DNA from: Prostheceraeus crozeri
Taxonomy: Eukaryota > Platyhelminthes > Polycladida > Euryleptidae
Reading direction: 5' to 3'
Length of the DNA: 64,000 bases
NCBI GenBank assembly: GCA_907163375.1
Contig: CAJQUW010008708.1
Coordinates: 1-64,000 of the forward strand
Every line of letters starts with the position of its first letter. Positions within the stretch are counted from its first letter, which is position 1. Below the pieces are notes generated by a model, which was not told the DNA's origin, ran no database searches, and worked only from the letters and a program-made list of their open reading frames with translations. The position numbers were made by a program, and so were the translations under genes. Positions 1 to 64,000 of this stretch are shown piece by piece.

Positions 1-22
1 CACCCGGAACCCATGGGTAAAT

Positions 23-110
23 AAATTTTCGAGTGCGCGTAGCGCACTCGAAAATTTAGTTACCCTCTAATCGGAAAAATTTCGAGGGCGCAAAGCGCCC
101 GAGAAATTTT
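23..110. repeat. Pair of GC-rich hairpins (copy in Polinton A)
   Basis: A perfect 16-bp-arm palindrome with a 3-nt loop lies at 23-57 (arm aaattttcgagtgcgc). A second, slightly imperfect one lies at about 77-110 around gggcgcaaagcgccc. A C-run follows at 115-124. The same arrangement, inverted, is at 15910-16006. No coding function is seen; a structural or replication role is inference. Confidence 0.85.
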
Positions 111-864
111 GAGGCCCCCCCCCCGCCGGGGTTGAAGTGTATGTAGTGTATGTAGGTCAAAGGTCAAGGTCAGGTCTAAGGTCAAGGTCAAGGTCAAGTG
201 TAGAGTTTTGTATATTATGGTCATTTTTAGTTGTAAAACTTTAACTTTGAAAATTTGTAAACTTAGTCATTTTTGTAAAAAAACTTGGAATTTTTTCAAG
301 TTGCATACAGATGCATACAACTAGGATTTTTTCATCAAATGGTACATACAATATATCATTCGAATGCTCTTTTCATGCTGATTCTAATGGTGTATTGTAT
401 ACACATGTATGACATATAACTAGAGAGCTACATGTCTTTAAAGAATGGGCTAAAAACTTAGTGATTTTAAAAATCTAACATTTGTCTGCTTGCATACAGT
501 TGCATACAACTAGGATTTTCCCATCGAATAGGTACATACCTTATATCATTCTAAAGGTCTTTTCATTCTCATTCTTATGATGTCGTGTATGACACATGTA
601 TGATATCATCCTGGACTGCTACAAGCATTTTAAAATTAACAACATAACTGTTTCTTTAAAAGTTATATGTTCCTATTTATTTCAAGTTGAAGTCTTCATA
701 CTTGATTTTTTTGTTTCAATTCAGTTATTGAACATCATTAATTGTAGATAGTTTATTCCCCTTTCCCATTCAGACCTTAATTGAAGACCGATTTGTGAAA
801 TGATAAAACAAGTCTGTTCATATATACAAATAAATATTAAATAAAGAGATTAAGAAAAAACACA
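111..864. other. Noncoding, internal part of Polinton A
   Basis: No gene is seen. Short tandem AGGTCA-type repeats occur at 150-200. Two similar paragraphs at 300-430 and 490-620 share 'tgcatacaactaggattttt' and 'gtacata..atatatcattc'; the same paragraphs occur inverted at 15420-15780 in Polinton B, so this is a conserved noncoding block. Confidence 0.6.
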
Positions 865-1327
865 CTAAATGTCATCAAGGTAAGGAAATGGTACAAGTTT
901 TTTCAAGTCCCACTTGCACATGGATCCTGGTCTTCTTGGGCGCACAGGGACAGCGACGTGGTGTGTCAAGGTCGATGACCGAAAATTCGAGAGCGGTTGT
1001 GAGGTTCCGCTCGTTCGGCTCCATCCTCATGAACACCCGTTTGGTGTGATACTTTTTCGGGGCGTTCTTGACTTAGACCGGACCCGTCCATAAAGTGGCG
1101 TTCGCATGGACTTCTTATTCATGTGACGCATCGTCTCAATTGATACGTCACTATCCTCATCACTCGATAGTCTGGCGATGCAGGGGCTTGGGTGAACACC
1201 ACCGGCTCCTCGTTTGGTGTTGTCGATCGCTCCATCGGAGATTGGGAGGTGTACTGGTACGTTCCACTGGCGAAGTGGTACGATCAGCAGTACCGTTCTC
1301 AACTGCGGCTTTCTGTTTGCGATCCAT
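865..1327 (-). pseudogene. Homologue of the small gene at 14891-15232, frameshifted
   Basis: The minus strand opens with an ATG at 1325-1327 and closes with TAG at 865-867. Segments in different frames match the intact 113-residue product encoded at 14891-15232: both contain HTKR followed by a short hydrophilic run, then EFS(F/V)I, TPRR, AP(R/K)KT and VQV. The two copies differ at many positions and this one needs at least two frame changes, so it is an old, inactive copy. The function is unknown: no catalytic motif, signal peptide or membrane segment is visible. It is transcribed away from 1550-1839 from a shared promoter interval, exactly as its homologue is in Polinton B. Confidence 0.65.
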
Positions 1328-1365
1328 TATGACTTGTAGATTTAAAATAATTGTAACTTGTAAAC

Positions 1366-1533
1366 GTGAGGATTAGAACCTTTGATAAGAATTGGTACAA
1401 ACCTCGGACTTATATACTTTTTAAACAAAGGAAATCCTAATAGCCAATCAGAGAGGTACCGAACTTCCCTAAAGAATATATATAACTATAAAGGATGACA
1501 TTGTTCCAAACTGTTAAGTACTTATCCTCAACG
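1366..1533. promoter_or_regulatory. Bidirectional promoter of the Polinton A gene pair
   Basis: On the minus strand TATATAAG lies at 1409-1416, followed about 30 nt downstream by an AATCCTCA initiator-like motif (1366-1374). On the plus strand TATA-like sequence at 1477-1492 is followed by TATCCTCAAC (1523-1532), then the ATG at 1550. The same TATA plus ATCCT(C/A/G)A arrangement is found at 14713-14861 and at 20649-20681. Confidence 0.6.
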
Positions 1534-1549
1534 TTCCATAACAAGAAGC

Positions 1550-1839
1550 ATGTCCTCAAAACCACTATTTTATTTTCAAAATGACAGCCAAGTCATTATG
1601 GGAGGTCAGTTGGACATGACCATGCATCTGTCTTGCGCTGCAAAGTGGCCCTATGGAAGACCTTGACTGTCTCTGCACTTCAAAGGCGGAATGGACTACC
1701 GGTGAAGTGTCCGGTACACGAATGTGACCATGACTTTAGTAAAAATCCGACATTCCATGAGTGGTGTGATGACTTCTTGAAGATCATGGAGTCGCCTGAG
1801 GGACGTGATTTGCACCCCTCATTTATTTTTCACGCTTAA
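1550..1839 (+). pseudogene. Homologue of the zinc-binding-type gene at 14328-14705, frameshifted
   Basis: Reading starts at the ATG at 1550. It gives a short N-terminal part containing GGQLD and then shifts frame near 1632-1640 into a 68-residue stretch with CPVHECDHD and a WCDDFL motif. The intact relative on the minus strand at 14328-14705 has the same order: GGKLD, a Cys-rich turn, CPVH and W(G/C)xxFL. Conserved Cys and His positions suggest metal binding, but no named family is recognised. One frame change makes this copy inactive. Confidence 0.6.
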
Positions 1840-2099
1840 ATTAAACTTACATTGTAAATCTCTTGTCTTTTCATTTTAAACATAGTTCTGGAATTGGTTT
1901 TCTTATTGGGGAGCAACTAAATCATAACTGCACAGTAAAGTTTCACATCTAAATAGTGCTACATTAAAAATAATTGTCACAATAGTCGCAATTGAGCAAA
2001 CCCATTCAAAATCAAACAACGGACGTCTATCGGTACGTACCCAAGTGCTCAGAACCAAACCACACAAGTTCGATCATAGACGTTCCGAAACACAGTGTA

Positions 2100-2340
2100 C
2101 CAAACACATGTACCTATCCAGTAAAACAGATCTCATACAAGTTCCTATTGATAACACTGAATTATACATGTACCTATCCGTGTGCCTATCGATAACTAAA
2201 GTATACATGTACCTATCCATGTACCTATCCATGTTCCTATTGACAACACTAAACTTTACATGTACCTATCCATGTACCTATTGATAACACTAAACTTTAC
2301 ATGTACCTATCCATGTACCTATCCCTGGCAAGTAGGGCAC
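2100..2340. repeat. Minisatellite near the Polinton A terminus
   Basis: Degenerate tandem units built from acatgtacctatccatgtac, separated by 'tattgataacactaaacttt', run to within about 15 bp of the element end. It occupies the place of the 41-bp terminal minisatellite of Polinton B but has an unrelated sequence. Confidence 0.75.
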
Positions 2341-2353
2341 AGTTTTCACTACT

Positions 2354-3814
2354 GAAGTGGTCGTTTTCTGAGTTGATATGGAAACTCAAGGAAATTCTTC
2401 CAAATGACGTTGCTATTGACTTTATTCGTCAAGTTAAAGATGGTTTTCTTCTGAAATCATCACAAATTAAATCAATTTAATCATTGATTCAATCATCTCA
2501 AGCATTTCGTTATTGTAAAATCGCGCTTCCTGAAGCCAACCAAAACAGTAGAAGTTACTGTAAGAGGTATTGAAACATCTATTTCGATATAATGTTTTAG
2601 AAGATTTGAAAGGCAATTTTGGATCAGCTATTATCAGTGGTCGCCGTTTGCATGCTCGCACAGAAGGACAAATAGACTAAGATCGACCTATTCCAGTTAT
2701 TGTGCTTGCTGTTTCTGATCCTATCGGCGAACGCCTTCGTAATGAATGGAAACTGTTCGGTTTTCTACGTGTTGCCGTGAGCAAACCTCAAGAACGTTGT
2801 CAAGTGAGTGAATGTGTCCGGTGTTATGCCTGGGGCCACACACCAAGTAGATGCAAATCAAAACGGAGCTGTGTTCGCTGTGGTGAATTTTCTCATATTT
2901 CGAACAATTTCTAAAGAAAAACGATCCTTATAAATGTTTTTCCTGCACACTTAGTAGCATACGGTGGATGTCCACTTCTTTTCTCAGAACAACGACGTTT
3001 GATTTCTCTTCTGAAGCTGCATGTTCCCTCAACGATCACAAAACATCGTTCAGTTGATCTGAAATGTCATATTCCGCAATTTTGACATCTCGCAAAGAAA
3101 ATACGAATACTGTCGCAGATGGTAGAAATGAAACCGATTCATGTAGACTAGATGTCGTGCAATCTATCTCTCCCACTGATAAAGGGTTGACTGTTACTTC
3201 CTCTGAAAATGTGATTTCTTCTGCGAAATCTTCATCTTCTATTGAAAGTTCAGAGAAAATGAAGTCAATTGCAAAAAGCATTTTAGAAATTCGAAAAGGA
3301 AGAGACAATGCGCAGTTTCAACTCAATCGCATTAAATAAGCTCGTTTGTCTACCCCTAATCCCTCATTATCCAAAAAAGCCCGACAATTGCGAGTTAAGC
3401 TGAAAAAGCTTCAGAAACGTTTGATCGAGCTGGATGAAGAACGCAAATGCATTGCCTTGGAATCTTCAAATCATTCCAATACTGTTTCAAGCAGTCAATG
3501 AGAACTATCTGATGTCCACTCCATCTGAGGGTAAAAGTCGCCTAATCAATGTGTCCTCCATTGATCCTATTCCCTCAGGCGAAAAGGCATCATTAACTGA
3601 TGAAAGTGTTTCTCCTGCTAAGGAGATCCCTGCACCATCATCATGTGGTAATGCAACACAGTCAAAAAATGTCTCTTTTCCAAAAGAAACAGACAAATGT
3701 GATCTTTTGAACATGATCAAATCTACATTGCGAGAATTGCATAACCTAGTCCGTTGTTCTGCGAAAATCCGCAAATTATTTTTACTTCAGTCGATTCCCT
3801 CACAGGAATTTTGA
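2354..3814 (+). pseudogene. LINE ORF1 (nucleic-acid-binding protein), decayed
   Basis: The segment holds broken reading frames on the plus strand. A 70-residue piece (2702-2914) carries zinc-knuckle spacing, with CVRC, WGH..SRC and CVRCGEFSH, typical of LINE ORF1 proteins that coat the RNA. Serine-rich low-complexity pieces follow at 3064-3339 and 3434-3814. A stop precedes the endonuclease-like frame at 3816. Several stops and frame changes make it inactive. Polinton A is inserted at its 5' side, so the true 5' end lies beyond Polinton A. Confidence 0.6.
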
Positions 3815-3815
3815 T

Positions 3816-6265
3816 TTGGCTTATCGATATGGTTTTCCCTTCGCTTTGAGAAATGCGGAATTATCGTCTCTGACTGTTTGGCATGCTAAATTGAATAGCA
3901 TTATGCATCGTCTCGAAGGAGTTAGTGTAGCAACCTCGTCTGTAAGTGTCATATCTCTGCAAGACACCCGTCTGCGCATCTCAAAACTAGATTTGTGGCG
4001 CTATCACTGGCCTGATTTTCATTATTATGAATTCCTGTGTGATTCAAATGGTCCTGGTTGTGTGATGCTTGTACGTTCAACAAAAACTCACCATCTGACT
4101 CAAAAGATCACTCTTTTGCGTCATCGAGTAATTACTGTCGAACTTGTTGCTTCTAATGGACGGAAAATATCAGTGTCATCTGTGAATGTCCCAACACGAC
4201 TAATGCAAACGCAGGTCCTTTACAATGCAATCTCCTTCGAAGTGCTCTGAGAAATCGTTTTTCTATTATAATAGGCGATCTAAATTCGCGTTCTCAAGAA
4301 CTGGGGTGTTCAAGTTCGAACAGCAATGGAAGCTTATTGAAGGACTTTGTTGAAAGCTCTGGATCTGTCATTATTAATGATCCTCGGATACCAACATTTA
4401 TTCATGATTCAACGGATTTTTTCCGACTGTCTGGATTGGGCTATTGCGTCGCCTGATATGGTCTCAATGCTTTCCTGCTAAATTGGTAGTGACATTGGTT
4501 CAGATCATCTCCCTATTATTGTGTATTTATTGTATTATTACTAGTCATATAACTGATTGGCGACCATTCCAGGAAGAATTGATCTCCCAGTTTCATGCCA
4601 TGAACTTATTTTCCCGTTTTCTTACATCTCCTAATGAAGTTGACAAGATGACTGAAGATCTAGAAGCAGCATTAAAGCAATGCTGTGACAGGTGCCTGCG
4701 AAAATATTCAATGTCACTGACTGCGCAAAAAGATCAATCTTCCATGGTGGGCTTTGTCTCTGATTAAAGAGAGAAAACGCTTGCGAAGACAATTATCTAC
4801 TCAATCTAGCTCTGAAATTCGACGACAACTTGGAATTCTCAAACGTGAAATTCGCAAAGCATTTGATTTAGCTCGCAAATAGAGACTGGATTTCAAAATA
4901 AAATCTTTTTCTACAGGTCCGCGTGATCCAGACTTTTGCCTCGCTGTGAAATCTTGGTTTGGAGAACCATCAGCGTCACCTCCTCCCTTAACTCACTCGA
5001 CCAGATGAACTTGACGCTATTACTGCCCGAGAACGAGGCGATGCCTATATGGCATCCTTTTTTAATGGCTCCATTTTGATGATGAATTTTATCAACAAAC
5101 GGAAAGAGAGATCACTGACGATTCAATTTTACAACCACTCCATTCAATTTGTCATCCATTCCTTCTATATTAGACTCAAATGATGATGAAGATCCTACGC
5201 GATCCTTGACTCCAGGAGAAGTTTATCGTGCCATTCGCAAGTTCCGCAAAGGTAAAGCACCCGGTTCTTATGGAGTATCAACTGATATTCTTATTGGTTC
5301 TCTATTTGAATTGTCCGTCATTTTGACTTCGCTTTTCATTAGCTCCTTATTGATCGGCTATGTTCCCCAACGCAGGCGTTTCTCTCTAATACGCATGCTT
5401 CCTAAACAAGAGAAAGTTTTGAATAAGCCTGAAGATTATCGTCCTATATCCCTTTCATCTTGCATTTCAAAAATTCTAGAGAGAATCTTGGCTCGTAGAA
5501 TCTTGAGCTGGTGTGATAATAGGACGCTTCTGCCGATTGAACAATCAGGTTTTCGTCGTGGTCAAGACTGCATCGAACAAGTGGTACTTTTGACGCAACG
5601 CATTATGGAAGGTTTGAACGCAGGTCTTATGTCGACGGTAATTTCTCTAGACATTACGAAGGCGCATGATAGTGTGTGGCATGCAGGATTGTTACGTATC
5701 TGTCGTGATATCTTACCGCCCTCATCTACAAGATGGATTGCTTCTTTCCTCAATAATCATCGTGCATCCATTTTAGAGAATGATAACGTATCGGAAGCCT
5801 TCTGCACACCCTTTGTTATATATGATTTTTACTAGAAGCATAACTGTACCAAACGGTCCTTTGAAAGGATCCCCTGTGTATGCTGACGATGTTTATTTGT
5901 GGGCTTCTGATGCAAATCCAGATCTGGCTTGGAATCAAATACTCCCGCAACTCAATGATCTGACAACATGGAGTAACAAGTGACGGCTTCATTTTTCACC
6001 GGCTAAAGCGCAGATCGCGCGGTTCTCTAGACGTCGGAATCGCTGGTCCGATGAACAACTTGGACAGCCCTTTTTTCAAGGACATCACCTTACATTCAGT
6101 CCATCTATCAGTGTCGTTGGTGTGACTCTCGATCGCAAATTGCAATTTTCACCTCATATTGACCGAATAATTTCACGTGTCAGTTCTCAAATAATGACAC
6201 TGCGAGTGCTTATCCAGCCTAACCGCTGCATATCATTATGGATAGATGTGTTTCTGCAGACTATT
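3816..6265 (+). pseudogene. LINE ORF2: APE endonuclease plus reverse transcriptase, decayed
   Basis: In order, the plus strand shows an AP-endonuclease-like part (3816-4540) with ISLQDTRLR, GPGCVMLV, VSSVN and, in another frame, IIIGDLNSR and a SDHLP-like end. Next come a linker and a reverse-transcriptase part (5149-6265) with FRKGKAPG, EDYRPISL, EQSGFRRGQ, SLDITKAHDSVWH and the catalytic YADDVYLW box at about 5880-5900. At least six stops or frame changes separate the pieces, and the stretch between the 'SFLNNHR' and YADD boxes is shortened. The domain order is that of jockey/CR1-type non-LTR retrotransposons; the exact clade is not determined. Confidence 0.75.
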
Positions 6266-7239
6266 AAAATGAGGTATGGGTGAATGATGATATTATAGAT
6301 GAGCATATAGATTCCCGTTAACAGTGCGAGTGGGCTTTTCAGGGTTGGTCGTAGCCCTCAAATTTTTCCACAGACATGGGCAAAGGTTGAAAAACTTGGA
6401 CTTTGAAACCCAATTTACATGTTTTTAGGACTGTAAAGTTACACTCATTACAATATAGCAACCTACAACAAAGACAATAAGGCTTAATAAACCAATCACT
6501 TTTATCCAGACGTCTAAACCTCTGTGTAGATCCTTAAACTGATCCTCTCCATATGAAATATCGTAGATATCCAATATTTTTCGACATTAAAGTAACACCA
6601 ATGATTATTCCATCCACGTAAAGGCCTATTCACGTCGATAGGTTCAACCAGTAGATTCCTACATCCTAAAACAAAATTTGTCATTAGTTTCTTTCAATCG
6701 CTTCTTAGCTGATATCTCAAGATAACGGGCCGCAATCTTTTGCGTATTCAAATTACCAGACCGCAATATATTACACTGCTGCTTGATAAATTGACAGGTA
6801 ATATCGTGCTAAACATGGAAAAGCAACTGAATTTGATAATCATAATAACCATATTTCCTCCTAGGAAGAAAATTCTGATTTAACAGATGTGCAACCTGAA
6901 ATAGACACAGTGAATGCAGCTGTCACTCAAGTCTCACATGCTGCTACTCCCAGTAATGCAAAGATGATTACCGGTGTTCCATGTCCATTGGAAGACTGTT
7001 TGGAGCGTTCAACAACTCGCTGCAACATCATCTAGAAAGACATGCTCTCGGCATTTATTCAGGCACTATTCCAGCAATATGGCTTTGTGAACACATAAAA
7101 TACGCAAGCTCATGCAACCGCTTGACTTCAACAACCAACAAGCCAACAACCACAAGAAGATACATGTACTTCCTTTCCTTTAAGTGAATCACAGAACATT
7201 CAACTCGAAACCTCAGATGCAGTAGCCTTCTTTGCTTTG
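6266..7239. other. No gene seen
   Basis: AT-rich sequence with only short chance open frames. No repeat boundary or homology to other parts of the window was noticed. Confidence 0.5.
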
Positions 7240-7912
7240 TTGGAGTGAAATTATGTCCCGGTACTTATGGGTCATCTCCTCCCTCCGTTTTCAAATTTGT
7301 CTACAATCCGTAGAAATGAATCAATGATCACAAAACTTCAGACACACGTATTTGAGTATATTTTCTACCCACATGCAGAACTTTATGCAAATCGGACAAG
7401 TATTTTTGACTTAGAGACGATGACGTGAAGTGTAGCGATCCCAGCAGCTTGATCTGACTTCGCCTGACCTCATCGTCTCAGCAGATAGAACTAGGTCAAC
7501 AAAGTCATGTCGCGACAACTCTTGAAGTGATAATGACCCACACCGCATCCTTTCCATTAATGTGCTTAACTTTAGAAAGGTGTGGTGGGGTAGTGGTCGT
7601 GCGAAGATTTCACATGGCAATGGATGAGACGAAGACGGAAAGAGAACAATACACACACGAGTAACAATAATGCGTCGAACAGACGTTAGATCAAGCTGTA
7701 GACATCGGTACACTTCACGCTATCGTCTCTAATTCAAAAAGTACATGTCGGATTTGGATAATTTTTGTATGTGGGTAGAAAATATACTCAAATACGTGTA
7801 TCTGAAGTTTTGCGACGGTTGATTCATTTTTACGGATTTTAGACAAATTTGAAAACCTGTAGGGGGAGATAGCCCATAAGTACCTATGTCCCTTAAAGGT
7901 CCAACTCTAAAC
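7240..7912. mobile_element. Foldback/MITE-like element with about 190-bp inverted arms
   Basis: Left arm 7245-7440 and right arm 7690-7912 are diverged inverted copies. Shared blocks include tacttatggg(t/c), ttttcaaatttgtct, atttgagtatattttctacc and tagagacgat. The 250-bp centre has no coding potential. The outer ends and target duplication could not be fixed. Confidence 0.65.
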
Positions 7913-8284
7913 GATGTACCATACAAGGCTCATTTTAATTTTGCTCAGATTGTATCAGATGTAATGGATATTGTGGCTATAAACTCGGAAGATCCGTGGA
8001 AGAGGCTATGCATGCTAACAAAATATCTACCATCACAAGAAAATGGGTAAAATTATAAAAATATGAAAAAGCTCTAAGCTGCAAAATTTGAATTTTTATT
8101 GACTAATATTTCGGTTTCAGGGTCAGGGTCAGATAGCATTACAAAGAAAGCATTATAGAGAAGGTAAAAGAGATTCAAAATTTAAGTGTGTAATGCAATT
8201 AGTACAGGAATCAAGATATGCACATTTATGATATAATGTTCACAGAAATAAAAAGTAATAATATAAAAAAAAATAGTAATAAAA
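7913..8284. other. No gene seen
   Basis: AT-rich noncoding sequence between two mobile-element relics. Nothing recognisable. Confidence 0.4.
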
Positions 8285-8619
8285 ATTTTGATGAGGGCGC
8301 ATGTCTATTTATCATGTGACAAGTGATCTGATACACTTGAATCTTCATAGCAAATCTTAACAGCAATTTTGAGAGCCTAGAATCTTGAATGAAAATGAAC
8401 CAGAAAAGGAAATTGCCCTCACATCATTCACCCTTGCGGCATGTGGGTCAGGTGGGTCAAAGATGTGGTGGGTCAAGTGGGTCGTGGGTCAGGGTACCCT
8501 GTGGGTCAGGTGGGTCATGGGTCATGTTTTCGTGAAAAGTCGGTGGTGGGTCAAGTGGGTCGTGGGTCACATATGCCGTGGGTCATGGGTCAAGTTTCGT
8601 TGACCCACTTCCAACTCTG
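8285..8619 (-). mobile_element. hAT-type non-autonomous element, terminal fragment
   Basis: This is the inverted counterpart of the left end of the element at 46006-47849. It has the same terminus (CCAACTCTG at 8611-8619), the same subterminal block of degenerate GTGGGTC repeats (8440-8610), and the same inner sequence back to 'gcgcatgtctatttatcatg' near 8290. The other end and an 8-bp duplication were not found, so it looks truncated. Confidence 0.75.
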
Positions 8620-8627
8620 GACTCAGC

Positions 8628-10378
8628 TACATATTACTGAATCGCATCCGTCTTTGTAATATAGCCTAATCTTAAGCAAGAAAGTGAAATACACTAAATT
8701 CATAGCGAGAGTAGAGCCAGTCAGACAAATGAGCCAATAGTACTACTATTGGCTATTGGTCTATCCAGAGTGACTAATGCGAATGCTTAGAATACTTTCA
8801 CGAAATGCAGATGATAGGCATCTCCGACAAATAAAAGTATAAAGGGCATTTAGACATGCGACATAGTAAACTCACATGCATGAATAGAATGTTCTCGAAA
8901 TTTGCACACATTTCTAGAAAATTTAGTCCGCTGTTCTCGCACGCAGCAATCACAGAACACAATACAGCAAGGACTCAAGCGTATTCAGATGATCTTCAGT
9001 ATTGCTGGCTTGACATATTTACCCAGTGAAAGTATTTGACTGTGACACTGATCTTAAAAACCCAGCGTTTTGCAGAGGCCATTTTGACAAAATCTTTTAA
9101 ACATAGCTTCAATACCTAAAACATCAAACGATAGTTTTACATTTATGCAAACTCATGTGTAATATGAATTTTATATCCCTTTTACGTGAACTTTATACAT
9201 TTTTAATCGTCGACAATTTGCAGCAATTTTTTCTTAAAAAGTAGCTTAATCATTATTATACTTTTATACATACAATACTCTACCCAATCATAATCATTTG
9301 TTCCGCTAAAAGCTACAGGTGAAGTAGGTTAACGAAACAGCTCCCAACCGCATTCAACATGGTCGTGCAAGCATGCATGTAAATGCAAGTTGTTCACTGC
9401 AGTTGATATGCTTAAATGACTGACTATTTCTTTTGACAAACATACGAATGTGACATTCCTTGTCGAACGCTGCTGGGCAGAGACAGGAAACATTAATGAA
9501 TTGGAAATTACATGCAATTAACTAATTGATGAATTATCTTCAAATCAATTAAATGATTGGATTAAGTACCAATTATTTCACAGTCAAAATTTCGATTAAT
9601 TGTTCGACTATTGCATAACTTGCACAATCGATGAAATAATAATTTTACTCGTATATAAAAGGAAGAAAATAATGACTATAACTTAATGGAAGACATTCTC
9701 TTAGTATTCTAGCATTCAATTATATCAGTCTCTAATTCCACATTTTCTGATAAGCCTAGATAAATTCAAATTATGATAAACGCAATGAAACACATCATCA
9801 TCGTATTGACCAGAGTGGTTAATTTTCAGTGCATGAACTAGAAAATATGACAATCGAAGCGGCCGGGAAGGGCAGGAGCAAATTATTCAACCGATTAAAA
9901 ACTTAATTTTCCGAGAAACATTGCGTTGAGCTTGCAAATAAAAATGATGGCATGATTTCAGTCTTATATCCAACATTTTTTATTTTGAAAATGAGGGATC
10001 AAATCTATAGCCTATTGACATCAATTATGTATACTATAGCCTATTATACATTAATTTGAAAAGAAAATAATGATAGCAACATGTGCGCAAGTGCTTACAT
10101 AACGTCCATTCCTTTTGTCGCGCTTGCTCCCCAGTTCATGTTTGCTGACTCTTTACTACAAACTGCGCAGTACCTTCAAAATCCAACTGAACCTGCAACC
10201 ATGGTTCAAAATCAAATTATGCGTCACTCTTTATCATAGAAGTAGATACTAGAAGACTACAAAGGAAGTTTCATATCTTGCTTATGGACAGCTATTGACT
10301 TCTTAACCCTAGAAAACCCGGTATAAGAAATGAGCAGCAGTTGTACCATAGACAAATGTGGTGTATGGAGATTCATTC
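8628..10378. other. No gene seen
   Basis: About 1.75 kb of AT-rich sequence without a convincing frame on either strand; the open frame at 9329-9517 on the minus strand lacks any support. Some local ATTAAT-rich stretches (9520-9620). Confidence 0.5.
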
Positions 10379-12659
10379 CATGGAATCCTAGTTATCTGCG
10401 CTGCGCTTGACCAGGAAGTGACATTTAAATTTCACGCCTACAAGTTGAGTCTTGACAAAATTATAACTTTCTATGTTCCTACGTGTTAACACACACAAGT
10501 CGTCCAGTTTTCAACAAGGCGGTTGTCACAAAAAATGGCTTGCTGTGCTTTTTGATAAAAACAGTCTACGCACGTAAGCAAGCATAATAAATGCTGCGTT
10601 GCAAGATGTGTTGCAAACATCTCTTGTGAGTCGGAAACATCGTCAAAGATGACGTTTCACAGGTTTCCAAAATTAAATACAGGACTACTAGAGAAGTGGA
10701 TCAGATCATATGCCTCGAAAGTGGAAGATATTTATTTCGAATCTTTGCAAATCAATTAAAACAACATCTTCAGATTTTGGTCTGGTCATTTTGTGATACC
10801 GGATTTTGTCAATTTTTCTTGTGATACATATAAATGGAGAAGACTGAATATCAATTTTTTTAACAGATTATGCAAAAGCGCATTGCCTTCCATCGCCAAA
10901 AGTGCGCCATCATGTGTCTCGTAATATCCCTCAAAAAAGATCGTCTGTCTGAAAAATTGTCGTAAAGGAACAATCGAGAAAATGGAACTGATGAGCACGG
11001 ACATTTTGCCACAGGAGACTTAGTTTGTGGATTCTTATTCTGACTGGAAAGCATATGAAAGGTCCGACCATTTAAATTGTACGGAATTAAAGGTTGGAAA
11101 GTTGGAGAAGTGTGGAATTCTTTGCCGCTTTTCATGATTCGTACTGAATTCGATATTCCGGCGATTGTGAAATCCTTTGCTATTACTGATTATCTTTACT
11201 TTTTTAGTGCAACGATCGATTAAATAAAACTGCATTAATTTGGACGTGAAATGCATGTATACTATTCAACACAATTTCCCTGTTTTCGCAAGTTGATAAT
11301 CTGCTCATGTCATAAAATGATCATTCTCGAGCTTTTGCGTGAAAAAAGCTGCTTGACTCCACTGTCAAGAAAAGCACCATTTACAGAGACCGTGCCTGCG
11401 GTCTTTTCTGATTCTCCAAATAATTATGCAATGATCAAATGTTTGCAAGCTACTGAATTGTCACCCGAAGAAATATGAACTATTTTATGCATTGAGAGAT
11501 TCATTTAAAAAAGAAAGATAGCATTTGTAAGTGGAAAGTTGCATGGCGATGAATATGCTTGATCGACGCCAGGTCTATCCATGGGTCTATCTAACACGGG
11601 CTGTCTGTGGCATCCTTGTGAAATCTCTGAGAAATTATTTCCAAGGTGACGTTTATTTTGGTTCCTATGAACTAATGTTACTACAGATGATTTGCATAAA
11701 GTGTTCTTTATAACTTCACGGCTTTTTCAGGCAGCTGAGGTGATAATTATACTGCATGCGTAGTGCATAATAGCCCGGTGATTCGTAACTTTGTTTTGCC
11801 TTTCGTCACAATCATGATAATTTCAAGATCGCCAAATCAGTTTCAAGAACTACACTGCTTCTGATATACATGTCTTTAGTACACCACACAAAACAATTTC
11901 AATAATTGGACATCCAAAACTGTGTTTAAATTTCCTGACTATGAAAATCCAGAGGTGACTGATTCATACAACTGATATATTTCCAAAGCTCGCAAGCAGT
12001 TTGTAAAAAAAATCCGCACTCATAGAATATATATATATAGAAAATAGAATTTCATATAAGCTGAATCATCGAGTATTAGAACCACGAAATCTTGAAGGAG
12101 CAAATGCTTCCGCTGCAGTTTCACTGTTTGAGTCAACCATATCTGCGGCGCAGTATTACGATTTGACAGACGATTCATTTAGATTCTTGTAGTTAATCAA
12201 CAGAGGAACAACATTGAACACATGGAATGCAATGTCATCCTCTAGGAGCAAAGATAAAGGACTTCCAGAAGCGTATCCCATTCAGAAAATGGAAAAAATA
12301 CTCAGCCTTTGCTGTAATATGCGAGTTTCTTTAATACACGGGAAAATCTCCACTATCAGACTTTTCAAGGCCAACTCTCTTGACTCTAAAGCAATGCTAC
12401 AAAAATCTAGTAGACTTGATCACATACTTGATCATAGAATGTCATTTCATAACAGTGGGCATATTTCCCGGTGTGATTGTGGTGTTAGATTATCACCATC
12501 TTAAAAAGACACAATCAGTAAAAGCTTTTCAAAAATAAAATGCGATATATCCAACAGTAATACTGAATTCTAAAAGACTCAACTTGTTGGATCGATACAT
12601 ACAGATTTTAGGGATGTCACTTCCTGGTCAAGCGTAGCGCCGATAGCTAAGGTTCCTTG
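10379..12659 (+). mobile_element. P-element-like DNA transposon fossil with inverted repeats
   Basis: A 46-bp inverted repeat bounds the element: 10379-10424 (CATGGAATCCTAGTTATCTG...) and 12614-12659 read on the minus strand (CAAGGAACCTTAGCTATCGG...). The inner 25 bp, CGCTTGACCAGGAAGTGACAT included, are nearly identical. Between them lies a decayed THAP-domain/P-type transposase. An 8-bp duplication is expected; attcattc on the left and (g)tttattc on the right agree only partly, so it is not confirmed. Confidence 0.7.
10535..12504 (+). pseudogene. THAP-domain P-element-type transposase, decayed
   Basis: The zinc-coordinating THAP DNA-binding module can be followed through frame changes. MACCAF opens at about 10535, the TFHRFP motif with a following KW is at 10649-10720, and an HFV..DF motif lies near 10780. 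Near the 3' end (12000-12504) a P-element-like C-terminal region reads NLEGANASAAVSLFES, then a LINR..TLNTWNAMSSSR segment and a KGLPEAYPIQKME segment. The middle is badly degraded. P-type/THAP9-type transposases have this order: N-terminal THAP zinc finger, RNase-H-like core with GTP-binding insertion, helical C-terminus. Multiple stops on every frame rule out activity. It lies within matching inverted repeats, which supports the assignment. Confidence 0.6.
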
Positions 12660-12719
12660 TTTATTCTTATGGTTTCAAAACATAAGTATTCTGCATAGAT
12701 CACAAGCTTTAGCGAATGA

Positions 12720-12860
12720 ACCATGCAGTGGGTCTTCCCAGGCGAGACAACAAACGTCCTGATGGTCTAACCCTGCTTAACTAGGAACGAGGCCGCGGTC
12801 TTGTCTGGGATTTCACGCGTAGTGACACTATGCTTCTTCCCTATTCAAACATCGGACCGT
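12720..12860 (+). pseudogene. LINE C-terminal fragment with RPDG..LVWD motif
   Basis: A short plus-strand piece reads NKRPDGLTLLN, a stop, then ERGRGLVWDFT and SDT. The same motif order (K/R-RxDG... HGKPLVWDLTC.DT) occurs in the longer LINE remnant at 47858-48430. It is a recurring C-terminal domain of certain LINE proteins; its PD..D/E-x-K-like pattern suggests nuclease ancestry, which is inference. The fragment is too short to date or classify. Confidence 0.45.
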
Positions 12861-12989
12861 ATGCACAGCCTAGTCGCGACTTAGTATATACTCAATTTCA
12901 TAGTCGCGACGTGATTTGGTATGCGCACGTCCCGACGCGAGTAGCGGCAGAAGGGGAAAAACATAGAAAGTAGAAGGGGAAGGACATTT

Positions 12990-13588
12990 CTCTTTGGTGC
13001 GTCACTACTCATCAACTAAATCATGGGCTGAATTTCATGTTTGGAGTTTTCCAGGAATCTCCCTCAAAAACTGTACCGACTGCGGCTCTGACTATCAGAT
13101 GGTGTGGGCCAAGCTGAGCGACAGAGCATGGAATGCAAGACCAAAGACAGAGCAAAGGCAACGTCTGCAGCTGAAAGTGCTGAAGGACAACAGGGTAGCG
13201 GTTTCATATGAAGAGCCTGAATGAAGCAATACCAGGGATGCCTGCTACTTGGACTGGGCTGGCCGATGCGATGAAAGCGACAGCTAAGAAGCATTGCCCA
13301 ATAGCACAGAAAGCAAAAAACCCTGGATTTGCAGATAATCTGGAATGTCTACAACTCATTGAGCAAAGGAGACATCAAAAAGTGATGCTTTCAAGGTGCT
13401 GAATATCGACGACATCTTTGCAGACCGGTAAAAAAACGTGTCGCAAGGCCAAACGGCAGTGGATGTCGGCTTAATGCAAGGAAGCCGAAGGTGCCTACAT
13501 GGCAGGAAATTCTAGAAAGGTTTTCCAGCTCATTAAGAAAATCGTTGGCGGAAGAACGACACGTCCTGGGCTGGGAATCATAGACGAA
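12990..13588 (+). pseudogene. LINE B, segment between endonuclease and RT (5' side of Polinton B insertion)
   Basis: The plus strand carries, with one frame change near 13210, a linker-type stretch (KTEQRQRLQLKVLKDNRVAV, then SLNEAIPGMPATWTGLADAM and KHCPIAQKAK). It then changes frame again to RKVFQLIKKIVGG and a GLGIIDE segment that ends at the insertion point. The same frame continues on the other side of Polinton B at 35806 (DGEMIYDFEKI). This shows that a single LINE copy was split by the Polinton. The endonuclease part upstream is missing or unrecognisable. Confidence 0.75.
13583..13588. repeat. Target-site duplication GACGAA, left copy
   Basis: GACGAA directly precedes the AGTAGTATAAAG terminus and is repeated at 35800-35805 directly after the other terminus. 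Six base pairs is the duplication length known for Polinton integrases. Confidence 0.95.
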
Positions 13589-14253
13589 AGTAGTATAAAG
13601 AGTGCTCATACTGTCCCAGGATTAGTACATTTTGAATTGGAACCTAAATGTACCGAACAGGATTAGTACATTTTGAATTGGAACCTAAATGTACCGAACA
13701 GGATTAGTACATTTTGAATTGGAACCTAATGTACCGATTTGTTTTTAAACTTGATCTTGTGGTTGTAGTCGTCTGTTATTTGAAGTGTTGATTGCGAACA
13801 CAAGTGTACTGTTTTGTGTTAGTTGTGAAGAGAATAGTGTAATGTGTTGATGATGTGAGTTCGGTTAGGTACTTTTAAATGTTCTAGACTTGTTAATTTG
13901 AACATGAATGGCAAAGTGTGAGGATTGAAACGTTGAGGATTGCTGTAATTGTGTTGAGGATGAGTACGTAATATTCTAATTGTGTTGAGGATGAGTACGT
14001 AATGTTCTAATTGTGTTGAGGATGAGTACGCAGATGTTCTAATGCTGAACTTGTTATTTTGAATGATTATGTTGAAGGCTATCTATATCTATACATATAC
14101 ATATATTATATGCATGGAGAATTGTTTATTATTATTATGGTTTGTGTTCGATTGAGAAAATTGTGACCATTGTGACCATTGTGACCATTGTGACCATTGT
14201 GACCATTGTGACCATTGAATCTTTCATTTCTATTTTGTGTTCTTTTGTCAAAT
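13589..14253. repeat. Polinton B left terminal inverted repeat (665 bp)
   Basis: It is an inverted copy of 35129-35799. It contains three 41-bp units around GATTAGTACATTTTGAATTG (13619-13740), three 34-bp units around TGTTGAGGATGAGTACG (13960-14035) and six 9-bp ATTGTGACC units (14157-14217). The right copy has four 41-bp and about two 9-bp units, which explains the length difference; otherwise the copies are nearly identical. Confidence 0.95.
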
Positions 14254-14327
14254 ATCGATAATCCAAATTCCCAAATTCCATAATAGTTTACAAAGTGAAA
14301 AAGACAACATTTACTATGTATGTTTAA
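14254..14327. other. Short spacer after left TIR
   Basis: AT-rich spacer between the end of TIR identity and the stop codon of the minus-strand gene. Nothing recognisable. Confidence 0.5.
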
Positions 14328-14705
14328 TTATATATGCGAAAATACGTTAGGGTACATGATGGCCATCTCAGAGAGAAAGCCCTCTCCCCACTGATGGAAA
14401 GCAGTGTTATTTGAGTAGTCATGCTGCTTCATGTGGACGGGGCAAACGACTGGCTGACTGCTCCGAAGTTGCAGGGCCGTCACTACAAGTACTCTCCACA
14501 AGTATACTTCACAGCCACATGATAGTCTCATAACCGTGTCCAGTTTTCCACCAAGGAGGAATATCCCAGAGGAGGTACCAGAGAAGAATATCTCACCACT
14601 CCTGGACTTATCTTTTATTTCTCCAATCACCGCATCGAGTTTACCGCCTTCAATGGGTTCCGTTGTGTTCCCCCATAAGATAATGTTGTTTGAGCTTCCT
14701 GCCAT
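14328..14705 (-). CDS. Polinton early-type small protein with duplicated GGKLD motif and Cys/His cluster
   Basis: The start is the ATG at 14705 (MAGSSNN), chosen because TATATAAG (14753-14760) and a CTAATCCTAA initiator-like motif (14713-14722) lie just upstream; the ten residues before it would overlap that motif. The product has 125 residues. Two similar half-motifs, EGGKLDAVIGE near residue 22 and LLGGKLDTVMRL near residue 50, are followed by LSCGCEVYLW and CPVHMKQHD. A metal site of C-x-C...C-x2-H type is possible. No signal peptide or membrane segment is seen. A frameshifted homologue is in Polinton A (1550-1839), so it is a conserved accessory gene of this lineage. It diverges from 14891-15232. 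I do not recognise the family and assign no function. Confidence 0.7.
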   Translation of the reverse strand: MAGSSNNIILWGNTTEPIEGGKLDAVIGEIKDKSRSGEIFFSGTSSGIFLLGGKLDTVMRLSCGCEVYLWRVLVVTALQLRSSQPVVCPVHMKQHDYSNNTAFHQWGEGFLSEMAIMYPNVFSHI

Positions 14706-14712
14706 GGTAGTA

Positions 14713-14861
14713 GTTAGGATTAGAACAGATAACAATTGGAACTATCCCACGACTTATATAGCCAAAGGAGGGAGAATTAGAACAATTCTGATTGGCTGTT
14801 GGGAATTCCTTTGTTTAGAAAGTATATAAGTCCTGAAATTGTACCAATTCCAATCCTGAAG
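14713..14861. promoter_or_regulatory. Bidirectional promoter with paired TATATAAG boxes
   Basis: A minus-strand TATATAAG (14753-14760) drives the gene at 14705, with CTAATCCTAA about 30 nt downstream. A plus-strand TATATAAG (14823-14830) drives the gene at 14891, with CAATCCTGAAG at 14851-14861. The two boxes point away from each other, 62 bp apart. The layout is conserved in Polinton A at 1366-1533. Confidence 0.75.
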
Positions 14862-14890
14862 TTGTTGTGAAATTGAAAGAGACAGTCAAA

Positions 14891-15232
14891 ATGGTAGGCC
14901 CCAACACACCACCTCAATCGCCTGTTCCAACCGAGGGATCGACATCGAACATATTCGATTTGGTTGAGTCACATGTCAGCGAAGATCAGACAACACCACC
15001 GATAGAAGCACGCATTAGTGTTAAGGCGTGGAACGCTCCAGAAAGAGTGCACACAAAGCGGCTGAAGTTAAGACTTGAACCTGACGACGAGAAACTGAAG
15101 AATTTGATAGAGTTCTCATTTATTGAAGCAGAAACTCCGAGGCGATATCCCGATGCGCCGCGAAAGACGAAGGTCAGTGTGCAAGTGGACCTGCGGAAGA
15201 TACCACCGTTCCCGATCTTGGACAATTTGTAG
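14891..15232 (+). CDS. Polinton early-type small protein, unknown function
   Basis: The open frame has 113 residues from the ATG at 14891, which follows the TATA box at 14823-14830 by a normal distance; the earlier in-frame start would be a non-ATG codon. The N-terminus is proline/serine/threonine-rich (NTPPQSPVPTEGS). Then comes an acidic stretch, a basic HTKRLKLRL segment, and a C-terminus reading KVSVQVDLRKIPPFPILDNL. A diverged, broken homologue occupies 865-1327 in Polinton A in the same relation to its partner gene. No catalytic motif, zinc site or membrane segment is visible. It could be a regulatory or host-interaction protein; that is only a guess. Confidence 0.7.
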   Translation: MVGPNTPPQSPVPTEGSTSNIFDLVESHVSEDQTTPPIEARISVKAWNAPERVHTKRLKLRLEPDDEKLKNLIEFSFIEAETPRRYPDAPRKTKVSVQVDLRKIPPFPILDNL

Positions 15233-15880
15233 ATTCTCTAGCTTTCTGTATCGTAACGCTCTTTTATAATCTTCAAACTATCATTGTTATTATGAGTACA
15301 AAAATTGCTGTTTTGATTTCTTTTCAAAGGAGTATTGCCTCCAAGATTTGAGTGGAAGTTGGGATTAAAGTTTTGAAAGAACATCTATTTATATATGAGG
15401 ATGGAAAGACATGTAGTTCCCCTGTCATACATAGTGCATACAATACACCATTAGAATGAGAATGAAAAGAGCTTTCGAATGATATACGGTATGCACCCAC
15501 TTCCTCAAAAAAACTTGATGTATGACAGCGTTGAAGATAGACAAACGATGGAATAAAATTGACTTTTTAAAATTTTGCAAAATCAATCTGGTTTTCAAAC
15601 GCATGTAGCTCGTCAGGAAGGTATCATACACGATGCATACAATACACCATTGGAATCACAATGAAAAAACCTTTCCAATGATATAAGGTATGCACCCATT
15701 TGCTTAAAAAATCCATGTTGTATGCACGTGTATGCAAATGGAAAATTTCCACGTTTTCTCGAAAAATGACTGATTTTCCAGATTTTGACCAAGTTCCAAA
15801 CTTAAAGTTTACAACTCAAATTATCACAATACTTAACACTTTTACCCTCAACTTTGACCTGACCTGACCTTTGACCTTCA
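15233..15880. other. Conserved noncoding block of Polinton B
   Basis: No gene. Two related paragraphs (15420-15500 and 15600-15735) share 'cataca(a)tacaccatt.gaat' and 'gatata.ggtatgcaccca'; the same pair occurs inverted in Polinton A at 300-620. CTGACCT/TTGACCT repeats lie at 15850-15880. Confidence 0.65.
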
Positions 15881-15902
15881 GACACTTCATACACGACGCG
15901 CC

Positions 15903-16006
15903 GCGGGGGGGGGGCCTCAAAATTTCTCGGGCGCTTTGCGCCCTCGAAATTTTTCCGATTAGAGGGTAAATAAATTTTCGAGTGCGCTACGCGCACTCGA
16001 AAATTT
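15903..16006. repeat. G-run followed by two GC-rich hairpins
   Basis: A run of nine or more G (15905-15914) precedes an imperfect hairpin (15919-15952, loop ttt) and a perfect 16-bp-arm hairpin (15972-15987 and 15991-16006, loop TAC, written TAC here and GTA in the Polinton A copy). Conservation between two otherwise diverged elements suggests selection on structure; a replication or packaging signal is inference. Confidence 0.85.
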
Positions 16007-16261
16007 ATTTACCCATGGGCTCCGGGCGCCATAGGTACTCTTTCTTCTCAACTGAACCCTAACCCTAACCAGAGGCTCATATCTTCCACAGTCTTGTTTT
16101 AATGCAGCAATTGATAAGTGCGCAAAATTTGAAAATGTGATGACCACATAAACATCCTCAGCTGATGCCTCATGTGTTCACCATATGGTTTGTTTAAATG
16201 GATCATTTGATAAGTGCGCGAAATTCGAAATTTTGATTGGGTGATAATTCTATTAAGATTT

Positions 16262-18459
16262 ATCACTCTGGAACAATTTACATGTTACTTTTTTCTAAGT
16301 TCATAAGTAGGTACATTAATAAGTTCTAAACCTTAAGAGATAGAAAATAACTTGATCAAAATTAATAAACTCTGTTACAATTTAATGTTAAGTTTTTAAT
16401 GTTAGAATTTATCAGCTGTTTGATTTTGAATCTTGTTTAAGTGAATACATTTTGTTTAACTGTATCATCTCAATGGCATGACGTCAGTAGGTCTTTGTTC
16501 GTAGTTGCTTTGTGCATTTCATATATAAAGAAAGTGTTGAAGCCAGTTCTTCACTCACTTTTGAATTATCAGCCTGCCTAGCAAGACGTCAGCTCCGATC
16601 TTTCAAACCTTAATCAATATTCTAAAGTGAGTTTGGAACAATTTACATGTTCCTTTTTTCTAAGTTCATAAGTAGGTACATTAATAAGTTCTAAACCTTA
16701 AGAGATAGAAAATAACTTGATCAAAATTAATAAACTCTGTTACAATTTAATGTTAAGTTTTTAATGTTAGAATTTATCAGCTGTTTGATTTTGAATCTTG
16801 TTTAAGTGAATACATTTTGTTTAACTGTATCATCTCAATGGCATGACGTCAGTAGGTCTTTGTTCGTAGTTGCTTTGTGCATTTCATATATAAAGAAAGT
16901 GTTGAAGCCAGTTCTTCACTCACTTTTGAATTATCAGCCTGCCTAGCAAGACGTCAGCTCCGATCTTTCAAACCTTAATCAATATTCTAAAGTGAGTTTG
17001 GAACAATTTACATGTTCCTTTTTTCTAAGTTCATAAGTAGGTACATTAATAAGTTCTAAACCTTAAGAGATAGAAAATAACTTGATCAAAATTAATAAAC
17101 TCTGTTACAATTTAATGTTAAGTTTTTAATGTTAGAATTTATCAGCTGTTTGATTTTGAATCTTGTTTAAGTGAATACATTTTGTTTAACTGTATCATCT
17201 CAATGGCATGACGTCAGTAGGTCTTTGTTCGTAGTTGCTTTGTGCATTTCATATATAAAGAAAGTGTTGAAGCCAGTTCTTCACTCACTTTTGAATTATC
17301 AGCCTGCCTAGCAAGACGTCAGCTCCGATCTTTCAAACCTTAATCAATATTCTAAAGTGAGTTTGGAACAATTTAAATGTTCCTTTTTTCTAAGTTCATA
17401 AGTAGGTACATTAATAAGTTCTAAACCTTAAGAGATAGAAAATAACTTGATCAAAATTAATAAACTCTGTTACAATTTAATGTTAAGTTTTTAATGTTAG
17501 AATTTATCAGCTGTTTGATTTTGAATCTTGTTTAAGTGAATACATTTTGTTTAACTATATCATCTCAATGGCATGACGTCAGTAGGTCTTTGTTCGTAGT
17601 TGCTTTGTGCATTTCATATATAAAGAAAGTGTTGAAGCCAGTTCTTCACTCATTTTTGAATTATCAGCCTGTGTAGCAAGACGTCAGCTCCGATCTTTCA
17701 AACCTTAATCAATATTCTAAAGTGAGTTTGGAACAATTTAAATGTTCCTTTTTTCTAAGTTCATAAGTAGGTACATTAATAAGTTCTAAACCTTAAGAGA
17801 TAGAAAATAACTTGATCAAAATTAATAAACTCTGTTACAATTTAATGTTAAGTTTTTAATGTTAGAATTTATCAGCTGTTTGATTTTGAATCTTGTTTAA
17901 GTGAATACATTTTGTTTAACTATATCATCTCAATGGCATGACGTCAGTAGGTCTTTGTTCGTAGTTGCTTTGTGCATTTCATATATAAAGAAAGTGTTGA
18001 AGCCAGTTCTTCACTCATTTTTGAATTATCAGCCTGCCTAGCAAGACGTCAGCTCCGATCTTTCAAACCTTAATCAATATTCTAAAGTGAGTTTGGAACA
18101 ATTTAAATGTTCCTTTTTTCTAAGTTCATAAGTAGGTACATTAATAAGTTCTAAACCTTAAGAGATAGAAAATAACTTGATCAAAATTAATAAACTCTGT
18201 TACAATTTAATGTTAAGTTTTTAATGTTAGAATTTATCAGCTGTTTGATTTTAAATCTTGTTTAAGTGAATACATTTTGTTTAACTATATCATCTCAATG
18301 GCATGACGTCAGTAGGTCTTTGTTCGTAGTTGCTTTGTGTATTTCATATATAAAGAAAGTGTTGAAGCCAGTTCTTCACTCATTTTTGAATAATCTGTCG
18401 GCCTGACAAGACGTTAGCTCTGTTCCTTTCCTGTGTCGAACTATATTTAATATTCTAAA
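16262..18459 (+). repeat. Six tandem 365-bp promoter/noncoding first-exon cassettes
   Basis: The period is 365 bp (the last unit is 373 bp). Each unit contains a perfect CRE palindrome TGACGTCA (16479, 16844, 17209, 17574, 17939, 18304). About 36 nt later comes a TATATAAAG box (16522, 16887, 17252, 17617, 17982, 18347). After about 30 nt there is a ~75-nt segment without ATG, ending in a strong splice donor CTAAA|GTGAGT (GT at 16627, 16992, 17357, 17722, 18087, 18460). The first acceptor downstream is TTTTACAG at 18768-18775, three bases before the ATG of the spliced gene. Confidence 0.85.
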
Positions 18460-18775
18460 GTGAGTTTGGAACAATTTAAATGTTACTTTTTCCTAAGTTT
18501 AAAAGTAGGTACATCAATAAGTTCTAAACCTAGAGAGATAGAAAAAGACTTGATCAAAATTAATAGACTTTGAGTTTTGATTATTAAGTTTATTAAAGAC
18601 TTTAGGTGTTCTACTTCGCATAATATTCACTACTACGATGTGACTTGGAACAATTTAAATGCTACTTTTTCTAAGTGTATAAGTATGTACATCAATATGT
18701 TCTAACACCTACAGATGCAAAATTTACATTTAAGCTATTTTGTGTTTTAAATATGGATTTATTTTTTTTACAGAC
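18460..18775 (+). repeat. Degenerate partial copies of the 365-bp unit and intron end
   Basis: Two shortened, diverged copies of the unit's start ('ggaacaatttaaatg.tactttt') begin at about 18467 and 18645. No TATA or CRE is in them. The stretch ends with a pyrimidine-rich tract and the acceptor AG at 18773-18774, directly before the coding start. Confidence 0.7.
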
Positions 18776-20495
18776 ATGACTCGTCCCAGCTGCTTACCTC
18801 GCCAACGTCTAATTTTTCATTATTGTGAGACCTGTAAGCAGGTGGTCCGCCACTCCATGAAGAGTCAACATAAGGGCTGCACTCTACGACAGGACCGCAG
18901 TTTCCTACACTGCCTATCGTGTAAAAGATACCTTTTAACGGACATGGAGGCAAAAGGCGAAAATCCAAAGAGATTTATCTCCACCCACACCAAGTGCGCC
19001 TTACGAAACGGGCGGGAGGGCCGAAACCTCACTAGTCTGGAGGAGAAGAAGAGAGTCGAGAGGCTGTTCGCCAAAGAGCGACCTCTTGAGGGCGTCCTCA
19101 GCCAAGCCCAGGAGGACTCTACCCCTGCAACGCCCCAAGCGAAGGCGAAACCCAAACCCAAACCCAAGTCCCGCAGGTATATCGAAACCGATTCCGACTC
19201 CTCGGATAGTGATGTTGAGGTGAGTTCATATTTAGAAAATTAGCAGTAACATAATTTAAAGAAAATATTTAGAGTTCAAACCTTATAGGGAAAGTTGACT
19301 TCTGTTTTGTTTTTCATATATAATAGTTTGCATTCCTTTTCACCATTTCAGATCAAGAAGCCACCTGTTAAGAAGATGAAAGTCGGGCAGAAGCCATCGA
19401 TTCCTGAAAGGAATGTAAGTTTGAAATGTCAAATCAGCAATTTATCTATTCATATGTATTTTCCGTTTTTCACATTTTAACTATGTTTCTTTTCTATCCA
19501 CAGGTAGTCGCTAGTACGCCCGCATGTAGCAGCTGGGCTGCGAAGCTTACGCCGCCTTCACAGAGAGTAAGTAATAGAAAATCAGTTTAGTCATATAAAA
19601 TAACATGATTAGATTACTAACTTAGGTCACATGCATACATTCAAATTCGAGAGGAATTTGAAATGTATTTTCCCTTGTAGAGCTACCGATCGCTCTCTCT
19701 AAAGAAGAGCAGGCAATCAAACTTCCTCGGCTTAACACCTGCAACGACATCGTCGATGGAGGAATATGAGGAGCGCCCGTACTCCATCCGGGAGTCCTCT
19801 TCAGATGAAGAAAATATAAGTATCAATCATAGGAATAGGCTAATAATCCTAACTATCATGTCATTACATCGAACTCGTGATGTAATGTCCCTTTCATTTA
19901 TTCAAATCTCTGTTTTTTCCAGCAACAGTTGACACTTGTTCCGGAAGTGGAGATTCCCTTCTCCCAAATCCGCGCCTCACCCAATATTGATGTCTGCTTC
20001 CCACCGTCTCCAATTCTCCACCGCGTCCCAACTCCACCTCAGCCACCAATGACTAACAACCCATCGTCACCACCTGCTCCTACGCCGATGCCCAACAGCC
20101 CAACACCGACAGTAATCCTCCCAACTTGTGATCCAACGTTCAACTGCGACCTCGATGAGACAGTTGAATCTGTGCTCGAGGTGGTCGAACCTCGTTCGAC
20201 GGAGGACAAAGTGCGTCACCTTGAACGTAAGTTGCGCCAACAAGAAGAACGCGAGACGGCTCTTCGCGCTGACTACAAGTCTCTGCTTGAGTCGTTCCGC
20301 AACATTTCGCAGGCTAACCTGCAACTGTCGCAATCGATAGTGAAGCGTGAAACAATAATGCACGTTGAGCTATCGAAAGCGGCAGTCATTAACAAAGTGC
20401 GCATGACACATGTCGATGACTTCTCAAGGTGTCATGGACATTGTGCTCACGTCAAGGTGACGCACAGTGAAATTATCAAGTGTCAATCTCTTTGA
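18776..20495 (+). CDS. Spliced five-exon Polinton gene: Cys/His-rich N-terminus, Pro-rich middle, coiled coil
   Basis: Coding exons are 18776-19219, 19352-19414, 19504-19566, 19681-19815 and 19923-20495. All junctions are in phase 0 and have GT..AG introns except intron 4, whose donor reads ATAAGTAT. The product has about 425 residues. Residues 1-80 contain repeated C-x2-C...H-x-GC and CLSC units, suggesting two or three zinc modules. Basic Lys/Pro repeats and an acidic DSDSSDSDVE run follow. Exon 5 has a proline-rich stretch and then a glutamine/glutamate-rich coiled coil (VRHLERKLRQQEERETALRA), ending in a Cys/His cluster. No enzyme motif is recognised; it could be a DNA- or RNA-binding regulator. 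The upstream promoter array probably supplies alternative untranslated first exons. Introns inside a Polinton gene imply nuclear expression. Confidence 0.7.
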
Positions 20496-20648
20496 CTTCT
20501 TTTTTGACTGCTACCTTTGGAAAAAAATAATTACTTGTACACTTTGTATGTCTTTTTATTTATGTATTTAAGTGGAAATATAAGTCTGAGGTTGGGAACA
20601 AATTCCATTGGTCGACGTCACTGGTTACGTAATATAATATGTAGACAG

Positions 20649-20688
20649 TATATAAGTAGACGCAAATTGTTAATCCTCAACGATCATC
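20649..20688 (+). promoter_or_regulatory. PolB promoter: TATATAAG plus AATCCTCAAC
   Basis: TATATAAG at 20649-20656 and AATCCTCAAC at 20672-20681 stand 8 nt before the PolB ATG at 20689. The spacing and motif match the gene-pair promoters at 14713-14861 and, in Polinton A, 1523-1532. The leader would be very short if the ATCCT motif is the initiator. Confidence 0.7.
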
Positions 20689-23600
20689 ATGGTTGTCTGC
20701 TCTAAGTGTGAAAAGAAGTTTACAATTGTTAGCAATTTAACGCGTCATGAAAAATTTTGCAAGCTAGGAATAAAGCATAAATGTAGTAATTGTCCATATG
20801 AAACCAGTAGGAAAGATAATTTAAAAAGACACAATCTCGTATGTTGCAGTCAAGAAGGAATAGGAACAAATAATACTAATTTATCATCTTGTAGTAGTCA
20901 TGTTAGGGACATTCCAGATAGCGCTTTAAATAATGATGAAGCTTTTAGGCATTGCTGCTCTCACTGTGGTAAGAATTATAATAGCACAAGTAGATTCCGT
21001 CAACACAATAATATACATGATATGAACATTGAAATGAGTAGTCACAATAATTATGGAACACTCACCCTTAGTGAAAGCGCCTTCAGCGGACGTGCTGGCG
21101 TGTATGACATTACACCAACCATTCAAACAATAGATGTAACATCTTTTTTATTCAACATGCGAACCTTACTAGAAAATTTAGTTAATGACCTGCGAACTAG
21201 TCTTCAACTACGTGGTCGATTAATTGCTCAAATTCGCTATGTCCGTTCTAATCCTCAAGAGGAAGAACCTTTTCTCGCGCACTTCACCTCATTATCATCA
21301 AATTATACATATGACTTTGACACATGGTTTCAGGATAATTTAAATAGTTTATCAAATCATGTTTCAACTTTTGCAAATAGAGGAAGCAATTGGGTTGTTG
21401 ATAAAGTAGTAAATGTAGAATTCAATTTAATTTCAACTCCTCTACTATCTGGTGGTAAAATGACTACTTAACCTAAAAAGTTAAGAAGTTCTAAAGCTGT
21501 AATAAATGTAAATTCAAATTCAAATGACTGCTTCATGTATTCAATCTTGTCAATTATTCACTACGATGAAGTTACTCATTCAAAGATAAACGAGGTAAAC
21601 TCATGTAGAAAGTGGACATCTGAATTGGTTATGGATGACATTTCCACACCAGTGTCAATAAAGGACATTCCTAAGTTTGAGAAAAACAATGACATAAAAG
21701 TAAATATCCACTTGTATGAAAATGGTCTCAAGGGAGTAAGATACAATAGCAATTTCATCGGTAAAAGAACCGTTAATATTTTCCTAGTGCTACATAACGG
21801 TTTTGCACATTATTGCGGCATGCGAAAATTATCTAGATTATGTAGCAAATTTTACACAAGTCGCAAGATTTTTTGTGAAAGATGCACTTAATCCTTTTCA
21901 AAGAGAAGCGTTTTAGAACGACATTTTCAATTCTGTAGTCGTGGTAAGGCGCAAATAGAAAAATGCCCAAACATTTAGAAGTTCAGATAAGTAGTACTGA
22001 GCACCAACTCAATCCACCTTTAGTCATATACACCGATATCGAGTGTTTAATAGAAAACAAAATTCATAAACCTGCGGCTGTAGGTGTGTACCACGTCTGG
22101 CATGAGGCTCTTCAGTCAACCTACAATAACACCTATTATCTGTTTGAAGGGGAAAATTGCATCGTTGAGTTCCTAAATCATTTAGAAGACGTTGTCCAAA
22201 ACTGATATGATAATCAAAATGTCATGACCAGAATGCCGATGCGATTGACAGCAGTGGAAGATATTGCTCATAAAAATGCAGAAAATTGCAATAAATGTAA
22301 GATAAAATTTAGTGAAGATATATCAAAAGTTCGTGATCACGATCACATAACCGGAAAGTACAGGCAAGCATTATGTTCAAAGTGCAATTTGCGATTAAGA
22401 TTGAATGAGAGCTTCCTGTTTTCTTTCACAATTTCAAAAACTATGACAGCCATATTGTTTGTTATAAAGCATTTGGTAAAAAGAAATCTTGGAAGTTAGA
22501 TGTTATTGCAGCTACTGCTGAGAAATATATTACTCTATCATTAAAAATTCCAGTAAGCGAATATAATGGAAAGCCTGTATATTTTAAATTGAAATTTTTG
22601 GACTCATATCAATTTCTGAGTGCATCGCTTGGTGAATTAGCCAAAAGTCTGAAAGTCTACAAACATGTAGAAGCGCTGCGAAATGAATTTCCAAAATTAA
22701 CTGATGATATTCTTTACGAAAAAGGAGTGTTTCCGTACTCATATTTTAGTAGTTTGGCAACTCTAACGGAGCTCTGTCTTCCTCCTCAAAGGGAATTTTA
22801 CAACGATCTTACTCTTGAGCATTGCAACGATATAGATTATGAGCACGCGAAAAAAGCATGGAATGCGTTTAATTGCAAAACATTTGGAGACTACATGCTT
22901 GCATACCTCAAGTTAGATGTCTTGCTGTTGGCAGACATTTTTGAGACATTTAGGAAATTAAGTCAAGATGAAGATCAAGTAGATCCAGTTCATTTTGTTA
23001 GCCTTCCTCACCTTAGCTTCACATCAGCATTGAATTTCGCTTCGAATGATCCCCCACACTACATTCAAGATGAGAGCATGTATAATCTTTTTGAGAGGGG
23101 GATCCGAGGAGGTATGACGTTTACAAATATTCATAGAGCGCGTGCTCGTATTTCAGAGTTGCAAAACAATTCACAAGAGAGCCGTCATTTAGCATATTTA
23201 GACGTCAACAACCTTTACGGTTCGTCGCTAAGTGAGAATCTCCCACATTCAAACTTCAAATGGCTTGATGAAGGTCAAGTAGTGTATTTCTCAAATGAGG
23301 AAAACATTCAAAATATTGATAATGAGGCTGATATAGGTTATGTCTTTGATTTGGATTTAGAATATCCTTCAGATATTCACGATTACACGGCTGATTTTCC
23401 ATTAGCTCCAGAAATGCAATTGGTAGAGCAAAAAATGTTTTCTACATATATGAAAAATTTCTATGAAACTTTAAGACCAAATATGTGTTTCACAAGCACA
23501 AAGAAACTGTTGCTGCATCAGTTCGATCGAGAAAATTATGTTGTTTATTACTCGATTCTAAAATTCTACCTCTCTATGGAAATGAAGATAAAGAAGGTCC

Positions 23601-24547
23601 ATGCTGGAATCCAGTTCACACAAAAATCGTGGCTGAGACAATATATTGATATGAATTCGCAGAAAAGAGCTCAATCAAAATCTGATTTTGAAAAAGCGTT
23701 TTATAAATTAAAAAACAACTCCCTGTTTGGTAAGACTATGGAGAATGTGAGACGTCGGAGGAACTTCAAATTATTAAATACAACATTTCAACTATCTAAA
23801 TTGGCCAATCATCCCCTATATGTCCATCATAGGATATTCGATGAAGATTTAGTTGGTATGGAACTGTATAAACCTTCAATAGTTCTAAATAAACTAATTT
23901 ATGTTGGACAAGCAGTTCTTGTCTATAGTAAATGAGGAATGTACCAGTTGTATTATAAAGATTTAATTAGATGTCCACTGATAAATAGAGCACGTAGATA
24001 CGTATACGTAGATACCGATAGCTTTTTCCTTTGTCTATACACCTCACCATCTGTTCGTCTAGAGGATATATTCCTGTATTTCGGTGAAAAATTTGATTCC
24101 TCAAATTATGATGTGAATCACCGTTTATATTCAATTACAAACAAGGCTAGACTCGGTTGTTTTAAGGATGAGTGCGCGGGAAAGTTGCTTGAGGAGATGG
24201 TTCTTTTGAAACCAAAAATTTATTCGATGAAATTTCTAGATTCAACACATCATAGCATTAGGCGAGCAAAGGGTATACAGAGAGCAGTGGTTAGACGCAT
24301 AGAACATAGTGACTATAGAAATGTTTACTATACTGAGAAAGATACCAATGAGCAAATAACCGTCATAAATTCAAAAAACCACATAGTTGAAACTAAAACG
24401 TTTAGAAAGCGAGGGCTCTCACTTTGGGAAGATAAGCGCTGCTGGATAAATAAGAACTTATCTTTACCATATGGACACTATAGCCTTGGACTTCCTCCTC
24501 CGTCGAAAAGACGAAAATGTCTTCCCACAGCAGGTGATGTAGAATAG
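20689..24547 (+). pseudogene. polB: Protein-primed family B DNA polymerase with N-terminal C2H2 fingers, inactivated
   Basis: The N-terminus (20689-21000) has zinc fingers CSKCEKKF, CSNCPYE and CSHCGKNY. The exonuclease domain shows YTDIECL (Exo I, near 22030), a CNKCKIKF...DHDHITG zinc ribbon near 22280, an Exo II-like segment near 22430 and YLKLDVLLLADIFE (Exo III, near 22910). Polymerase motifs are DVNNLYG (A), KNNSLFGKTMENV (B) and YVDTDSF (C, near 24010). This is the Polinton replicase, which would copy the element using a terminal protein. It is broken by in-frame stops at 21469, 21892, 22203 and 23933 and by frame changes near 21960 and 22420. Catalytic motifs themselves are intact, so decay is recent or scattered. 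The TATA-led start at 20689 is clear. Confidence 0.9.
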
Positions 24548-24753
24548 CGGATAGAACAACGGTAGAATCATTAAAAAATAACACGTAGGTAGTAAATATT
24601 TGAGTGTACATTTCTACATCTTTCCGATATGTAGAAATTGAATTTGAATACATAACAGCATTCAGCATCCTTCCGATATGTTGATTTGCAAACATAAACT
24701 AACTTTAGGCAATTATCAGATTATAATAATTACATTAAGAATAACTTCAGAAT

Positions 24754-25338
24754 ATGCCTCATTATATCAGAACATGGAAGTTAAGTGACAGACAAAAAAT
24801 TCACCTAACAGATTCAAGCAAAATAGTTTTTCGACATTCTGTAACAAATAGTAGAAATCATAGTGGTGTTTCTATTAGTAGTGACGCATTGCCCTCACTT
24901 AAAGATTTTGCTAATCTGATTGAGCGACATGATACTCGGATGAAGATTCCTCTGGATGAAAAGGTATGGATAAAATATGATTCAACTGTCAAACTTTACG
25001 TATGTTCATCCAAGAGGAAAGACGTTGATCATCGATTTTTTCGTTTCAGTGGCGTCACATGGGGTTCCTTTATAAAGGAGATTCTACCAAGTATAATTTC
25101 ATTCGTCAGAGATGGACGACATCAGTCAGATGAAAGTGGTGAATCGCATGGTGGTTACAAAAGCAAACTCAAAACTCAATCTACATCAAATCCAGCGAGA
25201 CATACCCAACAGAAATCAATGGCTAATAGTGAAGAAGAGGCGAAAGCCGACGACGAGTTTGTATCTGGGGCGACCCACAATGTTGACATGGAGAATTTTG
25301 AAGAAGGAGAAATCCATGACTGTCCTTTTCTTTCCTAA
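24754..25338 (+). CDS. Possible PC4-like single-strand-binding/transcription coactivator
   Basis: The product has 194 residues, starting at the ATG at 24754. Two segments look like successive copies of a short beta-sheet/helix unit. Residues 12-60 read KIHLTDSSKIVFRH... then GVSISSDALPSLKDFANLI. Residues 65-120 read KVWIKYDSTVKLYVC..., then FFRFSGVTWGSFIKEILPSI. The pattern of a beta-hairpin, a glycine/serine turn and an aromatic-plus-helix end resembles the PC4/Sub1 fold, which binds single-stranded DNA and assists transcription. This is pattern recognition without a search. The tail (125-194) is hydrophilic and acidic. It lies after PolB and overlaps the TBP-like frame by about 20 bp, which suits a transcription module. 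Alternatively it may be an unrelated accessory protein. Confidence 0.45.
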   Translation: MPHYIRTWKLSDRQKIHLTDSSKIVFRHSVTNSRNHSGVSISSDALPSLKDFANLIERHDTRMKIPLDEKVWIKYDSTVKLYVCSSKRKDVDHRFFRFSGVTWGSFIKEILPSIISFVRDGRHQSDESGESHGGYKSKLKTQSTSNPARHTQQKSMANSEEEAKADDEFVSGATHNVDMENFEEGEIHDCPFLS

Positions 25339-25674
25339 TGGAACAGTGCAGTGTGTTGGCTGCTTCGATGATTGTGATCTCAATTACTTACACTCCGTGT
25401 TGGAAATACTATTACGGGATAAATTACCTAATTGGAAAGTAAAACCATGACAGTGTTATGCGAATTGAATTATCGCTATGACTTTCGCAAAGTTTCCTCT
25501 ACGTCCAATCTTACTTATGAGGTGGAGTTATTTCCTGCTGCGCAAATGACAAATTGGCATCCTTATCACGTTCACGTGTTCCACAATGGAAAAGTTGTGA
25601 TAACTGGCATTAAAGACTTGAAAGTTGTATCCCAAATAATAAGTGATTTGAAAAATTATTTTGTAAAAAGTTGA
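25316..25674 (+). CDS. TBP-like (TATA-box-binding-protein fold) protein, one frame change
   Basis: The frame starting with ATG at 25316 gives VLFFPNGTVQCVG followed by a helix (LHSVLEILLRD). It runs into a stop near 25450, where the reading continues in the next frame after an A-run at 25441-25445. The second part (25447-25674) reads NLTYEVELFP, then VHVFHNGKVVITG and a helix (VVSQIISDLKNYF). The strands VLFFPNGTVQCVG and VHVFHNGKVVITG are internal repeats of each other, as in the two-fold TBP saddle, and YE.ELFP plus F.(N/S)GKVV.TG are the TBP family signature. The N-terminal half-repeat is short (about 1.5 repeats in all). The frame change is one base, by mutation or programmed slippage. 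It follows the PC4-like gene. Confidence 0.6.
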
Positions 25675-25785
25675 TGGACTGTTGTAAATAGTTTTTAAAT
25701 ATACATTTCAATTGTGAAACTTTGCACTCCCTCTAAACATTACGCTCTGGGAAATAAAACGAATTTTGCATATATAATGAATTTA

Positions 25786-26247
25786 TTACAAGACTGAGTT
25801 CATATAATTGTTGAGAATTACATCGTTTTTAGCACAATTTCTAGAGAATAATCGAATAACACTTTTATAGTCACTTTTCAAAGCTCGTTCATTAACAAAA
25901 TATAGTACGTAGCCCCCACACATAAGGGATCTATTACTTTGGAGTGGGAACGATGTCACTTTCTTTCTAGTCCATGAGAATCTATTCATCCATATTGATA
26001 TATCATGTAATGGCGGCTGATTGAGAGAGTCAAAATATTCAGCTACTCTATTGCGATTTATGTACACGGCAACCCAATGTTTACCACGAAGATTAACCGT
26101 GTCTGTATTTATAATCAGAGAACAGGGATATGACTGAATTGATGTAGGTAGTTCATCTCTTGAGAATACATTGAGAAACAATTTCTTGGAATAGGGATGA
26201 GCTTTCTTCATTAAGTTTAAGATTTCCACATTACTGAGGTTGCTCAT
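25786..26247 (-). CDS. Adenovirus-type maturation cysteine protease
   Basis: The intact product has 153 residues. Catalytic residues in family order are His in GKHWVAVY (near residue 56), the acidic EYFDS (near 69), Gln in PLQSNRS (near 102) and the nucleophile Cys in MCGGYVLYF (near 110). This is the adenain/C48-like triad used to cleave capsid precursors in Polintons and adenoviruses. The length is short but typical for Polintons. The ATG at 26247 overlaps the stop of the major capsid gene (ATGA), a tight late-gene arrangement. It is the last gene of the minus-strand block and converges with the TBP-like gene 110 bp away. No lesion is seen. Confidence 0.85.
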   Translation of the reverse strand: MSNLSNVEILNLMKKAHPYSKKLFLNVFSRDELPTSIQSYPCSLIINTDTVNLRGKHWVAVYINRNRVAEYFDSLNQPPLHDISIWMNRFSWTRKKVTSFPLQSNRSLMCGGYVLYFVNERALKSDYKSVIRLFSRNCAKNDVILNNYMNSVL

Positions 26248-27529
26248 CTCTGATAGTTGGCCAAGACGTCTCTCAATCTAGTAATTTCAATGCTGCTGTC
26301 ATAGATTGCGTAAAGTAAACCGGTTACAGGAACTTTCAAAGGATCCGCAAATGTGAGTTTCAATCGAAGGTAACCAGCTTTTGTAACATCCACATTTTCC
26401 CCAGTTATATCACAATCTGCTTTGAGGTTGTATAATATATAGAAGTAGCCATTCTTATACATATCCATCGTAATACCATTTGAATCGTCAGTGTTGAACA
26501 TGTCTAGTGCCATGAAAGTAGAGCAATATTCGCGAACAAAATTGTTTTCCTTAAAATTTGGTTGATAGGCCTTACAAGCAACTGAATTGCCATCTGCGAA
26601 TAGACCGAGTTTCGTGATACCAAAATGTTGAAAATGAAACGGATTCTTCTGAAAGTTACCACAAAATGATTCATTTTCTACAAACGCGATGTACACCGCC
26701 TTCGGTAGGGCAATTGGAAAGAGGTTGGGATAATCAAAAGATGAGGTAGTCGCCGGAATCGTAAAAGTGGATAGTACACTATGATTGACTGGATATATAG
26801 CATTGTGGTTCTTCAGTCCTACAGCATGTTGATTGATGACTGTGGGATTCATTTTTACTCGCCTTACATTGAGGACAGCTTCCGTTATGTGTACATCATA
26901 GGATGCAGCAGGTCCGAATGACATCAAAGCAAATTTTGATTTAGCACGAACAAATGTCAATCGTATTTGTACTTGAGATAGGAGGTATCTCGATTGACGG
27001 AAAAATCAAGATAGACAGAACCTTTTAGATGTAGTTCAGCTGAATCAGCAGTTAATTCCACACGCTTTTTCAAACCATTATTAGCGAAATCATCGAACTT
27101 ACCAGACTGATCTGTAAACCAACCAGCAGCTTGTAAGTGCGTTTGTTTGGCCTGGTTTTGAAACTGAGTCAATGTATATAAGTAAGCTCCATATCGATAT
27201 GATGAATCTCCTCCTTCAATCTGCTTATTATTTAGTGATAAAGTGACATCTGAGAAGAGACTGGCAATTGGGAGATTAATCAACCCCACTTTGTCCTTAG
27301 AATCAATGTTAGTACCATCAGTTTTTTTAATTTGTACACACAATTCCAAGTCAATAGACTGACAGTCGATGTAGTCATCAGGATTAGCAGTAACATCAAA
27401 CTGAATAGGTATGTCATTGCCCACAATATTTGTTGAGGGAAAATAGTCAACAATTCTCGACGAAATTATGTCAGTTTGCTGGGGTGATGTATCAAAAAAG
27501 CACAAAGCTGAATTGATAGTCGATTGCAT
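26244..27529 (-). pseudogene. Major capsid protein (double jelly-roll), split by one frameshift
   Basis: An upstream frame from the ATG at 27529 gives 190 residues with IPIQFDVTANPDDYIDC, LFSDVTLSLNNKQIE and SSYRYGAYLYTL, the conserved first jelly-roll region of Polinton major capsid proteins. A second frame to 26244 gives the C-terminal half with NHNAIYPVNHSVLSTFTIP, PIALPKAVYIAFV, a GYFYILYNL strand and a hydrophilic end. The two join at about 26955, where one base is gained or lost. The combined length of roughly 425 residues fits the family. The gene starts 11 nt after the stop of the arginine-rich protein and overlaps the protease start, so all three are probably transcribed together. 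Confidence 0.8.
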
Positions 27530-27539
27530 TTCGCTCAGT

Positions 27540-27985
27540 TTAGAAATATGTTAATCTCCTTCGTTTCGACTTATTTCCAACTGATTTCGATTTCCGCTTT
27601 CGCTTTCTTGTCTTCTTCACAGGAAGCTTCGATCTAGATTTCCTAACTCTTCGTCTTTCCAACTTGCCTTGTCTTGTTGCGCCTCTTACGAACAGGTCGT
27701 CTCGACTTTGTTAGGTCATCCAATGCATCATTAGCGGATTGCTGAGCACGGACTTTCATTGATTCTCCTATATCCGCTCCTTGGAGTGCATCCGCAGCAA
27801 CATTTGCACCAAAATCTAAAGCTCTGTTTCCTACGCGTTTCATCACTGGCAACGCATAGAGTTTAAGTCCAGGAAGTAATGCACGCTTTAATGCACCAAA
27901 TATTCCTCCTCCTACTTGTCGCCTACCTCCAGCAAATACGGGATATCCGCTTTGATATGATTGTCTGCTATAAAAGCCTGTGATT
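27540..27985 (-). pseudogene. pVI/pX-like minor virion protein, arginine-rich, frameshifted and without ATG
   Basis: The minus strand encodes FAGGRRQ, then the glycine-rich VGGGIFGALKRALLPGLKLYA and an amphipathic stretch (27700-27900) ending in a K/R-rich run. Near 27665 the frame changes to a strongly basic tail (KKTRKRKRKSKS) that ends at TAA 27540-27542. No ATG precedes the glycine-rich region in frame; the first ATG is internal at 27852. Small proteins with a G-G-G-I-F/L start and a basic tail stand next to the capsid gene in many Polintons and recall adenovirus core and membrane-lytic proteins. DNA condensation or endosome escape is inference. Start loss and frame change make this copy doubtful. 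Confidence 0.6.
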
Positions 27986-28027
27986 GTAAATTTTGAATTC
28001 TAAAGAATTTCACAATAGCGTAAAGCT

Positions 28028-29640
28028 TTAGTCTCGATTCTTAATATGTAATGTCAGCACAGTAACACCTCCATAGAATGGTACAATTTCACCCGCATCA
28101 TCATGAATTGAAATGTCGATTCTATTGATAACACTTCGATTGATCGGTAAATACATTTTGTTGATGAATTCACGATTGATTAACTGCTTCCGGACGGATG
28201 ATAGGGGAAATGTGCGTAGCAATGGAGCCTCGATGTCACCAACTCTAGTATACTCAACGATATTGCAGTAAATGTATAAGTTACTGATGTCTCTCTCTAA
28301 TGAAGGTGCTGAATTACCAATGGTTGTACCTTCATTTATTGTGAATTTTGAGAACCCTAGTATTGTTGCCAACATCTTGTCGAGCTAAATGAGATAATTT
28401 CTCCCTACTTTTAAAACCATTCGCTTCTTTAAGGGATCATATGAAAAGAAATACTCATCTGCGTTGAGGTAGTGTGCACCATTTTCATTCAGTTTTGTAC
28501 AAATTTCCGATGGTGTGTTTAGATCTTCAACGTTTAAATTGACCCTCCTTACTAGCTCAAGTGAGGTACTCAATTCTTCACCCAGTATTTTATCGGAATA
28601 TACATTGATGTGCCATGCGTCGTTTGTTGCTGTCTTTAGTTTATTGGAATTCAACTGAATCTTATATGTATCATTTAATTCTGTCAAACACGGTGGACTA
28701 TCAGGATGCTTGAATAGTCTCTGAATTTCAGATCCGAATTCAATAACAGGGGAATTAGACTTTTCCAAAGGTGTCTTTTTAGTGAAAACAAGAAATTCTA
28801 CCTCCATTTCAGCAGTAAAAAGAGTTACTTTCTCTTTCTTATATTCACAAGTCATTAAACTTTCTGGCACTGATCCTTGAAACTTTCTTGCAACGTCTTC
28901 AATATTTTTAATAACTTCAAATTTTTCCTTGACGCGGACACTCCTTTTCTGTAGTGCATACAACGGTGCAATTCTACATTGAAAATCACTAACTGTTCTC
29001 TCAGCTTTCCATCCAAGTCCATTATACCAATGCAGAGATGAAAATGTAGTTCTGGGAAACCCTAGAGCGTGTGCCAAATCTCTACCTAATATTAGCAGAA
29101 CATGCTTCCTCCCTTCTTTCAATAGTTTAGTTGAGCCTTTTACAACTGGCTTGAAGAATCTATTTAAAGTGAGAGTGAAGAGATCGTTTACTCGTCGGAA
29201 CATTTTACCAATTTCATTCTCTGTATCTTGCAAGCTGAGTGTGGGAACTGTAGAATTAAAGGAAGACGTTGCATATGCCTTTTCAATTTTGATCATGTTC
29301 TTGACAGACGGTAGCGATGGTGAGAAAGGATGTAAAGTAAGATGATGAAAATCCCATGTTCCATGTAGACCATTCTGAAATAGGCGAAAACAATCATCCT
29401 TTTCACGTACTTCCGTGTATATTTCAAAATAATTATTCGTTAACAAACTAATATCATTGTAATATGTGACTTCAGTTAATGCGACTTCGTGAGGGCCACT
29501 CAGATAAAGAGGCTGGCAAACTAAACCGAATACTCCGATGGTTTGTTCTCTGGAAATATCTTGGGATTGCTGTTGCTCGGGAGAATGATGTTGAACTCAG
29601 CAGACGACATTATTGGATATAATGTGGAATCAGTAGTCAT
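28028..29640 (-). pseudogene. Minor capsid (penton-like) protein with an internal TAG and a frameshift
   Basis: The N-terminus (ATG at 29640 or 29610) reads FNIILPSNSNPKIFPEN, the conserved opening of Polinton minor capsid proteins. A frame change near 29520 leads into LYLSGPHEVALTEV. The long middle part has LGRDLAHALGF, and the C-terminus (28028-28375) reads VINRIDISIHDDAGEIVPF...GVTVLTLHI, again hallmark strands. A single in-frame TAG stands at 28385-28387 between NYLI and LDKML. The full length would be about 530 residues. It forms the vertices of the predicted virion. Neighbours are the integrase upstream and the pX-like gene downstream. Confidence 0.8.
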
Positions 29641-29654
29641 TCACCAATATTAGC

Positions 29655-30743
29655 TTAAAAGCTTCTAATGTCTCCTACTTCCACATTTCTCAAGTCTTGA
29701 TGGGCTATCCAACTGTTGAACGAGTCAGGATATCCCTTCCATTTGACGAGATATTTTCTATGATTACCATGTCCTTTCCTCTTAACTATTCTATCTATCA
29801 TATACACTTCTTCACTCCGATCAACAACCTGTAATTCATATGAGTAGAATTTCCTTTCAATTGGATTACCATGATAGTCTATTAACTTATACATTGTTGG
29901 TTTAAATTTTTTATTTACTTCATCAACAAAGAATTCTTCTTCGGTCCAGTTCGGTAGATAGCCCTTCTCGAATGTAGACTTCACTTTAGAGATGCGAACT
30001 CTATCACCAACGTTGATTTTCTTCTTATCGGTAGTTGCTTTTGGTGCCTTGCCATACAGACGAAGAACCAAATCCATAGCATTATCCCGAGTGACGTCGA
30101 TTGGACGCATCTTTATAATCCGATGATAGCTCTCATTGTAATTTCTCACGAACTTCTGTAAATCATCTATCCAGACATGTGTATTTTTAGCACTGAAATA
30201 CCGCCATATCTTTGTCTTGAGTGTACGATTGAACCTCTCAACCATCGCAGCTTTGTAAGCACTTTTAACACTGAACAGTTCAATGCCATATCGCTCAAGT
30301 AGACCACGAACGTGGGAATTTTCGAATTCCTTTCCTTGATCTGTTTGTATTCTTTGTGGGATCCTCCCTTCATTTAGAATACTTTGAAAAGGCGCCTCAA
30401 CTTCTGCTCCTCTCTTGGATTTCAAGGCACGATCCCAAACATATCGTGATAAAATATCTATCACGGTTAGGATGTACTTGTAACCGTCATTGTATTGAGA
30501 TATCTGCTGCATATCAGCCAAATCTGCTTGCCATTGACTGTCAATATTATTGACAACATATCTCCTAGTTAGAAACCGCTTCCTCGCATCCTTGTGTAGC
30601 GTGTAGGTTGGTTGACTCTTCAACCATTTCTTCACTGTCTCTATTCGTACACCTGCTGCACGGGCTAAAACGCTCGGACGACTAAAGCTTGCGGGATGAT
30701 TGATATTGTAGTAGATTTGTCTCAGTTTTTCCGCTGCGCTCAT
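29655..30743 (-). CDS. Polinton RVE integrase with C-terminal chromodomain
   Basis: The start is the ATG at 30743 (MSAAEKLRQIYYN); the open frame upstream begins only with TTG. In order come a helix-turn-helix-like region (SVLARAAGVRIETVKKWL), an HH-less linker, and the RNase-H-like core with Asp in WQADLADM, Asp in QTDQGKEF and Glu in MVERFNRTL (33 residues between the last two). A basic beta-barrel-like part (INVGDRVRISKV) and a chromodomain (YMIDRIVKRKGHGNHRKYLV, KWKGYPDSFNSW) follow. About 362 residues, uninterrupted. It cuts and joins element ends to target DNA, making the 6-bp duplication seen at both ends; the chromodomain may steer it to chromatin. This is one of the best preserved genes of the element. 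Confidence 0.92.
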   Translation of the reverse strand: MSAAEKLRQIYYNINHPASFSRPSVLARAAGVRIETVKKWLKSQPTYTLHKDARKRFLTRRYVVNNIDSQWQADLADMQQISQYNDGYKYILTVIDILSRYVWDRALKSKRGAEVEAPFQSILNEGRIPQRIQTDQGKEFENSHVRGLLERYGIELFSVKSAYKAAMVERFNRTLKTKIWRYFSAKNTHVWIDDLQKFVRNYNESYHRIIKMRPIDVTRDNAMDLVLRLYGKAPKATTDKKKINVGDRVRISKVKSTFEKGYLPNWTEEEFFVDEVNKKFKPTMYKLIDYHGNPIERKFYSYELQVVDRSEEVYMIDRIVKRKGHGNHRKYLVKWKGYPDSFNSWIAHQDLRNVEVGDIRSF

Positions 30744-30909
30744 CCTCCTTATTCTGGCGACTCGCTCGAGTATTACTTGCACAGCAACTGCTAACTCAAT
30801 TGATATCAACTTCTATACCCTCTTCTCCTTTACTATCGAGCGCAGACTTCAAACAGCAGCAAATTTTCTGCATAGACATGATATGGGAAGCAATTTCACT
30901 GTTATTTGC

Positions 30910-31559
30910 CTAATATTTGCTATAACTTTTCGGTGTTCGTGTTGAACGTCTCCCTCTTCTCTTCGGAGTTGGAGACGTAGCAGGAGCAACAATGGGTTCT
31001 CGCTTGACTGTGGTAACTACTTTTCCTTTTGAAGAATCGGTTGCCAACACTTTATGCAGTTCATTTATAGTTGGTCCTCCGACTATATTATGGGGACGTT
31101 GTGATTAGATAGCACTTCTTGAAAGTATTCCTATCCTTGTGGAGCACCCAGCTTTCGCCTTACATCTCTCACAGCATATTGTAGAAGATCATCAATGTGA
31201 CTGTTCCTAATTACATCACCGTTTTCTTCTATTATTTCTCCTCGCTCATTGAACTTTACGTGGGGATCAATAAAATCAAACAACTTTTCAGCTCGCATGC
31301 GATATGCTCGAGGAGTTGAAAGAGTTATGAATTTCCGCAGCTTTTCCCTAATATGTCGTCTTTCCTCTAAATTCTCAGCCTGTAACTGCATTTGTCGATA
31401 AGGATCCTCAATCTTTTGAATTTCCCCATCCTGTTGAGATAATTGCTTAAGTTGATCTGTAACCGGCTGATCCACATTTTTAACTTCCTGAATATTTCTT
31501 GTCATTGATAGCTGTAGATATTTCTCTTGAGGAATGACAACCACTTTTGAAAAACTCAT
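30910..31559 (-). pseudogene. Conserved Polinton coiled-coil protein, C-terminus broken
   Basis: The likely start is MSFSKVVVIPQEKY at 31559; an upstream in-frame ATG at 31589 is possible. The first 140 residues are glutamine/glutamate/lysine-rich and helical (QLKQLSQQDGEIQKIED, EERRHIREKLRKF), followed by FDFIDPHVKFNERGEI and a DDLLQYAVRDVRRKLG helix. A TAG ends that frame at 31131. The next segment (EYFQEVLSN) precedes a frame change near 31090, then VGGPTINELHKVL and a basic, proline-rich tail (SPTPKRRGRRSTRTPKSYSK) to 30910. The position between ATPase and integrase is typical of an unnamed Polinton gene. A possibly analogous gene in Polinton C is at 53824-54639. Confidence 0.6.
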
Positions 31560-31623
31560 ATTGAAAATGTCATAGTAGCTGAAGCACATATGTATTGCTT
31601 AAAACTGTCATTGGTCCAATTAA

Positions 31624-32287
31624 TTAACTGTTAACAGTGAATACTATCATTGCATCTCCAGAGTTTGGTATGATATTAGTTCGAAATCGAAATCGCTCTG
31701 GGCATTCCTGCGTTAAATCAATGAAGAGGTAGCCATGTGGCTTCTTCGTCACTTCATCATATATTTTCGAAAGAGTTTTTAGGCTGCTGAGGTAATATTT
31801 GTCGACTCAAGTGATGTATCTGACTACTATCTCTTGGATTCTTGAAAACCACCAAATAGTGTGTATTAAGACTTCTAGTTCTCTGCTCTTTTCCTCCATC
31901 AAAGATATTTTGAGTGATGTAGATGATAAAAGCTTGTCTATGGTGTGCTGTTTGAATAAACATTTCGGTTACATCTTTTGAAGATTTGCTTTCGCGAAGT
32001 AGATCATCCAACACGATCAAATCACCTGCTCGGTTATCTTCAGTTGGTGGTAACCCCTGTTTTACTTCGTATGCCTGCTGTCGAAGTGCAGAATGCAGAT
32101 CTGGTTGAAAAATACCGTAGTACCATTTAACCTGTTTTATTTTCTTATTAAACATCTCATCTCTGTATTGCAGTAGCTGAGTTACAAAAGTTGTTTTACC
32201 AGACTGACTTGGTCCGGCCACACACATTGTGCGGTCAGTGAATAGTCGAAAATCTGTCATTTCAGAGTCATTCAATATCATCATCAT
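31624..32287 (-). pseudogene. FtsK/HerA-type DNA-packaging ATPase, C-terminal frameshift
   Basis: The start at 32287 opens MMMILND. Walker A is AGPSQSGKTTF (near residue 27), Walker B is LIVLDDLL (near 92) and a polar sensor ITQNIFD follows. This is the A32-like ATPase that packs DNA into Polinton virions. The main frame stops at 31757. The conserved C-terminal segment (KPHGYLFIDLTQ, FRFRTNI) continues in another frame after a change near 31770 and ends at TAA 31624-31626. The lesion lies after the catalytic core. The full length of about 220 residues fits the family. Confidence 0.85.
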
Positions 32288-32380
32288 TTACTAACACCCA
32301 TTATTTTGCTTAGTTAGAACTTAAAACATGTAAATTATTTCCAAACAAGTTTTATTGAAACGATAAACAGTTGTTTTAAT

Positions 32381-33154
32381 TTACCACATTTGAGTGTCTG
32401 CATCGAGAGTAGAATCGAAGGAACTCTTCAAGTCAGTTTGTGCATCCTGTCGCCTCAGTTTTAGCTTCATGCTGTCCCTCGATTTGCGCGTCCTTTTCTT
32501 GCTTTCATCAACCTCCTTGGCTTCTTTTCCATCGTTTGATTCTTTCGGCTCACTTGGTGTAGCAATGTCTTCAATATGAATTAAGCACTTGTCAATTGGT
32601 AATGGTTCATAAACCAATTGTAGAACCTTCATCTGAAGAGAAGCCAATTTACCACTTGAACCATGAGCGCCAATGTAAAGTACAGTAACGTGTACCAAAT
32701 CCATGTATCGCCCACGCTTGAGATCATCACAATCCATTGGGTTTGACAGCACATCAAACGCTTGGAAATCGTCAGATAATTTTAAGAAGAGAGTATCAAA
32801 CTCAGGTAGATCTTTGAATCCACTCCCTTCCTCCAACTTCTTCTTCCAATATACCTGAGCACTCTCAGGTAGTTCGACACATTCCTTTGCGAATGAATCA
32901 TTCATTTTTAGCATAGTTTGCTGCCATTTAGGAAATGTGACACGCATTTGTCTTAGATTGCTGTAGCTAGACGATGACATCCCATTGCTATGAAAAAATG
33001 GAACTTGTAAATATAATTCATCATCACCATAATTAAGCGCTTGAAAATAAAACGTGTTTCCGATTCCTTGAACCTTTCGCGTTGGTCTAAATTCCAAGAG
33101 ATCGCGATCAACAGCGTCGCCCTCTTCTTTAATTATGTGCATTTTAAGAGACAT
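32381..33154 (-). CDS. Unknown Polinton protein with own TATA promoter
   Basis: The ATG at 33154 (MSLKMHIIKEEG) is preferred to the earlier GTG because CTATATAAGA lies about 75 nt upstream, near 33226-33237. The product has about 257 residues. The first 200 residues look like a compact domain (LLEFRPTRKVQGIGNTFYF, LYLQVPFF, MKVLQLVYEPLP). The C-terminal 55 are charged and low-complexity (ESNDGKEAKEVDESKKRTRK). No enzyme motif or membrane segment is seen. A single-stranded-DNA-binding role would fit a beta-rich core plus acidic/basic tail, but I cannot support it from motifs. It is uninterrupted, unlike most neighbours. Confidence 0.65.
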   Translation of the reverse strand: MSLKMHIIKEEGDAVDRDLLEFRPTRKVQGIGNTFYFQALNYGDDELYLQVPFFHSNGMSSSSYSNLRQMRVTFPKWQQTMLKMNDSFAKECVELPESAQVYWKKKLEEGSGFKDLPEFDTLFLKLSDDFQAFDVLSNPMDCDDLKRGRYMDLVHVTVLYIGAHGSSGKLASLQMKVLQLVYEPLPIDKCLIHIEDIATPSEPKESNDGKEAKEVDESKKRTRKSRDSMKLKLRRQDAQTDLKSSFDSTLDADTQMW

Positions 33155-33225
33155 TTTGTTGTTGTTGCTGTTGTACTCCCACTGACGAATGATCACTTGA
33201 AAATGACTCCTGAAAGCTCGCACGC

Positions 33226-33237
33226 CTATCTTATATA
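33226..33237 (-). promoter_or_regulatory. TATA box for the gene at 32381-33154
   Basis: Read on the minus strand the sequence is GCTATATAAGAT, 72-80 nt before the ATG. The ATCCTCAAC element seen at the plus-strand genes is not present here. Confidence 0.6.
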
Positions 33238-33294
33238 GCCTTCAATCAATGTCAATGAGTAATTGATGACGTGTCGATTTCTGATTTGTTGGCT

Positions 33295-33690
33295 TTATGC
33301 CAGCAATGCGACACCTGTAATAATTCTTCCTAGAGGACTGTCAAGCACTTTGGAAATACTATTACTGATGTCATTTAGCATATCCATAAAGCCACCACCT
33401 CCATGTTGAATCATATTTCTCCTGACTTTATCACTACCCCTAGGATTCGAAAATTTGAGAATGTTTTTGATAGACGTAGGATTCAACAAAGGCTTGTATA
33501 TTGGAAGACATTTGTGAATTGTAAAGGCCAAATCACGTATGAAGTCATCACTTGAATTTTGAATTAATTCACACTTCCTCCGATTATTATGTATTTTATT
33601 CAATTTCCGCAATGCCTTCTTAAACTGACTTGAAGGTTTAAATGACCGTTTCTTTCGGGGAAAAGACCGTCGTTTTCTTTGTACAACCAT
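33295..33690 (-). CDS. Small basic virion-core-type protein
   Basis: The start MVVQRKRRSFPRKKRSF at 33690 is preferred; an upstream ATG at 33735 would add a hydrophobic 15-residue leader. About 131 residues. The first 45 are strongly basic. Then follows a helical region and a C-terminus with VRRNMIQHGGGGFMDMLNDI and a hydrophobic end (LGRIITGVALLA). Small proteins with a basic head and a Q-x-G-G-F/G-F hydrophobic tail are common in Polintons and are thought to be packaged with DNA; the role here is inference. The frame is open. It lies upstream of the unknown gene and downstream of 33946-34431. Confidence 0.6.
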   Translation of the reverse strand: MVVQRKRRSFPRKKRSFKPSSQFKKALRKLNKIHNNRRKCELIQNSSDDFIRDLAFTIHKCLPIYKPLLNPTSIKNILKFSNPRGSDKVRRNMIQHGGGGFMDMLNDISNSISKVLDSPLGRIITGVALLA

Positions 33691-33735
33691 ATTTCTTTTT
33701 TTTACAACAATGAATGAGAAGAAAGCGAATAACAT

Positions 33736-33945
33736 TATTGCTTAATACATACAATGATGATAATTCAAACTACAAATAGCATTGTTGCTCAATACATACA
33801 TGTAATACACGATGTCACTTCAAACATTGACAGATGGTAGTTTATAGTCATTAATGTCACTTAAGGTTTGTTTCGTTGCAATTATCAACTGTTTAAGATC
33901 ACTCATTAAGTCCATCGAGAGGGGACAACACCTACAACATGACAT
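33736..33945. other. Intergenic spacer
   Basis: AT-rich spacer between two minus-strand genes; contains a near-duplicate 'cattgttgctcaatacata'. No gene. Confidence 0.5.
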
Positions 33946-34431
33946 TTAGGCGTACAAACGCAGAAGATTCGCATAGTATGCTCGAAACTTAGCAGTGTCA
34001 TCTCGATCCAGCGCCGCCACGTTGATGCTGACGGATGGTGGACCAGCAAATACGTCAACTTTCAATTTTACACCATCTTCTTTATAATGGCTGAACGTTA
34101 TCAGGTCATGCAGGCATGTGTTGAAAAATCGCGTTCTGTTATAGCAATAACAGCGAGAATGAGTAGGAATTGTCTCAGTTCCACTTAGTGGTTGGAACAC
34201 TTCTTCAAGCCAAAATTTGGTCACTCTTGTCAGCACTTCAATCAATGCGTTCATTAGGATTTTCTGCACCTCAACGTTGTCTTCACACTTGAAGAATTTT
34301 ACAATGTCCTCCATCAAATCTACTAAGTCAGCTTTGTAACCTGTTACGTCGTCACTACAATAAAATATAAATCCTTTGAATTTCTTGCCTTGATGAACAA
34401 GTGCTACAGGGATATAGCTGCTGAAGGTCAT
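33946..34431 (-). CDS. Unknown accessory protein of Polinton B
   Basis: The product has 161 residues from the ATG at 34431 (MTFSSYIPVALVHQGKKF). The frame is open. Secondary structure appears mixed: beta-rich ends (FKGFIFYCSDD; VKLKVDVFAGPPSVSINVAALD) and a central helical region (VQKILMNALIEVLTRVTKFW). Four Cys are scattered without a clear zinc pattern. No signal peptide. A CTATAAGAG box lies about 60 nt upstream. I do not recognise the family. As an outer gene next to the TIR and the RING gene it is most likely an accessory, host-facing function; this is inference. Confidence 0.55.
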   Translation of the reverse strand: MTFSSYIPVALVHQGKKFKGFIFYCSDDVTGYKADLVDLMEDIVKFFKCEDNVEVQKILMNALIEVLTRVTKFWLEEVFQPLSGTETIPTHSRCYCYNRTRFFNTCLHDLITFSHYKEDGVKLKVDVFAGPPSVSINVAALDRDDTAKFRAYYANLLRLYA

Positions 34432-34441
34432 GCTCAATCTT

Positions 34442-34554
34442 GTTCAATGAATGAATGAATGAATGAGTGAAACAAAAACCATTATCTCTCTCTCTTATAG
34501 CCAGGCTAAAGCATTAATGACCAATGAAAAGCGAGGCTGATGAGTCATCATGAT
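34442..34554. repeat. ATGA tetranucleotide repeat and spacer
   Basis: About five (AATG) units at 34442-34468, then a CTCT-rich stretch containing the minus-strand CTATAAGAG box. No gene. Confidence 0.6.
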
Positions 34555-35076
34555 CTATACACATTCGTATATGATGTTACAAAACCCTTGACAAAGAGGA
34601 CATTTCTTTATATTAATATTCTGTTTATGATAACAATGAGAACATAAAACAAAGTGTTCACATGGGAGCAAGAGAATGGACCTTGGTCGTTCAAAGCAGT
34701 CAACACAGTTCACTTCGCACAGCAATTTAAATGTCTCGTTTTCCAATTTTCGCCTCTCATCCAAATGAATTCCACGGTCTGCCGAATAACTTGGAGAAAT
34801 AATTTTTGACGAATGTCTCTCTTCTGATCTCCCAGTCACGTCTCGCTGTTTCAAAATTGCTGTCTTAAATTCAGGCATCTCATTATAATTTGATGGCGAA
34901 AAATCTTCTATCCAACTGTGATTTAAATTTAGTCTTGTAGTACTTTCAAGTAAATCCATTAACCGCTCAATTAGTTCGCCAGCTCGGATGGTTTCATTTA
35001 AGTTTGTAACTGTTCTTATAGCTCGGAATGAAAAACCAAGATCTCTTGCAACAATCCATGATGTTGGACGACCATT

Positions 35077-35082
<6 letters not shown>
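34555..35082 (-). CDS. UBA-like plus RING protein (IAP-type, without BIR)
   Basis: The start is MMNGRPTSW at 35082, directly after an (AT)n run; frames extended through the run are not real. The product has 175 residues. Residues 10-45 (VARDLGFSFRAIRTVTNLNE, LIERLMDLLE) resemble the UBA domain of cellular IAPs. Residues 120-175 form a C3HC4 RING: CVDCFERPRSILLLPCEHFV, then CSHCYHKQ and KKCPLCQG, with the LLPC.H....C..C....CP.C spacing of IAP RINGs. No BIR domain is present. Such a protein would be a ubiquitin ligase acting on host apoptosis or immune factors; that role is inferred. It is intact and is the gene nearest the right TIR. Confidence 0.8.

Positions 35083-35114
<32 letters not shown>
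35081..35114. repeat. (AT)n microsatellite
   Basis: An uninterrupted AT run at the inner border of the right TIR, directly before the RING gene start. It may act as a TATA-like promoter element. Confidence 0.85.
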
Positions 35115-35118
<4 letters not shown>

Positions 35119-35128
35119 TGTGATAGAA

Positions 35129-35799
35129 ATTTGACAAAAGAACACAAAATAGAAATGAAGGATTCAATGGTCACAATGGTCACAATTTTCTCAATCGAAC
35201 ACAAACCATAATAATAATAAACAATTCTCCATGCATATAATATATGTATATGTATAGATATAGATAGCCTTCAACATAATCATTCAAAAATAACAAGTTC
35301 AGCATTAGAACATCTGCGTACTCATCCTCAACACAATTAGAACATTACGTACTCATCCTCAACACAATTAGAATATTACGTACTCATCCTCAACACAATT
35401 ACAGCAATCCTCAACGTTTCAATCCTCACACTTTGCCATTCATGTTCAAATTAACAAGTCTAGAACATTTAAAAGTACCTAACCGAACTCACATCATCAA
35501 CACATTACACTATTCTCTTCACAACTAACACAAAACAGTAAACTTGTGTTCGCAATCAACACTTCAAATAACAGACGACTACAACCACAAGATCAAGTTT
35601 AAAAACAAATCGGTACATTAGGTTCCAATTCAAAATGTACTAATCCTGTTCGGTACATTTAGGTTCCAATTCAAAATGTACTAATCCTGTTCGGTACATT
35701 TAGGTTCCAATTCAAAATGTACTAATCCTGTTCGGTACATTTAGGTTCCAATTCAAAATGTACTAATCCTGGGACAGTATGAGCACTCTTTATACTACT
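35129..35799. repeat. Polinton B right terminal inverted repeat (671 bp)
   Basis: It is an inverted copy of 13589-14253, ending CTCTTTATACTACT. It has four 41-bp units (35612-35770), three 34-bp units carrying CATCCTCAACACAATT (35325-35400) and about two 9-bp ATGGTCACA units. Base differences from the left copy are very few. Confidence 0.95.
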
Positions 35800-35805
35800 G
35801 ACGAA
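35800..35805. repeat. Target-site duplication GACGAA, right copy
   Basis: It follows the element terminus directly and is identical to 13583-13588. Confidence 0.95.
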
Positions 35806-37400
35806 GATGGGGAAATGATCTATGACTTTGAGAAAATAAAAAACAGATAGTACCAATATGGAAAAGGCCTATTTAGTAAGAGGTCACGAAATTCATCTGA
35901 ACACACTGACCAGATCGAGCTGACACCTGATGAGTACGAGCCGGAAGTGATGATGGACGAGATAAGAGCATCAATAAAGAAATTAAAATGTCACAAAGTG
36001 GCAGGTCTTGATGGAGTGACATCGGGAATGTTGAAGTCAGGCGGCGACACCGTGCCTAAGGCGCTTAAAGCGATTAATGATGACGTTTGGTATTCTGGGA
36101 TATGGCCGGAGGATTGGAAAATGTCCGAGCCAGTGATAATACCGAAGGTGCGTGGTACACAAGATTGTGCCAACCACAGAACCATCAGCTTGATTTCACA
36201 CGCAGGAAAGATTATGATGGAAGTTTTGCGAGGCCGCTTGGCCCATTATCTGAACCCCGTAATGGCAGAAGTACAATTCGGCTTCATTTCTGGCAAAGTC
36301 ACTATGGATGCCATACGTGCGTTGAGGAACGTCATCAAGAAAACACAGAAAAGGCAAGAGAAAGAACTGTGGGTGACGTCTGTGGATTATGCAAAGGCAT
36401 TTGATTCGGTCGACCATCAGGCCCATTGGAAGTCGATGTTTAAATTTGGTGTCCCAACGCATTTATTTTGGCTCCTGAAATCCCTCCACGATAACGCACA
36501 AGGCATGATGCGGGTGGGTCAAGACCAAACGGAGAAATTCAAATTCGAACAAGGAGTAAGACAAAGCTGCCCTTCATCTACGCTCCTTTTTCTCACGTGC
36601 GGAGAAGACATCTCGCGAAGAGTGGAAGCCGAACTGACTGAACGCGCAGGCATAACAGGTGGAGGACCCTCAGATACGCTGATGACACAGCTTTACTGGC
36701 GAGCAGTCGGATCCAGTTGGAGCGCGAGGCACAGCTGCTGAAGAAGCAGAGGGAGAGATTCGAGCTGCAAATCAACACCTCAAAGACTGTTTCAATGGCA
36801 ATCTCGGAACAACAAGTACAACAATCACCTGCAGTTGGTAGCACAGCAATGAACTGCGTGCAGCAGTTCATGTACCTGGGATCCACTGAAACGACGAGAG
36901 GCAGCAGTGAGCAGGACATTAAAGCACGTTTGGCCATTGTTAGAAACGCCACCTACCAGCTTGTGGATGTGTGGAAGAGCAAAGACATCAGCCTGCGCCT
37001 AAAGAAACCACTTGTGAAGAGCTTGATATGGAGCATCGCGTCGTACGGAGCAGAGAGTTGGACATTGAGAAAAGTGGACGAAAGGAGAATCAATGCATTC
37101 GAGATGTGGGCCTGGCGGAGACTCCTAAGGATCAGCTGGTGTCAGCGGAAAACGAACGAATGGGTGCGAGACAAAGTGGAAGTGTCAGAAAACAATCGAC
37201 TGCTGGAGACTATCAAGCGGAGGAAATGGGCAAAGTACGCGCATTGGAAGCGGAGACCCGACAGCCTGGTGTTGGCGACGATCGAAGGCAAAGTGGAAGG
37301 ACGAGCGAAGAGAGGAAGAAGGAGAAAGGCGTGGATTGACGATCTTCGAGGGACGCCCACGGCCCGGTGAACGGGCTACGGCATTGAACCTGAACCTGTT
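35806..37400 (+). pseudogene. LINE B reverse transcriptase, 3' part (right of Polinton B)
   Basis: The plus strand continues the LINE frame interrupted at 13588. Reverse-transcriptase motifs in order: IRASIKKLKCHKVAGLDGVT (near 35960), NHRTISLISHAGKIMMEVL (near 36170), VQFGFISGK, TSVDYAKAFDSVDH (near 36380), then RYADDTALL after a frame change near 36690, and the C-terminal KKPLVKSLIWSIASYGAESW and INAFEMWAWRRLLRISW segments. The last part (RRKWAKYAHWKRRP, GRAKRGRRRKAWIDDLRG) is typical of RTE/CR1-like LINE tails. Only a stop at 35847 and one frameshift are evident, so this LINE was fairly young. The end near 37400 is approximate. Confidence 0.85.
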
Positions 37401-38089
37401 ATGATCTCCGTCAATCAGACGCCAGGCACGCGGGAACAGGGGGGATATGGAGGGCTGAGTCCCCTCAAATATTTCCTAAACATTTCAGAATGATTTCTTT
37501 TTAATTACCATCCACGTGCATGTTTCTTCTGTCACATGACTATTGATTGTGCATGAATGAAGTAGAGCTCAAATGCAAAGCCCCACACACTGACACAGGA
37601 GTCAGATTGTCAATCTTCTAAGTTTGCTAGTGATGTGATGAACGGGAGTTTTCACTTATGCTCCGAGAACAAGTTGAATGGACGGGCAAACTCAATGCAT
37701 CTGTTGAAAAGCAAAAAACGCCTCTCATCGCATGCGCTCATCTATGACATGCAAATCTTTAGAATGTTATTGTCCCGATTCCATCAAATTTTAAGAAATC
37801 CCATCCACATGTCAGAGTCGTTTTGCCTACATCAGAATGTGATTGATTTCTGCCAGTATCACGACTTGATCACCATAGGATCCTAAAAACATCTTTACGA
37901 CAACATCGCCAGACGTCGGTCAGAGAAATTCGACTTATAATAATAATAATAATGAAGCGTATATATTTTCAGCAAAATGATAATCATTAGTACAGTGATA
38001 TAAGAAAGTCAAAGTGAAATGAGGCGCTGCACAAAAAAATAAAGATTCATAAATAAATACATGCATAACTGTCAAATTTGTTTACAAGT
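37401..38089. other. No gene seen
   Basis: Noncoding sequence with a short (TAA)n run at 37938-37952. The small open frame at 37635-37886 has no support. Confidence 0.5.
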
Positions 38090-38660
38090 TTTGATTTACA
38101 AAGATCGTGACATATGGGAAGAAAGATCGTCTATATTTTTCAGTTCGAGGAAGTTTCATAGTGAAATGATTTGAGTACGTGAATCGTTTTGGAACGTATC
38201 TATGCAGTAAATGGGTCTTTGACGTAGCTGCTTTCATGAAAAGCCTTTTGCTAATTTTTTCTCCTTCGATCAAGGCTGATTGGCTGAACTATTGTTTTGA
38301 CCGTCTTTGTAATTCCAGATTCATCAATTTACATGCACGATTGTCTAACCTTTGGATCTTGTTCTCGTTTTTTCGACAAATGAGTGAAAGCAGAGCAAGA
38401 GTATTCAATGACAGACCATATGTGGCCAGTGTAAACTTGAAGAAGGTCTGCAAGATTCACAAATTGTTTTAACTTTCTCAGGACAAAGAATCGGCGGTCA
38501 CATTTAGTCACAGTGTGAGCCATATGATGGTCCCATGTAATTTTGTTGTTAATCATTACCCCGAGAATCTTTACTTCGGATACAATGGGAATGGAGAAAT
38601 CACCAAAAGATAATGCTCTTGTTCGGTCACATAAAATAACACTGGATTTCGCTTTGTTGA
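38090..38660 (-). pseudogene. LINE reverse transcriptase C-terminal fragment
   Basis: The minus strand reads LCDRTRALSFGDFSIPIVSE, then KILGVMINNKITWDHHM, KCDRRFFVLRKLKQF and HIWSVIEYSCSAFTHLSKK. This is the typical region downstream of the reverse transcriptase catalytic core in CR1/jockey LINEs. Stops after about 38330 interrupt it. The MITE at 38666 begins right beside its 5' side, so it may have been cut by that insertion. Confidence 0.65.
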
Positions 38661-38665
38661 GTATA

Positions 38666-39467
38666 CATAGAGTAGGTATACTAGGTAGAGTGGTAACTCC
38701 GCATTTATTAAATCCTCAATGTGTATACACTTTCGATTTTATTAAATGAACTCGAGGTCAATACAATTTATTGTCACCAAATGTGAGATATGCATATTTT
38801 TGCAGTTTTGAAGAAATTACCACGGAATTGAGTGATCATGATAGTAATGCAGAAGGAATGATGGCATTTTACAGATTCTCAGAATCATGACAGCCTTGGA
38901 AATTTAATGTTTGTTAAATTAGCAATTCGATCACAGGCAACCGGCCACTAGCAGAGCAAAAATCACAGAATCAAAGACAATGATTTCAATTAACTTTGAA
39001 AGATGTAAATATAGGTCCACATTACTATTCAGATTCAAGAAATGAAACATGAACTTAGTGATCGAATCATAAAATCATGCCGCTGAAAATTGAATTAAAA
39101 ACGTTGAGACTTGAAATTTCAGCCAAGAAAGCACGAATAATATCTCGACTTTTTCATGAAGACTTTCATTATAATGCGGATCATGAAATTCCCTTGATAA
39201 TCAGCTGAATTTCTGCTTAGTTACGATGCTTTTCAGCAAATATTCATTACTTTTGATATCCAACTTGTCTCATACTACTTATATAGGAGTGTCATCTCGG
39301 TAGTATATAAATTGGCAAAATTGTGACTTTTTCAAAAGTGCTCAAATAAATTTTTGGACCACGGGAACGTATTCTCGGCAAGAAGCAGAATCTTTTGATA
39401 CAAAAATTTTCACTGTATACAGATACTTTTTTGAGTCGACACTCTACCTATACATCCCTACTCTATG
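38666..39467. mobile_element. MITE family CATAGAGTAGG, copy 1
   Basis: The termini are CATAGAGTAGG... and ...CCTACTCTATG, with an imperfect terminal inverted repeat continuing through AGGTAGAGTG. About 800 bp, no coding potential. Copy 2 (50001-50846) is homologous along the whole length. No clear target duplication at this copy. Confidence 0.8.
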
Positions 39468-39777
39468 CTTCTGACCCAGGCTGCATCGACTACGGAGAGC
39501 GACCATCAATGCGATCAACGGAAAGAACTTTATCCATCGAATGATTCATAGTGAAATTACTTCTCATTGACTTCTTATCTTCTTCCTTGATTATTTGTAA
39601 TCGTTATGCGCCTGTCATTTCGAAATATAGCATATTATTACCATTACTATGAATCTGGTGAATGGTAAAACAAGACGAAGATTCAACCAATCAGGCATGA
39701 TTGAAGGTGGCGTGTGAAGTTAGCCGTAACAATATCCGCCATTATTGAAATTGACGATAAGAAACAAGGTGATTCTA

Positions 39778-40440
39778 TCTTTACCCAAGTAACATCAGCT
39801 GTGGCCCAGATGAACAGTGTGCTGCTACAGACTGCAACAGTGTTGGTGTCAGGTAATTAGCGTGGACGCCTCTCTTAATGTAATGCTTCATGGGGATAGT
39901 GAATTTGAGTTATGTCAGATGCAGTTTGTTGAGAAAAGTGACGTTTGTTAGAACTAGTCAGAAGCATGAGTTGAATTTGATTACTTTTGGGGAGCATGAG
40001 GATGGTATGCGCTCTTATGTTGAAGTTGAATTAAAATTTTGCAGTCGTCATTACAATGACATAGTGTTACTGTAAAAGCTCTTTCGTTGATTAGTTGTGT
40101 GCCCCTATTCAGTCTAAGATTATGACATCCGAAGTTCGTAATGTGAAACCGTTGTCTAATTTACTGCTTGCGGACACATTCGAGTGCGCCGAAAAACCGA
40201 TCGATAGTATTTTAGGGACTGATCATACGCGCGTACGTACGATGTTTTACTCGATCATAGAATTAGAATCACAGACGGGTTGGCAGCTGATAATTCTGTA
40301 TTCGGATGGATAGTGCATGGACCAATCGGTGAGGCTACGACAGAAATAGGTCTACGACAAGTGCAGATGAATTTGAATATAAATCATTGGCACACTCCCA
40401 ATAAGTGTATTCGGTGGGTTGATGTGAGTGGCACACGCGA
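39778..40440 (+). pseudogene. BEL/Pao retrotransposon fragment (aspartic protease/DUF1758 region)
   Basis: Plus-strand pieces in several frames read VLLQTATVLVSG, then LNLITFGEHEDGM and VEVELKF, then MCAPIQSKI, LLLADTFECAEKPIDSILG (the IDxLIGxD-type segment) and AADNSVFGWIVHGPIG. The order and motifs are those of the BEL/Pao polyprotein between gag and reverse transcriptase. At least four stops or frame changes are present. Gag, reverse transcriptase and LTRs were not found nearby. Confidence 0.65.
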
Positions 40441-41400
40441 TTTTAACAAGTGGTACGGCTAACTTCACATCCGTACCACTTTGAGGTCATTTTACCCATT
40501 TTCTCAGTTGCTATTGTGAATGTCGGTGAAGTAGTGGGTGGCACATGCTTTAGACGTGTTATTTTAGATGTCCATGTGGTTGAAAGCTCATAAATATGCG
40601 ATTTAAGATTTTTCCGGTAATTTGGTGTGGCCAACTTCACATCCGTGCCACCTCGAACTTTTGATCGACGATTTCTCGCAAACTGCTGCATTATTTTGGA
40701 AAATGAGTGGTGGCACAAGCTTGCACACTCTAGAACTATGTGTAAATGTTGTTTTCGAGAGTGGCACACGCGATTTTCGATGTGGTACGGATATTGTTAC
40801 GGCTAACTTCACACACCTAATATTTTTTACGAGTTGACTAGTTTCACGTACATGTTTGTTTAGGTCAAGTTATGAGAGATATAGGTATATTTTACAAGCA
40901 GGTAGGCCTGACGTCTTTTGAAATATTCCTTGAAAATTTTATATAAAACTCGATCGAGATCCCGGGATTGCGATTATCCAGTCTCGAAAATCCCGGGATT
41001 GGGAAAACGGCTCGAGATTGTAAACCCTACCGATACCAACACCGTTGAACTATCCTGCCTTTACTGCCGCCATCACCGCCACCACTACATCCGCTCCGTC
41101 ATTGCCACTGTGGATGCAAGTGACTTGCGAGCAGAATGACAACAGTAGTGTACAAGATGCGGTGGTAGACATAAATGAGTGTGATGGTTTGGGGTTGTCA
41201 TGGACAAGCCTGTGCAGTAGAAGTGTTTGGATTGAAAATCCGCGCGCGCCAGCACGGCCAATTTAGCTGTCTCTGTGTTCTATGAAGACGCCGGTGCCGG
41301 CCCTAGTAGACCGCTCACCACAGCAGACCCAAGTGGCGGCGGGATGACAGAGGAGGAGGAGACCTGGCGCGGCTCCAGCCGTTGAATTAATCACCAAATG
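40441..41400. other. Noncoding with short hairpin and repeated GTGGCACACGCG motifs
   Basis: GTGGCACACGCGATTTT occurs near 40429 and 40762. A perfect 9-bp-stem hairpin lies at 40450-40479 (GTGGTACGG...CCGTACCAC). From 41040 the composition becomes GC-richer. No gene identified. Confidence 0.5.
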
Positions 41401-41414
41401 GATTTAGACGCAGG

Positions 41415-41776
41415 CGAGGCCAGCGGTGAGACGTGCAGGTTCTGAGGAGGAGAAGGCGGAGGAGTGGTCTAATCTCAACGTGATTGACGAAGTGATTTCG
41501 ACTGCATGGTCTGTGAAGAGACCCACCCCAGTGTTTGCCGGCAGCGCACGACTGCTTGAGCACGACCACATTCACACAGACCCACATGCAACGTTGATTG
41601 AGTATGAGAATGGTGTCTCTTTCCGCTTGAACCGGAACACCGTTGAGGACCTAGTGAGAAATTATGGCATTCCTAAGGGTAGGAAGTTGATAATCTATTA
41701 TGAGGGAAGCCACGCATGTCAAGTTTTAGTGGCAAGTGGCCAAAGCATTGCAGGCTTTGTAAATGTTTGCGAATAA
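41415..41776 (+). other. Open frame of about 115 residues without an ATG, possibly an exon
   Basis: The frame reads EEEKAEEWSNLNVIDEV, then ...IEYENGVSFRLNRNTVEDLV and RKLIIYYEGSHACQVLVASG, ending at TAA 41774-41776. The interior contains no methionine, so it is either a terminal exon of a spliced gene or a domesticated/relic fragment. Base composition is GC-richer than the flanks. The family is not recognised. Nothing upstream provides a convincing partner exon. Confidence 0.35.
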
Positions 41777-42510
41777 CACAAATAATATCACAAATGTTGG
41801 ATATTTTCATCGTCTTCGGCAAGGATTTGAATGCCAGACATCACAAATAGTCAAATGTTAACCAACTGCATGACACATGGACATAGATGAAGACCAAACA
41901 CAGTACACATGTTTACAAATGAATATCAGACATCACACTCATCAAACATGCAAACAAAAGAAGTCCAAGAAGTCTCATTCAAGATTATAACAGAATACCA
42001 AGCCCATCATACATAGACAAATGAATACCAAGCACATCTTTCGTGACCTGCTTGTATATCACTGATCATACACATCATCTTCACGATGCGTATTCTATCA
42101 CATGAGTTCAATCGGTCGTCTCTAGCGACTGACGTTTATCACAACTTCCCATCATTGGACAACGTGCTTGCAAATAATTGGCTTTGTTCGCGTTTTGGTC
42201 TACTGTATCATTTCTCAAAATTTTGAGATTAAATTTTTAGCAAAAACTTACCGCAACTATTGATAACAAAGCATTAATAGATAAAAGATAAGATAAGATA
42301 AAAGCTTAACCTGCATTTGACAATAAGTATGTAAAGTTCAGCAAATCGCCCAAAACGTATGAACGTATGACTGCTGCGACTCTTGTTATCAACTGTCATG
42401 ATAAAATTTTAAATAATGCATTGAAAACACAAACACAAATTAGAGAAACATGAGACTTGTATTGTTTGTGATAGTGCGTCTGATAAGATTAAGTCACTGA
42501 TCGTTTTTGG
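41777..42510. other. No gene seen
   Basis: AT-rich; loosely repeated 'ccaagcacat/accagacatcac' phrases at 41830-42050. No frame of interest. Confidence 0.45.
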
Positions 42511-42605
42511 TGCATAAATTCACATGCAAGCATTGCAAAGAATTTTTCATTGGTCAAACCTCACGATCTTTTGATTTCAGTGCTTTGGCAGAACATTGTC
42601 TAAAA
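42511..42605 (+). pseudogene. Penelope-like GIY-YIG endonuclease scrap
   Basis: The plus strand reads KFTCKHCKEFFIGQTSRSFD...ALAEHCLK, with the C-x2-C, (F/Y)-I-G-Q-T and H spacing of Penelope-type GIY-YIG domains. Stops follow at once. Only about 30 residues survive. Confidence 0.4.
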
Positions 42606-42738
42606 TGAAGCTTAGATCGAAGCGATTTATCGATGACTTTGATTTTTTTGAACAATTCTCAACCACAGTTTTGTATTTAAACTGCCCAGATGAGCGACCG
42701 CACTAGTTGGTTTTTGAGACTTTGCCCATAAAGGAAGA

Positions 42739-42745
42739 TTGAATG

Positions 42746-42818
<73 letters not shown>

Positions 42819-42830
42819 ATATATATATAT
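42739..42830. repeat. (TA)n microsatellite
   Basis: About 90 bp of TA with one phase break at 42795. Open frames across it are meaningless. Confidence 0.95.
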
Positions 42831-43251
42831 GTGCTCAATAAATTCACTTAGAAGTGTAAAGGAAAAACACAAACTAAAGCCCAACCGGTTTCACCTTTAT
42901 CCAAGGCTTGTCACGGGCAAGTGAAATATATTTCATAAAATTCAAAAGCTTGTAAGCTATCAAAGAAATAGAGAGGCAAAATACATTGGATAACTGGTGT
43001 CATATATCAATACATGTAGACATATAGACATAGATAAATTTCAGGACATAGACAAATATTCTTCATGCAATTGCTGGGAGTATACAACTTCTTTATTTTC
43101 ATTAATTATCCTTATTGAATTTTGGTTTCAGAATCTCCATACACATTTTCTCTTTCGACTCCCGCATTATTTTGTTACCTCCACTTGGTAATTTCAAAAT
43201 AGGCATGACATAAAATGGGGGATCATTATCTTTTGAACAAGAGGAGATATG
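42831..43251. other. No gene seen
   Basis: AT-rich sequence after the microsatellite. It contains 'aaagcccaaccggtttcacctttatcc', the kind of sequence near Penelope/LINE ends, but without a partner copy here. Confidence 0.4.
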
Positions 43252-43560
43252 CTACAATACTTGATATTTATGATCTCTTACTTGTTGTCGATGGACTCTT
43301 ACACGTGATCTCAAGCTATCTCCTGTTTGCCCTACATAAAGTTCTTCACAACCACGACATCTCATAACATAAATCAGGTCTTTTGAATAGCAGTTCATAT
43401 TTGCTTTTACGTGAAAATGTTTGATTTCGTCCCCAAATTTAAAAGAAAACACTGCACCTTCGATGATGTAATGGCAGCATTTACATCTACCATAACCACA
43501 TTTTGTAGCACCCACTAATGTTTTCCTGTTATTTTTTCTCTTATGAAAAATATTTTGAAT
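43252..43560 (-). pseudogene. Penelope-like element, GIY-YIG endonuclease domain
   Basis: The minus strand reads CGYGRCKCCHYIIEGAVFSF, then NCYSKDLIYVMRCRGCEELY directly followed by VGQTGDSLRSRVRVHRQQV. This is the C-terminal GIY-YIG nuclease of Penelope elements with its zinc-finger-like CxC..C prefix. Roughly 95 residues are open; the upstream reverse transcriptase of the same strand is missing. Beyond about 43555 the sequence belongs to an oppositely oriented RT piece. Confidence 0.7.
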
Positions 43561-43640
43561 GTAAATGATTTTGATTACTTTCACATGCAGTGGGTGAGGT
43601 ACTTGGATGACTGTTTTGTGATTTGGAGGAATTTCCATTT
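43561..43640 (+). pseudogene. Penelope-like reverse transcriptase motif, opposite orientation
   Basis: The plus strand reads DYFHMQWVRYLDDCFVIWRN. (W)-x-R-Y-L-D-D-x-F-x-x-W is the catalytic motif C of Penelope reverse transcriptases. It lies head-to-head with the endonuclease fragment, so the element has been internally inverted or two copies collided. Confidence 0.5.
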
Positions 43641-43860
43641 TTGCTTAGTCACTTTTTTGTATATATATATATATATATCTGCCAAAACCAAAATATTCGG
43701 ACATAGTGGAAAAAATATGCAAGAATATTCTCAAACGACTCACCTCTCATCAACAATTGCAGACCTACAGAATAGTCGTATTTAAGTTCCTCCCTTGTTA
43801 TATGAGCCCATTGAATTGGTTTGGCTAAATTCTTTCGCATCTTCAGAATCAATTTCTGTT

Positions 43861-45110
43861 TGTCATCGATTCATATCTGAAATGCACAATAAAATGTCTA
43901 ATTTGTACACTACCGGCATATGCAAAAAAAATAAAAATATATGAGGTGTAGCCTGTCTCGCAAGCATAATTTGCGAGCATTCACACAATGAAAAGGACTA
44001 TTTTTGCAGAAGTCATGCTCGCATTGCAGATTGCACTATAATTAAAAAATTTCAACCCCGTGTCGTCAGAACTTGGAACAACTTCGAATTTCTTAGAATG
44101 CGATGGAGTTAGCATTAACTTTTTTCAGACAATTTGCTCGCATCTCAAAATTCACATATAATTACATTCTCCAATCATAAATTTTCTCATCAACACCCCG
44201 AATTCCAAAAAATTACAGGAAATAAGAGAAAATATCACTAAAACATCACTAAAACATCAAAAGTTGATGCCAACATTACAGCCAACTTCACTGAGCATTT
44301 GAACTAATGTGCTCGCCATTTAGAGTGATGTAGCATTAACAAATGCCTCTTTTCTAAATTTGCTCGCACGTTTTACAGTTTCTCCTACCTTTCAAATACA
44401 TGGAACATGCATTTCCGGCTCGAAATCAACCGAGAATTAATGATGAAGTTAATGCAACCTTCACATGACATCAAAATCAAATTGCTTACCCGGACAAACG
44501 ACAGGATTGACAAATGGGTCAGTCCTGCATGTTTTGGAATACCTGATGGATCTACAACAAATCAGAATAACGATCTACTATGTAATTTGATAGATGTAGT
44601 TGATTTTGATGTCCCATGAAGTAAGTATCAACTTTTCAATAAATGTATGATGCTTTCGATACATAGGTCGTTATTCTGAGTAGTTATATAGCCCTAAGTT
44701 AATCTAAAACATGCGAGCAAATATCATCACTTACCCGTCCGATCGTTGCCGTGAAAGACCTTAAATGACCACTTCAAATGACCACAAGGAGGGTAAACTA
44801 GCCCTTGCTGCTGTATGTGGTGCTTCTACATAACGAAGCAATTTCTAAATCTGTTGAATTTAGCTGTATAGGCACATTTATTTGCTTCTCGACATTATCT
44901 GAAATTGCCTTGAAAAGGACGAAGTCCGAAATGATGGCTCCAAATAGACTATTAAGCTTATTCGCTACTTCGTGCCTTGTATTCCGGTACTATTTCGCAG
45001 TAAACCTGCATGTCTAAAATTATGTGTAAGTTCCAGCTGATTTGCCGTTTGGAATGCTCAAAGGGACATACTGAAATTTACAATATCCAACTGACGGACA
45101 TATTTAACTG
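43861..45110. other. No gene identified
   Basis: AT-rich. Open frames at 44407-44619 and 44805-45017 show no family features. Part of the right end may belong to the LINE that becomes recognisable at 45111. Confidence 0.45.
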
Positions 45111-46005
45111 TCTTTAAACCAGCGATCTCAAGGTTTTAATCCCGGCACTAAAGCATCTTGGACTAGAAGTGAACAATTCAAAGAGCATCATTTTCACCTC
45201 GAATTCATGTCTACAGATGACCAATTCATCTGACCAAGATTCCCTTCTGACCTTTCTGCCAGGAATCAAACGAGTGAATAAAGACAATGTAAGCCTTTTG
45301 GGAGCGCCTTTATCATCATAGTCAATTTCAGATGTACTATCAAAGAAACATGATGAAGTTGGAGTACTGATGGGACGTATTGGTCTCTTAGATTCGCGTA
45401 CTGGCCTCTCCATGCTGAAGCATTGCTTCTCTGTGCCACAATTAACCTACTTGCTCAGAACTACTCCTCTCTACAAATGAACTGACCTTTTGCATGCCCT
45501 GGGTTCAACCATTATTACAACCAATTGCTTGAAGAAGACTAACAATGTTGATTTCGTAGGTCCCAGTTTGTCTCAAGCTTTTTTGTCAACGAAGCATGGT
45601 GGTTTGGGAATTCGACGTCCTAGTGATATTGCTCTTCCAGCCTTCCTGTCCTCCTTATTTTCTACAGACGATCTGGTGAAGTCTGTTTTACAAAATGTTA
45701 CGGACTTGCTTGTGTCTTTATTAAATGGAAGAAGCGAAGTTGGAATAGCAATTTCGTGGGCTTCAGTTTCCATCTTCCAAGGATTTTACTAGGCAAGAAA
45801 TATGGGACAATATTCGACAGGAGCATCATTTTGACATTCTGTTGGCCCACGCCAACCAATTTGATCGTGCGCGCCTACTTGTAGCCAAAAGATCAGAAAG
45901 TGGGTCCTTGTTGTCTGTTTATCATGTTTCATCGCTGGGTGTGCATTTGGAAAACAATGCTTTCCAGATCGTTATCGGACAAAGGGTTGGAGCAGTGATT
46001 TGTGC
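45111..46005 (+). pseudogene. LINE D, RT C-terminal half (left of hAT insertion)
   Basis: Pieces on the plus strand read DLKVLIPALKHLGLEVNNSK (post-catalytic region), a FLPGIKRVNKDNVSLLGAPL segment, LSMLKHCFSVPQLTYLLRTT, then FVGPSLSQAFLSTKHGGLGI and RRPSDIALPAFLSSL. After a further frame change it continues to VIGQRVGAVICA, where the hAT element interrupts it. Multiple stops. Its C-terminus continues at 47858. Confidence 0.7.
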
Positions 46006-47849
46006 CAGAGTTGGAAGTGGGTCAACGAAACTTGACCCATGACCCACGGCATATGTGACCCACGACCCACTTGACCCACCGACTTTTCACGAAAACATGA
46101 CCCATGACCCACCTGACCCACAGGGTACCCTGACCCACGACCCACTTGACCCACCTGACCCACATGCTGCAAGGGTGAATGATGTGAGTGCAATTTCCTT
46201 TTCTGGTTAATTTTCATTCAAGATTCTAGGCTCTCAAAATTGTTGTTAAGATTTTCTATGAAGATTCAAGTGTATCAGATCACTTGTCACATGATAAATA
46301 GACATGCGCCCACATCAAAATTATCTTATAATCAAAGTTCATGTAGGCCAACCACAAATGCCTACGGTTCTAAAAAATTAAACGACTCTGTTTCTTGTTT
46401 TAATTCTTGACTATCCTTTTTAGTGCTACCTATTTAACTCGTAGAGAGATGATTAGTTAAGCTGAGGGCCCTACAGACTAAATTTCAAATTTTACATTTC
46501 CTAATCAAATGAAGTTAAAAATTAAGATTGCAGTAGGCCTAAATCATTTATTCATGCATTCATTATGTTAGATACTACATGTGTGAAAATTATCCCAGAA
46601 AAATCGTCAAACTAATATTTTGTTGCTTCTGATGGCAATCGATTCAAATTTCATTTACTTCCGCTAATGTTAGATTTAAGTAGAATGTTGTATATTTGAT
46701 GTAAGAATGACATTCATTGAAAAGCAAATGGAGTAAGCATGCGCACCGCGTGAATAGAAAGTTGTACGATGACAAGATTATAATTCATGCATTAGCTTAC
46801 AATGTAGGCCTACATATAGATGAACTGATATATTTGAGTGGCGCTACATGTACGAGTAGGTTGTGATAACAATCACTATAGTGACATCATGTAAATATTT
46901 CTATTTTTATTGATACCAGATCAAATATCAAAACGAAACTTTTATTGATACGAAGTGTCAAGAAATATCTCCTCACAGAGCCCTGCCGTAATAAGTCTTT
47001 GTGAAAGGGATAAGTCTATATCAATGACCGTCGTATGAATTATCGTATTTCAGATTATCATGTATCGAATGAGCAATGAGATGCATGGAACATGTATGAT
47101 GCGAAAGTAGATTGAATGGCTAAATACTTTAGATATGAAGAATGTATATTATCAAGATATTTTGATCAATCAAATATTTCGAAAATATTTAGGATCTGAT
47201 CAATTTTTACCAGAGATTCGCCATTCTAATCTATACCAAAGGATATTTTCTACGAAAGACCAACAAAATCAAACGAAACAAACAAAACGAAGATCAGCTG
47301 GCATTGCAAGAAAATTTTCAAGATGAATAAAACCTCTGAATACCTGATTTCTTCAGTAGCTGTATCTCTGAAGTCAGGGTCACCCATCATTGGGCATCGT
47401 GAGACAAAGCGACAGAGAGTCGAGCATACACAGTTGTACTCAAACAACTTCTCTCCACAAACCAACATCTCTCAGTAGACAGCAGCAATTGTTTTCGAGC
47501 ATTTAATTTGTGTAAATTCCGCCTCCTTTCGAAACTGTATGAGGCGTGTGAAAGTCAATAGTGTTGCATATTTTGACTGTGTGCATCCACCAACCCCCTT
47601 CAGTGACACTGACTCAACCATTTCTCATGAATGATAAGAAAACGAATAAATGAAGTTTATACTGTATTTGAGATTGTCAAATCTATCATGGGTTAAACTG
47701 GTTGGAAGTGGGTCAACGAAGTCTGACCCACGACCCACCTGACCCATCAACTTTTCGGAAAAACATGACCCACGACCCACGTGACCCACGCGATTTTTTG
47801 ACCCATTTGACCCACCTGACCCATGACCCACGACCCACTTCCAACTCTG
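46006..47849. mobile_element. Non-autonomous hAT transposon with 8-bp duplication ATTTGTGC
   Basis: The termini are CAGAGTTGGAAGTGGGTC at 46006 and the inverted GACCCACTTCCAACTCTG ending at 47849. ATTTGTGC is duplicated exactly at 45998-46005 and 47850-47857. An 8-bp duplication and CAG(A/G)G ends are typical of hAT elements. Both ends carry blocks of degenerate GACCCAC repeats (46020-46170; 47705-47840). The interior (46170-47690) has no transposase frame. It splits LINE D. Confidence 0.9.
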
Positions 47850-47857
47850 ATTTGTGC

Positions 47858-48430
47858 ACCTCACCAATGCCGATGTGTCGGCATGGTAGACAAGCCGGCC
47901 CTTCATCCTTTGTCTTGCCGTTTCAGTTCTGGAACAGCTCAGTGCCATTCCGAAGTGAATGACGTAATCAGACGATCTTTGCAGGCCGCAGGAATGCCAT
48001 CAATCCTCGAGCCGATAGGCCTCAGTCGCGATGATGGCAAGCGACAAGACGGGTTGTGAACTTTCCCTCTTCGACATGGAAAGCCGCTAGTGTGGGACTT
48101 AACATGTGTTGACACTTTCGCACACTCGCACCTGATCGACTCAGCCATTGAAGCCGGATTTTCTGCCTCTACTGCCGAAAATGCAAACCATAAAAAATAT
48201 TCGACCATCATCAATGGGCCTTTCATTTTCGAACCAGTAGCGGTTGAAACTACCGGTGTATATGGGAAGACCACAAGCCACTTTATGAAAGAGCTCGGAC
48301 ACCGCTTTTCTGAAGCAACGGACGACACCCGCGAAACGTTATGACTCCCAAAGGATAGTGATAGCCGTCTTGCGTGGCAACGCCCTCAGCATCCGCTTGC
48401 CTGGCAAAGCACTTTCTTGAATAACTTTTC
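47858..48430 (+). pseudogene. LINE D C-terminal domain (right of hAT insertion)
   Basis: The plus strand continues with ICAPHQCRCVGM, CHSEVNDVIRRSLQAAGMPS, LEPIGLSRDDGKRQDG, then HGKPLVWDLTCVDTFAHSHL, PVAVETTGVYGKTTSHFMK and LGHRFSEATDDTRETL. A stop lies between the DG and HGKP segments, and a frame change follows near 48345. This C-terminal domain is common to a group of animal LINEs; (R/K)xDG...LVWDxT resembles a PD-(D/E)xK nuclease core, which is inference. It pairs with 45111-46005. Confidence 0.65.
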
Positions 48431-49080
48431 CGACCGCTCTCTTTTTTAATAATGACCCACCATGAAACCTAACTTGTCTTCTAACCCATCTTGTTCAGCA
48501 ACTATGTTCTAAGCGAGCCAACATAATTTTGTAACATACTTGTTTGGCACTTTTTCACTAAATAACAAAACCTTTTTCCTTTTTAAAGTAAACTCTAAGT
48601 ATAAAATGAGCGAACAATGACTGAATAATCAGTAATTCTCAGCAACCCGTTTGTCTGCATCCATCTTTCAGCTTTATCCGACGCGGTCCGATCGCTTCGG
48701 GAGAATTGACGTGTTTATACGCACGGCCAAAACAGCAGAGATTGACGCAATGGAAAATGCAATTAAGGCTCCTTTCCTAGAAATAATATATTTTGCACTT
48801 TGGTAGACGAAGAGAGTAGAAGACAACGTCGATCTCAGAAGATTTCTGAGTCCGACTCCTAGTCCGAGTGCGATTAAAATGCATTCCGTCCTGTTATTAT
48901 TCCGCGAGGTCGCTTGCAACCCTAAAGGATAATTTCTAGCCATAAGAAAGTAAACGACTACACCTCCGGGTTGCAAAATCTACTCGATGAATAACTTTCA
49001 AACTTATAAAAGCAGTTTTTATCAATAATCTTAATATTTAATCTTTGATATACTTTTCTCTTTTATGTTGTAGCATTCTT
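48431..49080. other. No gene seen
   Basis: Noncoding; the minus-strand open frame at 48674-48976 has no family features. Confidence 0.45.
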
Positions 49081-49760
49081 CTGATCTGATAATGAGCTTG
49101 GAAAGACAAAAGTGATGTTGATAAGCATCGAGCGGAACGACTTGGCTGTGGGTGCGATAGAAGGGGAACTGAAGCAGGTAGATAAACTTGTGTACCTTGG
49201 TGGAATGGCATCTGAAGATGGTCGGGGCGATGCACAAGTAAGAAGGATACAAGCCGGAGCTGGGGCATGCAGGAAAGTGGCAGGAGTTCTGGCGGACACA
49301 AAAATTGGCAAGAGGATGCGAGGAAAGGTTTTGGAAATATGTGTCTTACCAGGATTGATATGCGGATTATAAACGATGGCACTAACTGAGTAGCAGCGAG
49401 AGATGTTGCAAGTGTGTGAATATGACTGCATAAGGCGCATCTGTGGCGTAAAGTTGGTGAAAAAACTAAGAATGGCGGAGCTGAAGGAGGAATTACGATT
49501 GCAGAAAACGGTTGCACATATAGTGGTGGAAAAAAGACTGAGGTGGGCAGGGCAGACGAAAGGGTAGTGAAACAAGTGGAAGAGATGGATGACACAATGA
49601 CATGAAGAAGAGGACGGTCAAGGATTCACTGGAAGGACTGCATCAAGAAATATCTGGAAAGCACAGACGAAGACGGGAGAACTTGAAAGGAGAAGGCTAA
49701 GGACAGACTGAAATGGCACCAATTTGTCGAGGGCGCGTCTAAGGGTGTGATGCAGAAGTG
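49081..49760 (+). pseudogene. LINE C, RT C-terminal fragment
   Basis: The plus strand reads KQVDKLVYLGGMASEDGRGD, VRRIQAGAGACRKVAGVLAD, MRGKVLEICVLPGLICGL, then after a stop EYDCIRRICGVKLVKKLRMA and EKRLRWAGQTK. This is the standard C-terminal region of endonuclease/RT-type LINEs. Several stops; both ends are lost. Confidence 0.7.
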
Positions 49761-50000
49761 ACTATACTGACTTCGCTTATGTAGGCCTACTGCATATGAA
49801 TATCATATGCATGTTGCTATTTTCATGTGTATTTATTTTTACAACCCCTCTTCAGGGTAAGTGGGGTTGTAAAAATAAATGAAAATAAATATAATATTCC
49901 ATCATTAGCCTTTATTCTATCACTTGCACATATTTCAAAGTTTTATTTATGCTTGCTAGTCACACAGTCCTATTCTGCAACAGAAAGGCTAAGCTTAAGT

Positions 50001-50846
50001 CATAGAGTAAGTATATTAGGTAGAGTGGTAACTCCGCATTTATTAAATCCCCAATGTGTATACACTTTCGATTTTATTAAATGAACTCGAGGGGGATGCA
50101 GGTGGTATTGTCACCAAATGCTAGATATGCAAATTTTTTGCAGTTTTGCAGAAATTACTACGGAATTGAGTGATCATGACAGTAATGCATAAGGAAATGA
50201 TATTATTTTACAGATCGTTCGTGTCATAACAGCCTTGGATAGTTAATGTTTGTTAAATTAGCAACTCGATGACCTGTTATTGCTTTCATGATGAGACTCA
50301 GGAGAATCTTCTTAAGCGTGATCATATCATACCCAACCTGCCACTGGTAGAGCAAAATAACAAAATCAAGGACAACGATTTCAATCAACTTTGAAATATG
50401 CAGATGGGTCCACATCACTATTCAGATTCCAGAAAAGAAACATGAATTTAGTGAATCATAAGATCATGCCGGTGAAAATCGAAATAATACTGGAAATTTT
50501 AGCCAATAAAGCAAAATAAGATCTCGAATTTTTCATGAGGACTTCCATTATAATGCTGCCCATGAAATACCCTTGGAAATCAGCTTAATTTCCGCTAAGT
50601 TACGATGATTATTAACAAGTATTCATCACTTTTGATATCCAACTTGTTTTATACTACTTACAAGGGTGTGTCATCTCGGTAGTATTTAAATTGGCAAAAT
50701 TTTGACTTTTTTCAAAAGTGCTCAAATAATTTTTGGACCACGGGAACGAAATCTCCGCAAAAAACTGAATCTTTTCGTATAATAATTTTCACTGTATACA
50801 GATGCTTTTTTGAGTCGACACTCTACCTATATATCCCTACTCTATG
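50001..50846. mobile_element. MITE family CATAGAGTAGG, copy 2
   Basis: Same termini and full-length homology with copy 1 at 38666-39467, in the same orientation. The flanks GCTTAAGT (49993-50000) and CCTTAAGT (50847-50854) match at 7 of 8 positions and probably are the target duplication. No coding potential. Confidence 0.85.
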
Positions 50847-51034
50847 CCTTAAGTATGTCTACATAGGAATTCAGTAGGTACTGCGACATTTAAAATTCAA
50901 ATAGATGGTAGAAGATTATACATGTATTCAGAGAAATTAGAAAGCATCAAGTCGGACGCCGGCGCGACAAAAAACGGAACACCTCCGCCCGCTTTCGCCG
51001 CTTCAGCCCTGAACTAAAAGAACACGAAGTCATT

Positions 51035-51167
51035 CGAATTTACACTTTTGTTAAAATTCCGGTTAATCGACGAAGAATATATTTATTAATTAATAGATTC
51101 TTCGTCGATTAACCGGAAATTTTACATAACATTTACGACGCAACAAAACTGCAACGAATTTACACTT
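51035..51167. repeat. 20-bp perfect palindrome flanked by 13-bp direct repeats
   Basis: The arms CCGGTTAATCGACGAAGAAT (51059-51078) and its complement (51097-51116) enclose an 18-nt AT-only loop. CGAATTTACACTT is directly repeated at 51035-51047 and 51155-51167. It looks like a very small foldback insertion or a recombination scar. Confidence 0.8.
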
Positions 51168-51235
51168 AAATTAGAAAAATGTAAAAACACGTCACGTCGC
51201 AACGTATAGTACCTAATGGATTAATGCTGGCGTCA

Positions 51236-51735
51236 AAGAGTAAGTATATAGAGGGTAGAGTGTCACAATAAAATCAAATTCAAGCTGACTGAGACACTTG
51301 TGTGGCCAGTGGCAACGGTTGTGAGTCCTGGAAAATGGAAGAATGTGACATCGCACGAGCGAGTGCCTTTAAAATAGACTTGTACAGGCGAGCACTGCGG
51401 ATTAGCTGGACAGCGACTTTGTCCTGAGAGAGCTTGGTACACACAGGAGAACTGTGGCGACCATCAAGAAGAGAAAACTCCAATGCTTCGGCCATGTAAT
51501 CGGGGTTCAAAACATGTGTATTCATGTCATGGAGGGTAGAATCGACGGGAAATGATCCAGGGGAAGGCCACGGAGAAGATGTAGCGACGACATCGCGGAT
51601 TGGACAGGACGGACGCTTGCGCAGTGTTCGACCTTGGGCGCGACCGAACAGGAGGAGACTGGTGCACAGATCGTGGTCCCCGACCTTCAGCCCACTTCAG
51701 CCATGAGGTAGGGAACACGGAAGGCAAAGCAATGT
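51236..51735 (+). pseudogene. LINE RT tail fragment inside MITE-like ends
   Basis: The plus strand reads FKIDLYRRALRISWTATLS, KLQCFGHVIG and, after a stop, SRGRPRRRCSDDIADWTGRT. This is a LINE C-terminus of the kind ending in a GRPRRRW.DDI motif. A relic of the MITE terminus (gagtaagtatatagagggta, near 51238) precedes it and another (TAGAGTGTCGACTC) follows at 51735. Confidence 0.6.
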
Positions 51736-52010
51736 AGAGTGTCGACTCAAAAAAGATGTCAGCACGCAGTTTACTGGCGACTTGGAACCTCAGACTTCAA
51801 TAAGCATGAAACTTTTAGGATATCAAAAAGGGTGAAAATATAATTACAATTTGCAAGTATCTTAATTAAACGTAGATTAAGCTGATTATGAAGGAAATTT
51901 CATGAACCGCATTATAGCCTAATGCAAATCTTCATGCAAAAGTTAGTATCTCATTCTGCTTCTTTGCTCAAATTTCAAGTTTGCTAACTTAGTAGATCTA
52001 ATTCATACAG
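51734..52010. mobile_element. MITE family CATAGAGTAGG, copy 3 (partial, inverted, diverged)
   Basis: TAGAGTGTCGACTCAAAAAA at 51734 and then 'ggatatcaaaa', 'agctgattatgaaggaaatt' and 'catgaaccgcattata' match the complement of copy 1 (39440 back to about 39110). It is the most decayed of the three. Confidence 0.6.
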
Positions 52011-52444
52011 CTCTGTTTCAACCGGGCGAAATGGAACTGCTATGTTAAGAATCTTGTCCATGAATGAACAATGCCTTTCCATTAATAAGGTTGTCATGAC
52101 ATGGAGGATTTGTAGAGTGCTACTCTTTCTTCTGCATTGTTATCATGATCAATCAATTCCGTGGAAAAAATTCTTCAAAACTGTGACAACTTGCCTATTT
52201 CACATTTGGCACTGTGTCTCAGATCGGATTCATTTAATCAAATCGAAACTGCATGCACATTGGGGATTTAATTAATGCTGAGTTGCTACTCCACCTAGTA
52301 TAGCTATTCTATATGGCTGGTGTGATATGAGCATGTTGACAATGCTGGTGTGATATAAGCATAATGACAACTCTATATACCAATAAGACACTTGTGAAAG
52401 TTGCGAAGATATTAAAAAAGCCAATATTCATTAGTTTGCACAAG
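52011..52444. other. No gene seen
   Basis: AT-rich; a 77-residue open frame at 52042-52275 is unsupported. It contains a short duplicated phrase 'gctggtgtgatat(g/a)agcat' near 52317 and 52343. Confidence 0.45.
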
Positions 52445-52464
52445 AGTAATGGGAAGAAGAACGT

Positions 52465-53020
52465 TCCAGGACAACGAAAAATTCAGATAAATTGGTATTT
52501 TCAAAAACGACTTAATTCATGAATTTTAACCATTTTTCAGGTTTTTAAGACCTAAATTCATAAATTTAGTCCATTTAAAAAGTACCATTTTTTGAAAAAT
52601 TGGTATTTTTAAAAACGACTAAATTCATGAATTTTAACCATTTTTCAGGTTTGTAATACCTAAATTCATAAATTTAGGCGTTTTTAAAAATAACCCATTT
52701 TTCAGATTTTTCAAAATCTCAAATTTAAGAATTACAATTTTTACCTTGAAAATCATGACCGTTCCAAGACACCGAAAAATCATAAAAGTTGAGAATCTCT
52801 AATTTGAGATTATGATTATTTTCTCCTCAAAATCATGACCGTTCCAGGACACAAAAAAATCATAAAAGTTAAGAATCTCAAATTTGTGATTATGATTTTT
52901 TTCTCCTCAAAATCATGACCGTTCCAGGACACAACATCAAAAAAAAATGATATTTTGAAAAACGTCTAAATTCATGAATTTTATCAATTTTTCAGGTTTC
53001 TAAAATATGAGTTATCTAAA
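52465..53020. repeat. Tandem-repeat-rich terminal region of Polinton C
   Basis: Two repeat types alternate. One is 'gaccgttcca(g/a)gacac..aaaaatcataaaagtt' near 52756, 52822 and 52914, with a related 'cgttccaggacaacgaaaaa' near 52466. The other is 'aaattcatgaattttaacca' near 52516, 52622 and 52970. No coding potential; the layout suits a terminal inverted repeat whose partner is outside the window. Confidence 0.65.
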
Positions 53021-53049
53021 ATTATGTGTCTAAAAATATTTCTTTAAAA

Positions 53050-53670
53050 ATGGAAGAAACAAAAGTGGAAGAAACCGCAAGAATATATCCTTCGTTATCA
53101 CAATTAAAAACAAGTGAAATGGACATTGAAAAAATTAACATTGAAAAACATAAAGATAGAGTACGTTATATGAAAAATAAGGAATCTCAATTATTATTAA
53201 GATTAGAGCATTATGATAAATTAAGAAAGAGATGGTCTAAAGTTAAGAATGTAACACAAGGAATTGGCATATTCTTAACAATAAGTTTAGGTGCTTTAAC
53301 AATTATAATAACTTCGGGTGTTTTAGTAATTCCAGTAGTTGCTACTGCTTTAACAGGTACGGGTGTTTTTGCAACTTCACTTGTTACAATGTTAGATAAA
53401 TCTTTAATAACTAAGAAACGAAAATCATTAAAAACTAAACATTTACATATTAAAGAAGTTTATGATAAACTACATTATTATTTTCAAAGAGTGTGTGATG
53501 ATAATGTTATTACGCTAGATGAGACTGAAAAATTTGATCAAATAGCTAATGAAGTAAATCAAATATCATTTCAATTACAGTCAGAAAAAGTTCATGACAA
53601 GAATAAACAGGATGGTAAAACTTTTAGTAATGGTAAAATTTCTAATGAAGAAAATGATAAATTTTTTTAG
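53050..53670 (+). CDS. Unknown Polinton C protein with two hydrophobic segments
   Basis: The first ATG (MEETKVEET) is at 53050; the frame is open for 24 bases upstream without ATG. The product has about 206 residues. Residues 15-75 are charged and helical (coiled-coil-like: KNKESQLLLRLEHYDKLRKR). Two hydrophobic segments follow (GIGIFLTISLGALTIIITSG and VLVIPVVATALTGTGVFATS), then a second helical part and a hydrophilic tail. It is likely membrane-associated. No family recognised. It is followed by the coiled-coil gene at 53824 in the same direction; the frame is intact. Confidence 0.55.
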   Translation: MEETKVEETARIYPSLSQLKTSEMDIEKINIEKHKDRVRYMKNKESQLLLRLEHYDKLRKRWSKVKNVTQGIGIFLTISLGALTIIITSGVLVIPVVATALTGTGVFATSLVTMLDKSLITKKRKSLKTKHLHIKEVYDKLHYYFQRVCDDNVITLDETEKFDQIANEVNQISFQLQSEKVHDKNKQDGKTFSNGKISNEENDKFF

Positions 53671-53823
53671 AAGAACTAAAAACTCTATCAAACACAACTT
53701 TATTAAACAAAATTTAAAACGAAAAGATGTCAGACAACAAAGCAATAAAAAAATAATTTGTTCAGTAAAATGTTTTTGTTGTATTCCAATGTTACCACAA
53801 AATTCAAATATTATATTTTAAAA

Positions 53824-54639
53824 ATGGATAAAATTAGAGCTGATAATTTTAAAAGAATAAAACAATTAGAAGAGTTAATAAAAGAAAGAGATATTATGAA
53901 GGAAAATCATCTTCAACATAGAATGAAAAAAGCTGGTATTCAATCTGATATGTTTGAAAAAATGCAGCAAACCGAGCAAGTAAAAACTGATTTTGAAAAA
54001 ACTATGAAACTATTAAAAACTCTTGAAAAAGAACTTACAAATAATGATAAACAAATTAATATAACAGATCCAGAACACTAAACTATATTAGATGACTATG
54101 GATTACTAGAATTAAACATTAATAAGAAATTACCAAAATCTATGCAATTTGAACATTCTATTTCATTTATAGATGGAAAAACAATACCTAGATTTTATCT
54201 CGGACAAAAAGAAATATTTCCACAACCTTTTCGAGGTTTAATTTTTTCACCAGATAAATCTTCTTTTAGTTTAGATAGAAATTTTGTTGATCTTTTAAGA
54301 GGAGCAGATTTAAAAAATTATACTGTAGAAGATCTCATAAAATATAAAGCTATGTTAGATAGAGCTGGCGCAGTAAAATCTCTTAACCGTTATGAACAAT
54401 TACAAAATTTAATATCAACAGGAGTTAAAGTAGGAAAAGATTTTAAAACAGAAACAACTATATTTTTACCAGATGATCCACAAGAATTATTAAATAGATT
54501 AAATATTTTAATATCTGCAATAAAAGAAGGACATAATTCTAGTTTCAATGAAATTCATGCTATATTGAAAAGACTATTAGAAAAGAAGATTCTAAATGAA
54601 GAGGATTATAAAAGTATAGCTGAAATATGCGGTTTTTAA
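53824..54639 (+). pseudogene. Coiled-coil structural-type protein, one internal stop
   Basis: From the ATG at 53824 (MDKIRADNFKRI) the first 85 residues are helical and charged (QLEELIKERDIMKENH, KTMKLLKTLEKELTNN). A TAA at 54079-54081 interrupts the frame, which continues unchanged to 54639 with QPFRGLIFSPDKSSFSLD, VEDLIKYKAMLDRAGAVKSL and a C-terminal helix. About 271 residues without the stop. The position next to the minor capsid gene and the helix-then-domain layout recall the gene at 30910-31559 in Polinton B, but sequence similarity is not obvious. Confidence 0.55.
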
Positions 54640-54679
54640 TTTTTATAAAAAAACATTTATTTAAAATTTTAACTAAAAA

Positions 54680-55468
54680 ATGTGTTCAGCAGATTTAGAA
54701 AAAATTAATAATCAGTTAGAAAATCTAACAGAAATTTTGGGTTCATCAAAATTTAGTACGACGTTAAAAATTATAACAACTACTTCATCACACACTTGTA
54801 ATTTAGAACCCATTCTACATTTGGAACAAAATAAAAATTATCAAATTGCATTGACTAGTTTCTCCACATTTAACACTATTCAAAACGTTATCAAAGATGT
54901 GAATGATCAATTTAGATATTCTACTGATAAAGGTAAAACATGGAAAGTACTAACTTTTCTTCCTGGTTCTTACGAAGTTGAATCAATATCAAATGAAATT
55001 AAGAGACATTTAGGTATACCATTTAAAGATAAGAAACAATTACATTTCGCAGTTGAACCAGCAGTAAATAAATTTTCCCTTACTTTAGACGAAAATCATC
55101 AAGTTGATTTTAATCATGATAGATCATTATCAAAACTATTGGGATTTAATAAGCAAATCTATAGGCAAGGTTATCATTTAGGTGAGAAGATTCCTAAAAT
55201 AACTGAAATAAATTCAATTGTTGTACATTGTGACATTATTGAAGGAGGATATACAAATGGTAAAATGTCAAATCTAATTTTCAGTTTTCCAGCTTTTACT
55301 GTACCCATTGGTTATAGATTAAATGTAATTCCACAAACATTCATATATTTCCCTATTACAAGAAAAACTATTAACAACATTAACATTAGAATCACTGATG
55401 AGAAAGGACAAGAAATAAATTTTGGAGGTGAAGAGATTATGATAGATCTCTTGGTTATCATTGGTTAG
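54680..55468 (+). CDS. Polinton C minor capsid (penton-like) protein
   Basis: The open frame has 262 residues from the ATG at 54680. A short helical start is followed by LEPILHLEQNKNYQIALTSF and STFNTIQNV, the 'membrane of strands' typical of this minor capsid family. Next come GKTWKVLTFLPGSYEVESIS, a LSKLLGFN segment, and a C-terminus (INNINIRITDEKGQEINFGG) equivalent in position and pattern to the C-terminus of the Polinton B protein at 28028. Single jelly-roll vertex protein by family. It is uninterrupted, which makes it the best preserved Polinton C gene. The ATPase follows 50 nt later. Confidence 0.75.
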   Translation: MCSADLEKINNQLENLTEILGSSKFSTTLKIITTTSSHTCNLEPILHLEQNKNYQIALTSFSTFNTIQNVIKDVNDQFRYSTDKGKTWKVLTFLPGSYEVESISNEIKRHLGIPFKDKKQLHFAVEPAVNKFSLTLDENHQVDFNHDRSLSKLLGFNKQIYRQGYHLGEKIPKITEINSIVVHCDIIEGGYTNGKMSNLIFSFPAFTVPIGYRLNVIPQTFIYFPITRKTINNINIRITDEKGQEINFGGEEIMIDLLVIIG

Positions 55469-55516
55469 AAGTTTAATTTTCTTCTTCTTCTTTAAAATAA
55501 AAATTTCTTATTAAAA

Positions 55517-56289
55517 ATGAGTGAATTTCCCCCATTAAATAAAAAAAACTTAAATTCAATCATCATCCAAATTTATCTAACAAAGTTTTGTCAGTTATTT
55601 GTGGAAGATCAGGATGTTGAAAAACATATTTATTATTTAAAATTTTAGCGACTCCAAATTTTTTGGATTATAACAATCTTATAATTTATACAACAACAGC
55701 AGAACAACCCGTCTATCAATTTTTAAAATATGGAATTGAAAATAATCTTAAGAAAAATGCAATTGCTTCATTATTCAAAGAATATGAAAAATCTGGATAT
55801 GAAGATGAAAAAGAAACACGTTCGTGGTGTGAAGAAACAGAAAAAAATAATCAGTTGGTTGAATCTAATAAAAATAAACACATAAAGATACAATTTATAG
55901 ATGATAGTGGTAATATGCAAGATCCTAGTAAACTAGATAAAACAATGAAACATTGTGTAATTTTTGATGATTGTGTTAATGATAGAAATCAATCAGTACA
56001 GAGAAATTATTTCACAAGAGGTAGACATAACAACTGTAGTGTTTTTTATTTAACACAAAGTATGTATTCATTAGACGGAAGTGTTATTAGAAAGAATGCA
56101 AATATATTTATACTATTTGAAATAAATGCAAGAAACTTAAGTGATTTGTTAAGAGATTTATGCGTAAGAGATATAGATGAATTTAAACAATCGCGTAGCA
56201 ATGCTTTGTCAAAAGATTATGGCCTCATTACAATTAATATTGATAAAAAAATTCATGATAGAGTTATCGAACAATTGTTTACCGAGTGA
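55517..56289 (+). pseudogene. Polinton C packaging ATPase with a stop codon in Walker A
   Basis: The ATG at 55517 (MSEFPPLNKKNLN) is separated by a frame change near 55560 from the main frame. There the P-loop reads VICGRSGC, then TGA, then KT, so the last glycine position of Walker A is a stop. Downstream are LDYNNLIIYT, a KHCVIFDDCVN Walker B (near 55960), a VFYLTQSMYS sensor strand and a C-terminus ending at 56289. Otherwise the frame is open for 208 residues. It belongs to the same FtsK/HerA-type family as 31624-32287. It converges on PolB across the hairpin at 56331-56450. Confidence 0.75.
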
Positions 56290-56330
56290 TAAAAAATATA
56301 CAAATATAGTGTTATAATATTTTATTTTTT

Positions 56331-56450
56331 TTGATAATCAAAAACGATAGGCTTCCACTGGCCACGCTTGTTCTCGAAGGCAGATACAATGTTGTATCTG
56401 CCTTCGAGAACAAGCGTGGCCAGTGGAAGCCTATTGTTTTTGATTATCAA
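56331..56450. terminator. 59-bp-arm near-perfect hairpin between converging genes
   Basis: The left arm 56331-56389 and right arm 56392-56450 are complementary over 59 bp with one mismatch and a 2-nt loop. It stands 41 bp after the ATPase stop and 60 bp before the PolB stop. The arm centre (cttccactggccacgcttgt) is GC-richer than everything around it. A bidirectional terminator or 3'-end structure is inferred; a small palindromic insertion is the alternative. Confidence 0.75.
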
Positions 56451-56509
56451 ATTCTTATGGAAAGTCGCTCCAACTAAGTTATTTATTTTTTTTATCAAAT
56501 TTGTCTATC

Positions 56510-59500
56510 TTAAAAATTAGAAAATGAAAAAGGTAAAGTAGTTATTCCATCAGGTAAAATTTTTCTTTTATCATCAAATGGATCTAATGCTAATTTATGT
56601 TCCTCTTTTAAATACATTTTATGTTTCTTTGAATTAAGTCTGTAATTACATGCTGTTTTTATTTCATTATTAAATAATGTATTCTTATAATCTTGAGATG
56701 TTATTTGATTAGCCACTGATGCCTTTGAAATTCCTTTTAATGTTTTAGATGTTTTTGAATTTGTGTTAGAATTTGTGTTAGACTTTGTAATAAAACAATA
56801 ACATTTCGCTTTTAAAAATACAGCTTCTGTTATGTACGCTTCATTTCCTTCTAGTTCATCTTTTACTTTACATAAATCAGAAGGATAAATGATATCTTTT
56901 ATTTCATTAATTTCTTCATCAAGTGAAGAATTATACGGTATTGTTAATTCTAAGAAAACGCTATCAGTATCTCTAAAGTGCAATTTATAGTTTTCGCCAT
57001 AAGCAGGTGCTAAATAATCATATATAAATCTATACATAAATACTTTAGCTAATTCTAATATAGTGAATCCTATCAAATTGAACTTATCATGTTTTATAAT
57101 GTTTCGTTTTAGATGCACTGCACATAGTTCATCACTGAATCTAGTAGTTCTTTTATATGTAGGTTTCCTTGTTAAATTTTGATATCTATCTTTATCATAA
57201 ACTATTTCTATGTTCTGCCTGTTACGCACATTTTCTAAAGTCTCACCATAAAATGCGCTATTCATAAATTTAAAGAACACGTTTCCAAAATCATCTTTAT
57301 TTCTCTTAGCTATTTTACGCTTTTCAATATTGAACTCTATATAATTTTTTAACCACCTAGATTTTTTATACACTAGTTTTCGATGTATTTTAGTGAGAAT
57401 CATTCCATTTTCTAAATACCAATCTAGCATTCTTCCTTCAACAACATACTTTCCTTTATTACTTTGTGTTAACATAAGTTTTTTTGTTGGTCTGTATTTC
57501 TTAGGAATTAAAGATTTTTGATAATCTGAAAAATCTTCTATATTGGGAGTTTTGTTTTCGGGACAGAAAGGATAATATTTTGTTGCGCCTTTTATATAAT
57601 CAGGGTATACTAAATCAACTTCATATATATAACCATGATTATGATTTCCATCATATGTAGGTTCATAATCAGGAATTTTACACCATGACATTTCACCTGT
57701 TGGTAATTCTTGCATCATGCAAGAAGAATATAAGCTATTAAAATCATAATATAACAAATAGTTTTCTCTCATAAACTCATCAACTGCTGCTTGACTCTCT
57801 TCATTTGATATAAGTTCTTCTATATTTTGATTAAAAAATTTTATAAACTGATCGCTTTCTTCTGGAGATAAAGGTTTATATATGCCATAATATTCAGGAT
57901 TTACTTTTTTATTGTAACACTGTACATAACGATTACCTAAAACTGATGAAACACCACCTCTAATACCAGATTCAAAAAATAATAATTTATCATACGAACT
58001 TTCTTTATAGTATTTAAGTTTAACATTTGTATGTTTTAATCCTGCCAATTATGTTAAACCTGGTGTACTATATGTATAACATGGATCTATTCCATAATAT
58101 TCTAAACACATGTCACGAAAGTTTTCAAAAAAGATCAGTAAGGATTAATACATCTATCTGAAGATATTTCATTGTATAATCATACATTGTTCTACAATTT
58201 AACTCTCTCCAATTCTTTTCAGCTTCTGCATGGTCTTCTTTAGATAATTGTGATTGTTTTCATGTTGATTTAAATGTATTTATTGGAGGACGTTTTTGTT
58301 CTTTCATTATTTCATTTATAATATTTATATCTCCAGTTATATATTCACACGGAAATAAGCCTTTTAGAGGTTTTAAATTATATTTATTTAATATTTTACA
58401 TTGTTCAGGTTTCAAAGTTTTCCCATAACATCTAATGAATAAGGATTAAAAAATCTAAATGCATCTAAAATTCTAATACAACCTAATTGCATTGAAAAAT
58501 ATTCTTCTTCTTGTTTACATAGTACATTTATTTGTTGTTGTTGTAATTTTTCAGATGAAAATAAATCTTTCATTACTAAATGGAAATCATATTTAGAACC
58601 ATTGTAGAAATATAAAGGTACAAAGTTATATCTAAATTTACTAGCATTAAGATTACAAGAATTATGTGCTGTACCTCTATATTATCCATTTAGATGATCA
58701 TGATCTTTTACATTATAAGTTGCAAATTCTTTTCCACAGTAATAACATTTTGTTTCATAAGCGAAAATAATTTTTTCTTCATTTGTTAATGGAAGCATTG
58801 GTATATTTGTTTCAAGCAATTGTGAAAAACGACCTTGTAATTCTTCTACTTTCTTTGTAAACATTTCTGAACTATCTTCACCATAGTATTGATAATATTC
58901 TGATTTAAATAACTTAGGATAATTTGAATGAATGTACATTCCCCAACATAATGGTTTTTGTTCAAATAAATATTTTTCTTTACTTTACTTAGGTGCACTT
59001 TTTTCATATTTACCATTATCAGAATTTTGTGCTATGTTAACATTATATGCTTCGAAATCAAAATAAATAGTAAAGGGTACTTTATTCTTGTAATACCATT
59101 TATTATATACTAAATAATCATCTTTAGGAAAAGTATTTTCAACTGCTTCATTTTGTTGACAATTCTCCAAAATGTCTATTCATTTCTTCTTTAGTTCTAA
59201 AGCTCGTCACACATTGGAGACAGGGAAAATTAGCATTATCTGAAGTTTTTGTAAATATAGAAACATCTTTACACAATATAAAATGACCCTGATAATATAA
59301 TATATTCGCTTGTGCTGATTGATTTGTTTGTTTTAATTTTTCAAATTTATCTTGATATATTTCATGTGTTAAATCGACATATCTTTGTAAATCGTTTTCA
59401 GACTGTTGATAATTTTGATTTAATATTGGTAGCTGATAATTATATTCTTTATTATACTGTTCTCTATATTGTTGTTGACATTTTTTAAAACATTCATTTA

Positions 59501-60929
59501 TTTTTTGATTGGTTTCATTTTCTTCATTATTTAATTCTTTATTGTCTTCATTTAATTTTTGAATCGTTTTTAGCTTATTTAGATAGTTATGGTGATATTC
59601 TTGTAGTAACATTTTTGATTGTTGTTGATAATCTGTTTTACATTTTTGTAAAATTTTATTTAAATTTTGTAATTTTTGTTGATATTCTAAAGATAAAGAT
59701 GAATAATTGGAATCAGAAACATAATTAAAATTACGTCCTTTATAATTATTGTGATTAATCATTATTGGTGATAATGTTTTAACAATTTCAAATTTTTCAG
59801 TACAAATTTTATTTCGTTGGTAAAAAATATCATGATGCATGTAATTTCCTCTATCATTATATACTATTTCTGATTGACATTAATTTCTATTATTCAATTA
59901 AATTTTTTTTGAATCTGAGTAAAATGGAGTAATATCACCAATGGAAACATAATTCACATTTAATTCAAAACATTTACTTCTATTAAATTTTTATTCTTTT
60001 TATGAAACTTTATTAACCTATTTTATTATCATATGGAAATTCATCTAAGCCATCAGAGAGATCAAATTCCATTATATATTCTTCTATATTATAATGACTT
60101 AGTCTTTCTTTGTGATATTCTGCAGGATGTAAATATGCCATAACACTCCACAGAAAACAATAATCATCTTCATTTTTTATGTTGATTATTTGTGGTGAAC
60201 TGAAAGGTAAAGGAACATAACTACCACCAGTATTATTTTTATATTTATCAATTGCTTTTTTCTTAGATAGTATTTTAACAAATCTCCAACCAGATTCACG
60301 CAACTGGGCTTCAATTATACAATTTTCTAATTTATTTATCATCGATTCAAATATGGGTTGTATATCATTTACATTATGAATTTCTTGTAAATTTGTAAAA
60401 TGTCCTTGTATTATTTCTTCAGGAATTCCATCAGGTCCATTTTTTGTAAAAAGTACTTCAACATTCATATAACATTTTAAAAAAAATTTCTTATATTTTT
60501 TAAAAAAGTTTGTTAATACATTATATAAAGTTTCATGGGTTTCATTATGTTCAACATATTCATCAAATAAATATTTTATATCTGTTACGGGCGAAGCCCT
60601 AGAACCTTCCGTTCGTTCAGCTTGGTCAAATTTATCTATTTCGTTAAATTTATCAGTATCACTAAATAAATATCTTCCATCTGGTGTATGTTCACCTTCA
60701 CTATTAAAAACTTTTTATATTCCGAATGTGAATAATCATCAAATATTTTTTTAACTTTTATATCAGTAGGTAATGTTTCTAGATAAATTTTATAATTATT
60801 TAATTTTAATATGTTTCCTTCATCAACTCGATCTACATTTTGTAAATGCAATTTACTTTGTAAATGAGATTGATAACTTCTTTTTGTTTGCAACTTTCTT
60901 TTACATAAGACACAATAAAACTTTTCCAT
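56510..60929 (-). pseudogene. polB: Polinton C protein-primed family B DNA polymerase, multiply broken
   Basis: From the ATG at 60929 the N-terminus has a C2H2-like finger (CVLCKRKLQTKRSYQSHLQS). Then come LRESGWRFVKIL and NIKNEDDYCFLWSVMAYLHP (near 60150), a long glutamine-rich helical insertion (59300-59700), CLQCVTSF, Exo I YFDFEAYN (near 59060), the CYYCGKEF...KDHDHLNG ribbon (near 58690), Exo II YNGSKYDFHL (near 58590), motif A YYDFNSLYSS (near 57745), motif B FKFMNSAFYGETLENV (near 57240) and motif C FRDTDSVFLEL (near 56960). Frame changes or stops lie near 60700, 60000, 59840, 59160, 58980, 58680, and repeatedly in 58050-58440. The last 512 residues are open, and the polymerase motifs there are intact. 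Confidence 0.85.
60586..60625. repeat. GC-rich double palindrome inside PolB frame (copy 1)
   Basis: The plus strand reads GGGCGAAGCCC followed by TAGAACCTTCCGTTCGTTCA. A second copy of the type is at 63820-63852. Both are translated in frame as part of a gene. Confidence 0.7.
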
Positions 60930-61064
60930 TTTTTGATTTTTAAAGAAAAAAATTGTTTTTTAATTTTAGATATAAACATTCCAATATCAAGGTCTTGAGA
61001 GTTATTATACATAATTATATATTTCACGTTATTTAGTTATTTTATTTTCTTTATCATATAAAGT

Positions 61065-62291
61065 CTAATTAAAAGATAATTTAAATTTATTTTCACTAGC
61101 TATTGATTCTTCATCAACATCATAAATTACACTTTTTGGTATAGGATGCCATTCCCTGATAGGAACATCTAATTCTAAATTGTATTTGTTGTCTGATAAT
61201 AATATAATAGAGAAAAATATTGGTCTTTGATCTCTTTAGGAAAATTTAATGACACCACCATAATCTGAATCATTTTTAGTTTTTATTAAAGATGATAAAA
61301 TTTTAAATTGATTAGATGTAAATCCTAACTTAAATTTTGTAGACCCGATACATAGTTGTCTAATAGTATCTTCAACTATTCCATCATTATTATTTTCAAT
61401 TGCAAGAAAATGAAATTTAGATGAATTTTGATTATATGTAGTATTAATATCATGTTGTGATCTAAATTTTTCTTCACTTAAATTTTTATAATTACTAACA
61501 GTTTTATGATCTTTTTTACCATTTACACCTTTTTCAGATGTTTCAGAATCATCATCTATATTATCATCATCATTGTTATCATCATTATTATTATAAGATT
61601 CTTTAAAAATATTATTATCAGATTCTTTAAAATTATTATGATTATGATTATTGTCATTGTTAATTGTATAAGGTGTTGTCCACATATAATTTTTTTCTTG
61701 TTGTGCTAAACCATTTATATAAGATTTTAATAAATTAATATTTAAATTTGAATATAATCCTATATAAGTATCATCATCATATCTTTGAGGCATTTCTACC
61801 ATTTCTCTTTTATAAACAGTATCTCTATGATATACTTGACATAATAATTCTTCATTATGTTTTTTGCTGTCTATATGAATATTGTATTGGTTATGTTCAT
61901 CAACAAATAATCTAATTTTTTCTTTCGAAAAAGATTTTAATTTTTTTAGTAATTCTATAACATTGATATAATTGATAATTTTAGTTTCAATCCAATCTGT
62001 ATTACTGATTGGTAACACGGCTCTAGTGAATCCATAAACATTATTATGACCAATAATTACCATATTTTCTTTATTTAATTCTACATACGCAACATCATTA
62101 TATTTACTAACAATATCCATGAATTTAATAAGTGGATCACCTGGAAATATACAATAATTTGTTTCAATAGAAAGTAAACCTTTAGTCTGTTCTTTGAATG
62201 TTTCAGCTAGTAATTGAAACAAAAGATTAACATCTATACATGGATTATTATTATTATCAAAACATTTATTTTGAAATCCCGATGATATCAT
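61065..62291 (-). pseudogene. Unknown Polinton C gene, one internal stop
   Basis: The first ATG is at 62291 (MISSGFQNKCF); the frame before it has no ATG. About 350 residues reach a TAA at 61236; the same frame then continues to a second stop at 61065. The N-terminal 200 residues look globular (LLFQLLAETFKEQTKGLLSI; DVAYVELNKENMVIIGHNNV). A low-complexity Asn/Asp run lies at 61560-61660, and a second globular part follows (KFHFLAIENN; KFKLGFTSNQFKILSSLI). It is diverged from the fibre-like gene and lies beside the polymerase. Two similar halves joined by a linker could be a clamp-like protein, but I see no decisive motif. Confidence 0.5.
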
Positions 62292-62402
62292 CGAATAAAA
62301 AGAACAGGATGATACGGGCGAATACAATTTTTTTAAATTTGCTTTTTCAATTTTTTTTATTTTTATGTGAGAAAAAATTACTTTTTTATTGTTTAAAAAA
62401 TG

Positions 62403-63150
62403 ATGTTACCAAATGTTGGTGGAGGTGCATATATCCCGAATAATCGTGAATCAGAAATAGAAAATTATATCATGAAGACTGGAGACGTTTTATCTGGTTC
62501 ATTGCATCTTTCTATTCTTCCGCAACAAAATACACGAGTTAACGAATAAACAATATGTTGATACACAAATCAATGACTTAAAAGAAAAATATATAAACGA
62601 TGTTTTGGTTCCACTGATGAATGAATTAAAGTTGCTTAAACTTCATGACAAATCATTAAACGAAAAATTATTAAAACTTGATAAAAAGGATAGAGAGCTA
62701 GAAGCAGATATAGCAAAACTTTTTCAAAAAAAAGTTTCAGAACAATCAAAAAATTTAATATTACTTTCTATAAAGTTAAAATCTGCAGTCATTAAAAATA
62801 AACATCAGATACAACTGTTGAAAGAACAATTACAAAGCGAATTAGAAAAACTTCCTAAAAAAATTTTAAAAAATTTAAATAAGTTACAAGCTACATTCCA
62901 AAAAAGTGTTGATGAATTAAGTTCTAAAATTACTCAACAAATGAAAAAGATGAATAGAATAATAAATGAAGTAAATTCACTTAATCCAAAAGTTGATAAA
63001 ATGAAAACTCTTAAAATCAATTTAGAAAATGAATTAAAGAAAAATTTACAAGAAAACTCTAAAGGAAATAAAGAAAAATTAGATGCTGTTAAAAATCAGT
63101 TAGATGTTCTTAAAGTTCAATTGAATGCTCTTAAAACAGCGTTGAAATGA
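62403..63150 (+). pseudogene. Fibre-like trimeric coiled-coil protein, one frameshift
   Basis: From the ATG at 62403 the N-terminus reads MLPNVGGGAYIPNNRESEIE and then MKTGDVLSGSLHLSILPQQN. After a one-base frame change near 62545 it continues with TNKQYVDTQINDLKEKYIN. The G-x-(L/M)-S-G-x-L-x-L...P...V(T)NKxYVDxxI pattern is the repeat that anchors trimeric phage and viral fibres. The remaining 180 residues are an almost continuous coiled coil (KLLKLDKKDRELEADIAKLF; LLKEQLQSELEKLP). It probably forms a virion fibre or spike shaft; no receptor-binding head is seen, and the gene may be truncated at 63150. Divergent from 62291 with about 110 bp between them. Confidence 0.55.
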
Positions 63151-63421
63151 ATGGGCAGAAAATGCAATTTAATAGAAAAGAAATCAAAATGCATCACACT
63201 CTGCTTGACGCAATAGATAAAGTGCAACAGAAAATTAATAAAGTTATCTCGAAGTTGTTGTCCATTCACACACGTAAATCTTGATAGAACATTGTTCAGA
63301 GGCTTTAGCCGATCACACACGTAAATGTTAATCGGACCAAAGGTCCTCAGGTTACTACCCAATCCTAAACGTAAATCTTAACGTAAATATTTTTTCCAAA
63401 TGTCAAATTTATTCCTAAAAA
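63151..63421. other. Spacer with repeated ACGTAAAT motifs
   Basis: CACACACGTAAATCTTGAT near 63271, CACACACGTAAATGTTAATC near 63314 and AAACGTAAATCTTAACGTAAAT near 63367. Possibly remnants of a fibre head region or regulatory repeats. No open frame. Confidence 0.45.
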
Positions 63422-63906
63422 ATGCCTGTAATTTATAAACACAATCTTAAACATTTTGCTTCAAATCAAATAATTGCTCATGAACCATCTCTGAAATATG
63501 TTTACCATTATAACAATGTAGAAACAGTTCATAAAGAAGGAGCTGGCATCTTTTCTGGCATAGGAAGTATCATTAACTTAATTAAAAATAATAAAGATTT
63601 GATTACATCAGCTGCAAAAGGAGCAGCTGCTATAGGTAGTACAGCTAGTGCAATATCAAATGCTGTTAAGTCCCAAAGCGAATTAAAACAACTAGAAGCT
63701 ATTCGTAAACTTAAGAATGATTCTGAAGAACTAAAAAAATTAAAAAAGTTTCTGAGGAAACAAAAAACAAAATTGCTAACATAGCTGCAGGGTCTGATAG
63801 TAGACATGAAAAGAAATCAGGCGTAGCCATAGAACCTACGGTTCGTTCAATTGAAGAGATAAGAGGTGATGGTGTGAACAGCGGAGCTGGTTTAGCAAAA
63901 TTCTAA
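63422..63906 (+). pseudogene. pVI-like small virion protein, one frameshift
   Basis: From the ATG at 63422 the N-terminus (MPVIYKHNLKHF) is followed by EGAGIFSGIGSIINLIKNN, a glycine/isoleucine amphipathic helix, then an alanine-rich helix (LITSAAKGAAAIGSTASAIS) and a charged helix. Near 63745 the frame changes. The continuation (KNKIANIAAGSDSRHEKKSG) includes the GC-rich repeat and ends at TAA 63904-63906. G-x-G-I-F starts next to capsid genes are shared with the Polinton B protein at 27540-27985. A membrane-active or cement role is inference. Confidence 0.55.
63820..63852. repeat. GC-rich palindromic repeat in frame (copy 2)
   Basis: GGCGTAGCC followed by ATAGAACCTACGGTTCGTTC. AGAACC(T)ACGGTTC is itself a palindrome. 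The unit matches 60586-60625 in layout; here it encodes GVAIEPTVRS in the pVI-like frame. Confidence 0.7.
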
Positions 63907-64000
63907 AATTATATTTTAGTAAAAATCATTTTGGGTGTGAGAAACTTTTTCCTGTGTGTGAGAAATTTTTTCTATGTGTTAGAAATTTTTTTTCTGTGTG
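63907..64000. repeat. Short tandem repeat at window end
   Basis: About three units of 'tgtgtgagaaattttttcc' with variations. It continues beyond the window. Confidence 0.7.

What the first reader, a model, noticed from the sequence alone, without database searches (positions are those of the whole stretch)
25316..25674. A Polinton that encodes its own TBP-like protein
The two strands VLFFPNGTVQCVG and VHVFHNGKVVITG are internal repeats, each followed by a helix, and YEVELFP precedes the second one: this is the saddle-repeat pattern of the TATA-binding protein. TBP homologues are known from some large DNA viruses, but I know of none as a standard Polinton gene. The gene follows PolB, and several genes of the same element have strong TATATAAG boxes, so an element-specific promoter-recognition system is plausible. 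The first half-repeat is short, so it may be a minimal TBP.
Basis: partly seen in the sequence, partly recalled or inferred. Interest (0 to 1): 0.88.

Follow-up and report, generated by a model that had tools for sequence, protein, structure and literature searches.

The report
TBP-like protein gene in a Polinton
A large virus-like transposon carries a gene for a relative of the cell's TATA-binding protein, the factor that marks where gene reading starts, so this kind of element may choose its own promoters; the copy seen here is damaged, but an intact version is in public data.

Summary
The finding holds. The window contains a 22.2-kb Polinton (13589-35799) with terminal inverted repeats, a 6-bp target-site duplication and an integrase with a chromodomain. 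At 25097-25674 it carries a TBP-family gene. The second TBP repeat alone passes Pfam's cut-off (PF00352, 31.5 bits); the first-repeat frame falls just below (21.7). Ten database proteins are relatives. Nine span both repeats in one frame of 119-132 aa; one matches the window's residues except at the junction. All ten match PF00352, and their profile finds TBP structures (E 2.7e-10). The window copy is broken: the frame shifts between the repeats, and PolB and the putative capsid gene are interrupted too. Three of four DNA-kinking phenylalanines align with cellular TBP. As annotated, relatives lack the first strand and helix of repeat 1; that piece may be overprinted on the preceding gene's tail, but evidence is mixed and the search could not see longer relatives. 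Most likely function: an element-encoded initiation factor steering host RNA polymerase II, perhaps to late genes without TATA boxes, as herpesvirus ORF24/BcRF1 does. That is inferred. Ten literature searches showed me no Polinton TBP.

The parts
13589..35799 (.). Polinton element, 22.2 kb
   Evidence: inverted repeats at both ends, flanked by the same 6 bp GACGAA at 13583-13588 and 35800-35805; integrase with chromodomain, C48-type protease
13589..14181 (+). left terminal inverted repeat (a further similar block 14196-14259)
   Evidence: 566-column alignment with 564 identities and one gap, plus a 141-bp perfect outer block
35165..35799 (-). right terminal inverted repeat (a further similar block from 35123)
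20689..24547 (+). zinc-finger/PolB gene region, interrupted: stops at 21469, 22203 and 23933 within continuing frames (the first could instead be a gene boundary) and frame changes near 21890-21950 and 22400-22500
   Evidence: three-frame reading; C2H2 fingers by Pfam; PolB motifs by eye (recalled), no DNA-polymerase profile or structure hit for the pieces
24754..25338 (+). ORF1, 194 aa; conserved gene between PolB and TBP; its tail overlaps the TBP frame
25097..25450 (+). TBP repeat-1 frame (ATGs at 25112, 25280 and 25316 among others); ends at a stop in this copy
   Evidence: PF00352 21.7 bits, profile 2-71 of 85, from 25112; residues from 25316 on are shared with the intact relative P0001 except at the junction
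25447..25674 (+). TBP repeat-2 frame, 75 aa
   Evidence: PF00352 31.5 bits; TBP structures, whole-sequence E 3.6e-5; ten relatives
25786..26247 (-). cysteine protease, C48 type (adenain-like, recalled)
   Evidence: PF02902 21.2 bits, cut-off 20.7
26244..27529 (-). putative major capsid protein gene, interrupted (two ORFs in different frames)
   Evidence: ORFs; identity recalled from Polinton gene content, no profile hit for the two pieces and no PDB hit for the one tested
29655..30743 (-). integrase with chromodomain
   Evidence: PF00665 46.7 bits (cut-off 32.6), PF00385 37.1 bits (cut-off 25.1)
31757..32287 (-). packaging-type ATPase (type recalled)
   Evidence: weak ATPase matches, below Pfam cut-off
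20649..20656 (+). TATATAAG box 40 bp upstream of the zinc-finger/PolB ORF
14823..14830 (+). TATATAAG box 68 bp upstream of ORF 14891
14753..14760 (-). TATATAAG box 55 bp upstream of ORF 14705(-)
33230..33237 (-). TATATAAG box 83 bp upstream of ORF 33154(-)

Best explanation
A lineage of Polintons carries a TBP-family gene downstream of PolB. Its product has both TBP repeats, the first diverged and, as annotated, shortened (119-132 aa in the relatives found). It most likely works as an element-encoded transcription initiation factor: it binds and bends DNA at the element's own promoters and brings in host RNA polymerase II, probably for genes lacking a TATA box such as the capsid/packaging cluster, while host TBP serves the early-type genes that have TATATAAG boxes. 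SHOWN: TBP homology, presence of the gene in a Polinton, relatives reading both repeats in one frame, breakage of this copy. INFERRED: that the relatives also sit in Polintons, DNA binding, promoter choice, polymerase recruitment, the early/late split.
Against: No DNA context could be seen for the relatives. The window copy cannot make the full protein. Repeat 1 is weak on its own: hhalign probability 10%, 16.0 bits from 25265 on and no PF00352 match from 25316 on, no TBP among PDB hits, E 5.4 with the yardstick profile. The fourth phenylalanine and the repeat-1 asparagine have no clear counterpart and the repeat-2 asparagine aligns to threonine, so canonical TATA binding is not assured. The predicted structure is of low confidence (pLDDT 53, pTM 0.41), with no Foldseek match at E <= 0.001. 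No late-promoter motif is established; the one candidate is post hoc.
Confidence: 0.72

Rival explanations
1. The protein is a competitor of host TBP: it occupies TATA boxes or general transcription factors and damps host transcription rather than driving the element's own genes.
For: The relatives found are shorter than cellular TBP and lack part of repeat 1, as a partial, non-productive TBP would. The TATATAAG boxes upstream of four ORFs are of a kind host TBP could already serve (recalled knowledge).
Against: Such a competitor would also hit the element's own TATA promoters. I know of no Polinton precedent (recalled).
Confidence: 0.15
2. A replication-side protein: the TBP fold is reused for single-stranded or bent DNA, working with PolB and ORF1.
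For: It lies in a PolB-ORF1-TBP cluster on one strand. ORF1's low-confidence model is nearest to PUR-alpha, an ssDNA-binding fold (recalled). Giardia TBP, which has lost key phenylalanines, prefers ssDNA (abstract and introduction of PMC12209930).
Confidence: 0.12
3. A captured host TBP fragment without function, decaying in this element.
For: The window copy is frame-broken, as are PolB and the putative capsid gene.
Against: Besides P0001, eight relatives at 53-76% identity to it keep one frame through both repeats; a dead fragment would not.
Confidence: 0.05
4. The split into two ORFs is functional: two half-saddle proteins are made by stop-restart at the overlap and assemble as a heterodimer.
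For: The two window ORFs overlap at a stop/start, and each resembles one TBP repeat.
Against: P0001 has the window's own residues in one uninterrupted frame, eight other relatives also span the junction, and this element has other interrupted genes. P0003 (77 aa, repeat 2 only) does not span it, but comes from a 698-base contig.
Confidence: 0.04

Closest known systems
Cellular TBP (PF00352), eukaryotic and archaeal
   Same: both repeats in the same order and register; three of four intercalating phenylalanines align; YExELFP and F..GK..TG motifs in repeat 2
   Different: relatives found are 119-132 aa against about 180 for the core (recalled); first strand and helix of repeat 1 missing or overprinted; repeat 1 diverged; carried by a transposon
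Beta/gamma-herpesvirus TBP-like late factors (EBV BcRF1, MHV-68/KSHV ORF24, HCMV UL87)
   Same: virus-encoded TBP-like protein; early-type promoters with canonical TATA boxes alongside genes without
   Different: the herpesvirus protein works with five other viral proteins and has about 10% identity to TBP (PMC4893493, passages); here sequence homology is plain and no partner set is known
TBPs of giant viruses, and TBP genes in mirusvirus-like elements of Cymbomonas
   Same: DNA-virus-encoded TBP genes (PMC11464507, PMC12085832, PMC10675990; passages)
   Different: the two giant viruses seen also encode TFIIB, one of them with its own polymerase subunits; [quoted passage not shown]
Divergent Giardia TBP
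   Same: TBP that has departed from canonical DNA-contact residues
   Different: [quoted passage not shown] here three of four align

Membership tests
TBP family (PF00352) | profile match above curated cut-off | tested here: met
   repeat-2 ORF 31.5 bits and P0001 40.4 bits against 22.9; repeat-1 ORF 21.7, just below
TBP family (PF00352) | two tandem repeats in register | tested here: met
   in relatives: family profile 2-111 aligns to positions 52-169 of a human TBP chain; P0004 2-115 to TBP model positions 56-179
TBP family (PF00352) | complete repeat 1 (first strand and first helix) | tested here: inconclusive
   absent from annotated relatives, but the search was limited to about 131 aa; possible overprinted copy: 21.7 bits against 14.4-20.3 in 20 randomised controls, but no match alone and no register match with a yardstick profile
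TBP family (PF00352) | four DNA-intercalating phenylalanines | tested here: inconclusive
   three of four align and are conserved (roles recalled); the fourth lies in the unaligned part
TBP family (PF00352) | saddle fold | tested here: inconclusive
   [not shown]
TBP family (PF00352) | TATA binding; TFIIA/TFIIB contact | not testable with these tools
   needs biochemistry
Polinton/Maverick | long terminal inverted repeats and 6-bp target-site duplication | tested here: met
Polinton/Maverick | retroviral-type integrase, often with chromodomain | tested here: met
   PF00665 and PF00385 above cut-off
Polinton/Maverick | protein-primed PolB | tested here: inconclusive
   motifs by eye (recalled) in an interrupted gene; no polymerase match for pieces
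Polinton/Maverick | adenain-like protease, packaging ATPase, double jelly-roll capsid protein | tested here: inconclusive
   C48 protease above cut-off; ATPase below cut-off; capsid recognised by recall only
Herpesvirus late TBP-like factors (BcRF1/ORF24/UL87) | TATT-type late promoter recognition within a viral pre-initiation complex | not testable with these tools
   only an analogy; partner genes were not sought

The most novel reading that the evidence does not exclude
The element's intact relatives encode a full two-repeat TBP of about 187 aa in which the first strand and helix of repeat 1 are overprinted, in another frame, on the acidic tail of ORF1. This TBP acts as the element's own late-promoter factor, which would make Polintons perhaps the smallest DNA elements with a private TBP-based switch that steers host RNA polymerase II.
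Probability: 0.13. Interest if true: 0.85.

Novelty: new variant of a known kind. Interest (0 to 1): 0.66.

Why it matters
How Polintons express their virus-like genes is largely unexplored (recalled). A conserved TBP of their own would give a concrete handle: a small DNA-binding protein whose target sites could be read out directly. It would add a further setting for virus-encoded TBP, besides giant viruses and herpesviruses, in an element of about 22 kb with no RNA polymerase gene recognised among the ORFs scanned, and possibly a naturally shortened TBP for asking how much of the saddle is needed.

Tried and rejected
Functional split TBP (two half proteins): rejected because nine relatives, one with the window's own residues, read through the junction in one frame.

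Overprinted first strand and helix: left open. For: the frame is open to MLTWR, but so it is in 2756 of 20000 synonymous resamplings of ORF1, so openness alone is not rare; the real score is 21.7 bits, 0 of 20 randomised controls reached it and none aligned before profile position 24, while the real one starts at 2. Against: no Pfam hit for that stretch alone; with my yardstick profile 88 of 5000 shuffles reached the real whole score and 242 of 5000 the best-domain score, and the stretch aligned to another strand of the profile; with the family's own repeat-2 profile 1008 of 2000 shuffles reached it.

Length limit: the search with repeat 2 (75 aa) can only return proteins of about 41-131 aa, so full-length or fused relatives were invisible to it. 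The search with the repeat-1 ORF (112 aa) allowed up to about 196 aa and returned P0001 only (1 of 2 candidates). The search with ORF1 (194 aa) allowed up to about 340 aa and returned three ORF1 proteins of 186-198 aa (3 of 30 candidates), none with the TBP part.

Relatives by DNA: none confirmed by tblastn in viral contigs with TBP, PolB piece, integrase, ORF1, ATPase or capsid piece or in genome contigs with TBP. These scans start from two to six short peptide patterns and may leave out the window's own genome, so absence is weak evidence.

ORF1 identity: no Pfam or PHROG hit, nothing below E 0.7 in the PDB; the structure model is too poor (pLDDT 33) for the PUR-alpha resemblance to count as more than a lead.

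Late-promoter motif: TAAGCAAWA occurs three times in the element, each 9-25 bases upstream of a minus-strand ORF start (33735, 32287, 31589), and once in the rest of the window. It was picked by eye after looking, so it is only a lead.

Literature: ten searches, seven of them pairing Polinton, Maverick or adintovirus with TATA, TBP or TFIID terms (3, 2, 10, 7, 2, 1 and 1 papers). No listed title or abstract start reports a Polinton TBP. I looked at passages in five papers and at the outlines of two. One search showed 20 of 661 papers, none of the 20 holding the word Polinton.

Full report
THE ELEMENT. The window holds a 22.2-kb element at 13589-35799 with inverted repeats at both ends (a 141-bp perfect outer block, then an alignment with 564 of 566 identical) and the same six bases, GACGAA, on each side. 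It encodes an integrase with a chromodomain (PF00665 46.7 bits, PF00385 37.1 bits, both above cut-off), a cysteine protease of the C48 type (21.2 bits against 20.7) and an ATPase with weak matches only. PolB and the capsid protein I recognise from motifs and gene content that I recall; the pieces searched gave no polymerase or capsid hit. Together this is a Polinton. The near-identical ends suggest a recent insertion, yet PolB is broken by stops at 22203 and 23933, probably also at 21469, and by frame changes, and the putative capsid gene by a frame change, so this copy is defective.

THE GENE. The repeat-2 ORF scores 31.5 bits against PF00352 and the repeat-1 ORF, read from 25112, 21.7 bits, the cut-off being 22.9. 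Against solved structures repeat 2 alone finds TBPs from a whole-sequence E of 3.6e-5; the repeat-1 ORF alone finds none, its best hit being ribosomal protein eL28 at 0.067. Among 1967 stop-to-stop peptides of the window, the repeat-2 ORF matches a TBP yardstick at E 1.4e-6, the next peptide at 0.52, and the repeat-1 ORF at 5.4.

RELATIVES. A protein search with repeat 2 returned ten relatives, all ten of its candidates. Nine run through both repeats as one frame of 119-132 aa; the tenth (P0003, 77 aa, on a 698-base contig) holds repeat 2 only. P0001 carries the same residues as the two window ORFs except at the junction and is uninterrupted, so an intact version exists and the split in the window is damage. 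The search could return only proteins of about 41-131 aa, so longer relatives were out of sight. All ten match PF00352. The family profile lists 50 sequences among solved structures: 35 TBPs from E 2.7e-10 (one deposited under a locus name; its being TBP is recalled), several with continuous alignment across both repeats, and 15 others, caspase-1 and a collagen adhesin, at E 0.31 or worse. NCBIfam TBP models agree (best E 1.8e-8 for P0004), though no curated cut-off is reached, and the window's repeat-1 ORF has no hit there. Profile-profile comparison with four TBPs recalled from memory gives probability 95%, E 3.8e-8 for a single comparison, over 113 columns; repeat 1 alone gives 10% and repeat 2 alone 83.5%.

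WHAT IS KEPT AND LOST. In the alignment three of the four phenylalanines that kink DNA in TBP (roles recalled) have counterparts: P0001 positions 6, 73 and 89, the last two invariant in the family and the first nearly so. The fourth falls in the part where alignment fails. The repeat-2 asparagine that contacts DNA aligns to threonine. Alignments to TBP models begin at about model position 50-56, preceded in P0006 and P0010 by only a dozen residues (MLTWRMLKK...), so the annotated relatives lack the first strand and helix of repeat 1.

THE OVERLAP. ORF1 (24754-25338) is a conserved gene (P0011-P0013, 96, 67 and 62% identity). Its tail lies over the start of the TBP frame. In P0012 and P0013 ORF1 ends at NVNMED(T/S)EEG. 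Worked out by hand from the genetic code, this reads in the next frame as (T/M)-x-(T/I)-W-(K/R)-(I/T)-x-(K/R)-(K/R), compatible with the window's MLTWRILKK; the MLTWRMLKK of P0006 and P0010 would need a different ORF1 residue at one place. So the overlap itself is probably old (inference, no DNA seen). Whether TBP reading starts further upstream, adding a first strand and helix in the overlapped stretch, is open: the Pfam score with that stretch is 21.7 bits against 16.0 from 25265 on, and 20 of 20 randomised controls stay below it (14.4-20.3), but other tests are unsupportive and a frame open that far is not rare (2756 of 20000). Gene callers tend to reject long same-strand overlaps (recalled), so the annotated starts do not decide it.

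PROMOTERS. TATATAAG occurs five times in the element and four times in the remaining 41.8 kb. Four of the five lie 40-83 bp upstream of an ORF start on the same strand (20689+, 14891+, 14705-, 33154-); the fifth, at 27175, does not. The other 12 minus-strand ORF starts examined, capsid and ATPase among them, show no TATATAAG in the 160 bases upstream (the RING ORF has a run of TA and ORF 34431 a GCTATAAG); nor do ORF1 and the TBP starts at 25112 and 25280. A post hoc candidate, TAAGCAAWA, sits just upstream of three minus-strand ORFs. This resembles an early/late division but has not been shown to be one.

MECHANISM. The likeliest reading is an element-encoded initiation factor that takes host RNA polymerase II to promoters host TBP serves poorly. 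Beta/gamma-herpesviruses do this with TBP-like proteins that bind TATT late promoters (PMC4893493, passages), and KSHV ORF24 needs its TBP-like phenylalanines and pre-assembles with polymerase (PMC12529657, abstract). Rivals are a decoy of host TBP and a replication-side DNA-binding protein; the second draws on the neighbouring PolB, on ORF1's faint PUR-alpha resemblance and on Giardia TBP's ssDNA binding (PMC12209930, abstract and introduction).

NOVELTY. Virus-encoded TBP is known from giant viruses and herpesviruses. In ten searches of the held library I saw no report of a TBP in a Polinton (listed under Tried and rejected); most subscription papers, and preprints, are not held, so this is not proof of absence. 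I rate it a new variant of a known kind.

LIMITS. No genomic context for relatives, no host identity, no other copies from the same genome (genome search did not complete), no experiment.

Noticed in passing
window 52500-64000: A second, very AT-rich (about 25% GC) Polinton-like element running off the window end: PolB-like pieces at 56510-57772(-) and 60013-60468(-), an ATPase-like piece at 55915-56289(+), virion-like ORFs at 54142-55468 (identities recalled, no Pfam match above cut-off). No convincing TBP match in it.
   Followed up: partly
window 24754-25338: ORF1, a conserved gene of unknown family between PolB and TBP; low-confidence model, nearest rows PUR-alpha.
   Followed up: partly
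window 16238-18572: Tandem array of six to seven units of 365 bp inside the Polinton: 98-100% identity over 300 bases in six copies, end copies more diverged.
   Followed up: no
window 8284-8620 and 46005-46322: Outer inverted repeats (337 columns, 92.6% identical, partly TGACCCA-type units) that bracket the Polinton and its flanks; could be another nested element.
   Followed up: partly
window 34555-35082 (-): RING-finger protein at the right end of the Polinton (PF13920 35.9 bits, cut-off 27).
   Followed up: no
window 33735, 32287, 31589 (-): TAAGCAAWA just upstream of three minus-strand ORF starts, once elsewhere in the window; possible late-gene motif, found by eye.
   Followed up: partly
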